DNA of 44,954 bases from an uncultured Oscillospiraceae bacterium. GTDB lineage: Bacteria > Bacillota > Clostridia > Oscillospirales > Oscillospiraceae. Where the stretch lies: assembly GCA_934589665.1 (NCBI GenBank), contig CAKTOJ010000003.1:1-44954 (forward strand), given 5' to 3'. The translations under genes and the position numbers were made by a program. Positions within the stretch are counted from its first letter, which is position 1, and every line of letters begins with the position of its first letter. Shown here piece by piece: positions 1-44,954 of this stretch. The notes beneath the pieces are model-generated. The model was not told the DNA's origin, did not search any database, and worked only from the letters and a program-made list of their open reading frames with translations.

Positions 1-990
1 ACCGCGCGGGATGTTTACGCCTCCGGCACGGGAATGACCCTCGCGCAGTATCAGGCGGAAGCCAACGCCTCCCTGCAATGGGAGGAGACGCAGGCGCTGA
101 ACACCACCGAGCTGTATCCCGGCACCTTCACGCTCGCGCAGAAGTCCTCTGCCAAGACCAGCAGCTGGGCGCAGAGCGACGTGAACCTTGCGCTCAATGA
201 TAACCTGCTCGACGCCGCCCTGCTCGGCAGCGATTACACGAAGAACATCACCCGTCTGCAGTTCTGCTCCGTGGCCGTCCGCCTCGCCGAGGAACTGACC
301 GGCAAGAGCATCTCCCCCGCCCCCGCCTCCACCTTCACGGACACCACCAGCGCTTACGCCCTCAAGGCCTACGCCGCGGGCATCACGACCGGCGTCACCG
401 CCACGACCTTTGACCCCAATGGCACGCTCACGCGCGCGCAGATGGCGGCGTTCCTCTACCGCACGCTGCGCTACGTCGAGAAGAACTCCGACTACTCCTA
501 CACCAGCTACACCTCCAAGCTCTCCTCCTACAAGGACAGCGCGCAGATTCAGGGCTGGGCGAAGGAGTCTATGGCGTTCATGAACGCGCTCGATCTCGTC
601 AAGGGCACCACCTCCACCACGCTCTCCCCCAACGGTACGTGCACCATCGAGCAGGCCGTCGCCGTGGCCGAGCGCAGCGTCTACGCCCACCAGATCGGCT
701 GGTATCAGGCCGCGCCGGTGACCAATATCTATGACTATAACAACAGCACCGGGGAGCATGAGCTCCGTGCCGGAGAGTACACCTCCTTCGACAGCACCAA
801 TGCCAGCCTCCATCCGGGCGACCTCGTCTGGGTCACGGGCAAGCTGACCGGCGTGAGCGATCTGCTGGCCACCGTCTCCGACACTACCGTGGAGGACTGC
901 GTTTACTCCGCCTACCTCCCCGGCATCAACCCGTACACCGGCCAGAGCATGTATCTCCACTACCGCGACCTCATTCCCGTCCGCGGCTGA
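1..990 (+). CDS. SLH-domain surface protein, C-terminal part (5' end outside window)
   Basis: The reading frame is open from base 1, so the true start lies upstream; 329 residues are visible. Three SLH-type repeats can be followed at about residues 50-100, 112-155 and 185-230, with the usual acidic-aromatic start, a YITTG-like turn and a TRAQ/TIEQ segment near the end of each. A tail of about 95 residues follows and ends HYRDLIPVRG, so SLH repeats are not at the extreme C terminus. SLH domains normally bind pyruvylated secondary cell-wall polymer and hold a protein on the outer face of the wall. The tail resembles nothing I recognise. The gene ends just before a strong bidirectional terminator and faces the amidase gene. 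Confident as an SLH protein; function of the rest unknown. Confidence 0.85.
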   Translation, partial: TARDVYASGTGMTLAQYQAEANASLQWEETQALNTTELYPGTFTLAQKSSAKTSSWAQSDVNLALNDNLLDAALLGSDYTKNITRLQFCSVAVRLAEELTGKSISPAPASTFTDTTSAYALKAYAAGITTGVTATTFDPNGTLTRAQMAAFLYRTLRYVEKNSDYSYTSYTSKLSSYKDSAQIQGWAKESMAFMNALDLVKGTTSTTLSPNGTCTIEQAVAVAERSVYAHQIGWYQAAPVTNIYDYNNSTGEHELRAGEYTSFDSTNASLHPGDLVWVTGKLTGVSDLLATVSDTTVEDCVYSAYLPGINPYTGQSMYLHYRDLIPVRG

Positions 991-1010
991 TCGTCGGGGA
1001 GAACAAAAAC

Positions 1011-1046
1011 AAAAGAGCCGCTGCAGAATTCTGCAGCGGCTCTTTT
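1011..1046. terminator. Bidirectional intrinsic terminator between convergent genes
   Basis: A perfect 16-bp stem (1011-1026 with 1031-1046) closes an AATT loop. A-runs on one side and T-runs on the other serve both strands. It lies between the SLH gene stop (990) and the amidase stop (1055), which converge here. Confidence 0.9.
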
Positions 1047-1054
1047 TACATCTC

Positions 1055-1945
1055 TTACAGGGTGTGCACTCGGTTATCGAATTTCGGCACACGGATGCGG
1101 ATGGTGACGTTATCATCCACGACCTCGCTGATCTGCACATCGCAGGTCGCGCTGAGCAGACGGTAGGCGTCGGGGAAGCTGATATCAAATTTCTTCATCA
1201 GGAACTTCACCGTGTCCTCGGTGCCAAGCTTGATGCTCTCGTCCAGCGTGGGACGGGAGGCCAGGAAGTACAGGCTGTCTGCCGTCTCGATGACGGGGCG
1301 CTCGATGGGACGGTCATGGTAGACCGTGACACGCAGGCACATGCGGCCCGCGATCTCGATGCCCGTGCCGGAGAGCTCGCCGTCACCCATACAGGCGTGC
1401 ATATCACCCACGGCCAGACCCGCACCCTCGGCATTGACCGGGAAGTACACGCGTGAGCCAACGCGGATCAGCTTGGTATCCATATTGGCGCCGTGATCCT
1501 CGGGCACCGCGCAGTGGATCTCACCGCTCTTCGTAGCGACACCCATCACACCGATCATCGGCGTCAGGGGCAGCTTGATATCATCGGAAAAATGTGCAAA
1601 GCCGTCGTGTACGGGGATGATCTTTGTATCGGGTTCTGTGATGTGGTCGCCCAGCACACCGAGACCGACCGAGGTGACCATCACACCCTGCGGGGCAAGG
1701 TCGATGGCCATGACCTCCACGCAGAGGGTATCTCCCGGATGCGCGCCGTTCACCGCAATGGGGCCGACTGCACAGTCCATGATGCTGATGTCAATGTCCG
1801 GACGCTTGACGCTTGCATCCGTAATCTGGCCGGTGTAGCAATCATCACACTCGACCCAGAAGGTCTCGCCGTCCTCGACCGTATAGTTGGCGGGGTTGGT
1901 GGGATTGAAGTGAAAAATGACTTTGTCTTTCGGAATTACACGCAT
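1055..1945 (-). CDS. Acetamidase/formamidase family protein
   Basis: A 296-aa protein of the FmdA/AmdA family, cytoplasmic enzymes that hydrolyse short amides such as formamide or acetamide to ammonia and the acid. The family signatures are visible: a HPGDTL segment near residue 75, a long GDMHACMGDGE stretch with SGTGIEIAG following, and a C-terminal region that handles the ordered fold. I chose the ATG at 1945 rather than the upstream in-frame ATG at 1966 because an AAAGGAGAG ribosome binding site lies 7 nt before it; the longer version would have this site inside the coding region. The gene follows a permease by 30 bp, and both probably form one transcript ending at 1011-1046. The real substrate is not shown by sequence. 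Confidence 0.88.
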   Translation of the reverse strand: MRVIPKDKVIFHFNPTNPANYTVEDGETFWVECDDCYTGQITDASVKRPDIDISIMDCAVGPIAVNGAHPGDTLCVEVMAIDLAPQGVMVTSVGLGVLGDHITEPDTKIIPVHDGFAHFSDDIKLPLTPMIGVMGVATKSGEIHCAVPEDHGANMDTKLIRVGSRVYFPVNAEGAGLAVGDMHACMGDGELSGTGIEIAGRMCLRVTVYHDRPIERPVIETADSLYFLASRPTLDESIKLGTEDTVKFLMKKFDISFPDAYRLLSATCDVQISEVVDDNVTIRIRVPKFDNRVHTL

Positions 1946-1975
1946 GGCAGCTCTCTCCTTTCCCATGTCCGTGTA

Positions 1976-3202
1976 TTACCAGCCCGCGGGCAGAATACCG
2001 ACCATCGAGCAGATGAAGTAGATGGCGGCAAGGCTGAAGATCACGATGATCGAGCCCTGCACTGCAGGATGCGCGTACCAGCCGCACTTCCATTCAGGCT
2101 CGATATCGCCCTTCTTGCGAGCATTGTTGACCATCAGAACGGGAACGATCGACATGATCACACCGCCGAAGGTACCCGCCCAGCCGATGGCGTCAACGAA
2201 GCTGACGAGGCCGGCATAGGCCAGAATGAAGGGAGGCAGAACCGTGCAGGCGATGGCGATAAGGCGCGTTTTGGTTTCCTTCTCATCTTTGAGCTTGAAC
2301 ATATCGACGATGTTGGTGAGCATGGAGCCGCCGACCGCCCAGTAGGAGGTCATCATAGCGCAGAGCGCGAAGATGTTTGCGGTGTAGAGTGCCCAGGTGC
2401 CGAGAGCCTCGCCCCAGGCAAGCGTTGCGACCTGCGTGACCTTGTCCGCGCCGGTCAGGGAGAGGACCGCCAGAGGAACGACGGCCAGCAGCACACCGGT
2501 GATGAACATACCGAGGATGATGGCAACGGGGAGCTTCTTGGGCGTATGACGCATACCGCGGGCCAATTCAGGAACGGCATACTGTGCGATGTAGCAGAAG
2601 ATGGCGCTGCTGAGCAGAGGAACAGCATACTTCCAGTTGGTGTACATGGCGCGGGAAACGTCCGCCTTGCCGGAGAGGAAGGAGGCGATGATGATGACCG
2701 CCAGGAGCGCGACCATGCCGGTGGACATGAATTTCTCCCACAGACCCGTGGCCTTCAGGCCGAACCAGACGACCAGCACACAGGGAACGGTGAAGAGCAG
2801 GCTGCCCGCCCAGTTGGGAAGACCCAGCAGGGTGCAGAGGATGTTGCCGGAGCCGCTGGTGTAGGCGATCATGCAGCCGATGGAGTTGGCGCAGACGGAA
2901 ATAAAGACCAGCACCGAGCCGGCTTTGCCGACATACTTTTCCGCAAGACCGGGAAGCTGCAGGGGCTTCTTGGTACGCAGCGCGGACTCGGCGACGTAGA
3001 GCATGGAGAATGTGGTGAACACACCCGCCACGATCAGCCACAGCAGCAGGATCGGCCAGCCCGCCAGTCTGGTGGAATACGCAAGGCCCAGAATACCGGA
3101 GCCAATGTTGGCGCCGACGATGATGGCCATTGCCTCGTACATAGTAAGCTTGGTTACTTTAAGCGCACCCTCTTCAACGACGGCATTGTTTTTCTCTTCC
3201 AT
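1976..3202 (-). CDS. Amino-acid permease, aromatic (HAAAP/APC-type) family
   Basis: A 408-aa polytopic membrane protein with about 11 hydrophobic segments. The first helix carries GANIGSGILGLAY, the glycine-rich unwound-helix motif of the APC superfamily, and the overall pattern is that of the tryptophan/tyrosine permease group. It should import an amino acid or related amine by cation symport. The start at 3202 is supported by AGGAGGAG 8-10 nt upstream. Downstream lies the amidase, so import of a nitrogen compound followed by amide hydrolysis is a plausible joint role (inference). Upstream lies a two-component pair on the same strand, separated by a candidate terminator and a direct repeat that may be its target. 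The substrate cannot be told from sequence. Confidence 0.85.
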   Translation of the reverse strand: MEEKNNAVVEEGALKVTKLTMYEAMAIIVGANIGSGILGLAYSTRLAGWPILLLWLIVAGVFTTFSMLYVAESALRTKKPLQLPGLAEKYVGKAGSVLVFISVCANSIGCMIAYTSGSGNILCTLLGLPNWAGSLLFTVPCVLVVWFGLKATGLWEKFMSTGMVALLAVIIIASFLSGKADVSRAMYTNWKYAVPLLSSAIFCYIAQYAVPELARGMRHTPKKLPVAIILGMFITGVLLAVVPLAVLSLTGADKVTQVATLAWGEALGTWALYTANIFALCAMMTSYWAVGGSMLTNIVDMFKLKDEKETKTRLIAIACTVLPPFILAYAGLVSFVDAIGWAGTFGGVIMSIVPVLMVNNARKKGDIEPEWKCGWYAHPAVQGSIIVIFSLAAIYFICSMVGILPAGW

Positions 3203-3265
3203 TGATTTCTCCTCCTGTTTCTGTTTTGTCAGCTCAATTTTGCAACACGAGCTGTCTTGCTATTC

Positions 3266-3301
3266 ATTTTAGCGGCCAAAGGACAACAAATAGACAACAA
3301 A
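3266..3301 (-). promoter_or_regulatory. Permease promoter region with tandem 9-bp direct repeat
   Basis: On the minus strand TTTGTTGTC occurs twice (3293-3301 and 3282-3290), one helical turn apart (11-bp period). It is followed by a -10-like TAAAAT (3266-3271) with no matching -35. A poor -35 overlapped by direct repeats is typical of a response-regulator-activated promoter. The SARP-type regulator encoded just upstream is the obvious candidate. Confidence 0.45.
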
Positions 3302-3330
3302 AATGCAGAAGTTATCAAAAGCCTCTGCAT
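3296..3330 (-). terminator. Candidate terminator of the two-component operon
   Basis: A 7-bp stem (3303-3309 with 3324-3330) has a 14-nt loop and a T-rich tail on the minus strand. It lies 30 nt after the response-regulator stop. The long loop makes it weak, so read-through into the permease gene is possible. Confidence 0.45.
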
Positions 3331-3359
3331 ATCGTCAGCATTAACAGAATCTTAACGCT

Positions 3360-4172
3360 TTATTTGTTTATCATGCCCAGCAAAGAAGCCGTGGTAATCT
3401 CCGCCCAGCTGTACTGTGTCATGAATTCACCGACAAAGGCGCTCACCGCAGACGGCTCGCCGTTGAGAAAGCGGTAATAGTCGCACTCGAAGCGCTCCGT
3501 GTCCACGCTCAGACGGTTTCGGCCCTTGAGAATCACATCCTCACAGCCTGCGGCGCGCAGCGTGCGCATGAGGTCCGATTTGAAGGTTTCAAGCTGATTT
3601 TTCAGCGCGCTGCCATACTCCCGGTCCTCGTAGAGCACAGCAGCACACTCTTTGATGCTGCACGCCGCACCGCGGCGAAACACCAGATAAGCAAACAGCT
3701 CCTTGCTCTTCGAGCGCGAAAACTCCAACGGCCGCCCCTGATAAAACGCCTCGAAATTTCCGAAGCACTGTACGCGCAGCGCCTTTTCCTGTGCGGTGCG
3801 GACCGTGGTCAGGCCGATATTGCGCAGCTCCTCGGCAATGTCCTCCGGCGTGACCGGCTTCATCAGATAGCCGCGCGCGTGCAGAGAGTAGGACTCCAGC
3901 GCATACTGGGAATAGGCTGTGACAAAGATGATCTCAAGTGCCGGCAGAAGCTTTCGCAGTTCAACCGCAAGATCCAGCCCTGTCCAGCCGCGCATCTGAA
4001 TGTCCAGAAAGGCAACCTGCGGGCTGAACGTGCCCGCATGCACGGCGGCAAGCGCCTCCTCCGGATCGGTAAAATCATGCACCTGCGCCTCCGGCTCCGC
4101 CGTATGCAGAGCGTTTGTCAGGTCCTGCAGCGCCAGCGGCTCGTCGTCAACCGCCAAAAAGCAATATTTCAC
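3360..4172 (-). CDS. Response regulator with SARP-like (BTAD-type) output domain
   Basis: 270 aa. Residues 1-120 form a receiver domain with acidic pair D9-D10, phospho-acceptor D57 in AFLDIQM, a VTAYSQ switch and a MKPVTPE lysine region. Residues about 130-250 look like the winged-helix plus helical domain found in SARP-type regulators (LRVQCFGNFEAFYQGRPLEF start, then KSKELFAYLVFRRG). I chose the GTG at 4172: it overlaps the kinase stop codon in GTGA and follows GGAGGAG, whereas an upstream frame extension lies inside the kinase gene. The overlap implies translational coupling with the sensor. Likely targets are the permease and amidase genes immediately downstream; the signal is unknown. 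Confidence 0.88.
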   Translation of the reverse strand: MKYCFLAVDDEPLALQDLTNALHTAEPEAQVHDFTDPEEALAAVHAGTFSPQVAFLDIQMRGWTGLDLAVELRKLLPALEIIFVTAYSQYALESYSLHARGYLMKPVTPEDIAEELRNIGLTTVRTAQEKALRVQCFGNFEAFYQGRPLEFSRSKSKELFAYLVFRRGAACSIKECAAVLYEDREYGSALKNQLETFKSDLMRTLRAAGCEDVILKGRNRLSVDTERFECDYYRFLNGEPSAVSAFVGEFMTQYSWAEITTASLLGMINK

Positions 4173-5557
4173 GGTCTCTCCTCCTTCCGGTCCTTGGGAA
4201 TGATCAGTGTCACCGTCGTGCCGTGATCCGGACTGCTTTGGACCTCCATCCTTCCGCCGCAGATCGCGGCCAGCCGCTCCCGCACGCTCCACAGTCCGAT
4301 ATGCTCGCCCGCCGGACCGATGGGCTGCGCCGTGTCGAAGCCGACACCGTCGTCCACCACGCTCACACGCACATTCTCCTCATCCTCCGCGGTCATGACC
4401 ATGACCGTCCCGCCGCTGCGCCGCTGCATAACGCCGTGGCGCACCGCATTTTCCACCAGAGGCTCAAGCGTCAGCGGCGGCAGCGAGAAGTGCGTAACCG
4501 GCGTGTTGAAGAGCACGGTAAGATCCCTGCCGAAGCGCATCCTCTCAAGGTCTACATAATGTCTGGTGTGCTCCAGCTCCTGCAAAAACGGGATGCAGCC
4601 CGTATTGCTCAGTGAATTGAGGTTGCCGCGCAGATAGCGCGTAAAATCCGTCAGCGCCTGCTCAGCCTTCCGCGCATCCGTGCGGCACAGCGCACGGATG
4701 CTGGTAAGCGCATTGTAGAGGAAGTGCGGCTGGATCTGGCTGAGCATGATGGAAATGCGCTGCTGGAGGAGCTGCTCCTCCTGCTGCTTTTCGTAGTCGA
4801 TCTGCACGGTGATGTATATCTGAATCAGGCAAAACGCCGTGACGACATGTGCCAGCGTGATCTCGCCAATGATCGTATCAAATGCGACTGCGGCTGCAAC
4901 CAGCAGCTCATAGCAGAGAAAGGAGACCGCCTTGCGGTTCGTCAGTACCCTGCGGAAATTCAGAATAATGGTGATGACGACAACCATCGGCAGCGCCAGG
5001 AAAAAGAAATACAGCCACGGATAATCCTGCAAACGCCAGGGCTGCACCTCGGCGTGCGCCGTGAAAACGGAAATCATGACCAGCAGCAGTCCGTCCGCGC
5101 TCAATCCGCCGACAAGCACGGCGTAGCGGCGCAGTTCCTTCGGGTCCTCGTTGATGTAGCTGATGAGATATGTGCTGTAAAAAATCAGCAGCGGAAAGGC
5201 CGAAGCATAGCAAACATAGTAGGCCGCCTCCCGAAGCTGCGGGAAGAGCGGCAGGAAATCCAACCCGATGCCCCAGTAGACCACATCGCTCAAAAGGCCG
5301 AGCGTGTTGAGCGCCAGCATCCAGAGGAAATAGGACCGGAAACGCCGCCGCGAATGGCTGCCGAACACCACGCTCGCATAGGTGGAGGTGGTCAGGATCG
5401 CAAAAAACAGCTCCAGCACCACGCCGACTGTCGTAAACGGGTTTGCCGGCACATCCCCGCCGGCAATGGCACGGAAAGTCACGACCATCAGCGTGAGCAC
5501 AATACCGATCGTCACCAGACAGCCGGCGCCCATGACAGTCCTCTTGTCTATCCGCAC
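4169..5557 (-). CDS. LytS-type membrane sensor histidine kinase
   Basis: 462 aa. The first 250 residues hold about seven hydrophobic helices. A short coiled stretch rich in Q and E then leads to the His_kinase motif SQIQPHFLYNAL with H278 as the expected phosphorylation site. The ATPase domain follows, with PPLTLEPLVENAVRHG (N box), VVDDGVGFD (G1) and GLWSVRERLA (G2). This is the LytS/YehU architecture with an integral-membrane sensor rather than an extracellular loop. The start is GTG at 5557, preceded by GGGAGGGG. It forms a coupled pair with the regulator (4-bp overlap). The ligand cannot be inferred. Confidence 0.88.
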   Translation of the reverse strand: MRIDKRTVMGAGCLVTIGIVLTLMVVTFRAIAGGDVPANPFTTVGVVLELFFAILTTSTYASVVFGSHSRRRFRSYFLWMLALNTLGLLSDVVYWGIGLDFLPLFPQLREAAYYVCYASAFPLLIFYSTYLISYINEDPKELRRYAVLVGGLSADGLLLVMISVFTAHAEVQPWRLQDYPWLYFFFLALPMVVVITIILNFRRVLTNRKAVSFLCYELLVAAAVAFDTIIGEITLAHVVTAFCLIQIYITVQIDYEKQQEEQLLQQRISIMLSQIQPHFLYNALTSIRALCRTDARKAEQALTDFTRYLRGNLNSLSNTGCIPFLQELEHTRHYVDLERMRFGRDLTVLFNTPVTHFSLPPLTLEPLVENAVRHGVMQRRSGGTVMVMTAEDEENVRVSVVDDGVGFDTAQPIGPAGEHIGLWSVRERLAAICGGRMEVQSSPDHGTTVTLIIPKDRKEERP

Positions 5558-5597
5558 AGCCGTTCCCCTCCCTGCAGATCTGGTTATTTAAGCATTT

Positions 5598-5626
5598 ATT
5601 TTATCTTATTTCGACACGCAATGCAA
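5598..5626 (-). promoter_or_regulatory. Promoter of the sensor kinase/regulator operon
   Basis: On the minus strand TTGCAT (5621-5626) and TAAAAT (5598-5603) are separated by exactly 17 bp in an AT-rich stretch 41 nt before the GTG start of the kinase. Confidence 0.6.
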
Positions 5627-5695
5627 TCATAAAAGGCCGTAATCGTTAAAACAGCGGCATCCCACTTCAATGCAGAGGGCTTTAACGCTTGACGC

Positions 5696-5730
5696 AAAAA
5701 AGGAAGCTCCCCTTTCGGGGAGCTTCCTTT
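5696..5730 (-). terminator. Intrinsic terminator of the left S-layer gene
   Basis: A perfect 14-bp stem (5699-5712 with 5717-5730) closes a 4-nt loop and is followed by a T-run on the minus strand. The stem is the same as in the terminator of the right S-layer gene (12498-12532), and the sequence between stop codon and stem is also similar, so the genes were duplicated with their 3' ends. Confidence 0.9.
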
Positions 5731-5772
5731 GATTCCGTTTGGCTCAGAGAGCCTTACTGCCGATCGAGGAGA

Positions 5773-8313
5773 TTAGGCCTTGGTGGCAGCGGAAACGTAG
5801 ACGTACAGGTTGGTGATCTCGCCGTCGTTGTTGAGAACGCCGAAGTAGGTACCGGTGACCTTGTAATCCTTGCACTCGGTCTCGAGGCCGGAGCCGGTCA
5901 CGGTGTCAACGCTGTAGTCATTGTTGTTGTCGTTGATGCCGGCAACATTCTTCTCAACCACAAAGTAGACGTTGTAGTTGTCAGCCACGGCCTTGTCCTG
6001 AACGAAGTCGAACACGCCCTTGGAGAAGTTGACCTCCTTGCCGGAGATGTCGCCCTTGACATAGTCGTCGTCAGCGCCGTTAGCGGGGTTGACAGGATCC
6101 ATATCGGTGACATAGCCCGTGTCAGCGTCGTAAGCGATGCCGTCATACAGGGTCATGACGGTCTGCTTCTTGCCAAAGGTGTCGTCCAGCTTGATGGTGG
6201 TCTCCTCGCCGTTGACGATGGCCTTGTACTGATAATAGGTGTTATCATCAGCGTCGGTGCCGGCGCGGTCGAACTTCAGCAGGTAGACATAATCGGTAGC
6301 GGACTTGGTGTTGCCCTTAACGGAAGCGTCGGAGGCGTCGATGAAGACGTACTCAGCGAAGCTGCCGTCCATCTTGGCGAACGCGGTCAGGTCGCCGGAC
6401 TTGGCAGTGACCTTGATGGTGGGAACCTTGGAGATGCCCTCGTAGACCTTGACGTTATCATCCTCGTCGAGAACGATGAAGGTGGTGCCCTTGTTGGCCT
6501 TGAACTGGTTGGCAGTAGCAGCATCGACGCCAACGGCGGTCTTGCCGTTCTCGGTCAGCATCTTGCCGATGCCGGTAACCGTGACCTGAGCAAGATCAGC
6601 AGCGGCAACGCCGGTGATCTCGAACTTGCCGGACTTCTTCTCGCTGTAGGAGAACCACTTGTTGGTGGTATCAGTGCCGTTCGTGTAGACATCATCGTTC
6701 TTGACGGTGATGGTCTTGCGGGTGCCGTCGGAGAAGAACGCGTCGAGGATGACATCGGTGTCGAAGTCGCCCTTCTTAGCGGACTTGAGGGAGAAGAGGT
6801 ACTGGTTGGAGGAAGCCTTGGCCTCGTCAACGTAGATGATGAAGCCGTTGGTATCCAGAACAACAGTGGACTCGTCGCCGATGGAGAACTCAACGGACTT
6901 GCCGTTGTCCTTGTCAGCCTTCACGGTCTTGTTGTACTTGTAGGTGGTGCCGCCGATGGTGACGTCATTCTCGGTGGAGTAAGCGGTGACCTTGCCGGTG
7001 ACAGTCTTGGCGGGAACGACGGTCTGGATCTCGTTGTCAGCGATGGTGACGAGAACATAGTCGTCTTCCTTCAGCTCGGTGATGACCGCGAAGTCGTCGA
7101 GGGACAGGGTGTCGGTGGTCACGCCGCCGTTGTTGGCGTTGTCAGGAGTGACGACCTTGACTTCTTCCTTCTTGGCGTTGTAGTCGCTGGTGGCCTGCAT
7201 CACATAGGTGTTGATGATGACGATGGTAACAGCGTTGTTGTCATCGTTCACATAGACCTCAGTGGTGGTGCCGTTGCCGGTGTAGTCGCCAGCGCCGAGG
7301 CTCTTGGTGGAGTTCTTGTCGAAATACTTGGCAACATCCTGGCTCACGCCGGCGGTCTTGCCGTCGACATAAACGGTCAGAGTGGCATCGGGCTTCTTGG
7401 CATTATTCAGATCGTCAACAACAGTCTTGCCGACGGTGTTGTAGAGAACCTTCTCGGTAACCTTGGCATTGAAGCTGTAGTCAGCGGAATCAGCGAACTT
7501 GCCGATCTCTTCAGCCTTGTAGGTCCACACGGTAGCGGGACGGCCGAACTTGTCGCGCTGGTTGACGGTCTTGGCCTTCAGATCCTCGCCGTAGAGCTTC
7601 TCGGTGAGCTGCTGAATGTTGTCGCCGTCGTTGTTGTAGTCCTTCTTGGTCGTGACCTTGGAAGCCTTGGAGCTGCCGGTGATGACCTCGAAGCCGTCGC
7701 CCTTGACGGTGGTGCCCTCGATGGCATACTCGTAGGTGTCAGCCTTCAGGGCGTTGAGAGCCAGCTGAGCGGCCTCTTCACGGGTGAGGACCTCGGTGCC
7801 TCTCTTGGAGATCTTGTCGAACAGATCGTTGGTGGAGGCGAGCTTGGCGGTGTTGATGGCCCAATCGGCACCCTCGAGGGTCTCCTTGGTGGCATCATAA
7901 CCGAGCGCGCAGAGCAGCATCTTCGCAAACTGCAGGCCGGTCAGCTTGCCCTGGGGGTCAAACTTGCCGTTGCCAATGCCGGAGACGTAGCCGGCCTGGG
8001 CGCAGTAGGCGATGTAGCCCGCGGACCAACGGGTCGCGGGGACATCGGAGAAGGTGTTGGTGCCAACCAGGCCCTCAGCGGTCTTCTCGCCGAGGTCGAG
8101 GTAAGCGATGATCTTGGCGGCCTGCTCACGGGTCAGCTCTTCCTTGGGGTTGAACTTGTTGCCGTCGCCGCCAGCGAACACGCCGACCTTGGAGAGAACA
8201 TCGACAGCTTCGGAATAGTCGACGTCTGCAGCATCAGCGTACGCTGCGTTGCTGATGGTGACGAGGGACATGGACATGACCAGGGCCAGCACCAGCGCGA
8301 GTAACTTTTTCAT
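5773..8313 (-). CDS. S-layer-like protein with N-terminal SLH domains (copy likely ON)
   Basis: 846 aa with a signal peptide (about residues 1-26, cut near NAAYA). SLH repeats lie at about 30-76 and 84-140, with a weaker third at about 148-200. The remaining 640 residues are rich in D, K, T, V and beta-type pattern and have no recognisable enzymatic motif; strong codon bias and composition fit an abundant structural surface protein. The start at 8313 has an AAAGGAG site (8325-8331) and a 200-nt leader. The first 424 bp, from 11 nt before the ATG, are identical in inverted orientation to the gene at 9908. Protein identity stays high to about residue 225 and is then much lower. The call as S-layer protein is from architecture, not experiment. 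Confidence 0.85.
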   Translation of the reverse strand: MKKLLALVLALVMSMSLVTISNAAYADAADVDYSEAVDVLSKVGVFAGGDGNKFNPKEELTREQAAKIIAYLDLGEKTAEGLVGTNTFSDVPATRWSAGYIAYCAQAGYVSGIGNGKFDPQGKLTGLQFAKMLLCALGYDATKETLEGADWAINTAKLASTNDLFDKISKRGTEVLTREEAAQLALNALKADTYEYAIEGTTVKGDGFEVITGSSKASKVTTKKDYNNDGDNIQQLTEKLYGEDLKAKTVNQRDKFGRPATVWTYKAEEIGKFADSADYSFNAKVTEKVLYNTVGKTVVDDLNNAKKPDATLTVYVDGKTAGVSQDVAKYFDKNSTKSLGAGDYTGNGTTTEVYVNDDNNAVTIVIINTYVMQATSDYNAKKEEVKVVTPDNANNGGVTTDTLSLDDFAVITELKEDDYVLVTIADNEIQTVVPAKTVTGKVTAYSTENDVTIGGTTYKYNKTVKADKDNGKSVEFSIGDESTVVLDTNGFIIYVDEAKASSNQYLFSLKSAKKGDFDTDVILDAFFSDGTRKTITVKNDDVYTNGTDTTNKWFSYSEKKSGKFEITGVAAADLAQVTVTGIGKMLTENGKTAVGVDAATANQFKANKGTTFIVLDEDDNVKVYEGISKVPTIKVTAKSGDLTAFAKMDGSFAEYVFIDASDASVKGNTKSATDYVYLLKFDRAGTDADDNTYYQYKAIVNGEETTIKLDDTFGKKQTVMTLYDGIAYDADTGYVTDMDPVNPANGADDDYVKGDISGKEVNFSKGVFDFVQDKAVADNYNVYFVVEKNVAGINDNNNDYSVDTVTGSGLETECKDYKVTGTYFGVLNNDGEITNLYVYVSAATKA

Positions 8314-8324
8314 AATGTGTTACT
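7901..8324 (-). repeat. Left arm of a 424-bp perfect inverted repeat
   Basis: By direct comparison this segment is the exact reverse complement of 9897-10320. It covers 11 nt of leader and the first 138 codons of each S-layer gene, including synonymous sites. The outer break comes at a gg(t/c)tatgatgcc(a/g)cc mismatch pair; the inner break is sharp, between the Shine-Dalgarno sequence and the AGTAAC box. Identity at silent sites in otherwise diverged paralogues means recent or ongoing recombination. Confidence 0.93.
8300..8324 (-). other. Candidate crossover site, left
   Basis: The minus strand reads AGTAAC, 13 nt, GTTACT around the start codon. This 6-bp-arm dyad sits exactly at the inner edge of the inverted repeat, as would a core site for strand exchange by a tyrosine recombinase. 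The match between dyad edge and homology edge is seen; its role is inferred. Confidence 0.45.
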
Positions 8325-8331
8325 CTCCTTT
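8325..8331 (-). promoter_or_regulatory. Shine-Dalgarno sequence unique to the left S-layer gene
   Basis: AAAGGAG lies 11 nt before the ATG at 8313 and immediately outside the inverted repeat. The right copy has GGGGAAAAA in its place and so lacks a good ribosome binding site. This is the difference that makes the left copy the expressed one in the orientation given. Confidence 0.8.
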
Positions 8332-8351
8332 CTAAAATTTCCGCTTGAAGC

Positions 8352-8504
8352 GGATGTTCAGCAAACTTGGAGAGCCTCAGCATTCCTCGATCCACTTACC
8401 GTGGCATGCCGTTCCCGTAACTGAACCGGGAACCTGCCTTGTCCATCCTCATTTGCTACGCTAAAGATACTCCACCCTTCGCCCTTTTTCAAGTCTTTGG
8501 GGCG
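8352..8504 (-). ncRNA. Structured 5' leader RNA of the S-layer transcript (class unknown)
   Basis: Read on the minus strand, several stems are visible: CGCCC/GGGCG (8500-8504 with 8480-8484), GUUCCCG/CGGGAAC (8427-8433 with 8411-8417), and a nested pair GCAU/AUGC around CCAC/GUGG (8380-8409). A crossing pair is also possible: AGCAAA (8452-8457) with UUUGCU (8360-8365), and GGAUG (8444-8448) with CAUCC (8352-8356); this would be a pseudoknot. The single strands are purine-rich, as in riboswitches and ornate non-coding RNAs. An AT-rich stretch (8515-8574) upstream probably holds the promoter, but no clear -35/-10 pair was found. It could be a stabilising leader, a riboswitch or a separate RNA; a resemblance to the raiA motif is only a recollection. 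Confidence 0.45.
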
Positions 8505-8574
8505 TCCTTTAACATAAGAGTAAAAATGTATCATTTTCACACAACGAGTTATCTTTATTCTACGCTATTTCTGC

Positions 8575-9822
8575 TTACTGTCCGCCGGTGGGAAGCAGAT
8601 AGTGCTTTCTGCCGCGGTCAAGCTGTAATTTTCCCTCTCTGACCATGCGCGCGAGCACGGTGCGCGCCGCGCGGGGCTCAAGGCGCAGCAGCCGCGCGAT
8701 ATCGCTGAGGTAGACGCGCTCCATCGTGCGCACGTAGTCGAGCACCAGCCGCTCCTGCTCCCCGGGCGGTACGGCTTGACCGGCGGGGTAGTAGCCGGAG
8801 CTGATGTGCACGAGTGCGCCGTGCGCGCACAGCGCGCGCAGATGCGCCAGCGCCGTGTTTTTCGGGATGTTCAGCTCCTCTGCCGCCGCACGGAGCGTGA
8901 CGCTCCCCCGCCTGCGGGCGAGGGCGAGCAGACGTTCCTCCTCCTGCCGCCGCGAAGCGTCGGCGAGAAGGGTGCGCAGGGTCTTGTGTTCGATGCCGCC
9001 GCGGATGAGCAGCTCGCGCAGCATCACGCTTAAACGCTGCGCGCTCACCGGCGCGCCGGTCGGTGAGGTGATGACATATGCCCACTCCCCGCGCCGCGCG
9101 CGGGCCTCGGCGAGCACGCCGCTCACGGCCTTGGTCAGGGATACCTCCCGCTCCGGCAGACGGATCACGCCCGCGCGCAGGTCGACCGCGTCCCACGTCA
9201 GCGCCGCGATCTCGCGCGCCGACAGGCGCGGATACCACGCCAGCCACAGCGCGAGCCCCGCATCCGTCCCGCGCTGGGCTTGCAGAATGCGCCAGAGCAG
9301 ATATTCGTCCGTCCCGCCGTCGGCATCCGTTTCCCCCGGCGCGTCCGGCGCGCCGAAGAGCGGTGCGATGGTACCGCGGTAGGCCGCAAGCGTCAGCCCT
9401 GAGACGCGCAGGACATAAGACAGGTCGTGCTCTAAAAGCTGACGGCGGATAAAGTCAAGGCGCAGGTCGGCAAAGGTCACGCCCTGCTGCTCCGCCGCGT
9501 CGAGCGTGCGGCGCAGAACGCGCGAGAGCTCCTGCGTGCGGTACGGCTCCCCGCTGCGCGCGGAGACGAGCACGCGCCCCGACTCTCGCCGCGAGAGCGC
9601 GAGCATCCCGGCCAGCGCCGCGTCCAGCGGCACCTCTCGCCCCGTGGCAGAGAGCACGGCATTTTCAAGGTCGATCTGCTCCCACGTCAGCGCTTCGATC
9701 TCCGCGCGCCGCAGTCCCGCGAGCCATGCGAGCGCCGCGGCGAGGCTGCCGTGCCGCCGCGGGTATTTTTGCAGAATTTCGCGCAGCTTCTGCGCATTTG
9801 GCTGATGAAATTCACGCGGCAC
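8575..9822 (-). CDS. Tandem, degenerate tyrosine-recombinase-fold protein with C-terminal winged helices
   Basis: 415 aa. Two integrase-like catalytic folds follow one another. The first (1-150) has GLRRAEIEALTWEQID with the first Arg (R38), DLR with the second Arg (R121) and a Tyr (Y148), but the usual Lys, His and His/Trp positions are lost (A59, A118 and L143). The second (about 171-290) keeps SAREIAALTWDAVD without the first Arg and stops before a Tyr. Residues 295-342 and 355-412 resemble winged-helix DNA-binding domains. GTG start at 9822 with AAAGGAGG 7-10 nt before it. It lies inside the segment bounded by the S-layer inverted repeats, so it may be the invertase, an accessory factor or a regulator. 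Missing catalytic residues argue for caution about activity. Confidence 0.75.
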   Translation of the reverse strand: MPREFHQPNAQKLREILQKYPRRHGSLAAALAWLAGLRRAEIEALTWEQIDLENAVLSATGREVPLDAALAGMLALSRRESGRVLVSARSGEPYRTQELSRVLRRTLDAAEQQGVTFADLRLDFIRRQLLEHDLSYVLRVSGLTLAAYRGTIAPLFGAPDAPGETDADGGTDEYLLWRILQAQRGTDAGLALWLAWYPRLSAREIAALTWDAVDLRAGVIRLPEREVSLTKAVSGVLAEARARRGEWAYVITSPTGAPVSAQRLSVMLRELLIRGGIEHKTLRTLLADASRRQEEERLLALARRRGSVTLRAAAEELNIPKNTALAHLRALCAHGALVHISSGYYPAGQAVPPGEQERLVLDYVRTMERVYLSDIARLLRLEPRAARTVLARMVREGKLQLDRGRKHYLLPTGGQ

Positions 9823-9856
9823 CGAACCGCCTCCTTTTCCGTCATCTATACATTAT

Positions 9857-9885
9857 AATATATAGCACTCTCTCAGCGCTGTCAA
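9857..9885 (-). promoter_or_regulatory. Strong promoter of the integrase-like gene
   Basis: The minus strand has TTGACA (9880-9885), a 17-bp spacer and TATATT (9857-9862) with a TG three bases before it. It fires away from the right S-layer gene and lies within the putative invertible segment. Its sequence is close to the promoter at 12581-12609. Confidence 0.75.
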
Positions 9886-9896
9886 CGCGGGGAAAA

Positions 9897-9921
9897 AGTA
9901 ACACATTATGAAAAAGTTACT
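9897..9921 (+). other. Candidate crossover site, right
   Basis: The same AGTAAC-N13-GTTACT dyad as at 8300-8324, in inverted orientation, astride the start codon of the right gene. Exchange between two inverted sites would flip 8325-9896 and put leader and Shine-Dalgarno in front of the right gene. Confidence 0.45.
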
Positions 9922-10320
9922 CGCGCTGGTGCTGGCCCTGGTCATGTCCATGTCCCTCGTCACCATCAGCAACGCAGCGTACGCTGATGCTGCAGACGTC
10001 GACTATTCCGAAGCTGTCGATGTTCTCTCCAAGGTCGGCGTGTTCGCTGGCGGCGACGGCAACAAGTTCAACCCCAAGGAAGAGCTGACCCGTGAGCAGG
10101 CCGCCAAGATCATCGCTTACCTCGACCTCGGCGAGAAGACCGCTGAGGGCCTGGTTGGCACCAACACCTTCTCCGATGTCCCCGCGACCCGTTGGTCCGC
10201 GGGCTACATCGCCTACTGCGCCCAGGCCGGCTACGTCTCCGGCATTGGCAACGGCAAGTTTGACCCCCAGGGCAAGCTGACCGGCCTGCAGTTTGCGAAG
10301 ATGCTGCTCTGCGCGCTCGG
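9897..10320 (+). repeat. Right arm of the 424-bp perfect inverted repeat
   Basis: Exact reverse complement of 7901-8324. Homology starts at A9897, just after GGGGAAAA, and runs to G10320. The interval between the arms (8325-9896) is 1,572 bp. Confidence 0.93.
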
Positions 10321-12457
10321 CTATGATGCCGCCAAGGAGACCCTCGAGGGTGCCGATTGGTCCATCAACACCGCCAAGCTCGCTTCCACCAACGATCTGT
10401 TCGACAAGATCTCCAAGAAGGGCACCGAGGTTCTCACTCGTGAAGAGGCCGCTCAGCTGGCTCTCAACGCTCTGAAGGCTGACACCTATGAGTATGCCAT
10501 CGAGGGTACCACCGTCAAGGGCGACGGCTTCGAGGTCATCACCGGCAGCTCCAAGGCTGACAAGGTCACCACCAAGAAGGACTACAACGGCGACAAGGAC
10601 AACATCCAGCAGCTCACCGAGAAGCTGTATGGCAACGACCTGAAGGCCGACGAGAACGTCTCCGACGATTTCGGTCGTCCCGCTACCAAGTGGACCTACA
10701 AGACTGAGGAAGTTGGCACCTATGCCGATGCCGCTGATTACACCCTCAACAACAAGGTCACCAAGAAGGCTCTCTATGACACCCTGGGCAAGGATGTTGT
10801 TGACGACCTGAAGGACACCAAGAACACCAAGGCCACCCTCACCGTTTATGTTGACGGTAATGATGACAAGGCTTACGCCCTCTCCGGCGACACCGCCATC
10901 AAGACCTTCATCGACAAGAACTCCACCAAGGCTGCGGCCGGCACCGGCAACGGCGCTCTGACCGAGGTCTATGTTGACGACGATACCAACGAGGTTACCG
11001 TTGTTGTCATCAACACCTACGTCATGCAGGCCACCGGCGACTACAACAGCAAGAAGGAAGAGCTCAAGGTCGAGTTCCTCGCTCCCGCTGCGAAGGCTGT
11101 CTCCGGTCTGTCCTCCGATGACAAGACCCTCTCCGTTGACGATTTCGCTGTCATCGCTGACGCGAAGGAAGACGACTATCTGCTCGTCACCATCGCCGGC
11201 ACTGACATCAAGACCGTCGTTCCCGCCAAGACCGTCACCGGCAAGGTCACCGCTTACTCCACCGGCAACGATGTGACCATCGGCGGCACCACCTACAAGT
11301 ATGCCAACACCATCGAGGCAGAGGACAAGAACGGCAAGAAGGTCGAGTTCTCCATCGGTGACGAGGCGACTGTGGTTCTCGACACCAACGGCTTCATCGT
11401 CTACGTTGACGAGGCCAAGGCTTCCTCCAGCCAGTATGTCTTCGTGACCGAGTTCGCCAAGGACGGCAACTTCAAGGATGCCGACCTGCTCGCTAAGGCT
11501 TACTTCACCGACGGCACCTACAAGAAGGTCACTGTCAAGAACGATGACGACATCAAGAAGCTGGGCGATGCTGCTAACAACCACTGGTACTCCTACACCG
11601 AGAAGAAGGGCGGCGAGTATGAGCTGACCCTCATCAAGGATGGTAAGGACGGCTTCGAGAAGGTCTATGTTTCCGGTAAGGACACGACCCTGATCGAGAA
11701 CGGCAAGACCAAGCTCGGCGACAGCTCCTTCAAGGCCAACAAGTCCACCACCTTCGTCTTCCTTGACGACGGCGATGTGAAGGTCTACGAGGGCATCTCC
11801 AAGGTTCCCACCGTCAAGACCAGCGCCAAGGCTGCCAGCCTGACCGCTTACGTCAAGCTGGATGGTTCCACCTATGCCGAGTATGTCTTCGTCGAAGTGA
11901 CCGACGCCACCACCAAGGGCGGCAATAAGACCAACTCCGACCTGATCTATGTCCTCGACTTCGACCGCACCGGCACTGACGCTGATGATAACACCTATTA
12001 TCAGTTCAACGCCATCGTCAACGGCGAGGAGACCAAGGTCAAGTTCAACGATGATGAGAACTACAGCAAGACCGCATCCAGCTACGAGTTCACTCTGCTC
12101 GAGAACATCTCCTACGAGTCCGAGACCGGCTACATCTCCGATTTCGACCAGGTGACGAAGAGCGATGACGACTATCTCACCAAGTCCTTCACCGGCAAGG
12201 TGACTTACTCCGACGGTGTTGTGAACTTCGTTCCCGACAACGCTCTGGCTGACAAGTACACCATCTACCTCATCGCTGATGTCAACACCGGCATCAATGA
12301 GAACGATAAGGACTACAGCGTTGACACCGTGACCGGCTCCGGTCTTGAGACCGAGTGCAAGGGCTACAGCGTCACCGACGGTTCCTACGTTGCCGTTCTG
12401 GACAACGATGAGATCACCGAGCTGTACGTCTACATCCACACCACTGCCAAGGCCTAA
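9908..12457 (+). CDS. S-layer-like protein with N-terminal SLH domains (copy likely OFF)
   Basis: 849 aa, a full-length paralogue of the 846-aa protein encoded divergently. It has the same signal peptide and SLH repeats, identical to residue 142 in protein and to codon 138 in DNA. Similarity then falls through the middle and returns at the end (KDYSVDTVTGSGLETECK in both). Silent sites also differ after the shared block; this copy uses more GCT and GTT codons. Upstream there is no good ribosome binding site (only GGGGA 14 nt away) and the nearest promoter points the other way, although a lone TATAAT-like hexamer exists on this strand at 9854-9859. There is no frameshift or stop, so the gene is intact and probably silent until rearrangement. 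It ends with its own terminator. Confidence 0.85.
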   Translation: MKKLLALVLALVMSMSLVTISNAAYADAADVDYSEAVDVLSKVGVFAGGDGNKFNPKEELTREQAAKIIAYLDLGEKTAEGLVGTNTFSDVPATRWSAGYIAYCAQAGYVSGIGNGKFDPQGKLTGLQFAKMLLCALGYDAAKETLEGADWSINTAKLASTNDLFDKISKKGTEVLTREEAAQLALNALKADTYEYAIEGTTVKGDGFEVITGSSKADKVTTKKDYNGDKDNIQQLTEKLYGNDLKADENVSDDFGRPATKWTYKTEEVGTYADAADYTLNNKVTKKALYDTLGKDVVDDLKDTKNTKATLTVYVDGNDDKAYALSGDTAIKTFIDKNSTKAAAGTGNGALTEVYVDDDTNEVTVVVINTYVMQATGDYNSKKEELKVEFLAPAAKAVSGLSSDDKTLSVDDFAVIADAKEDDYLLVTIAGTDIKTVVPAKTVTGKVTAYSTGNDVTIGGTTYKYANTIEAEDKNGKKVEFSIGDEATVVLDTNGFIVYVDEAKASSSQYVFVTEFAKDGNFKDADLLAKAYFTDGTYKKVTVKNDDDIKKLGDAANNHWYSYTEKKGGEYELTLIKDGKDGFEKVYVSGKDTTLIENGKTKLGDSSFKANKSTTFVFLDDGDVKVYEGISKVPTVKTSAKAASLTAYVKLDGSTYAEYVFVEVTDATTKGGNKTNSDLIYVLDFDRTGTDADDNTYYQFNAIVNGEETKVKFNDDENYSKTASSYEFTLLENISYESETGYISDFDQVTKSDDDYLTKSFTGKVTYSDGVVNFVPDNALADKYTIYLIADVNTGINENDKDYSVDTVTGSGLETECKGYSVTDGSYVAVLDNDEITELYVYIHTTAKA

Positions 12458-12497
12458 TCACCTCGAACAGTGGTGAGGCTCCCTGAGCCAAACGGAT

Positions 12498-12532
12498 AAA
12501 AGGAAGCTCCCCATATGGGGAGCTTCCTTTTT
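12498..12532 (+). terminator. Intrinsic terminator of the right S-layer gene
   Basis: A perfect stem of at least 15 bp centred on an ATAT loop (12513-12516), ending in a T-run. The arms share GGAAGCTCCCC with the terminator of the left gene. Confidence 0.92.
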
Positions 12533-12580
12533 GCTCTTTCCCGCGCCTGTCCCCTACCCCGCGCGCGGGCTTGTCCCGCG

Positions 12581-12609
12581 TTGACAGCGGGCGCGATGTG
12601 CTATATAGT
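12581..12609 (+). promoter_or_regulatory. Promoter of the sigma factor/PrsW operon
   Basis: TTGACA (12581-12586), 17-bp spacer and TATAGT (12604-12609) with an extended TG. A shared CGCGTTGACAGCG block and a TGCTATATA block make it very like the integrase-gene promoter on the other strand at 9857-9885. It lies 96 nt before the sigma gene, whose own AAAGGAGG site is at about 12688. Confidence 0.75.
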
Positions 12610-12704
12610 ATAAGGTAAGGATTTTCTTATTTTTTCGTCCATTTGCCTGCGCCGGACATGGCAGAAAAAATCCTGCCACAAAGAGAGAAAAGGAGGCGGC
12701 GGAG

Positions 12705-13262
12705 ATGACATCAGACGAAACCCTGTACCGCCGCTATCTTGACGGCGACGACGACGCGCTCGGCGCGCTCATGGAGCGTCACGGCGACCGCCTGACGCTC
12801 TATCTCGACGGCTATCTGCACGATATCCACGAAGCCGAGGACCTGATGATCGAGGCCTTTGCCTACCTCATCGCCAAAAAGCCGCACATCCGTGACGGCG
12901 GCTTCCGTGCCTACCTCTACCAGTCGGCGCGCCACATGGCGCTGCGGACGCTGGCAAAACAGCGCGCACGCTCGTGCTTCTCGCTCGACGCGCTGACGCA
13001 GGAGCCGGAGGCGCGGGAGCTGGTCGAGGAGCTGACGGAAACAAACGAGCGCGCGCAGACGCTGCGCGCGTGCATGGCGGAGCTGCACGCGGACTACCGC
13101 GAGGCGCTGTTTCTCGTCTATTTCGAGGGCTTGAGCCACGCGGAGACCGCCGCCGTCATGGGACGGCGGGAGCGACAGGTCGCCGACCTCATCTACCGCG
13201 GGAAAAACGCGCTGCGCAAGCGGCTGGAACAGGAGGGGATCACCTATGCGTACAACGGATGA
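12705..13262 (+). CDS. ECF-type RNA polymerase sigma factor
   Basis: 185 aa. Residues 8-75 match sigma region 2 (LYRRYLDGDDDALGALMERH, HEAEDLMIEAFAYL, then FRAYLYQSARHMALR), and residues 120-175 match region 4 (LHADYREALFLVYFEGLSHAETAAVMG with a helix-turn-helix). The length fits the ECF group, which redirects RNA polymerase in response to envelope or other signals. It is the first gene of a tightly packed operon: the next gene starts 17 bp before its stop, then come a polytopic membrane protein and a PrsW-family protease. No classical zinc-binding anti-sigma motif is encoded nearby, so the small membrane protein downstream is the best candidate for its inhibitor (inference). Confidence 0.88.
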   Translation: MTSDETLYRRYLDGDDDALGALMERHGDRLTLYLDGYLHDIHEAEDLMIEAFAYLIAKKPHIRDGGFRAYLYQSARHMALRTLAKQRARSCFSLDALTQEPEARELVEELTETNERAQTLRACMAELHADYREALFLVYFEGLSHAETAAVMGRRERQVADLIYRGKNALRKRLEQEGITYAYNG

Positions 13263-13587
13263 ACGCCTGCGAGCAGCAAAGCGCCGCGCGGAGGAAATGA
13301 AACAGCAGGAGCGCCGCCGGCGCGGAAAAATCGCCGTCCTCGCCTGTTCGGCGGCCTGTCTGGCGGTGATTTTCGCCCTCGCGCTCGCCATGCCGTCCAT
13401 CGCGGCGCGCCTTTCCGGCGCGGAATACGGCGTCGGCCTGACGGCAAGCATGTTCAGCGGCGAGAGCCTCGGCTATCTCGTCATCGGCTTGCTCGCCTTT
13501 GCGCTGGGCGTGTGCGTGACGGTGCTGTGCGTCCGCCTTCGCCGCCATGAGCGGGACGAAGAGAGCGAGGGGCCGCACGATGCTTGA
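13246..13587 (+). CDS. 113-aa two-helix membrane protein, possible anti-sigma or partner
   Basis: The N terminus (1-27) is highly basic and probably cytoplasmic. One membrane helix spans about 28-50 and a second about 72-96, and the tail is charged (RRHERDEESEG). No HxxxCxxC zinc anti-sigma motif is present. It overlaps the sigma gene by 17 bp and the next gene by 8 bp, which signals coupled translation. A clear paralogue of the same length and plan sits at 40420-40761, directly coupled to an SLH protein; both have S-x-E-S-x-G-Y before the second helix. The position after an ECF sigma and ahead of PrsW suggests a membrane-bound sigma antagonist cut by the protease, but this is inference only. 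No known domain recognised. Confidence 0.75.
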   Translation: MRTTDERLRAAKRRAEEMKQQERRRRGKIAVLACSAACLAVIFALALAMPSIAARLSGAEYGVGLTASMFSGESLGYLVIGLLAFALGVCVTVLCVRLRRHERDEESEGPHDA

Positions 13588-14203
13588 ATTCTGGGATTAC
13601 CTCGTGCAGTTCCTCGTCACGGCGTTCGGCTTCTGCGCCGCGCTGCGCCGGTATTTTCAAAGCCGCCGCCAGCCGTGGTTCCTGCTCGCCTGCTTTTACG
13701 GCACCTTTGCCCTCGGCACGCTTTATTGGACGCTCCACCTTGCCCTGCGGCAGGAAACGCCGCAGATCTTCTATGTTTCCGACCTCGCGTGGATCGCGAG
13801 CTTCGTCTTTCTCCTCACGCTGACGCTCACCCTGCCCTCCGCGGCCGAGCGCCGCGCCCGCACAAGGCTGTGTCTGCTCGTTCCCGCGCTCGGCCTGCCC
13901 CAGTTCGCGCTCTACGTCACGCATGGGGACATCCTCTCCAACGTCCTCATGTGCGGCATGACGATGCTCGCGGCATGGTGCGCCGTGCGCGGACTTGTGT
14001 GGGCGAAAACGGGCGGCGATGCGCGGCTGTGCCGCTTCCATCAAGCCGTCCTCGGCTTCACGGCGCTGGAGTACGCGCTCTGGACCTCGTCCTGCTTCTG
14101 GGTGAGCGACACGCTCACCAATCCCTATTTCTGGTTCGATTTTCTGCTCTCCGCCGTGCTCGCGCTGTTCCTGCCCGCGCTCGGAAAGGCGGTGGAGGCA
14201 TGA
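13580..14203 (+). CDS. Polytopic membrane protein of unknown function
   Basis: 207 aa with about seven hydrophobic segments and short loops. I took the ATG at 13580, which overlaps the previous stop by 8 bp and begins with MLEFWDYLVQF; an in-frame ATG 33 nt upstream lies inside the previous gene. The stop overlaps the next ATG in ATGA. I recognise no family motif. Its place between a sigma/small membrane protein pair and a PrsW-type protease suggests it works with them, perhaps as a sensor or chaperone of the protease (inference). Confidence 0.75.
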   Translation: MLEFWDYLVQFLVTAFGFCAALRRYFQSRRQPWFLLACFYGTFALGTLYWTLHLALRQETPQIFYVSDLAWIASFVFLLTLTLTLPSAAERRARTRLCLLVPALGLPQFALYVTHGDILSNVLMCGMTMLAAWCAVRGLVWAKTGGDARLCRFHQAVLGFTALEYALWTSSCFWVSDTLTNPYFWFDFLLSAVLALFLPALGKAVEA

Positions 14204-14832
14204 CCTACATCGAAAATATTTTCATCTGCATGGCTGCGCCGCTCGCGGTGACGCTGCTCTTCCTCCCGCGCAGAAGCCGCCCCGTGCTGCTCTTCTGCCT
14301 CGCGGGCATGCTCTCGTGTCTGCTCTCGGCCTATCTCAACACGTTTTTCGCCCACTATTACGGCGCGGACGCCGTCAACGCCGCCACACAGGTCGCGCCG
14401 GTGGTGGAGGAGATCATGAAGCTTCTGCCCCTGCTCTTCTACCTCGCCGTGTTCGAGCCGTCCGCCTCTCGCTTCCGGCTCTCTGCCGTCGTGCTGGCCG
14501 CCAGCTTCGCCACGTTTGAAAACGTCTGCTACCTCACCCAGAACGGTGCCGGACAGTTCACGCACCTGCTCATCCGCGGCTTCGGCACGGGCGCCATGCA
14601 CGTCGTCTGCGGCAGCGTTTACGGCAGCGCCCTGCGCCCCGTGTGGCAGAGCCGCGCGCTGCGCGCGGCCTGTCTGTTCGGGCTTTTGTGCGTCGCCATC
14701 ATCTACCACGCGATCTACAACCTGCTCATCACCGCGCCCGGCGCGCCGCAGCTGACCGCGTACTGCATCCCGCTGCTCACCGCCCTCGCGCTCGCCGCGT
14801 TCGAGCGGCGCACAGCGGACGAACCAAATTAA
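14200..14832 (+). CDS. prsW: PrsW-family intramembrane metalloprotease
   Basis: 210 aa, about seven helices. The conserved PrsW motifs are present: VVEEIMK (E70, E71, K74), FENVCY (F106, E107, Y111), AMHVV (H124) and IYHAIYN (H170, N174). In Bacillus subtilis PrsW makes the first cut in the anti-sigma factor RsiW and so frees SigW; here the gene is in one operon with an ECF sigma factor, which supports the same kind of role. The start is the ATG at 14200 inside the ATGA overlap with the preceding stop, with GGTGGAGG just before it; a longer frame upstream belongs to the shadow of that gene. Substrate is inferred, not shown. Confidence 0.85.
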   Translation: MTYIENIFICMAAPLAVTLLFLPRRSRPVLLFCLAGMLSCLLSAYLNTFFAHYYGADAVNAATQVAPVVEEIMKLLPLLFYLAVFEPSASRFRLSAVVLAASFATFENVCYLTQNGAGQFTHLLIRGFGTGAMHVVCGSVYGSALRPVWQSRALRAACLFGLLCVAIIYHAIYNLLITAPGAPQLTAYCIPLLTALALAAFERRTADEPN

Positions 14833-14840
14833 CGTTTCGC

Positions 14841-14873
14841 GAAAAGCGGCAGGCCGATGGCCTGTCGCTTTTC
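14841..14873 (+). terminator. Terminator of the sigma/PrsW operon
   Basis: A 15-bp stem with one G-T mismatch (14841-14855 with 14859-14873) begins 9 nt after the PrsW stop. The T-run is only four bases and lies within the stem, so it is moderate. Confidence 0.6.
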
Positions 14874-14932
14874 CTGTGTGCGGAGAAAAACGGGCCCGGC
14901 GCAAGAAAAGGATAGCCGAACCGGCAAAGGCA

Positions 14933-14941
14933 TGGTATGAT
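14933..14941 (+). promoter_or_regulatory. Possible extended -10 promoter of the kinase/YcbB operon
   Basis: TGGTATGAT is an extended -10 element 28 nt before the kinase ATG. No -35 is present at the right distance, so this is tentative. Confidence 0.3.
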
Positions 14942-14968
14942 GGAGAAAAAGCAAGGGAGGGCCCGAAA

Positions 14969-16234
14969 ATGGCACGGAAACCAACATACAACCGGCGCAT
15001 CATGCTCGTGTGCGCGGGGCTGACCGCGCTGATGTCGCAGATCTCCGTCTCCGTGCAGGCGGGCGGCTTTCACCTCTCCGTGGCCATCATCCTGCTCCAG
15101 ATCCTGCTCTTCATACTGCCCGGCCTTCCCACCCTGCCGCTCACCGCGCTCAGTGCCGCGGGCGTCTGCCTGCTGCGGACCGCCGGTGCGGCGCTCTCCG
15201 GCCGCCCATTTGGGGAGGCTGCGCTCGAGGCCGTGCCCGAAATCGCGTTTTATCTGTGCTTCGCCGTCCTCTTCCGCCTGTTTTTCGAGGGAAAGCGCAC
15301 CGCGTACCGCCTCTCCTATGCCCTGCCGCTCGCCGCAATGGACGCGGCGGGCAACCTTGTCGAGCTCCTGCTGCGCGGGGGCCGGGAGGGCCTTTCGCTC
15401 CCGCTTTTTCTGCAGATCGCGGCAGCCGGCCTTGTGCGCGCGGGGGCTGCCGGCACTGTCCTGCTTGCCCTGCGGCGCTACGGCGTCCAGATCCTGCGGC
15501 GTGAGGACGCCGCGCGCTACCGGAAGCTCCTTTTCATGACCGCCGATCTGCGCAGCGAGCTTGTCTGGATGGAAAAGGGCTCGGCGCTGGCCGAGGACAC
15601 CATGAACCGCGCCTACCAGCTTTACCGCAGCCTGTGCGGGGATGAGGGCAGCTCCCCGCTCGCGGGCGAGGCGCTGCTCATCGCCAAGGACGTGCACGAG
15701 ATCAAAAAGGAGTACGCGCTGGTCATGCGCGGCATCTCCGCCGCGCTCGACCGCGACACGGCGCGCGACGGAATGGCGCTCACCGAGCTTTTCCGCCTGC
15801 TCGCGCAAAGCGCGGAGCGCTTCGCGTCCGGGCAGCACAAGGCTGTCTGCGTGCAGTGCCGGTGCGAAACGGAGCTGCGCACGGCGCGGCACTACGAGCT
15901 CATGTCCGTCCTGCGCAATCTGCTCAACAATTCCGTCGAGGCCGCGCCGGAGGGGCGTGACGCGTCCGTCGCCCTGTGCGCGCAGCGTGATAGCAATGCG
16001 CTGACCCTCACGGTGGAGGACGACTGCGGCGGCATCCCCGCCGACCGGCTCGGCGAGATCTTCACCCCCGGCTTTTCCAGCAAAATCAACCCCCAAACGG
16101 GCGAGATCAGCCGCGGCCTCGGCCTGAGCATCGTCAAGGATCTGGTCGAGAAGACCCTCAAGGGCTCCATTACCGTCCGCTCCTCTGATGGAACAACCGT
16201 ATTCACCGTCCGCATCCCCATCGAAAACCTGTAA
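14969..16234 (+). CDS. Membrane sensor histidine kinase (partner of YcbB-type regulator)
   Basis: 421 aa. Residues 10-170 contain about five or six hydrophobic helices. Then follow a linker, VHEIKKEYALV with H243 as the likely phospho-site, NLLNNSVEAAPE (N box), VEDDCGGIPADRLGEIFTPGFSS (G1/F boxes) and RGLGLSIVKDLVE (G2). The start at 14969 has AAGGGAGG 8-10 nt upstream; an in-frame ATG at 14876 would sit across the upstream terminator and promoter. The regulator gene follows after 11 nt with a strong TAAGGAGG site, so both are one operon. The signal is unknown; the neighbouring PTS-like transporter suggests a nutrient. Confidence 0.85.
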   Translation: MARKPTYNRRIMLVCAGLTALMSQISVSVQAGGFHLSVAIILLQILLFILPGLPTLPLTALSAAGVCLLRTAGAALSGRPFGEAALEAVPEIAFYLCFAVLFRLFFEGKRTAYRLSYALPLAAMDAAGNLVELLLRGGREGLSLPLFLQIAAAGLVRAGAAGTVLLALRRYGVQILRREDAARYRKLLFMTADLRSELVWMEKGSALAEDTMNRAYQLYRSLCGDEGSSPLAGEALLIAKDVHEIKKEYALVMRGISAALDRDTARDGMALTELFRLLAQSAERFASGQHKAVCVQCRCETELRTARHYELMSVLRNLLNNSVEAAPEGRDASVALCAQRDSNALTLTVEDDCGGIPADRLGEIFTPGFSSKINPQTGEISRGLGLSIVKDLVEKTLKGSITVRSSDGTTVFTVRIPIENL

Positions 16235-16245
16235 GGAGGCGAACC

Positions 16246-17115
16246 ATGCGAATCTATCTCATCGACGACGACAGCGCCGTTTTGGGCGTCCTGCGCCTGC
16301 TGCTCGAGCAGGACGGCCACACCGTCGCGGGCAGCGCGCAGAGCGCGGCCGACGCGCTGGAGGATCTGCGCGACTGCGGCGCGGAGCTTGTTTTAGTGGA
16401 TCTCCTGATGCCGGACATGGACGGGATCAGCTTTGTCCGCCGGGCCAAGCGGGAATTTCCGGCGCTGCGCTTCGTCATGCTCTCGCAGGTCACCTCCAAG
16501 GACATGGTGGCCGAGGCCTACGCCGCCGGCGTCGATTTCTTTCTCTCCAAGCCGATCAACGCCGTGGAGGTCACCAGCGTGCTTGCAAGGGTCGGGCAGC
16601 TTGTGACCATGGAGCGCACCATGCGTCAGGTGCGCGCGCTCATTCAGGCGGACGCCCCGCCCGCGGGCGCGGACGCATCACCTGCTGGGCCCTCCGCCGC
16701 GCAGGGGTTGAGCGAGCAGCAGCTCGCCCAGCTCAAGGCCGTCCTGCACCGCCTCGGCCTGAGCGGCGATCCGGCCTACGCCGACCTCATTCAGGTCGTC
16801 GGCTTCCTCGCCGCGCAGGGCCGGCATGAGCAGATGACCGTCGCGCAGCTGTGCAGCCGCTTCAGCCCCTCCCCCAAGGCGATGGAGCAGCGCATCCGCC
16901 GCGCCGCCGCGGCCGGCATGGTCAATCTCGCCAACCTCGGCATCGAGGACTACGCCAACGACGTGTTCACGGAATACGCCGGCACGCTCTTCAACTTCGA
17001 GCAGGTCCGCAGAGAGATGAACTGCATCCGCGGAAAGAGCGGCGAGCACGGCAAAATTTCCGTCCGCCGCTTCCTCTACGCGCTCGCCGCGCTCTGCTCC
17101 AAGCAGGAACGCTAA
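16246..17115 (+). CDS. Response regulator with YcbB (GlnL-type) output domain
   Basis: 289 aa. The receiver domain (1-120) has D7-D8-D9, phospho-acceptor D52 in VLVDLLMPDMDG, a MLSQVTS switch and K105-type LSKPINA. A P/A-rich linker (about 133-152) leads to an output region (155-285) with HRLGLSGDPAYADLIQVV, SPSPKAMEQRIRRAAAAGMVNLANLGIEDYAN and a C-terminal IRGKSGEHGKISVRRFLYALA, the pattern of the YcbB domain. In B. subtilis GlnL/YcbB with kinase GlnK controls glutaminase and glutamine transport. Here a PTS IIC-like gene lies 171 bp downstream instead. After the stop only a weak nested hairpin (about 17136-17168) followed by TTTAAATTTTA is seen. Confidence 0.85.
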   Translation: MRIYLIDDDSAVLGVLRLLLEQDGHTVAGSAQSAADALEDLRDCGAELVLVDLLMPDMDGISFVRRAKREFPALRFVMLSQVTSKDMVAEAYAAGVDFFLSKPINAVEVTSVLARVGQLVTMERTMRQVRALIQADAPPAGADASPAGPSAAQGLSEQQLAQLKAVLHRLGLSGDPAYADLIQVVGFLAAQGRHEQMTVAQLCSRFSPSPKAMEQRIRRAAAAGMVNLANLGIEDYANDVFTEYAGTLFNFEQVRREMNCIRGKSGEHGKISVRRFLYALAALCSKQER

Positions 17116-17200
17116 ACCAAACCGGCCTTTTGGGGAAAAATCACGCGCCTGCGCGCGGCCTTTCCCTTTAAATTTTACGAACTCCAAACACCGCAAAATT

Positions 17201-17217
17201 TTTCTGTCACTTTCCGT
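17201..17217 (+). promoter_or_regulatory. Possible operator for the YcbB-type regulator
   Basis: TTTCTGT (17201-17207) and TTTCCGT (17211-17217) form an imperfect direct repeat with a 10-bp period. It resembles the TTTTGT-N4-TTTTGT direct repeat described for B. subtilis GlnL and lies just upstream of the transporter promoter region. Confidence 0.35.
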
Positions 17218-17223
17218 TATTTT

Positions 17224-17251
17224 TTGAAGCAACCCATTACACTTATTGTAT
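17224..17251 (+). promoter_or_regulatory. Possible promoter of the PTS IIC-like gene
   Basis: TTGAAG (17224-17229), a 16-bp spacer and TTGTAT (17246-17251). The -10 is poor, as expected if activation is needed. Confidence 0.35.
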
Positions 17252-17286
17252 CAGTTGTTTTAAAAAAATGAACGGAGGGTAACAGA

Positions 17287-18330
17287 ATGACGACGATTCT
17301 TCTCGGACTGGGACTTTTGCTTCTCACGCTTGCCGGTTTTTCCCTCTTCAGCCTGAAGGCGCCCCGCGGGGCCATCGCCATGTCGGGCCTTGCCAACGCC
17401 GCAGTCGCAACCTTTCTGGTGGAGGCTGTTCTGCGCTATATTTTCGGCGATCTCTTCGGCATCGGCTTCCTCGGCGAGGTCGGCGGCATGTCCGGCAGCA
17501 TGGCGGGCGTAGCGGCAGCCATCCTCGTCCCCATCGCCATGGGCGCAAACCCTGTCTTTGCCGTCGTGGGCGGCGTGGCCGTGGGCGGCTACGGCATCCT
17601 GCCGGGCTTTCTGGCGGGCTATGCCATCGGCTTTTTGTCCCCGCTGGTAGAAAAATACCTTCCGGCGGGGCTTGACACGATCTTCGGCGCGCTGCTCATC
17701 GCGCCCATCGCGCGGCTCATCGCCTTTGCGGCCGATCCTGCGGTGAATGCCGCCATGGAGTACATCGGCCTGACCATCACGGCGGCGACGGAGCAGTCCC
17801 CCATCGTCATGGGCTTCCTGCTCGGCGGCATCATGAAGATGATCTGCACCTCGCCCCTGAGCTCCATGGCCCTCACGGCGATGCTCGGCCTGACGGGACT
17901 TCCCATGGGGATCGCCGCCATCGCGTGCGTGTCGGGCTCGTTCACCAACGGCATCTTGTTCGCGCGGCTGCACCTCGGGGACCGCAGCAGCATCATCGCC
18001 GTCATGCTCGAGCCGCTGACGCAGGCGCATATCATCACGCGCCACCCCATCCCCATCTACGCCTCCGACTTCCTCGGCGGCGGGCTTGCGGGCGTCGGCG
18101 CGGCGCTGCTCGGCATCGTCGACAACGCCCCCGGCACGGCCTCTCCCATCCCCGGCCTGCTGGCGCCCTTTGCCTTCAACCCCGCGGACAAGGTGCTTCT
18201 GGCGCTGGTCATCGGCGCGGCAGCGGGCATTTTCGCCGGCTTTGCGGGCTCCTTCGTGTTCAAGCGTCTCCCACGCGGCACAAAGGAGACGTCCCCGCGG
18301 CCCGACGCGGCAGTCCTTGCGGACGCCTGA
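17287..18330 (+). CDS. PTS IIC-like membrane transporter (PTS_EIIC_2 family)
   Basis: 347 aa, about nine or ten membrane segments very rich in G and A. Segments such as GGMSGSMAGVAAAILVPIAMG, EQSPIVMGFLLGGIMKMICTSPLSS and LEPLTQAHIITRHPIPIYASDF are typical of the stand-alone IIC-like family that lacks IIA and IIB domains. It is probably a transporter of a sugar or other small solute, but phosphotransfer has not been shown for the family and no IIA/IIB gene is near. The start at 17287 follows GGAGGG. The last eight codons and the stop lie inside a dispersed repeat (18307-18381), so the C terminus has been changed by the element. Its position suggests control by the adjacent two-component system. 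Confidence 0.82.
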   Translation: MTTILLGLGLLLLTLAGFSLFSLKAPRGAIAMSGLANAAVATFLVEAVLRYIFGDLFGIGFLGEVGGMSGSMAGVAAAILVPIAMGANPVFAVVGGVAVGGYGILPGFLAGYAIGFLSPLVEKYLPAGLDTIFGALLIAPIARLIAFAADPAVNAAMEYIGLTITAATEQSPIVMGFLLGGIMKMICTSPLSSMALTAMLGLTGLPMGIAAIACVSGSFTNGILFARLHLGDRSSIIAVMLEPLTQAHIITRHPIPIYASDFLGGGLAGVGAALLGIVDNAPGTASPIPGLLAPFAFNPADKVLLALVIGAAAGIFAGFAGSFVFKRLPRGTKETSPRPDAAVLADA

Positions 18331-18381
18331 GGCGGAATCACATCTCATTTCAGCCGGCAGGGCGCGGTTTTCCGCGCCCTG
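18307..18381 (+). repeat. Dispersed repeat, copy A (ends in a hairpin)
   Basis: 75 nt that match 33100-33174 without gaps, by my count 65 of 75 positions. The unit starts GCGGCAGTCC, has CATCTC then TTTCAGCCGGCAG in the middle and ends with a CAGGGCGCGG/CCGCGCCCTG hairpin. It contains the stop codon of the PTS-like gene (18328-18330). Confidence 0.75.
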
Positions 18382-18391
18382 TCACTTTTTT
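18358..18391 (+). terminator. Terminator supplied by the dispersed repeat
   Basis: A perfect 10-bp stem (18358-18367 with 18372-18381), TTTT loop and a T-run at 18385-18391 after the PTS-like gene. The repeat thus doubles as the gene's terminator. Confidence 0.75.
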
Positions 18392-18438
18392 CCCGCGCGC
18401 TTATCGCCGCGGTCTCCTCCGGCCTATCGCATAAAACA

Positions 18439-18470
18439 GCAGACGGACGGCCATAGGGCCGTCCGTCTGC
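18439..18470 (-). terminator. Terminator of the 1229-aa SLH gene
   Basis: A perfect 14-bp GC-rich stem (18439-18452 with 18457-18470) with ATAG loop. On the minus strand it is followed by TGTTTTAT, so it serves the SLH gene; on the plus strand no T-run follows. Confidence 0.7.
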
Positions 18471-18538
18471 CGGTTTCCGCCTGTATTTTTCCTGATGCGC
18501 GCCCTCCGGAAAAAGGGAGCGTCCTTTTGTGCCTGCGG

Positions 18539-21500
18539 CTATTGGGTCTCCTGATCGTTGACCTCAAAGGAGCCGTCTGCCAGCCACATGCCGGCTACGC
18601 CGGCCCACGCCCGGCACCAGATGTGATAGGTGCCGGGCTTGTCGAAGCCCTCAACATTGCTGACCGAGTAGATCTTCTCGCCGTCCGAGCCCTGTGCCGC
18701 CTGTTCGGGGAGGAGCGTTACCCATACCAGTACGCTGGAATCGCTCCGGGGATCACCGTTATCGGGCGGGCTTACCGTGCCCGAAGTTGTATAGGCCACC
18801 TGCACCGGCGCGTTTCCGATGTATTTTGCCGTTACGCTGATGTTTCTGCGGGTGGTATCTCCATCCGTGGTCATCTGCGTGTTCACGCTCAGCTGAGGGT
18901 TGCACAGCCAGATGTCCATTTCCTGCGTCAAGCTCGCATCCGGGAAATACCAGCCTTTGCTCTTATCCAGCGTCAGGGCCTCCTTTGGGATGGTCACAGT
19001 GACCACTCCTGTCTCATGCGCCGGGTCGGTGCCGCTGCCCGTGGGGTGGACGCTCTGCGCGAGCTGGCCCGACGAAAGGGAAGCCGTGAGGCACAGGCCG
19101 TTTGCGGACGGCTTGCCGTCCGTTATCTTGGGATCGTTGATCTGATAGTCGCTGGGTCTACTCGCATCACCCTGCCGTCCCACAATGCCGATCTTGCCGA
19201 CGTCCACGCTCGTGATGGCTTCGACGCCCTCCAGATTGATATAAATCTCGCCGGTGCTGTTTGGCCCGGAGGCGAACCGGGGAGCGCCGGGCTGGTTATC
19301 GCTCAGGCGCATCGGTGCGCCGATGATGGCGGTGTATTCCCCGTTTTCCCCCAGCTTGCCGATCACCCTTCCATAATAGTCCTTTACCGTCGCAACAAAC
19401 CAAACCTCCTTCGGCTCCTCCGGTGTGCCGGTGATCAATGCCCCGTGGGAGGTCCCATACTTGATTCCATCTCGCTCATAATAGCCGATGGTATCATTTT
19501 CCGACTTGATCTCAACATACTGCGCGCCCGCTCCCTGCGCTTCCCACACGATCTCTACGGTCGTATCATCGACCGTCCACGCGCCAATATACAGCGGGTA
19601 AGCGCTGCCGTTTTTCAGCGGCTGCAGCTCGGTGGAATAGGCAAAGCTTCCGTACTGCGGGTTGACGGCGCCTCCGTTCCGCACGGCCTCCAGAAGCATC
19701 TCGTCCGTATAGAGCGTACCCACATTCGGCGTGATCTCCCCGAACGCTTCGGCCGCCTCCCGCAGCTCCCGTGCCAGCCGGTCACATTCCGCCTGCGAGG
19801 CAAAGGTGTCGCTGTTCTGCTTGCTCCGCGCGTCGTCGTAAGCGTCCTCCAGCGCGGCGGTCTGGCTGCGTTCGACAAATTTCACGCCCTTCGCTACGCT
19901 GTCCGGCCTCGTGCCGTTCGGCGCGGCAAAGATCTTTGTGCTGTCCGCGATGGCTTCGTCCTGCGAATCCGTCAGCGTATCCAGCTGCGCCTTGGCCTCA
20001 TCCAGCGCGCCCTCCAGCGCCGCCGTGTCCAGCTTCTTTATCTTCACGGAGCAATACACGTGCGTTGTGCTGCCGTCGTCCTCATACCCCGTCGGAAGCG
20101 CCGCGTCCATCGAGAGGGACACCTCCTGCTGGATGTCGGGATTCGGATAATAGTTATAGGTGAAGTACCAGTCATTCGCCGGAACCGTCACCGCGATGTA
20201 GGAGCCGTCCTGGCACTGGAGCAGGAGATCCGTGGGCAGGCCCGGCTCTGCCGCCGCGAGGACCAGCTCCATTGTGTTCGCATAGCCGATGGAGGCGGTG
20301 GAAAGGGGGACGTGATTGACGACCAGCTTTTTTCCGGGCGTCACGCCGCTCTCCATCACGGTCACAGTGGCCGTGATCGTTGCGGTCGTTTCGCCGTGAT
20401 AGTAGTACCCGGCGGGCATGCTCACCGTTCCCGTGAAGGTGTTCACGCCGGGGCTCGCCCATTCGCCGTCCGGCGTCCAGGTCACGTTCGCCGTCAGTTC
20501 ATCGTCTCTCTGGGTCGTCACCGTGACCTGCACGGGCAGCCGCGCGTCGCTTTCGACCGCGCCGTAGGGCAGCTCAAGCCCCGTCACCTCCGAAATGCCT
20601 GTAACGGTCTGATTCGGGTTGGCCTTAACCGTCAGCCCGGCGGTCACGGTCAGCGTGCCGTCGCAGGTATAGCCGTCGGGGATCGTCACCGTGCCGGTGG
20701 CGGTGTAGACGGCGTCCGCGCGGGGATTCGCGTCGTATGCCCTATCCAGCGCCCAACTCACCGCCGCGGAGAGCGCGCCCGCCTTGCCGTCCTCCGTCAC
20801 ATTCAGCGTGACGGAGGCGGGGAAACGGCTCATGGCATCCGCTTCGCTCGTACCGTAGGACACCGTCACGTCCGCGACCGTCTCCGCGCCGGTAACGATC
20901 CGGACGGGCGCGGTGCTCCCGCCGCCCGAGCCGCCGGAGCTGCTGCCGCCCGAGCCGCCGGAGCTGCTGCCGCCGGAGCTGCTCTCGCCGGACGTGGCCG
21001 GAGCCTTTGCGCCATCCGTCGTCCCGGTCTTTTCCACGCTCAACGTGCCGCTGACGGTCACGCCATTCACCGACACGACCAGCGAGACGACCGTACCGCT
21101 GCCGGTCAGCTTTATTTTGGCGTCAGCGTTCAGCGCGCCGACCGACGCGCCGCGCCTGACCTCAAGCTTCGCGTCCTCCGCATCCCTGCCGACGGAAAGC
21201 TCGCCCACGTCCGCGCCCAGCGACACGCTGGCGCGGCTCACAAGCTCCACGCGCTCCGCGGGAACCTCGATCTGAATTTCCTTTGCGGAATCCTCCGCAA
21301 GGTCGATCACGAGCGCGCCGAGCGCGCCCTTGAACGTACTCCCCTGCGTGATGCGGCACGGCAGGCCGATCTCCACGCGGCGGAGCGCTGTGTCGCCCAT
21401 CAGGCGCAGATGCACGCCCTCCTTCTCCAGCCGGACCGCACCGCTGACCCGAACGCCGTCGAAATAAACGGAGTTCGCACCGCCGCCCCTGACGATCACG

Positions 21501-22228
21501 CTGCCGAGGACCGTCACATTTTTCAGCGTAACGTTCCCCTCGCCCACGCCCTCGGCGATGATAAGGTCGCCTGCGACCGTCTCATTTTCCAGCACCGTCC
21601 CGGCCTGTTCAATGACCGTTTCCCGCATGCTCTTGCGCACGCGGTCGAGCGTGACCACGGCCTCCGCGCGGGTCATGGGGTCGGACGCGCCGAACGCGCC
21701 GTCGGGATAGCCATTCATGCAGCCTGCCTCCGCAGCCGCGCCCACGCTGCCCCTTGCCCACGCGGGGATCGACGCGGCGTCGGCAAAGGTGCCCGCGCGC
21801 TCCTCATTCGCGGCGAGCCCCGCCGCACGCGCAAGCATCGCCGCGGCTTCGGCGCGGGTGAGCGCCTGGTTCGGGCGGAACGCGCCGCCGCTGCCCTGCG
21901 CGTAGCCCGCCGCCACAGCGCGGGCGACCTCGGCATGGAACCAGTCGCGCTCGGTCACGTCGGAAAAGGAAATCGCGCTCTCCGCCGTGAAGCCCATGGC
22001 GCGGTTCACCAGCTTGACGAATTCCGCGCGGGTCATCGTGCCGTCCGGCCGGAAGCTGCCGTCGCCGCAGCCGTCGATCAGGCCCTCGTCCTGCCACTCG
22101 CTGAGCGTTTTCTCCGCCCAATGTCCAGCGGTGTCACGGAATGCTGCCGCCGCGGGGACGGCGGTCAGCAGCGCTGCCGTCAGCACGGCCAATAGCAGCA
22201 GTCTTTGGATCGGTCTATGCTTCTTCAT
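18539..22228 (-). CDS. SLH-anchored modular surface protein, 1229 aa
   Basis: Signal peptide (1-29). Three SLH repeats fill residues 30-200 (FRDTAGHWAEK start, TRAE ends). Residues 205-400 are short alternating hydrophobic strands (GDLIIAEGVGEGNVTLKNVTVLGSVIVRGGG) typical of a beta-solenoid. A Ser/Gly linker (413-440) follows, then two or more Ig-like modules (445-640) and a helical stretch ALDEAKAQLDTLTDSQDE that resembles FIVAR/coiled modules. No catalytic motif is seen. The likely role is an adhesive or structural wall protein. AGAGAGGAGAAA precedes the ATG at 22228 and a strong promoter lies 94 nt upstream. It is probably monocistronic, being bounded by terminators on both sides. Confidence 0.85.
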   Translation of the reverse strand: MKKHRPIQRLLLLAVLTAALLTAVPAAAAFRDTAGHWAEKTLSEWQDEGLIDGCGDGSFRPDGTMTRAEFVKLVNRAMGFTAESAISFSDVTERDWFHAEVARAVAAGYAQGSGGAFRPNQALTRAEAAAMLARAAGLAANEERAGTFADAASIPAWARGSVGAAAEAGCMNGYPDGAFGASDPMTRAEAVVTLDRVRKSMRETVIEQAGTVLENETVAGDLIIAEGVGEGNVTLKNVTVLGSVIVRGGGANSVYFDGVRVSGAVRLEKEGVHLRLMGDTALRRVEIGLPCRITQGSTFKGALGALVIDLAEDSAKEIQIEVPAERVELVSRASVSLGADVGELSVGRDAEDAKLEVRRGASVGALNADAKIKLTGSGTVVSLVVSVNGVTVSGTLSVEKTGTTDGAKAPATSGESSSGGSSSGGSGGSSSGGSGGGSTAPVRIVTGAETVADVTVSYGTSEADAMSRFPASVTLNVTEDGKAGALSAAVSWALDRAYDANPRADAVYTATGTVTIPDGYTCDGTLTVTAGLTVKANPNQTVTGISEVTGLELPYGAVESDARLPVQVTVTTQRDDELTANVTWTPDGEWASPGVNTFTGTVSMPAGYYYHGETTATITATVTVMESGVTPGKKLVVNHVPLSTASIGYANTMELVLAAAEPGLPTDLLLQCQDGSYIAVTVPANDWYFTYNYYPNPDIQQEVSLSMDAALPTGYEDDGSTTHVYCSVKIKKLDTAALEGALDEAKAQLDTLTDSQDEAIADSTKIFAAPNGTRPDSVAKGVKFVERSQTAALEDAYDDARSKQNSDTFASQAECDRLARELREAAEAFGEITPNVGTLYTDEMLLEAVRNGGAVNPQYGSFAYSTELQPLKNGSAYPLYIGAWTVDDTTVEIVWEAQGAGAQYVEIKSENDTIGYYERDGIKYGTSHGALITGTPEEPKEVWFVATVKDYYGRVIGKLGENGEYTAIIGAPMRLSDNQPGAPRFASGPNSTGEIYINLEGVEAITSVDVGKIGIVGRQGDASRPSDYQINDPKITDGKPSANGLCLTASLSSGQLAQSVHPTGSGTDPAHETGVVTVTIPKEALTLDKSKGWYFPDASLTQEMDIWLCNPQLSVNTQMTTDGDTTRRNISVTAKYIGNAPVQVAYTTSGTVSPPDNGDPRSDSSVLVWVTLLPEQAAQGSDGEKIYSVSNVEGFDKPGTYHIWCRAWAGVAGMWLADGSFEVNDQETQ

Positions 22229-22321
22229 ACTCGTTTCTCCTCTCTCAAATGCGCCGCAGCTCGGGCAGGCCTTCCCCGCGGGGAAAGCGTCTGTGTTCCC
22301 GAATCAAAGGATCATAAGAGC

Positions 22322-22350
22322 ATTATAGCCGACGTTTCCCGGCATGTAAA
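22322..22350 (-). promoter_or_regulatory. Promoter of the 1229-aa SLH gene
   Basis: On the minus strand TTTACA (22345-22350), 17 bp and TATAAT (22322-22327): near-consensus. The leader after it holds a CTTTCCCC/GGGGAAGG-type hairpin (about 22271-22288). Confidence 0.8.
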
Positions 22351-22426
22351 TCATCCCAAAGTAGGAGACCGTCTTCCCAATCCCGTCCCATCCGCCGATG
22401 TACGGTGAGCATGGCGTTTTTCCCTC

Positions 22427-22459
22427 AAAAAATGCAGGACGGCTGTGCCGTCCTGCATT
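22427..22459 (-). terminator. Terminator of the SLH protease operon
   Basis: A perfect 13-bp stem (22431-22443 with 22447-22459) with a 3-nt loop starts 3 nt after the protease stop, and a T-run follows on the minus strand. Confidence 0.9.
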
Positions 22460-22462
22460 CGT

Positions 22463-23821
22463 TTATTTGTGATATGCTCTCTGGAGGAACGCCACGATCT
22501 GTGCGCGGGTGCACTCCTCGTCGGGCGCGAAGCGCCCCTCTCCCACGCCGTTGGTCACGCCCGCGCCGACCGCCCAGCGAACAGCCTCGGTGTACCACGC
22601 ACCCTCACTCACGTCGGAAAACGCCGCGTCCCCCTGCCCTTCGGGCAGGCCAAGCGCGCGGTGCAGAAAGGCCGCCGCCTGCGCGCGGGTGCACGTCTCC
22701 TCCGGCGAGAAGTGCGCCGCATCCGTGCCGTTGGTCACGCCGTTCTCGACCGCCCAGCACACAGCGCGCTCCAGCACGCCGCCCGCGCTCACATCGGCAA
22801 AGCCGCTCTCCGTCCACGCCGTCTTTGGGCTGCCCGCCGCGCGGTAGAGGAACGTCACCATTTCTGCGCGGCTGCAGGGCGCGTCGGGCGCGAAGCGCTC
22901 CATATCGGACTGCGCGATGCCGCGCTCCGCCGCCCACGCAACCGCGCCGTAATACCACGCAGCCTCGCTCACGTCGGAAAACGCCGCGGTGCAAGCCGCG
23001 AGCGTCCGCTGCGGGTCAAGCACGCGCCAGCCGTCGATGATCTGCGCCGTGTTGAACAGCGCCGCGCGCACCTCGTCCGCCGTCCACTCGGGATGCAGCG
23101 TCCAAAGCTGCGCCGCCGTGCCGCTCACGACTGCCGCGGCGAAGCTCGTCCCCTCGCCGCGGATGCGCGTGCCGCGAATGCTCGCAAGGCGCAAGTCCGC
23201 GCCCCGCGCGAGCAGATTCACCGTATCGCCGCGCTGCGAGAAGTCCGCAAGGCTGCCGTCGGTATTGCACGCGCCGACACACAGCACACTTTCATACCCG
23301 CCCGGGTAGTACACCGCCTCGGGGTCGGTCCGGCCCGCGTTGCCCGCGCTGGCAACGACCAGTGCGCCGCGCTCCGCGGCGTAGTCCACCGCGTCGCGGA
23401 GCGTTTTGCTCTCTGTCGGCGTGCCGGAGGAGATGTTGATGACACGGCAGCCGTACACGTCCACCGCGTCGTAGACGGCCTGCGCGGTCATGGCGGTGCC
23501 GCCGCTGACCTCACGAGCGTCCTCGTCCGCCGAGCAGTACACCAGCGGCACGAGCGTCGCCGTGGGACAGATGCCCGTGACGCGGGCCTTTTCGCTGCCC
23601 GCAATGATGGCGGCGACCGCCGTGCCGTGGCCGAGCTTATCCTCGGTGCCGTCCTGCGGACGGATGTAGTTATACCCCGCGGCGATGCGCTCCGCGCTCA
23701 CCGCTTCGACGGAGATGCCGCTGTCGATGACCGCGACGCGGATCTCCTCAGCCTCCGCCGCCTGCGCGGCGGAGGCGAGGAGCAGGAGCGCTGCAAGGAT
23801 CGGGAAAAGCCGTTTTCTCAT
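22463..23821 (-). CDS. SLH-anchored subtilisin-like serine protease
   Basis: 452 aa. The signal peptide (1-22) leads directly into an S8 catalytic domain without a visible propeptide. The triad is D33 (VIDSG), H65 (LGHGTAVAAI) and S226 (GEGTSFAAAVVSG), with oxyanion N161 (ASAGNAG). From about residue 278 to the end come three SLH repeats, so the enzyme should sit on the wall facing outward. It begins 6 nt after the stop of the 3015-aa repeat protein and must be translated from the same mRNA; its ribosome site is weak (TGGAAG). A role in trimming surface proteins, including its co-transcribed partner, is plausible but inferred. Lack of a prodomain is unusual for secreted subtilisins. Confidence 0.9.
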   Translation of the reverse strand: MRKRLFPILAALLLLASAAQAAEAEEIRVAVIDSGISVEAVSAERIAAGYNYIRPQDGTEDKLGHGTAVAAIIAGSEKARVTGICPTATLVPLVYCSADEDAREVSGGTAMTAQAVYDAVDVYGCRVINISSGTPTESKTLRDAVDYAAERGALVVASAGNAGRTDPEAVYYPGGYESVLCVGACNTDGSLADFSQRGDTVNLLARGADLRLASIRGTRIRGEGTSFAAAVVSGTAAQLWTLHPEWTADEVRAALFNTAQIIDGWRVLDPQRTLAACTAAFSDVSEAAWYYGAVAWAAERGIAQSDMERFAPDAPCSRAEMVTFLYRAAGSPKTAWTESGFADVSAGGVLERAVCWAVENGVTNGTDAAHFSPEETCTRAQAAAFLHRALGLPEGQGDAAFSDVSEGAWYTEAVRWAVGAGVTNGVGEGRFAPDEECTRAQIVAFLQRAYHK

Positions 23822-23827
23822 GCTGTC

Positions 23828-26800
23828 TTACTTCCAGACGGCGTACAGGCCGATAATACCAGTCTCCGGTTTTCCGGCGATGTTGTCCGGGTTCCGGGGT
23901 TCAATCGACTCAACCTTATTTTCATAACCGGTACCATTGTTATAGGTCGCATACCAGCCCTGGAAGGTCTTTCCCGCGTCCGTCATCTCTTCATCCACCG
24001 GATCCGGCAGAGTGAAGCCCTCGCCGTCCACAGTATAGCTCGTGTACTGCGCGTCCATCTCGTAGGTATGCTTACTAAGGTTCTTCCAGTAGGTAATTGA
24101 GAACGTCCGTGGCTCCCAGATGGGCGTAAAGGTGACATTGCCGATGCTGCCCGGCAGCATCGAGAGGGAGACGCTCGTACCGCCGTACTGCCCTGTTTCC
24201 ACCTCACTCTTGAACTTCACATTCGGATTGTCAGCGGTCCAGCCCTTCAGGCGGTATCGGGCCTTCGACGGCTGGTTGTTGTACAGCTTCAGGGGCTCCT
24301 CTTCCGTGTAGCTGTTCTTCAGGAAGGTCGCCTTGTAATCCTTCCGTAGGCCGGCATACTCCCCCCATTCACCGCCGCCCAGATCATAGCTGATCGTGTA
24401 GACCACCGGATTCATCCATGCATAGAAGGTCTTGTCCTCCAGCGTCTTCTCCGGGTCGGTCGGATCGAAGGAGCCTACCAGCTGGTCTGTTTTGAATGAT
24501 TCGGGTTGACCGTCGAGGAAATAGGAACTATAGAGACCCCAGCCCTTGAATTCGCGACCCCACTCGTTTTCGGGCTTGCCGGTGAGATAAACCACGCCGT
24601 CCACCGCTGTGTAGGTGCTCGGCTCTACGCCGGTCAGTTCCTTCTCTGTCTTCGTCTTCTCGTCATAATACTTGTAGGTGATCTTGTACTCAATGGGATC
24701 CCACACGGCATAGAGCGTCACGCTGCCGTCCTTGTCCGCCGTCAGACTTGCGACCTCCTGCACCGGCTGATAGACCACCGCTCCATCCGGCTCGGTCGCC
24801 CAGCCCGCCAGCGTGCAGCCCCTCCTGTAGAAGTAATAAGTGAACTTCTTGCTATTCGTGACATCATACAGCGCCTGTGTTGTGTCATAAGTAAAGCGCT
24901 GCGATATCTGCTTAGGCGTATCTTCGTTCCACATGCTTCCTCCATTGGCGTCAAAGTAAACCGTATAATTGTTCGCCACAGGCATAAAGTCATAATCGGA
25001 GTAGATGTTCGGGCTAAGCGTATCAAAGTCCGCCTCAGCCCTGATATCCCATTTGTCCTGCCAAAAGACCGCGTGGTGCCAGCTGTAGCCGGCCGGCGCA
25101 TCCAAAGGCTTGATCTTGCCCTCATAGTAGTATGGAATGACTCTTGTGCTGCCGTCGAGATAGTGGAAGGTCGCCGTGCTGGCCTTGCGGTCATAGTAGA
25201 GCTTGATCTTCTCCATGCCGTAGTTGGCAAAGAACGATACTGCATCCGTGGCTTTGGACAACGTGAGCATACTGTCGCCCTCGCCGATCGTAAGGCGCTT
25301 GAGCGTGATCATGCCCTCATAATTGATCGTCTTGCAGAGACTCCGGTCTACAAATCCCATGGGCTCATAGAGCTCGATCGTTCGCCCGGTCTTCAAATGC
25401 TTGGTTTCCGTCTTTGCCAGCGCATAGTTTCCGTCGGGATCCATCACATAATGTTCAATGGTGACATCCTGTTCCAGATAAGTCAAATCCGCCGCAAGCA
25501 CCACAGTCTTCGCCGGCATGGTGAAGGGGAAGCTGCAGATCCCCTCGGTCGATCTCCAGCCGTTGAAGGTAACGCCGCGCAGCTTGATATCCGGCTCAGA
25601 AACAGCCGCGCCGTAGTAGACCATCTGCGAATCGGGCAGAGGAGATTCCTCTCCACTCTCGAGATCCTCGATACCGGCAGGCACAGACCATTTCAGCCTA
25701 TATTTTCCGCGCTCGTAATACAGCTTCACCGTCTTGCCCGCCGCGACGACAACCGAAGTGACCTTCGCGCCGTCCGCCTCACCGTTTTCCGTGGCGTAGG
25801 CCGGGGCGATACCGTAGGTATCGTCCTCGCCCGCAACGATCAGGCTTTCGTTTTGCAGGGTCGAAACCTCCGGCGTTTCGCCCGTGCGGTAGCCGCTCAC
25901 CTCATTGCTGCGCTCGAGCTTATAATTGCCGTCCACATCCATGACGTAATGCTCCACCGTAAAGGCGGTCTTCTCCGCAGCCCAGTCGGCCCGCAGCGTC
26001 ACGCCGCCGGTGATGATGTCGCCGGCACTCACATAGGTCTTGTCTCCGGCACTCGCGTCATACCAGCCCATAAACTCGAAGCCTGTCTTTTGGATCTTCT
26101 CGGGCGCAAACGCCGCACCGTAGTAGTATTCTGCGCTGGCAGGATAACTCCCGCCATTGGTGAGGACGCCGCCATCCGCGTCAAAGGTCACCGTGTACTT
26201 CACACGGTCGTAGTAGACCTTGATGGTCATATTCTCCCTGATCTCAGCAGTTTCCTCCGTGACTGCGGTTCCGTCGATCTCCGTCCGGACATAGACGAAC
26301 TGTCCCTCCACAGCCTTAGTGCGCAGTGTCGTCAGGTCAAGCTGGCTGCCGGCACCGCCGGCGGGTCTCTGCGTATCGGCAAGCTGATAGACGCCGTTTA
26401 CATCCATGACATAATGCTCTACCGTGTAATTCACCGCATTGAGCAGCCATCCGGCGTAGAGCTTCAGCGCACCGTTGGGCATCGTCGTTCCATTGAAGCG
26501 GGTGCTGCAGGCCTCATCCGTATACCAGCCGGTAAATGCGTAGCCCGCCTGTTCCGGCGTTTTCAGCGCAAGTTTCTGACCATAACGCAGGGTCTGTTTT
26601 TCGCTGCCGCTGAGTGTACCGCCTCTGGTATCCAGCGTCAGGGAATACGTCAGGCGGTCGTAGTAGAGCTTGACCACCGTATCGCCTCTGCCGCTGATGC
26701 TGGTCTGTTCAAACGGCTTTGCTGCGGCAAAACCGGGATAGCTCTTGGCCTGTGCCGCCGTCAGAGCACCGGTGGTTCCGATGCAGTTGTCTGTTTCGGT

Positions 26801-29800
26801 CAGCTCGTAGCCCTCTTCATCCGCCTTCTGCTGATAATGCTCCACCTTGTAGGCGGTGCCGGTGCCGGCGATCCACTCTGCCTGATAGGTGACCTCTTCC
26901 GCAGGCATCGTCTTCGGCAGCTCCGGCTTCCAGTTCAGGGTGTAGCCGTCTCTGGTGAGCTCCGGCGGCGTCAGCGGCGCGCCATAACGCACCGTTGTGC
27001 TGCGGATGTCTGCACCGTCGGCATCCTGAAAGGTCAGTGTGTACGTATTCCGGTCATAATAGCGCCTGAGCACCAGCGATCCGCTGCCGGTCACCGTGCC
27101 GGTGACCTTGCGATCCGCATGACCGGTATTCTCCGCAAGGCCCGGATCCGCACTCTCCGCGGCGGTCACCGCGGCGCCGGTAGCGGCGGATCCCGGAATC
27201 GTCTCGGCAAGGCTGTAATCGTCGTCGGATACATTCTGCACCCAGATCTGCGTGACATAGCCGGTGGAAGCATTGGGTGTCCACTGCGCCTTGACCTTCA
27301 GATTTTCAGCGGGCATCGTCTCCGGCAGCGCCGGCAGCCACCCTGCGAAGGTATAGCCGGCCTTGGTGGGTGTGCCGACGGAAATGTGTGCGCCGTAATC
27401 CAGTCTGCGGTCATTTATCACGCTGCCGCCGTCGGTATCAAAGGTGATGGTATACTGCTTCACGGTCCATCCGGCGGTGAGTGTATGCTCTCCCGCCGTG
27501 CCCACCGTGGTCGTATCGTCCACCCTCCGGCTGTTCAGATACCATCCGGTAAAGGCATAGCCTTCGCGCACCGGCTCCGGCAGCGTGCCGTAGGCCTCGC
27601 CATATGTGACCTGCCGGTCCTCGGGGGCCTGCGCGGGAGACGCATCGAAATGCACGGTATAGAGATTGCCGGTCCACATTGCCGTAACGGTCAGATTCTC
27701 CGGCGGCATACTCTCAGGCAGAGCCGGAGACCATCCCGCGAAGGTGTAGCCGGTTTTGGAGGGCGCTGCGGGCGCGGTAACCGCCGTGCCGTAATTCTGC
27801 GTGATCGGGCTGACCGCCGTGCCTCCGTCGGTATTAAACGTGATGGTGATGCGCTTGATCTGCCACCGCGCCGTGATCGTCAGATCGCCGGCAGGCATGG
27901 TGGACGGGATCGTTCGGTCCCAGCCAATGAAGGCATAGCCGGGGCGGGTCGGATCGGCAGGCTTTGTCACCGCTGTGCCGTAGTCTCCGCGGATGGGAGC
28001 GGTCTCTGAGCCGCCCTCGCCGGTGACAAAGGTGATGGTGTACTGTTTTGCCGTCCACTTGGCATAGAGCGTCATGTTCTGCACAGGCATGGTGCCCGCA
28101 GTAAATTCCTGCCCCTCGCTGCAGGCCGCATCCTGATACCAGCCTCCGAAGGTATAGCCCTCCCGCTCAGGCCTGGGCAGAGTTATGGCAAGGCCGCCGT
28201 ACTGCCTGATCGGGCTGACGGAGCTGCCGCCCTGCGCATCAAACGTCAGCGTATACTGGTCGCGGCCGTAGTAAATTTTCACCACGGTCTTCTCCTGTCC
28301 GGAGATGATGGCCTTGTTGGTCTCGTTGATCTCTCTTCCGTTGACAGAGGCTCTCACAAAGTTCAGGCCCTCCGCCGTGAGCAGGCGGCTTCTGAACTCG
28401 ATCTCAGCATCCGTCGTCCCGGTCAGCTCCTCCGCTTCTGCCAGAACATAGCGGTTATTGGCATCGGGCGTGTAGTGCTCGATGCGGTAAGGCGTATCGG
28501 TGTCAGCCTTCCACCGGGCGTAAAACGTCACGGGCCGCGTGACCTGGAAGCCGTTTTGAAGATCCTCGCGCGTGTAGGCTCTCCCCTCGTCATCCACATA
28601 GCCAAGGAACTGATAGCCGCCCACACTCAGGAAGGTGGGATAGGTCGTATCCTCGTACCGGCTGCTCCATCTGATCGGGCTCAGGCCTGTCTTTGTGCTC
28701 AGCTCACCGTAATCAAAGGTCACAGGAAGGCTGAGGCGGTAGTAATACACCCGGTAGACCGTAGAGCCGTCGCCGTTGATCTTCCCATCCGCCCTGTATT
28801 GCAGGCCGAAATACTCATAATCCTTTTTACAGCCGCTGGCAGTGAGCACCGCATTGGTCGTCCCCTTGAGGTTTTCAGTCTCATACAGCACCATATCGCC
28901 GTTGAGGGCCTCGCGGTAATGTTCCACCTGATAGGGCGTGTCGGTATTGGCCCTCCAGTGGGCATAAAGATAGATATTTGCACGAGTCGGCATCTTGCCG
29001 GGATTGGTGTATGGGCTACCGCTGTTGGTAAACCAGCCGAGGAACGTATAGCCGGGCCGCACAGGGTCGGCGGGCCACTTGTCGGAAATATCCGCTCCAT
29101 TCAGTGCCGAGAGCATGGGAACATCGCTGCCGCCATTGGAGTTGAAGTGAATATAACCGCTGTTGCCCGGATTGTACCACGATACCTTGACTGTGCGGCT
29201 GATCGGTTCAGACGTGAACGCCAGCTTGTCATTTTTCCATGTGATGGTAACATCGCAGCTGTCGCTGGAGCCGATCACTTCCGTAAGTCTCATGATGTTG
29301 CCGTTCGGTTCGTAGGTGAACCTCGGATTGCTCAGCGTGATATAGAAGCGGCTTTCCGTGTCATCATCATAGTTCTCCGTGGAAGTCTCTCCGGTCTTCA
29401 TATCCATGTACTTCATGCTGAACAGCTCAGACGGCAGCTCGAACGACTGGGAGATATAAAACGCCTGATTGGCCAGCTTATCGTCCGCAGCATAGTCAAA
29501 GTCATAGATGTTGTTCTGCGCGCCTGCGCTCCACAGCGGCCACTCCGCCTCGTAGAGCGTCGGCTGATAGGTCAGCTTGTCGCTTGAGAAGAGCTGTGCC
29601 TTGAACGTGATCTTGAGATAAAGTCCGATCTCAACGAACATCGCGCCGGAGGCATTGGAATCCTTCCCCCCGCTTTTTGTCCAGCTCAGATGATAATAGA
29701 AGTAACCCCACAGCCGCGCGTAGGCGCCCGCCTCGGCCGTAATGCCGATGGAATCCATCCTGAGTGAAAACAGTCCTATCCCGATCTCAAATTCCACGCC

Positions 29801-32800
29801 CGCGCGAATGCCGATCGTGCCCATGACGTAGAAGTCGAAGTTGTAGTTTGCCTCCTCCAGATCGATCGTCTGATTGGTCGACTGCTTATGGAAGAGCTGC
29901 AGGGAGAAATTGTAGCGCTTGGCCACACTGTAGGAGAAGGTCATGCCAAGCGTGACATACACATTCGCGCTGACTACGAAATCCGCGCTGATGCCGTAAA
30001 CGAGGATATGAAGCTTATCGACAGGACCTTCCTTGGAGAAGATCTCCTGCCGGAACAGCTCCACCCAGTTGTCCTCCGCATCCTCCATCATCGCGGCGTA
30101 TTTCTCCGCAAGGCTGCCGCCGACGGTGCCGTTCCACTCAACATCCTCGCCAAGGAATTGTTCCTTGGCCTCCATCAGCTCGGTGATCTGCTTGCCGATC
30201 TCGATGATCTTGTTCTCTGCACCGCTTCCGGTCACGCTTTTCCAATCATAGCCGGTATCATTGTCACCGCTCACCGTTTTTGCAGTAGCGGTAATGCCGA
30301 TCCCCGTGTAGGTGCCGAGATCGATATTCGCGTTGAGCTGATAATCGTAGATATAGGGGAAGATCCACGCCCACTTCCAGATCGCGCCGCCGCTGGTGTT
30401 GACGCTGATGAGCACCTCCTGTTCAAAGATGGCCTGCACAACGATCTCAAGCTTGTCGCCCACCTCGATCTTAAAGCGGATCGCCAGCTCGGCGCGCACG
30501 CCATAGCTGCCGTCAAAGTGCTGGAGCACCTTGCCTGCGGCGATGGTCGCCTCGACCTTTTTCTCCGTGATCTTCGCCTTGCCGGCCATGAGCGCCATAT
30601 CGCCCTCGCCCACCGGCGTTCCGTCGTCATACGTGATCGAATAGGAGGACAGATCCATGTCCAGATCATCGCTCAACTCGCGGAAGCCGTCGGTTTCCAT
30701 GGCAAGCGCGGCAAGATATTGTGAAGCCTCCTCCACGAAGCCGCTCTCGATGGCCTGACGCTCCATGCCGGCCTCGATCTCTGCCTTCTGCGCAGCGGTC
30801 AGCTCGACCTTCTCATTGCGCGTGCTGTAGAGGTCCATCGCCGCAAGGACTGCCGACTGCTCGACCGGTGTATAGACGATCGTATACTCTCCGCTCTCCT
30901 CGTCGAAGCTGACGCCGGTGATCAGGCCGTATACCGTCGAAAGGTCCTCTCCGCTGCCGTTCTCATCGAACGTACCGGTGTAAAGGGCCAGATAGTCACC
31001 GATATCCACCGTTGTCTGCGCACCGAGCCCCATGGCGGAATACTTGTCGTCGGTGAATATCATGGTCTCTTCATCGACCGTAAGGATATTGCCATCCGTT
31101 GTATCCTTGTCCGCATCCGCGCTCACGGGCAGCACATCCGGCGTGAAAAGCACGTCCTTCGACTCTGCCGTTTTATAATGATATGTATCGCCGTTGACCG
31201 CCGTGATCTCCACATAGGCCACCGCGCCGTCCGCACTCGTGCCGGAGGTGTCGACTGTACGCAGGTCAGGGCGCGTGCCGCTGTAGATGGCGGCGGTGTC
31301 GCCCACGGCGATGTCTCCGCCGGTGTAGCGGAATGTGCCGGTATACTTATTCTGCTCCACACTGCCGCTCTCGGCGGAGGCGGTGAACAGTCCGTCGAGC
31401 GCCGTTCCGGTCATATTGTCCACGCTCTCTGCGGGAATAAACTTCACGCCGTCCGCGAGCCTGAGGTTATCCGTCTTATCCTTCTCCGTGATGATGTTCA
31501 GCACACGCACGCTCTGCGCCTGCTCCGCGCCATTCACCACAAATCGGGCGCCGGAATCCGCCTTGAGCTCCACACGGTAGGTCTGGCCCTGCTCCGCAGC
31601 GAAGCTCACCACACCGTTTTTCTCCTCGAAGATAACCGTCTCGTTGTTCGCCGTCACCTGAATGAAGGAATCGATGCAGCCGTCGGCATAGCCGCTGACG
31701 GTGAAGCTATAACTGCCCGCACCCGCCGCCGGAACGGTCACGGTCACATAGTTGGGCGTCTCCGCCTCGTTGGCGTTGACCGCTGCGACTGTGCCCATTC
31801 TGGCATAGAGCGTCATGTGGCGCTTCACGGTATCCTCCGCACCGACGGGCTGCGTCAGGGCGCTGTCATAGTACCAGCCGAAGAAAGCGCTGCCCTGCTG
31901 CGTTGGAGTCGGAAGCTCAGAGATCTTCGTTCCGTCAGGGCAGAGCCGTTTCTCCGGAAGCGTTACCTCTCCTTCGATCTCCTGCGCACCGACGGCAAAA
32001 CTGACCTCATAATAGGTTGTGGTGGTCGTGCCGCCGCCCGAGCTGCCGCCCGTGGATCCGCCGCCCGTGGATCCGCCGCCCGCGGGCGGCTGCTCCTCAG
32101 GCTTCTTATCGCCGCTCCCCTGTGCGCTGCCCGGCTCGACGCTCACGCGCTCCGAGGGAACACCCGGCTCGGAGTACCACGTCTCCACGGCCTTGTCCGT
32201 GCGCTCGCAGAGCACCGCGGTCTGCGCGCGGGTCGCCTTGTCCTTCGGCGCGAAGTTCACACCGTCACCGTTGAGCAGACCCAGCGCCCAGAGCTTGCCC
32301 ACCGCGGAGCGCGCCCACTTGGACACGCGGTCGAGGTCGGCAGGCTTCGTCGTGACGCTCGTCTCCGCCTCCGGCATCGCGTCAAAGGCCTCGAAGTAGC
32401 GCACGAAGAACACCGCCATCTGCTCGCGCGTGATCTCCTCGTCCGGAGAGAACCTCCCGTCCCCCGTGCCGGTGGTGATGCCGTAGCGCGCCGCCCACTG
32501 GACGTAGGGCGCGTACCACGCCGTGGCCTTCACGTCGGTAAAGCCGCTCTCCCCGGCGTAGTCCGCCGCCTTGACGCCCGCCATGCGGCCGAGCACCGTG
32601 ACGAACATCGCGCGCGTCATCGGGCCGTTCGGCTCAAAGGTCGTCGCACTCGTGCCGTTGAAAAAGCCGTTGGCGCGGGCGTAAAGCACCGCCGCCTCGT
32701 ACCAGCTTCCCCGCTTGACGTCGGTGAACGGGTTCTCCGGCGCTGCCGTCTCCGTCTGGGTCCGGCCCGCCGCCGTCTCCGCAAGGTTCTTTACCTCGTC

Positions 32801-32875
32801 CGCCAGCACATTGGCGGGCACGAGCGTAAAGACCATGCAGAAGACCAGCAGCAAACTTACGATCCGTTTCTTCAT
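23828..32875 (-). CDS. Giant SLH-anchored repeat protein, 3015 aa
   Basis: Signal peptide (1-25), three SLH repeats (48-230), a Gly/Ser/Thr-rich linker (248-286) and one InlB-type repeat. A region of about 900 residues without known motifs follows (about 360-1290), with strand-like stretches such as VEFEIGIGLFSLRMDSIGI. The rest is a long array: at least 14 InlB/Flg_new-type repeats (GYTFAGW, GYAFTGW, GFEFMGW) interleaved with six MucBP-like units beginning VEHY, IEHY or similar plus one more divergent one. Such arrays form extended stalks that bind host glycans or proteins in other Firmicutes; binding here is not shown. AAGGGAGAG precedes the ATG at 32875. It is co-transcribed with the SLH protease downstream. 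It is the largest gene in the window and intact. Confidence 0.88.
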   Translation of the reverse strand: MKKRIVSLLLVFCMVFTLVPANVLADEVKNLAETAAGRTQTETAAPENPFTDVKRGSWYEAAVLYARANGFFNGTSATTFEPNGPMTRAMFVTVLGRMAGVKAADYAGESGFTDVKATAWYAPYVQWAARYGITTGTGDGRFSPDEEITREQMAVFFVRYFEAFDAMPEAETSVTTKPADLDRVSKWARSAVGKLWALGLLNGDGVNFAPKDKATRAQTAVLCERTDKAVETWYSEPGVPSERVSVEPGSAQGSGDKKPEEQPPAGGGSTGGGSTGGSSGGGTTTTTYYEVSFAVGAQEIEGEVTLPEKRLCPDGTKISELPTPTQQGSAFFGWYYDSALTQPVGAEDTVKRHMTLYARMGTVAAVNANEAETPNYVTVTVPAAGAGSYSFTVSGYADGCIDSFIQVTANNETVIFEEKNGVVSFAAEQGQTYRVELKADSGARFVVNGAEQAQSVRVLNIITEKDKTDNLRLADGVKFIPAESVDNMTGTALDGLFTASAESGSVEQNKYTGTFRYTGGDIAVGDTAAIYSGTRPDLRTVDTSGTSADGAVAYVEITAVNGDTYHYKTAESKDVLFTPDVLPVSADADKDTTDGNILTVDEETMIFTDDKYSAMGLGAQTTVDIGDYLALYTGTFDENGSGEDLSTVYGLITGVSFDEESGEYTIVYTPVEQSAVLAAMDLYSTRNEKVELTAAQKAEIEAGMERQAIESGFVEEASQYLAALAMETDGFRELSDDLDMDLSSYSITYDDGTPVGEGDMALMAGKAKITEKKVEATIAAGKVLQHFDGSYGVRAELAIRFKIEVGDKLEIVVQAIFEQEVLISVNTSGGAIWKWAWIFPYIYDYQLNANIDLGTYTGIGITATAKTVSGDNDTGYDWKSVTGSGAENKIIEIGKQITELMEAKEQFLGEDVEWNGTVGGSLAEKYAAMMEDAEDNWVELFRQEIFSKEGPVDKLHILVYGISADFVVSANVYVTLGMTFSYSVAKRYNFSLQLFHKQSTNQTIDLEEANYNFDFYVMGTIGIRAGVEFEIGIGLFSLRMDSIGITAEAGAYARLWGYFYYHLSWTKSGGKDSNASGAMFVEIGLYLKITFKAQLFSSDKLTYQPTLYEAEWPLWSAGAQNNIYDFDYAADDKLANQAFYISQSFELPSELFSMKYMDMKTGETSTENYDDDTESRFYITLSNPRFTYEPNGNIMRLTEVIGSSDSCDVTITWKNDKLAFTSEPISRTVKVSWYNPGNSGYIHFNSNGGSDVPMLSALNGADISDKWPADPVRPGYTFLGWFTNSGSPYTNPGKMPTRANIYLYAHWRANTDTPYQVEHYREALNGDMVLYETENLKGTTNAVLTASGCKKDYEYFGLQYRADGKINGDGSTVYRVYYYRLSLPVTFDYGELSTKTGLSPIRWSSRYEDTTYPTFLSVGGYQFLGYVDDEGRAYTREDLQNGFQVTRPVTFYARWKADTDTPYRIEHYTPDANNRYVLAEAEELTGTTDAEIEFRSRLLTAEGLNFVRASVNGREINETNKAIISGQEKTVVKIYYGRDQYTLTFDAQGGSSVSPIRQYGGLAITLPRPEREGYTFGGWYQDAACSEGQEFTAGTMPVQNMTLYAKWTAKQYTITFVTGEGGSETAPIRGDYGTAVTKPADPTRPGYAFIGWDRTIPSTMPAGDLTITARWQIKRITITFNTDGGTAVSPITQNYGTAVTAPAAPSKTGYTFAGWSPALPESMPPENLTVTAMWTGNLYTVHFDASPAQAPEDRQVTYGEAYGTLPEPVREGYAFTGWYLNSRRVDDTTTVGTAGEHTLTAGWTVKQYTITFDTDGGSVINDRRLDYGAHISVGTPTKAGYTFAGWLPALPETMPAENLKVKAQWTPNASTGYVTQIWVQNVSDDDYSLAETIPGSAATGAAVTAAESADPGLAENTGHADRKVTGTVTGSGSLVLRRYYDRNTYTLTFQDADGADIRSTTVRYGAPLTPPELTRDGYTLNWKPELPKTMPAEEVTYQAEWIAGTGTAYKVEHYQQKADEEGYELTETDNCIGTTGALTAAQAKSYPGFAAAKPFEQTSISGRGDTVVKLYYDRLTYSLTLDTRGGTLSGSEKQTLRYGQKLALKTPEQAGYAFTGWYTDEACSTRFNGTTMPNGALKLYAGWLLNAVNYTVEHYVMDVNGVYQLADTQRPAGGAGSQLDLTTLRTKAVEGQFVYVRTEIDGTAVTEETAEIRENMTIKVYYDRVKYTVTFDADGGVLTNGGSYPASAEYYYGAAFAPEKIQKTGFEFMGWYDASAGDKTYVSAGDIITGGVTLRADWAAEKTAFTVEHYVMDVDGNYKLERSNEVSGYRTGETPEVSTLQNESLIVAGEDDTYGIAPAYATENGEADGAKVTSVVVAAGKTVKLYYERGKYRLKWSVPAGIEDLESGEESPLPDSQMVYYGAAVSEPDIKLRGVTFNGWRSTEGICSFPFTMPAKTVVLAADLTYLEQDVTIEHYVMDPDGNYALAKTETKHLKTGRTIELYEPMGFVDRSLCKTINYEGMITLKRLTIGEGDSMLTLSKATDAVSFFANYGMEKIKLYYDRKASTATFHYLDGSTRVIPYYYEGKIKPLDAPAGYSWHHAVFWQDKWDIRAEADFDTLSPNIYSDYDFMPVANNYTVYFDANGGSMWNEDTPKQISQRFTYDTTQALYDVTNSKKFTYYFYRRGCTLAGWATEPDGAVVYQPVQEVASLTADKDGSVTLYAVWDPIEYKITYKYYDEKTKTEKELTGVEPSTYTAVDGVVYLTGKPENEWGREFKGWGLYSSYFLDGQPESFKTDQLVGSFDPTDPEKTLEDKTFYAWMNPVVYTISYDLGGGEWGEYAGLRKDYKATFLKNSYTEEEPLKLYNNQPSKARYRLKGWTADNPNVKFKSEVETGQYGGTSVSLSMLPGSIGNVTFTPIWEPRTFSITYWKNLSKHTYEMDAQYTSYTVDGEGFTLPDPVDEEMTDAGKTFQGWYATYNNGTGYENKVESIEPRNPDNIAGKPETGIIGLYAVWK

Positions 32876-32927
32876 ACCGTCTCTCCCTTCTAAATTCCGC
32901 GCGGCCGCCTCCGGTGTTTAGGCAATT

Positions 32928-32973
32928 GCTTCTCCCCCAAATGGGGGAGAAGCAGGGTCCCCGGGGACCCTGC
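32928..32973. repeat. Two adjacent palindromes in the leader of the giant gene
   Basis: The first pairs GCTTCTCCCCC (32928-32938) with its complement (32943-32953); the second is a perfect 22-bp palindrome (32952-32973) centred on CCCCGGGG. Both would be transcribed in the leader of the giant gene and fold strongly. They may be a dispersed intergenic repeat or an attenuator; no T-run follows. Confidence 0.6.
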
Positions 32974-33099
32974 CGCGCGGTTTTCCGGTGATTCTACATA
33001 GGAAAGTATATCAGTTTTTTGAAAAAAGGAGTGCGGACGGCCTGAAATGTATGGATTTTCGCCTCGAAATGCGTCGACCGCCGCAAAGGAGATGCCGGT

Positions 33100-33174
33100 G
33101 CGGCAGTCCCTGCGGACACCTGAGGCAGAATCCCATCTCGTTTCAGCCGGCAGTGCGCGGCATACCGCGTCCTG
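33100..33174 (+). repeat. Dispersed repeat, copy B
   Basis: Matches copy A at 18307-18381 over its whole length. The terminal hairpin is less perfect here (CAGTGCGCGG with CCGCGTCCTG). It is intergenic, 9 nt before the operator region of the partition operon. Confidence 0.75.
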
Positions 33175-33183
33175 CCGCCGTTT

Positions 33184-33262
33184 ATTTGACGTCAAATCTC
33201 CCACATTCCCCTTGACTTTTCGCCGCGATGATGTCATAATATTTTTCAGAAAATGACATCAT
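33184..33262 (+). promoter_or_regulatory. Iterated operator of the partition operon
   Basis: Three TGAYRTCA boxes: TGACGTCA (33187-33194, inside a perfect 14-bp palindrome 33184-33197), TGATGTCA (33229-33236) and TGACATCA (33254-33261). The last two form a 10-bp inverted repeat (33228-33237 with 33253-33262). They overlap the promoter, which suggests autorepression by the RHH protein or centromere binding. Confidence 0.6.
33212..33240 (+). promoter_or_regulatory. Promoter of the RHH-ParA-ParB operon
   Basis: TTGACT (33212-33217), exactly 17 bp, then CATAAT (33235-33240). The -10 lies within one operator arm. The leader holds a small CCCCG/CGGGG hairpin. Confidence 0.65.
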
Positions 33263-33315
33263 AATGTCAAGCCCCGTCGAATTTCGGGGTTGACTTTACC
33301 AAAGGGGGAGCGCAC

Positions 33316-33489
33316 ATGGAGGAAGCAAAGGTCAAGATGCTCGTCTACGCCACGCCGGACGAGCGGCGGCGCATCAAGCTCGCCGCAACGAAGCTGGGCA
33401 TGAGCATGACGCAGTTCATGCTCGACACGATCATGGAGCAGGTCGAAAGCGTAGAGGAGATCGAGCGGAAGGGGGCGGAGAATAAGTGA
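33316..33489 (+). CDS. Small ribbon-helix-helix-like protein, 57 aa
   Basis: Starts MEEAKVKMLVYATPDERRRI, a short beta strand followed by two amphipathic helices (RRRIKLAATKLGMS and TQFMLDTIMEQVE), the plan of RHH repressors such as CopG/Arc and plasmid ParG-like proteins. GGGGGAG lies 5-6 nt before the ATG at 33316, and the stop overlaps the GTG start of ParA in GTGA. It probably binds the TGAYRTCA boxes upstream as a dimer and controls the operon, or serves as a centromere-binding protein. The identification is by pattern only; the protein is too short for a firm family call. Confidence 0.7.
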   Translation: MEEAKVKMLVYATPDERRRIKLAATKLGMSMTQFMLDTIMEQVESVEEIERKGAENK

Positions 33490-34256
33490 AAACCATCGCC
33501 ATCATGAACCAGAAAGGCGGCACGGGCAAGACGACCTCCGCCATCAACCTCGCCGGCGAGCTGGTGCGCCGGGGCAAAAAGGTCCTCATCATGGACATGG
33601 ACACGCAGGGCAACGCCACAAGCAATTTAGAGCTCACGGACGTGCCCGCCACCACGCTTGCCGACATCATCTGCGATAAGGACCGCCGCATCCCCGACGC
33701 GATCTGCCACACGAGCATCGAGAACCTCGACGTCATCCGCGGCGGCGCGCTGCTCGCCCCCGCGCTCACGGCCATGCAGGAGCTGCCCTTCGGCCGCGAC
33801 ATGACGCTCCGCCGCCTGCTGCCTCAGATCCCGCAGGACTACGACTTCGTGTTCTTCGACTGCTCGCCCTCGCTCGAATCGCTCTTCAACATCAACGTGC
33901 TCGTCGCCGTGCAGTACATCCTCATCCCCATCAAGGTCGACAAGAACTCCATCGAGGGCTACAACGTCATGCTCGAGACCGTGCAGAACGTGCGCGAGCT
34001 CGTCAACCCCGACATCCGCGTCCTCGGCATCTTCATGACCGCCGTGGAATCCGGCTCGACGCTCGACCGCGAGATGATCGCTCAGTTCCCCCAGATGCTG
34101 CCCGACCTCGCGTTCCGCAGCTACATCCGCAAGAACATCGACGTGAAGAAGGCGCCGCTGGCGCTCCAGCCGCTGTGCTTCTTCTCCCCCCGCTGCGCCG
34201 CGACGGCGGACTACGCCGCGCTGTGCGACGAAATGCTGGAAAGAATGGAGGGCTGA
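33486..34256 (+). CDS. parA: ParA/Soj-family partition ATPase
   Basis: 256 aa. It has a deviant Walker A QKGGTGKTT at residues 9-17, the A' motif MDMDTQGN, and Walker B YDFVFFDCSPSL, all characteristic of the ParA/MinD P-loop family. There is no N-terminal DNA-binding extension, as in Soj-type (Ib-like) ParAs. The GTG start at 33486 overlaps the RHH stop. ParA moves DNA or protein cargo over the nucleoid with ParB. The gene lies between an RHH gene and parB, the layout of low-copy plasmids and integrated elements, here in a chromosomal-looking surface-protein island. Confidence 0.92.
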   Translation: MKTIAIMNQKGGTGKTTSAINLAGELVRRGKKVLIMDMDTQGNATSNLELTDVPATTLADIICDKDRRIPDAICHTSIENLDVIRGGALLAPALTAMQELPFGRDMTLRRLLPQIPQDYDFVFFDCSPSLESLFNINVLVAVQYILIPIKVDKNSIEGYNVMLETVQNVRELVNPDIRVLGIFMTAVESGSTLDREMIAQFPQMLPDLAFRSYIRKNIDVKKAPLALQPLCFFSPRCAATADYAALCDEMLERMEG

Positions 34257-34259
34257 CGG

Positions 34260-35189
34260 ATGGCGAGCAAGAAATCCCCGTCCATCTTCGGGACGCTGCA
34301 GAAGACCACCGAGGCCGCCAGCGCCGTCAACGGCGAGTTTGTCCGCCAGCTGCGCGTTTCCGACCTCGAGGACAACCCCATGAACCGCTTCTCCATGGCC
34401 GAGGACGAGCAGTTCCTCTCCACGGTCGAGAGCGTCAAAAAGGACGGCTTTTTGGAGGACATCATCGTTACCCCCGCCGAAACCGAGGGCAAATACCGCA
34501 TCGTCAGCGGACACCGCCGCGTCGCCGCCGCGAAAAGGCTCGGCAAGACGACGGTTCCCTGCAAGGTGCGCCATTACGAGGATTCCCTCGCTGAGCTGCG
34601 CGCGCTCATGGGCGCGAACCTGCACCGGCGCAATCTCTCGCCCTTCGACATGGCGCGCCAGCTTGAAACGCTGCGCGAGGTGCTGAAAAACGAGAATAAG
34701 CTCCCCGCCAACGTCAAGGAGCAGTCCACCCTCATGGCCGAGCAGACCGACCTTTCCCGCGCGACGGTCGAGCGGTATTTAGACCTCCTGAACCTCGACG
34801 AAACGCTCACCGCGTGGGCCGAGAGCGGCAAAATGACCATGACCGACGCCTACGAGCTGGCCCGCAAGAGCAATTCGCACCTCTACCCCGCCGTCGAGGA
34901 GTTCGTCGCCCGCGCGGGCGAGACGGACGATTTCCCCGCCCTTGTCCACCGCGCCATCGCCTACGCAAAGGCCGCCGAGCTGCCCCCCGCGCCGCCCAAG
35001 GCCGCGCCGAACGCGCTCAAAAGCGTTGATTCCTTCGGCCGCGCCATCCGCCGCTCCACCGCGCAGCTGCGCACGCTCAAGCTCGAGGACGCAGACAAGG
35101 CCACGGCCAAGCGCAAGCTCGACACCTGCCTTTTAAACCTCGACGAGCTGCGCCGCACCGTCGAGGCGCTGAAAAACAGCCTCGAATAA
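34260..35189 (+). CDS. parB: ParB-family partition protein
   Basis: 309 aa. The N-terminal ParB/Srx domain has DNPMNRF, IIVTPAE and YRIVSGHRRVAAAKRLG (the GHRR box), then LMGANLHRRNLSPFDMARQL. A helix-turn-helix follows at DLSRATVERYLDLLNL, and a basic, Lys/Leu-rich C terminus. It lies 3 nt after parA and forms the end of a three-gene operon. No canonical chromosomal parS (TGTTTCACGTGAAACA) was seen near; it may act on other sites, or the RHH protein may be the DNA binder. It ends before a bidirectional terminator. Confidence 0.92.
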   Translation: MASKKSPSIFGTLQKTTEAASAVNGEFVRQLRVSDLEDNPMNRFSMAEDEQFLSTVESVKKDGFLEDIIVTPAETEGKYRIVSGHRRVAAAKRLGKTTVPCKVRHYEDSLAELRALMGANLHRRNLSPFDMARQLETLREVLKNENKLPANVKEQSTLMAEQTDLSRATVERYLDLLNLDETLTAWAESGKMTMTDAYELARKSNSHLYPAVEEFVARAGETDDFPALVHRAIAYAKAAELPPAPPKAAPNALKSVDSFGRAIRRSTAQLRTLKLEDADKATAKRKLDTCLLNLDELRRTVEALKNSLE

Positions 35190-35201
35190 GTCCATAACGG
35201 C

Positions 35202-35234
35202 AAAAGCGCGGACCGCAATGCGGTCCGCGCTTTT
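35202..35234. terminator. Bidirectional terminator after parB and the C-terminal-SLH gene
   Basis: A 16-bp stem with AAAA and TTTT ends (35202-35217 with 35219-35234) lies between the convergent stops at 35189 and 35246. It serves both strands. Confidence 0.9.
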
Positions 35235-35245
35235 CTTATGCCTTT

Positions 35246-38200
35246 TTACTTGCACAGCCTCCAGAGCAGCGTCACGATCTGCGCCCTTGTGCACGACTCC
35301 ACGGGCATCAGGCGGCCTCCGGCCCCCTCAAGCACGCCCGCGTTGACCGCCCAGCCCATCGCGTCCGTGCAATAGGCGGGCAGCGCGTCGAAGTCGTCAA
35401 ACTCGCGCACGGCCATGCCGCCCTGCGCCGTGTCCATTCCCTGTGCGCGGGCGAAGCGGTGGAGCAGCGTCACCGCCTGCGCGCGGTCGCACACCGCATT
35501 GGGCGCGAAGAGCGCGTCCGAGGTGCCGTTGGTGATGCCCTGTTCGACCGCCCACGCGACCGCCTTGGCGTACCACGCGCCCTCGGAGACGTCGGCAAAG
35601 CCCGTCGTGCCGGAGGGCTCGGGCGAGCCTGCTGCGCGGTAGAGGAACGTCACGATCTGCGCGCGGGTGCACGTCTCGTTCGGGGAGAAGTGCCGCGCGT
35701 CCGTGCCGGTGGTGATCCCCTGCTCGACCGCCCAGCGCACGGCCTCGAAGTACCACGCGCCGGCCGGCACGTCGTCAAAGGGCGCGCGCAGCACGGTTCC
35801 CTCCTCGTCGCCGCTCGAGGAGGACGAGCCGCTCTCCGCCGTCCAGCTCGCCGTCAATGTCACGTCGCCGTCGGGCATAGGGAACGTCGTCTCCGCCGAG
35901 GACGCGTCACTGAGCGTCACGCCCTCCGCCGTCCAGCCGTCAAAGCGGTATCCCGCGCGCGAACCGGCACGGATCGTCACCGTCTCTCCCGCCGCGTACT
36001 CGCCCGCGCCGGAGGGAGAGGCATAGCTGCCATTCACCGTGACGGTGTGCGTCGTCCGCCGTGCAATGAACGCCAGCTGCGGCGCGGAGGCGTTCCCCGC
36101 CCCGTCCTGCGCGCAGAGGCAGAGGGATTTACTCATCGTCCCCTCGTCCAGTGCACCGGGAACGGTGAAGCGTCCGTCGCTTCCGGCGTAGACAAACTCA
36201 GTGTCGCTGTAAAACACCTTACTGCCCGCGTCCGCCGTGCCGGTGACGGCATACGCGCCGGAGGTCTGATCGGCATAGAACACATCCGCCGAGAGCGTGA
36301 GCACGGGCGCCGTCTCGTCGCGGCTGACGAGCAGATACTCGCTCGTCACATCCATGCCCTTCGCTCCGTCCACGCGGAGCATCAGCGTGCCGGTGAAATC
36401 AGGGAGTTCAAAGCGTCCCGGATCGTTCGCGTCTGCGGTCAGCGCCGCATTCGTGTCCATGCGCGTGACCGCGAAGCCGTCCGCGCCCACCGCCTCGACG
36501 GTCAGGACATTGCTCCCGCCGCCGGCGAGGGCGTGATGCACGCCGTTTTCATCCGCCGCGCACACATTTCCGTTCACCGCCAGCGTCATCGAAAGCGGCG
36601 CATAAGCGCTCAGGTATTCCGCTGTCGAAAGGCTTTCCTGAGAATAGTACTTCGCGCCGTCCTCGACCCTGTAGGCGCTCACGCCGACGCGGTAGGTCTC
36701 GTCTGCCGTGAGGTTTTCGGCGCGCACGGACGAGACCTCGCCCGACTCCGACACCTCCACGGCGTTTCCGCCCACGGTCATGGCCATCCGGATATCGGTC
36801 GTGCTGCCGTCAAGGTCATAGCCGAAGCCGGTGTCCGTCCATTTGCCGTTCTTTTCCTGATAGATGCGCACGCGGTAGCCGTCCGCGCCGTCTGCCGCGC
36901 TCCACGTGGCGGTCATCGTCTCGTTGCCCAACGCGGCGAGCGTGACCGACGCGGGCGCGTCGGGCTCCTTGGTGTTGAGATAGTGGACGGTCGTGTCGAA
37001 CGACCGGCTGTAGACCTGTACCAGCGCGCGCTCCGTCTCTCCATTGCCGTTGAGGTCAGCCTCCCGCTCCGTCATGAGGAACGAGGTGGGATAGTAGTCG
37101 CCTGTCGGAGCCAGCGTGCCGCTCGCGGGCAGCGTGACGGAGATATCATAGGGGGACTTCACGTTCCGCTCGTCCACGAGGTACGTTGCCGCACCCTCCT
37201 CCGTGCCCAGATAAGTGCGCAGGACGTAGGTGGCACCCTTCTCGGGATACTTCACCAGACCGTCAAGCTGATTGCCGTTCTGCGTCAGCTCCAGCCGCTC
37301 AAAGGGCACGGTGTGATCCTGCTCATAGGTGAACAGCAGCGTGTCCTCGCCGTTCTGATACACGCCCTCGGTGCTGACATGGTACGTGCCGTTCCCGCCC
37401 GCGGGCAGGCGCAGCAGCGCGACGCGGTGCCGCTCGCCATTGGTCTTGCTCATCACGTCCGTCGCGGCGTTGATCTTGTCAAGTCCCGCCGAAAGGGTGC
37501 AGTCGTCGTTTACCCAGTAAACACTTTCTCCCTCGACCGTCAAGGCGGCCTTGACCTGCTCGGCCGTCACGCTCTCGTCAAAGGCGAGCAGGATATACGG
37601 CGTTTCCTCCGCGCCCATATTCTCCACCACGATGTCCGCCGAGGACACGCCCGCGCCGCTCCGCAGTGCGTAGAGCACCGGCGCGCTCTGCACCACCGGC
37701 GTCACGCCGTGGTCGCTCCAGTTCCACTCGCCCAGCTTGCCGAACCATTTGGTCTCAACGCCCCAGCCCTCGCCCATGCGGAACTTGGTCTCCACGACCT
37801 TCGGCACAAGCACCCACAGCCGCGCGTCGACGACCCCCGCGTACACGCCCGCCATCGCGCCGAGGTAGATATCGACGTTCTCAAACGCCTGCTTCATCCC
37901 CTCGCTGACGCTGACATTGCGGATGGGCGCGGTCGTCTGGCCGCCGATGATAAGGTTGATGTCCGTCCCGCCAAGCTCTAAGCCGCTGATAAACGGAATA
38001 CCGAGGTCCGGCACCCTCACCGTGCCGCGCACGATACCGTTCGCGCCCACGCCGAGATAAATTCTGTCCTTCGCGTTGTTCACGCCGCCGAACGCGCCGA
38101 GCGTCAGGCCGTTGTTGATCTCAAAGATGTTAAATTTCTTGCTCGGCAGGTTCAGCGTCATCTCCTCCGAGCCCGCGAAATAGACGCCCTTGTAGGTTTC

Positions 38201-40423
38201 GCCGCCATAATTGCGCTCCTGTCCGTCAAGACGGAGCGTGTAGCCGAAGCTCTCCACGATCTGCAGCGCTCTGCTTGCGCCGATAAGGCCCACGTCCGTC
38301 GCCTTGAGGGAGATCTCGCTCGGCCCGAGGACGATGTTGCCCGTGCCCTCGACGAGATGCAGGTACGTGCCGGTCAGCGCGCCGCGCAGCTTGAGGGGCG
38401 GAATGGCGAAATAGTCGCCCTTGACCGTCCTGGCCAGATCGCTGAAGCCCGCGCCGCCGCCGTTGAGCTGCCCGATGGGGATGGGCGGGACGAGCACGAT
38501 GCCGGGATTGGCCTTGACGTAGAACCACAGCTTATCGGGGATGAGCGTGCCCTGATAGCGCTCCAGCGCCAGCTCGGCCTCCGTCTCGAAGAGGTCAAAG
38601 GCGTTGAGCTCGAGCGAGAACGCGTAGCGTTCCTCATTTTTGAAGGTGTTCACCTCGCCCTCGACCTTTGCCAGCTCCAGCCCCAGAAGGGCGGCGGTGT
38701 TGAACTTGCCCGCAGCGTGTACGCCGTTGACCTTGAATTCGTAGGCCTTTTCGCCGTTGACGGTCTTTTCCTCCAGCCCGTAGCCGAGTTTTTCGAGCGA
38801 GAACTCCGCGCCGTCGAACACGGTCTGGAAGCCGATGTTGCCGGTAAAGACGAGGTTCCCCGCCGCGTCGGCCTTTGCCTGCTCGATCTTCACGGAGGCG
38901 TAGGGGATGTCGACGGAAATAATCGCGTCGTTGCGCGCGGCATCGAAGCCGAACGTGAAGCCCTCCGCGCCGAGCGCAGCCGTCAGCGCGTCCTCCGCGC
39001 CGGGCGCGGGCTGATAGAACTTGAACGTCGGCGCGTTCAGATGCACGCCGTGCTGCTCGATGCGGCCGTCGCGGTGAATGACGAGCTTCCCTCCCTTCGC
39101 CTCGTCCCACGTCGCGCTGACGGAGGGCGAGAGCAGCGCCGCGCCGCCGGTAAAGGTGAACGACGCGCCGTTCGCACTCTCACAGCTTCCGCTGATGACG
39201 GCCACGGGCGCCGCGCCGTACTGCTTCTTGAGCGTCTCCATCGCCGCGTCGTCGGCAACATACTCGACCCGCACGCCGTCACCCGCGGCAAAGGCCGCAA
39301 GGCGCTGCGCGGCAAAGGAGGAATCGACCTTGTCCGGCTCTGTCGGGACGTTCTCCCGCCCCGCGACAAGATCGCGGTAGCCCCAGAGGAACTGCGCCGC
39401 GTTGTCATCAACATACTCCGCGTCGAACGAGAGGCCGATGTAGCTCTTCTCCTCCACGCGGGAATAAAAGCTCGCCATGCTGGCGATCTTCACGCTCACC
39501 ATCCGCGCCAGCTCCGCGCGGATGGGCCGTCCTTCGGCGGTATGGAGCCGATCCTGATTCGCGTAGTAATCCGACAGCCCCGCGAAGGGGTTTGCCCACG
39601 GATAGCCGTCGATGTAGGCCTCGGTCGTGTATACGCCGTCCACGTCGCCCCACTGGATATAGCCTCTTGGAAACATACGCGTGACCACGTCATCCACGCG
39701 CGAGGTGATGACGGAGGAGGAGACGGCCGCCTCCGTGCCATCCTCCTTCACCGTGACGCGCTTGAGCTTCACGGCGGGGGGATTCACGCCGGTCGTGGTG
39801 TCCATGCGCCCCATGTCGGGGAAGCCGTTGAGGGAGTAGACCCACGAGATCCTGAAGTCATAGGGGAACGGCTCCGGAAAGCCCGCGCGGTCGAAGCACA
39901 CTTCGCCCACCGTGGCGAGCACGCCCCAGTCCTCATTCGTTCCCGCCGGATCGTCCGTGACATGGACAAGCTCGTAATAGACCGTCACCGCGCCGGTGAG
40001 CTGCGTGCCGGACGGCACCTCCCGCAGGTCCTTGAGGTAGACCGTCAGGCCGTACTCGGCGCGGATGGCGGGGTTTTTGCCGTTGGGCGTCGCGTCCACG
40101 AGCGCCGCGCTTTTGAGCTCCGTATAGACGGTGTGCTGCGTCGCCGCGCCGCCGGATTGCGTCTCAAAGACGCACTCCGCCGTCTGGATGTCGAGCGAGC
40201 GCGCATCGCCGTAGCGCGCGGCCGTCGCCGTCGGGAGCGTCGAGAGATAGCTCATATACGGCGCGCTGTGCAGCTCCGCGCGCAGATACTCGTTTTCCAG
40301 CGCGAAGCCGTCGGTGAGCGTGATGCCCCGTACCGTGCCGCGCTCCTCCGCCGCGAAAGCCTGCACCGGCAGCGCGCCGAAGAGCAGGCACAGCGTCAAA
40401 ATCAGGGACAGCGCTTTTTTCAT
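35246..40423 (-). CDS. Large surface protein with C-terminal SLH domains, 1725 aa
   Basis: Start at 40423 (MKKALSLIL), with AAAAAGGAGG before it; the frame is open further upstream but that part is a shadow of the preceding gene. Signal peptide (1-24). A long N-terminal region has no motif I recognise but is beta-rich (NPGIVLVPPIPIGQLNG, GNIVLGPSEISLKATDVG). An FN3-like module lies in the latter half (PDAPASVTLAALGNETMTATW), then an InlB-like GYRFDGW repeat, a Ser-rich linker and three SLH repeats in the last 180 residues (ends LWRLCK). The SLH domains are at the C terminus, unlike those of most neighbouring SLH genes. Coupled by ATGA to the 113-aa membrane protein gene. Function unknown; a wall-bound structural protein is likely. 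Confidence 0.85.
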   Translation of the reverse strand: MKKALSLILTLCLLFGALPVQAFAAEERGTVRGITLTDGFALENEYLRAELHSAPYMSYLSTLPTATAARYGDARSLDIQTAECVFETQSGGAATQHTVYTELKSAALVDATPNGKNPAIRAEYGLTVYLKDLREVPSGTQLTGAVTVYYELVHVTDDPAGTNEDWGVLATVGEVCFDRAGFPEPFPYDFRISWVYSLNGFPDMGRMDTTTGVNPPAVKLKRVTVKEDGTEAAVSSSVITSRVDDVVTRMFPRGYIQWGDVDGVYTTEAYIDGYPWANPFAGLSDYYANQDRLHTAEGRPIRAELARMVSVKIASMASFYSRVEEKSYIGLSFDAEYVDDNAAQFLWGYRDLVAGRENVPTEPDKVDSSFAAQRLAAFAAGDGVRVEYVADDAAMETLKKQYGAAPVAVISGSCESANGASFTFTGGAALLSPSVSATWDEAKGGKLVIHRDGRIEQHGVHLNAPTFKFYQPAPGAEDALTAALGAEGFTFGFDAARNDAIISVDIPYASVKIEQAKADAAGNLVFTGNIGFQTVFDGAEFSLEKLGYGLEEKTVNGEKAYEFKVNGVHAAGKFNTAALLGLELAKVEGEVNTFKNEERYAFSLELNAFDLFETEAELALERYQGTLIPDKLWFYVKANPGIVLVPPIPIGQLNGGGAGFSDLARTVKGDYFAIPPLKLRGALTGTYLHLVEGTGNIVLGPSEISLKATDVGLIGASRALQIVESFGYTLRLDGQERNYGGETYKGVYFAGSEEMTLNLPSKKFNIFEINNGLTLGAFGGVNNAKDRIYLGVGANGIVRGTVRVPDLGIPFISGLELGGTDINLIIGGQTTAPIRNVSVSEGMKQAFENVDIYLGAMAGVYAGVVDARLWVLVPKVVETKFRMGEGWGVETKWFGKLGEWNWSDHGVTPVVQSAPVLYALRSGAGVSSADIVVENMGAEETPYILLAFDESVTAEQVKAALTVEGESVYWVNDDCTLSAGLDKINAATDVMSKTNGERHRVALLRLPAGGNGTYHVSTEGVYQNGEDTLLFTYEQDHTVPFERLELTQNGNQLDGLVKYPEKGATYVLRTYLGTEEGAATYLVDERNVKSPYDISVTLPASGTLAPTGDYYPTSFLMTEREADLNGNGETERALVQVYSRSFDTTVHYLNTKEPDAPASVTLAALGNETMTATWSAADGADGYRVRIYQEKNGKWTDTGFGYDLDGSTTDIRMAMTVGGNAVEVSESGEVSSVRAENLTADETYRVGVSAYRVEDGAKYYSQESLSTAEYLSAYAPLSMTLAVNGNVCAADENGVHHALAGGGSNVLTVEAVGADGFAVTRMDTNAALTADANDPGRFELPDFTGTLMLRVDGAKGMDVTSEYLLVSRDETAPVLTLSADVFYADQTSGAYAVTGTADAGSKVFYSDTEFVYAGSDGRFTVPGALDEGTMSKSLCLCAQDGAGNASAPQLAFIARRTTHTVTVNGSYASPSGAGEYAAGETVTIRAGSRAGYRFDGWTAEGVTLSDASSAETTFPMPDGDVTLTASWTAESGSSSSSGDEEGTVLRAPFDDVPAGAWYFEAVRWAVEQGITTGTDARHFSPNETCTRAQIVTFLYRAAGSPEPSGTTGFADVSEGAWYAKAVAWAVEQGITNGTSDALFAPNAVCDRAQAVTLLHRFARAQGMDTAQGGMAVREFDDFDALPAYCTDAMGWAVNAGVLEGAGGRLMPVESCTRAQIVTLLWRLCK

Positions 40424-40761
40424 GGTGTGTCCTCCTTTTTGCTTTCTTTGTTCTTCTCTTTGTCTCGTTTCTCTTTCTCGTGCACGCGCATGCACAAAAG
40501 CGTCAGCGCCGAGGCCGCCGTGAACGCCGCCACACCCACGAACACGTAGCCCCCCGCGCTCTCGGAGAGCAGCGTCGCGCCGCTGAGCCCCTGCACTGCG
40601 CCCGCCGTGCCGCCGGTGAACTGAATCAGCGCCGTGCCCAGTCCCAGCGCCAGCGCCGCGCACAGCCCGCCCAGCCGCCGCAGCGCCCGCTGCTCCTGCC
40701 GGTGCAGACAACGCCGCGCCGCGCGCTGTACGCGCCGCACGCGCTCTCGTGTGTCGTACAT
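40420..40761 (-). CDS. 113-aa two-helix membrane protein, paralogue of the sigma-operon protein
   Basis: A basic N terminus (RRVQRAARRCLHRQEQRALRR) is followed by a membrane helix (about 31-50), a short loop with LSESAGGYV, a second helix (about 71-92) and a Lys/Glu-rich tail (HEKEKRDKEKNKESKKED). Length, layout and the S-x-E-S-x-G-Y motif match the protein encoded at 13246-13587. GGAGG immediately precedes the ATG at 40761. The stop overlaps the start of the large SLH protein gene (ATGA), so the two are made together. A role in export, membrane tethering or regulation of the surface protein is conceivable; no domain is recognised. Confidence 0.8.
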   Translation of the reverse strand: MYDTRERVRRVQRAARRCLHRQEQRALRRLGGLCAALALGLGTALIQFTGGTAGAVQGLSGATLLSESAGGYVFVGVAAFTAASALTLLCMRVHEKEKRDKEKNKESKKEDTP

Positions 40762-40886
40762 CCTCCGCCCTCCCTTCCATAAGGTCTGATACTCCTATAG
40801 GGACAAAAAACGGCGAAACTACGCAGGGGAAAACAAAAAAATTTTTGAAGGACGCAAAAAGGCGCAGAAAAGCCGCAAAAACACGC

Positions 40887-40919
40887 AAAAAAAGCCCCCG
40901 AAGCTTCCGCTCCGGGGGC
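40887..40919 (-). terminator. Terminator of the partial SLH gene
   Basis: On the minus strand a stem of 11 bp with one G-T pair (GCCCCCGGAGC with GCTTCGGGGGC, loop GGAA) is followed by seven Ts. It lies 36 nt after the stop at 40956. Confidence 0.85.
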
Positions 40920-40955
40920 ATTTCGATAGAGGTTCTGTTATTCGCGTGAAGGGCT

Positions 40956-43900
40956 TTACTTGCTGACCGTGTACCACGTTGCGCCGTTGATGACCTCAGA
41001 GGTCGTCGTGCAGCCGGTGCCGAGCACGATCTTGCCGGTCTTGGCATTGACCGGATCGACATGCGTCACGCCGGGGTTGTACTCCTTGAACGTGCCGCCG
41101 TTGACCGTCATGGTGCAGCCGCCGGTCGCGCTGTCCTGATGGTTCAGGACATAATAAATGCCGTTGCTCGGGCTGGCCGTTTCAAACGTACCGCCGTTGA
41201 TCACCACGGTACCCTTGCTGCCGGAAGCCATGCTGGTCATCGTGAAGATGCAGGAGGTTCCCTCGTTCATGCCGTAGAAGTGGCCACCGTTGATGGTAAG
41301 CTTGCCGTAGTTGCCGACGCGCACCGCGCTCGTCACCTTGTTGGTATACGTCTTGTCAGAGCCGATGACCTTGCCCTCACCGTTGCTGGAATCGTTGATG
41401 GTCAGGCTGCTCTTCTTGCCGCTGATATTGAACACACCGCCGTTGTTCGGCTTCACACCCTCGGCATACGCAAGCCTGACGCTGTGACCGTTAAGGTCAA
41501 TCACCCACGTCTTGCTGGAAAGGTTGATCTCGTTGTCCACGACAACATCGTCGACCAGCTTGTAATAGCCGGCCTTTTCTGCCATCGCCAGCGCCTGCTT
41601 CGCGGTGCTGATCTCGATCGGCAGATCAGCCGAACTGCCGATCTTGGCGACCGTGTAATGGCCCGCGCCGTCCGCCTGAGACGCATAGCCGTCCTTGACG
41701 AAGTTCGTACCCTCGCCCTCGGCGCTGTTGTCCGCCGGGTCGAAGCCCTCGTAGGTGCCGCCCGTGACGACGATCTTCGCCGTGCCGTCCTGATAATTGG
41801 CGTCGATGCAGTTGAGAAGATAACCCTGCTTGCTGGTCTCGGGATTGATCCGGAACGTGCCGCCGGAGAGGTTGGCCGTGCCCTTCGTGACCTGCACCGC
41901 CGTCGTGGAGCCGGTGATCTCGCCCTTCGTGACCGTCAGCGTGCCGCCGCCCGCAACGTCCACGCCGAACTTCATGCCCGCCTCGATCTTGCCGTTCTTG
42001 ATCTCGACCCTACCGCCGCCGGTCATGCTGATCGCGGCGATGCCGGGATTGCCGGAGGGACATACCTTCTCATTCGTGGCCTTGATCACCGCGGCAGTGC
42101 CGTTGATCGTCACCACAGCACCAGACTTCGTTTCGATGGCCGCGCCGGCAAGGCCGGTCTGCTCCACCGTGCCGCCGGTCATCGAGAGTTTGCCTCCGTC
42201 CACCGTGATAACACTTTCATAGCCGTGACCGGTGACGGTGCTGCCGCTCTGGATATTGACGGTGCCCTGACAGGTGATCACGCTGCCGGGATTGTATTCA
42301 TCCGGATCGCCCTCCACGCTGGCGCCCTTGGCGACGGTCAGCGTAGCCGTCGGCTCCACGACGATCGGGCGGTCATTGGTGTGGACCGCCACGCCCGCGC
42401 TCAACGTCACCGCGGAACCGCTGTTGAGGTAAAGCGCACGGTCGTTCGACGTAACAGAGCCTGTCGCCGCGTCGCCGGTATTCTTGATGGTCAGCGTACC
42501 GCTCACATAGAAGATCGTGCTGTTCGCGCTCAGCGCCTTGCCGTTGAGATCCAGCGTCACGGTCAGTCCGGCCTTGACGGAAATTCCGCTCTCGCTCATG
42601 TCCTGAAGCAGGACGATGGTATTTTTGTTCTCGGCCGCGGCCATGGCCTCGGTCAGCGTCTTATAGCCATGATCGCCGATTGCCGCAACAACACTCTCCT
42701 CAAATTCACCGCATCTTGTGCACTTGAGCGTGCTCTCGTCAAATTCATGCCCCAGCGCCGCGACGCTCTCGGTCTTTGTCGTCTGGCAGACCGTGCACTT
42801 GTAGGTCTTCTCGCCCGCTTCCGTGCAGGTCGGCTCGGTGGTCACCACGCCCTCGTTCCAGCTGTGCCCCAGCGCATCCACGGTCTTGTGCTCGCGGGAG
42901 ATCTCCGCCTTGCACACCGTGCAGTAAACGACCTCGTCATAGCTGCCGTCCGTCGTGCAGGTCGCCGCGACTTCGTTTTCTCTCACCGCGTCGCCGGGGG
43001 TGTGGCCCAGCGCCGGGATGTCCAGCACGGACTCATCGGTGATGATGCTCGCACCCTCCGCGTCCTCGGCCTTCTCGCCGCAGGCGCAGACATAGTAAGC
43101 CTTCTTACCGCCCGTCGTGCAGGTCGCCGCGACCGCGGGAACCAGTGTCCATTGATGGACATGCTCCAGCTCGGGGATCTCCTCGGTCTCGACCGCATCG
43201 CAGCGCGTGCACGCACGCGTCTTTTCGCCCTTTGCGGTCTCGGTGGCTTCCTTCGTCACCGTCCACTCGCCCCAGTTATGGCTCAGGGCATCGGTCGTCT
43301 TGGCCTCGCGGGAGATCTCCGCCTTGCACACCGTGCAGTAAACGACCGCGTCATAGCTGCCCGCCGTGGTGCAGGTGGCCTCAACTACATTTTCCTGTAC
43401 CTCGCTGCCGGCGGTGTGGCCCAGCTTGGGAAGCTTGAGCTGGGTATCATCCTCGATGGCGTACACGCCCGCCGCATCCTCGGCCTTCGCACCGCAGGAG
43501 CAGATGTAATAAGCCTTCGTACCGTCCGTGGTGCAGGTCGCGTCGACTCTGGCGACCAGCTCCCAGTGATGGACATGACCCAGCTCAGGGATCTCCGCCG
43601 TCTTAACATAGCCGCAGACCGTGCAGGTGTAGGTCATCTCGCCCTTCTCGGTCTCGGTCGCTTCCTTCGTCACCGTGCCCTCGTCCCAGGTATGCGCTTC
43701 CTTGCCGCTCACGGTGTCGTGGCCGCAGGTGGAAGCGTGCCAGTGATAGTCCGCGTCATAGCTCCACGCATCCGCATAACGGTGGCTGTGGCTGGGCTTG
43801 TCGGAGCTGCTGGAGCTGCCGGAGCCAGAGCTCGTGCTGCCGCTGCCAGTCGTGGTCGTGCTGCCGCCGGACACACTGGTGTCCTTGCCGGTGCTGTCGG

Positions 43901-44954
43901 TCACGTCGATCTTGCCGTCACCCGTGTTCTTCACGTCGGTGCCCTTCGTCTCAACCGTCACGTCCTCGCTGGACTTGACGGAGCTGACCGTACCGCTGCC
44001 GGTCACGGTCGCGTTCTGCGCGTCGTTCGTCACGCTCTCGATCGTCGTGCCCTTGCCCGCGCTGACCGTCGCGCCCGCGGCGTCCTCCGTCACGCTGACG
44101 GAATCCACCTTCGCCGTGCCCTTGGTCTCAATTTCGCTCTTCGCGCCGCTGAGCGTCACATCGCCCGCGTTCGCACTCTCGAGGATGAGCTTGGAACTGT
44201 CGCCGCTCACGCTCGCGCTCTCCACGCCGGTGCTCTTGACCGTCACGGTGGAGTTGTCGCCCGTGATCGCCACGTGGTCGGCCGTCTTGCCGCCCTCAAG
44301 CGTCACGTCAACATCGTCCGCGGAGACGAGCAGGCGGCCCGCCTCGCCCGTCACCGTCACGTCGTCGGCCACGACCAGCGTAATGCCGCCGTTGCCGCTC
44401 ACGCGCGCGCCGTCCTCGTTGGCGTAGGCACCGATCGCGCGGTCAAGGATCGTCACGGTGGATGCGCGGTTGATCTCGTCCTGCGGCGCGATCCGGTTAT
44501 CGCCCACGCCCGAGACGATGCCCGCCTCGATCATCGCCGCGACCATGCCCGAAGCATAGGGCGCGACCTTCGTGCCGTCGCCGTACTTCGTGAGATCGGC
44601 GTTCTTCACCGGCTCAATGCCCAGCGCGCGGCCGAGCATGACCATCGCGCGCTCGCGCGAGATCGTCCCGTCGGGATCGACCGTGCCGTCGCCGTTGCCG
44701 TTGAGGATCCCCGCCGCCGCGCAGCGGTTAACCGCGTCATAGTACCATGCGCCGGGCCTGCTGTCGGAAAAGCCCGCGTCGCCCGCCGCGCCGAGCTTGA
44801 GGAGCTTGCTCAAGATCGTCGCCAGCTGGCCGCACGTCAGCGGCCCATTCGGGTCGAACTGGCCGTCGCTGCCCTGCACCACGCCGCTGTTCACCCAGCG
44901 CGTGATCGAGCGCTCCGCCCAGTGTCCGCTCACGTCCGTGAGCGTCACGCTCTC
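40956..44954 (-). CDS. SLH-anchored protein with CxxC repeats and beta-helix (5' end outside window)
   Basis: 1332 residues are visible and the frame is open to the window edge, so signal peptide and start are missing. The first 185 residues hold three SLH repeats. Then comes a low-complexity beta-solenoid (DDVTVTGEAGRLLVSADDVDVTLEGG pattern) and a Ser/Thr/Gly linker. A block of about 375 residues has repeated CxxC pairs (CTVCG, CSCGAK, CTVCKAE, CTRCD) with HxHxW or GHxHHW spacers. From about 775 to the end are short repeats (GGTLTVTKGEITGSTTA, NGGTFETA) typical of a right-handed beta-helix. CxxC pairs could bind zinc or form disulphides outside the cell. Likely a structural or adhesive protein. 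Confidence 0.85.
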   Translation of the reverse strand, partial: ESVTLTDVSGHWAERSITRWVNSGVVQGSDGQFDPNGPLTCGQLATILSKLLKLGAAGDAGFSDSRPGAWYYDAVNRCAAAGILNGNGDGTVDPDGTISRERAMVMLGRALGIEPVKNADLTKYGDGTKVAPYASGMVAAMIEAGIVSGVGDNRIAPQDEINRASTVTILDRAIGAYANEDGARVSGNGGITLVVADDVTVTGEAGRLLVSADDVDVTLEGGKTADHVAITGDNSTVTVKSTGVESASVSGDSSKLILESANAGDVTLSGAKSEIETKGTAKVDSVSVTEDAAGATVSAGKGTTIESVTNDAQNATVTGSGTVSSVKSSEDVTVETKGTDVKNTGDGKIDVTDSTGKDTSVSGGSTTTTGSGSTSSGSGSSSSSDKPSHSHRYADAWSYDADYHWHASTCGHDTVSGKEAHTWDEGTVTKEATETEKGEMTYTCTVCGYVKTAEIPELGHVHHWELVARVDATCTTDGTKAYYICSCGAKAEDAAGVYAIEDDTQLKLPKLGHTAGSEVQENVVEATCTTAGSYDAVVYCTVCKAEISREAKTTDALSHNWGEWTVTKEATETAKGEKTRACTRCDAVETEEIPELEHVHQWTLVPAVAATCTTGGKKAYYVCACGEKAEDAEGASIITDESVLDIPALGHTPGDAVRENEVAATCTTDGSYDEVVYCTVCKAEISREHKTVDALGHSWNEGVVTTEPTCTEAGEKTYKCTVCQTTKTESVAALGHEFDESTLKCTRCGEFEESVVAAIGDHGYKTLTEAMAAAENKNTIVLLQDMSESGISVKAGLTVTLDLNGKALSANSTIFYVSGTLTIKNTGDAATGSVTSNDRALYLNSGSAVTLSAGVAVHTNDRPIVVEPTATLTVAKGASVEGDPDEYNPGSVITCQGTVNIQSGSTVTGHGYESVITVDGGKLSMTGGTVEQTGLAGAAIETKSGAVVTINGTAAVIKATNEKVCPSGNPGIAAISMTGGGRVEIKNGKIEAGMKFGVDVAGGGTLTVTKGEITGSTTAVQVTKGTANLSGGTFRINPETSKQGYLLNCIDANYQDGTAKIVVTGGTYEGFDPADNSAEGEGTNFVKDGYASQADGAGHYTVAKIGSSADLPIEISTAKQALAMAEKAGYYKLVDDVVVDNEINLSSKTWVIDLNGHSVRLAYAEGVKPNNGGVFNISGKKSSLTINDSSNGEGKVIGSDKTYTNKVTSAVRVGNYGKLTINGGHFYGMNEGTSCIFTMTSMASGSKGTVVINGGTFETASPSNGIYYVLNHQDSATGGCTMTVNGGTFKEYNPGVTHVDPVNAKTGKIVLGTGCTTTSEVINGATWYTVSK

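Follow-up and report, generated by a model that had tools for sequence, protein, structure and literature searches.

The window, a single assembled contig of 44,954 nt, carries two intact genes for SLH-type S-layer proteins, slpL and slpR, which diverge from a 1,572-bp spacer and share an inverted 5′ region. The first-pass annotation had described two complete S-layer-like genes diverging from such a segment, with a 424-bp perfect inverted repeat that begins between the Shine-Dalgarno sequence and the start codon; our open reading frames and repeat coordinates agree with it. The features are listed below.

5697..5733, minus strand: terminator-like inverted repeat 3′ of slpL, paralogous to the repeat after slpR
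5773..8313, minus strand: slpL, the left S-layer gene; 846 aa, two SLH stretches, with promoter-like site, leader and Shine-Dalgarno
7901..8324, minus strand: left arm of the 424-bp perfect inverted repeat, made up of 413 bp of coding sequence and the 11 bp that precede the ATG
8325..8333, minus strand: Shine-Dalgarno region AGAAAGGAG of slpL, read from the sequence, at the extreme edge of the segment
8325..9896, no strand: candidate inverting segment, 1,572 bp, delimited from the sequence
8381..8433, minus strand: conserved structured leader RNA element, a match to model R1
8464..8492, minus strand: predicted slp promoter TTGAAA-17-TATCTT, from a promoter-like site scan
8575..9822, minus strand: P0001, a degenerate tyrosine-recombinase-like protein with a C-terminal winged helix, 415 aa, GTG start, from ORF, domain and alignment comparison
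9857..9885, minus strand: predicted P0001 promoter TTGACA-17-TATATT, 11 of 12, from the promoter-like site scan
9897..10320, plus strand: right arm of the perfect 424-bp inverted repeat, by identity to the left arm
9908..12457, plus strand: slpR, the right S-layer gene; intact, 849 aa with two SLH stretches, lacking leader and Shine-Dalgarno as assembled
12496..12532, plus strand: terminator-like inverted repeat 3′ of slpR, paralogous to the repeat after slpL

Both products are SLH-type S-layer proteins, with SLH domains in two stretches each that score 60.9 and 61.6 bits against a Pfam cut-off of 20.8. Counted from the two ATGs, identity extends 413 bp downstream and 11 bp upstream, and the edge of the repeat falls between the Shine-Dalgarno and the ATG of slpL. 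Outside the perfect part, complementarity of the arms amounts to 97% over 752 bp and about 82% over 2,176 bp because slpL and slpR are paralogues. Across a perfect repeat of 424 bp, short reads cannot fix the orientation of the segment.

The predicted expression signals lie at one copy only. As had been proposed earlier, leader and Shine-Dalgarno belong to the left gene and neither to the right: the promoter-like site, the R1 leader and a GGAG all precede slpL, where AGAAAGGAG occupies bases -20 to -12, and slpR has no GGAG at the Shine-Dalgarno position. The TATCTT is also visible 5′ of the leader element in the relatives G357, G293, G403 and G411. On the plus strand, no promoter-like site was listed within 8250-10000 apart from one at the extreme left (8309-8338); slpR might still have a weak, undetected promoter, given a TATAAT at 9854-9859 (+). 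The leader was rejected as a known riboswitch, since Rfam gave no match in window positions 8200-10000 at E up to 1 and five matches in six relatives, all below gathering scores and to microRNA, IRES and lncRNA families. R1 also matches the opposite strand of this element more weakly (16 bits in the window and 26 bits in G357, for instance), and such hits were treated as shadows, the element being nearly palindromic. In G357 the shadow sits some 210-260 bp upstream of the right gene and, judged on position only, would pass for a leader.

The ATG in the window lies within an imperfect palindrome, AGTAAC-n13-GTTACT, whose exact 25-base pattern had no match in viral contigs. As a recombinase core the palindrome is doubtful: its left half occurs together with the Shine-Dalgarno, G357 copies without the one also lacking the other, and the pattern would fit an mRNA hairpin at least as well as a recombinase site.

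The size of the segment and its slpL signals stand as first annotated; the 415-aa gene at 8575-9822 (minus strand) had been missed. This gene, P0001, rides on the segment and points at the slp leader, and in related genomes members of its family sit immediately 5′ of slp genes. Judged from a 12-row alignment and an alignment to 4a8e, P0001 lacks the catalytic set of a tyrosine recombinase (R, K, HxxR, H/W, Y): the residue in the first Arg column is R, T, N, S or A, the Tyr column is variable, and HxxR or LGH in the first domain is absent from every one of the 12 rows. It was rejected as the invertase because catalytic residues have been lost throughout the 12-member alignment and the design recurs in G357, in whose locus no P0001 relative was found. 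More probably, P0001 is a regulator of the leader with which it travels. A plasmid or phage origin was also rejected, given no plasmid match and a single locus with a 30% partial match among viral contigs.

The identity of the slpL and slpR 5′ ends exceeds chance. At fourfold-degenerate sites encoding the same residue, 0/55 differ in the first 137 codons and 44/178 in the rest, a contrast with a probability of about 2e-7 under equal rates, which bears out the identical silent sites reported by the first-pass annotation. The bodies of the two genes show a dN of 0.24 against a dS of 0.45. Within genomes, slp copies differ at 0-5 of their first 72 bases (23 pairs); between genomes they differ at 15.7 on average, with a minimum of 3 (302 pairs). 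The window slp start and that of its closest relative, G157, differ at 3-4 of 72 bases, so that the within- and between-genome ranges touch. The slpL protein agrees with its relative P0016 at 88-100% in each block of 50 columns from 201 to 800 of the alignment, but at 94 and 91% in the first 100 columns, where the slpL and slpR products are 100% identical. These comparisons suggest that slp 5′ ends are homogenised within genomes.

Codon usage was scored with weights from six slp copies in five other genomes of the nearest genus. The bias of slpR (0.85) is close to that of slpL (0.86), and 12 other window genes range from 0.43 to 0.64; synonymous differences slightly favour slpL, 52 against 39. 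Similarly, the G357 slp copies without a Shine-Dalgarno score 0.82 and 0.84, the copy with one 0.76, and five ORFs of the G357 locus 0.34-0.68. Signal-less as it is, slpR has the codon usage typical of a strongly expressed S-layer gene, which favours switching.

G357 provides a second locus of the same design (L206), in which slp starts at 8892 (minus strand, with Shine-Dalgarno) and 9206 (plus strand, without) are joined by a 77-bp perfect repeat around a 307-bp spacer. The head-to-head layout common to G357 and the window likewise favours switching. Another G357 slp copy, away from the pair on contig C56, has neither Shine-Dalgarno nor leader.

Fourteen inverted slp pairs were found in two genera, and three of these pairs were set aside because they lie at contig ends. 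Exactly one copy has the conserved leader RNA in all 11 scorable pairs, eight of them independent of the building of the R1 model. This count includes G409, where 17 kb separate the two genes, more than the 12-kb pair limit allows (10/10 without it). The leaderless G409 gene was rejected as a clean silent copy, since it has no ATG, adjoins a large serine recombinase gene and lies so far from its partner. The pairs of the G417 genus are tail-to-tail, a geometry that resembles that of Lactobacillus acidophilus slpA/slpB, and carry a Shine-Dalgarno on both copies, so that there only the leader, not translation, would switch. A reciprocal swap of bodies between species was rejected as a proof of inversion, because the slp bodies (20 bodies of 10 pairs, G085 excluded) are too diverged to reveal one. 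Searches with neighbouring genes of the window yielded relatives only, the best DNA stretches being 81% (G157) and 77% (G417), and the permease had no match among 400 genomes at E 1e-60. In G408, an unpaired slp start near a contig end has the leader element and no Shine-Dalgarno.

In four of seven scorable pairs of the G417 genus, the leaderless copy is preceded, at a distance of about 120-210 bp, by a tyrosine recombinase gene; none of the remaining slp starts among the 57 with 1.4 kb of upstream sequence has one. These recombinases form one subfamily (58-80% identity) and hold R, K, HxxR, H and Y; G529, G533 and G508 each encode theirs in a single open frame, G213 in two frames. In five relatives, a second recombinase, XerC/D-like, lies 5′ of P0001-family genes. 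The window and the G357 locus gave neither kind, and a motif scan, which a changed motif could escape, detected no recombinase that retains its active site, whether in the 45-kb window or in 20 nearest-genus loci. The pair-linked recombinase was rejected as a phage gene, as an exact-word scan of low sensitivity detected none in viral contigs.

We consider it probable (roughly 0.7) that the 1,572-bp segment is an invertible expression cassette in which reciprocal recombination between the 424-bp arms swaps the expression of slpL and slpR. The only promoter-like site, leader element and Shine-Dalgarno recognisable for slp lie on the segment, and recombination between the arms would move these signals from slpL to slpR and back, with slpR presumably silent in the given orientation and expressed after inversion. 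Arms of 424 bp are long enough for homologous recombination, and RecA-type recombination between them is the likeliest means of inverting the window segment; non-crossover gene conversion would likewise keep the arms identical. The related genus may use the tyrosine recombinase gene linked to its leaderless partner, and P0001, devoid of recombinase catalytic residues, would regulate the leader it accompanies. The switch logic of the first-pass annotation is partly borne out by G357, the 11 of 11 pairs, codon bias, homogenised 5′ ends and the four recombinase-linked pairs; the motif scan of the window, for its part, gave no recombinase with intact catalytic residues.

An alternative we regard as unlikely is that a tyrosine recombinase inverts the segment site-specifically at the slp start, the long arms being only a by-product. 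The recombinases with catalytic residues beside leaderless slp genes in G529, G533, G508 and G213, the XerC/D-like enzymes of five relatives and the palindrome over the window ATG all fit it; however, neither the window nor the G357 locus has yielded either enzyme, P0001 lacks catalytic residues, and the palindrome loses its left half in signal-less G357 copies, as a hairpin tied to the Shine-Dalgarno would. Rather less credible is that slpR serves as a silent donor for non-reciprocal gene conversion into slpL and the segment never inverts. Homogenised arms and the isolated G357 copy on contig C56 would fit a donor, but a donor needs no inverted placement round a single leader, yet one leader is found in every scorable pair; nor would donors call for codon bias intact across whole signal-less genes or for a recombinase beside four pairs.

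It is improbable that the two genes are plain paralogues from an inverted duplication of the 5′ end, with slpR dead or on an unseen promoter and no switching. This account draws on the plus-strand TATAAT, on relatives whose inverted slp pairs have two Shine-Dalgarnos and on inversion being deduced from sequence; it sits poorly with the intact 849-aa slpR frame, its expression-type codon bias, a dN below dS in the bodies and the repetition of the design in G357. Very improbable is an assembly artefact in which near-identical copies collapsed into perfect arms and the head-to-head order is wrong. Assemblers do fail at slp starts, where the contigs of many relatives end, but the window crosses both arms into different bodies and flanks, and G357 shows the design with arms of only 77 bp.

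Among known systems, the locus is most likely akin to the inversion switches of L. acidophilus slpA/slpB and Campylobacter fetus sap (Dworkin & Blaser 1996; title listed in PMC4902306). The sap locus reportedly contains S-layer genes with a common conserved 5′ region and promoterless extra copies; the conserved 5′ region and the copies without promoter recall the window, whereas protein family and phylum are unrelated and the window shows two genes. In L. acidophilus, one slp gene is expressed and one is promoterless and silent, and the two are interchanged by inversion of the chromosomal slp segment (Boot et al. 1996, via PMC6015585; title listed in PMC4902306). Two S-layer genes, a silent one without promoter and a swap by inversion would be common to both; in contrast, the window pair is head-to-head, the promoter-leader segment with its gene would invert rather than the S-layer genes, and the window has an SLH-type protein and a structured leader RNA. 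The C. difficile cwpV/RecV switch uses 21-bp imperfect repeats 195 bp apart, with promoter and ORF outside the inverting piece, and turns one gene on or off (PMC2784873). It places a clostridial cell-wall protein under DNA inversion, as proposed here, but in the window the 424-bp arms extend into coding sequence and the choice would be between two genes. Gut invertons have 10-40 nt repeats bound by invertases (PMC11892184). They share with the window a segment flanked by inverted repeats near surface genes, invertible in our case by inference; the slp arms, in contrast, measure 424 bp in the window and 77 bp in G357 and overlap the start codon, and near the segment the motif scan of the window detected no catalytically intact recombinase, P0001 being degenerate. 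Our literature search found no report of such an S-layer inversion switch in the Oscillospiraceae lineage.

Oscillospiraceae are common, mostly uncultured gut bacteria. For the family as a whole, we give about even odds to S-layer switching with one leader or expression site per pair, two geometries (flipping of a leader cassette or of the gene pair), a silent-partner tyrosine recombinase in part of the family, and, moving along with the leader, a catalytically dead recombinase-like winged-helix protein that acts as its regulator or as an accessory factor. Because slp arms exceed the repeats of inverton scans and assemblies break at slp starts, such variation would probably escape standard tools, and short-read inverton scans would likely miss or misplace the arms. 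The R1 leader RNA model and the pair-linked recombinase offer handles for finding and testing such switches. If the coat protein of these bacteria does switch by inversion, a single genome could display two or more surfaces, with consequences for phage escape, for recognition by the immune system and for the tracking of strains. The window shows two slp genes, and other genomes have up to seven slp matches among the matches listed.

Our findings are best read as a promoter-leader cassette that would invert between two alternative S-layer (slp) genes. The first-pass annotation had described two complete S-layer-like genes diverging from a common segment, and both proved to be intact and of the SLH type:

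5773-8313, minus strand: left SLH-type S-layer gene (slpL), complete, 846 aa, back to back with the right gene
9908-12457, plus strand: right SLH-type S-layer gene (slpR), complete, 849 aa, back to back with the left gene
8325-9896: spacer between the two genes
8575-9822, minus strand: open reading frame in the spacer for P0001, a 415-aa degenerate tyrosine-recombinase-like protein

Identity between the two genes runs from 11 bp 5' of the ATG to coding base 413; because both starts share it, a 424-bp perfect inverted repeat flanks the 1,572-bp spacer, as had been noted. The identical silent sites noted earlier were likewise recovered, with none of 55 fourfold sites differing in the first 137 codons versus 44 of 178 in the remainder. 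Beyond the perfect repeat, the genes are paralogous (97% identity over 752 bp, about 82% over 2,176). The expression signals do lie on one side only: the left-gene end of the spacer carries a promoter-like site (-10 TATCTT), a structured leader and AGAAAGGAG, the Shine-Dalgarno (SD) included, none of which was found at the right-gene end.

The same asymmetry recurs among relatives. The genes to the right of the pair have their best DNA stretches 81% identical to G157, a genome of the nearest genus (that of G383, 18 genomes examined), and 77% identical to G417, which represents a second, related genus. In the window and the nearest genus, 24 slp upstream regions were long enough to compare, and GGAG is in place in 19 of them; the five without it are the right gene of the window, two copies in G357, one in G409 and one in G408. 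The leader stem-loop shows covariation, with changes on both sides in 6 of 13 predicted pairs, and matched no Rfam family; R1, our model of this leader RNA, locates it upstream of slp genes in both genera (73 sources scanned).

We found 14 inverted slp pairs: one each in the window, G357 and G409, two in G157, and nine in the G417 genus. Three of them (G157 C45, G512 C42 and G512 C44) were excluded, their contigs ending at an slp start or no more than 62 bp from one. All 11 scorable pairs have exactly one leader-bearing copy, with opposite-strand shadows discounted; R1 was built with the help of the window, G357 and G409, while the remaining eight pairs were not used in building it. For instance, in G357 the slp start at 8892 (minus strand of locus L206) has both SD and leader and that at 9206 (plus strand) has neither. 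The repeat there is perfect over 77 bp, the spacer measures 307 bp, and the two slp frames encode 1374 and 1464 aa. Another G357 contig carries a third slp copy, which likewise lacks both signals. Under stricter filters, which weak copies may escape, the leader occurs in 54 of 86 genomes of the G417 genus (75 matches). Fifty matches lie 45-160 bp upstream of a listed slp gene in the same direction, and 25, several at contig ends, have no listed slp at that position, at most 11 slp candidates having been scored per genome. With these filters G358, assembled as one contig (3,576,111 bp), gave a single leader match versus at least six listed slp matches.

Start-pattern matches to slp numbered 30 in the nearest genus, in 16 of 18 genomes. 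When 26 slp copies (the window's among them) were compared over their first 72 coding bases, those of one genome differed at 0-5 positions (23 pairs) and those of different genomes at a mean of 15.7 (302 pairs; minimum 3, window versus G157). Copies truncated by the end of a contig were excluded, as were three start-pattern matches that had 3 mismatches and frames of 190-475 aa. Within genomes, slp 5' ends are thus homogenised while the bodies diverge. Only the present orientation of the segment was seen, and gene conversion would leave the same arms as inversion; both points count against the latter. Codon usage bears on whether the right gene is ever read. With weights derived from six slp copies in five other genomes of the nearest genus, the signal-less right gene scores 0.85 versus 0.86 for the left; signal-less copies score 0.82 and 0.84 versus 0.76 for the signal-bearing one in G357, and 0.71 versus 0.71 in G409. 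Twelve other window genes score 0.43-0.64 and five open reading frames of the G357 locus 0.34-0.68. At synonymous differences, the better codon falls 52 times in the left gene and 39 times in the right (82 and 97 in the same comparison for G409), so codon decay in signal-less genes is slight at most. Since permanent silence should bring drift, no other sequence evidence speaks as strongly as this retained bias for occasional expression of the right gene, although a gene silenced recently would look alike.

For an inverting cassette in the window, homologous recombination between the arms would be the simplest means, because these are long and perfect and the motif scan showed no active recombinase nearby. 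For the G417 genus, site-specific recombination is the likely route. In four pairs there (G213, G529, G533, G508) the leaderless slp has a tyrosine recombinase gene about 120-210 bp upstream that points towards it; the four belong to one subfamily (58-80% identity). Three read as one open frame and have R, K, HxxR, H and Y; the G213 copy is split over two frames. Of the three remaining scorable pairs of this genus, those of G358 and G085 had no such gene in the flanks scanned, and the G514 sequence stops 236 bp upstream. With at least 1.4 kb of upstream sequence required, 57 slp starts could be compared, and three leaderless pair members are the only ones with a recombinase of this subfamily; the G529 recombinase is also visible from the opposite side, and the G213 start was excluded for too little upstream sequence. 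The layout nearest to the window's is that of G529: its recombinase sits in a spacer, about 1.5 kb long, between head-to-head slp genes, and the right slp has an internal stop. Members of the subfamily abound in metagenomes, with 331 proteins at E 1e-60 or better; an exact-word scan of viral contigs, of low sensitivity, detected none. Many of its clusters (P0133-P0252) come solely from contigs of about 1.2-1.6 kb (one has 854 members and a longest contig of 1,225 bases), as would be expected if repeats flank the gene.

P0001 matches Pfam Phage_integrase in two stretches (36.5 bits, cut-off 27.1) and has winged-helix-like C-terminal matches, mostly under their cut-offs. Scoring 7,995 candidates drawn from 5.8 billion database proteins gave 11 homologues, and genome contigs gave 30 loci (the 8 weakest of 38, L032-L039, excluded), with record titles including Oscillibacter, Dysosmobacter, Oscillospiraceae, Eubacteriales and Clostridia. 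Catalytic residues are not conserved across 12 aligned rows. A relative lies upstream, in the same direction, at 26 of the 57 distinct slp starts (window left gene counted; one, L167, weak), which is not a frequency because many loci were retrieved for carrying the family; the constant direction is the informative point. No relative was found at the G357 locus. The slp-linked recombinase matches the P0001-family gene of locus L119 at 33% over 85 residues. At five loci, L112 (11499-12365), L121 (6755-7642), L046, L018 and L007 (L046 and L121 both from G001), the P0001-family gene has upstream of it a co-directional gene for an XerC/D-like tyrosine recombinase (about 290 aa, 40-68% identity); the same scans found no such neighbour in the window. 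We infer that P0001 is a regulator derived from a dead recombinase fold, and it may be accessory to recombination.

The sap system of Campylobacter fetus is reportedly alike in part in mechanism. The slpA/slpB system of Lactobacillus acidophilus (PMC6015585) and cwpV of Clostridioides difficile (PMC2784873) also work alike in part. Among the titles and abstract openings listed from open-licence PMC, there was no report of S-layer inversion in Oscillospiraceae.

Many related contigs stop in the leader or at an slp start (L005, L009, L011, L022, L169-L171, L175 and others), so slp loci are often broken in draft genomes. In G157, the right ends of L208 (C14) and L207 (C45) overlap by 112 bp and were left unjoined, as if the assembly graph branched there; joining them would set two slp genes head to head around a spacer that carries a leader. 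The slp genes C14 and C45+ have 202 bp perfectly in common. In G409 (C19), an slp copy without SD and ATG lies about 13 bp from the end of a large serine recombinase gene (L217:7262-9358; Resolvase, Recombinase and zinc ribbon); an element may have inserted at this slp start.

A palindrome, AGTAAC-n13-GTTACT, surrounds each ATG (8298-8324 and 9897-9923), takes in the sole TTA codon of each window slp gene and is predicted to form a 6-7 bp hairpin exposing the AUG in its loop. It is kept, sometimes with G-U, in most SD-bearing slp starts of the nearest genus, and may be a translation hairpin or else a recombination site. The locus is flanked by a sigma factor, a PrsW-like protease and a sensor kinase with a YcbB-type regulator (12705-17115) and by a second kinase-regulator pair (3360-5557). 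Nearby, at 18539-23821, are an SLH protein of 1229 aa and a subtilase with three SLH stretches, adjoined by a 3015-aa open reading frame; two 300-bp direct repeats, 71% alike, lie at 42746-43459 within a long frame (40956-44948).
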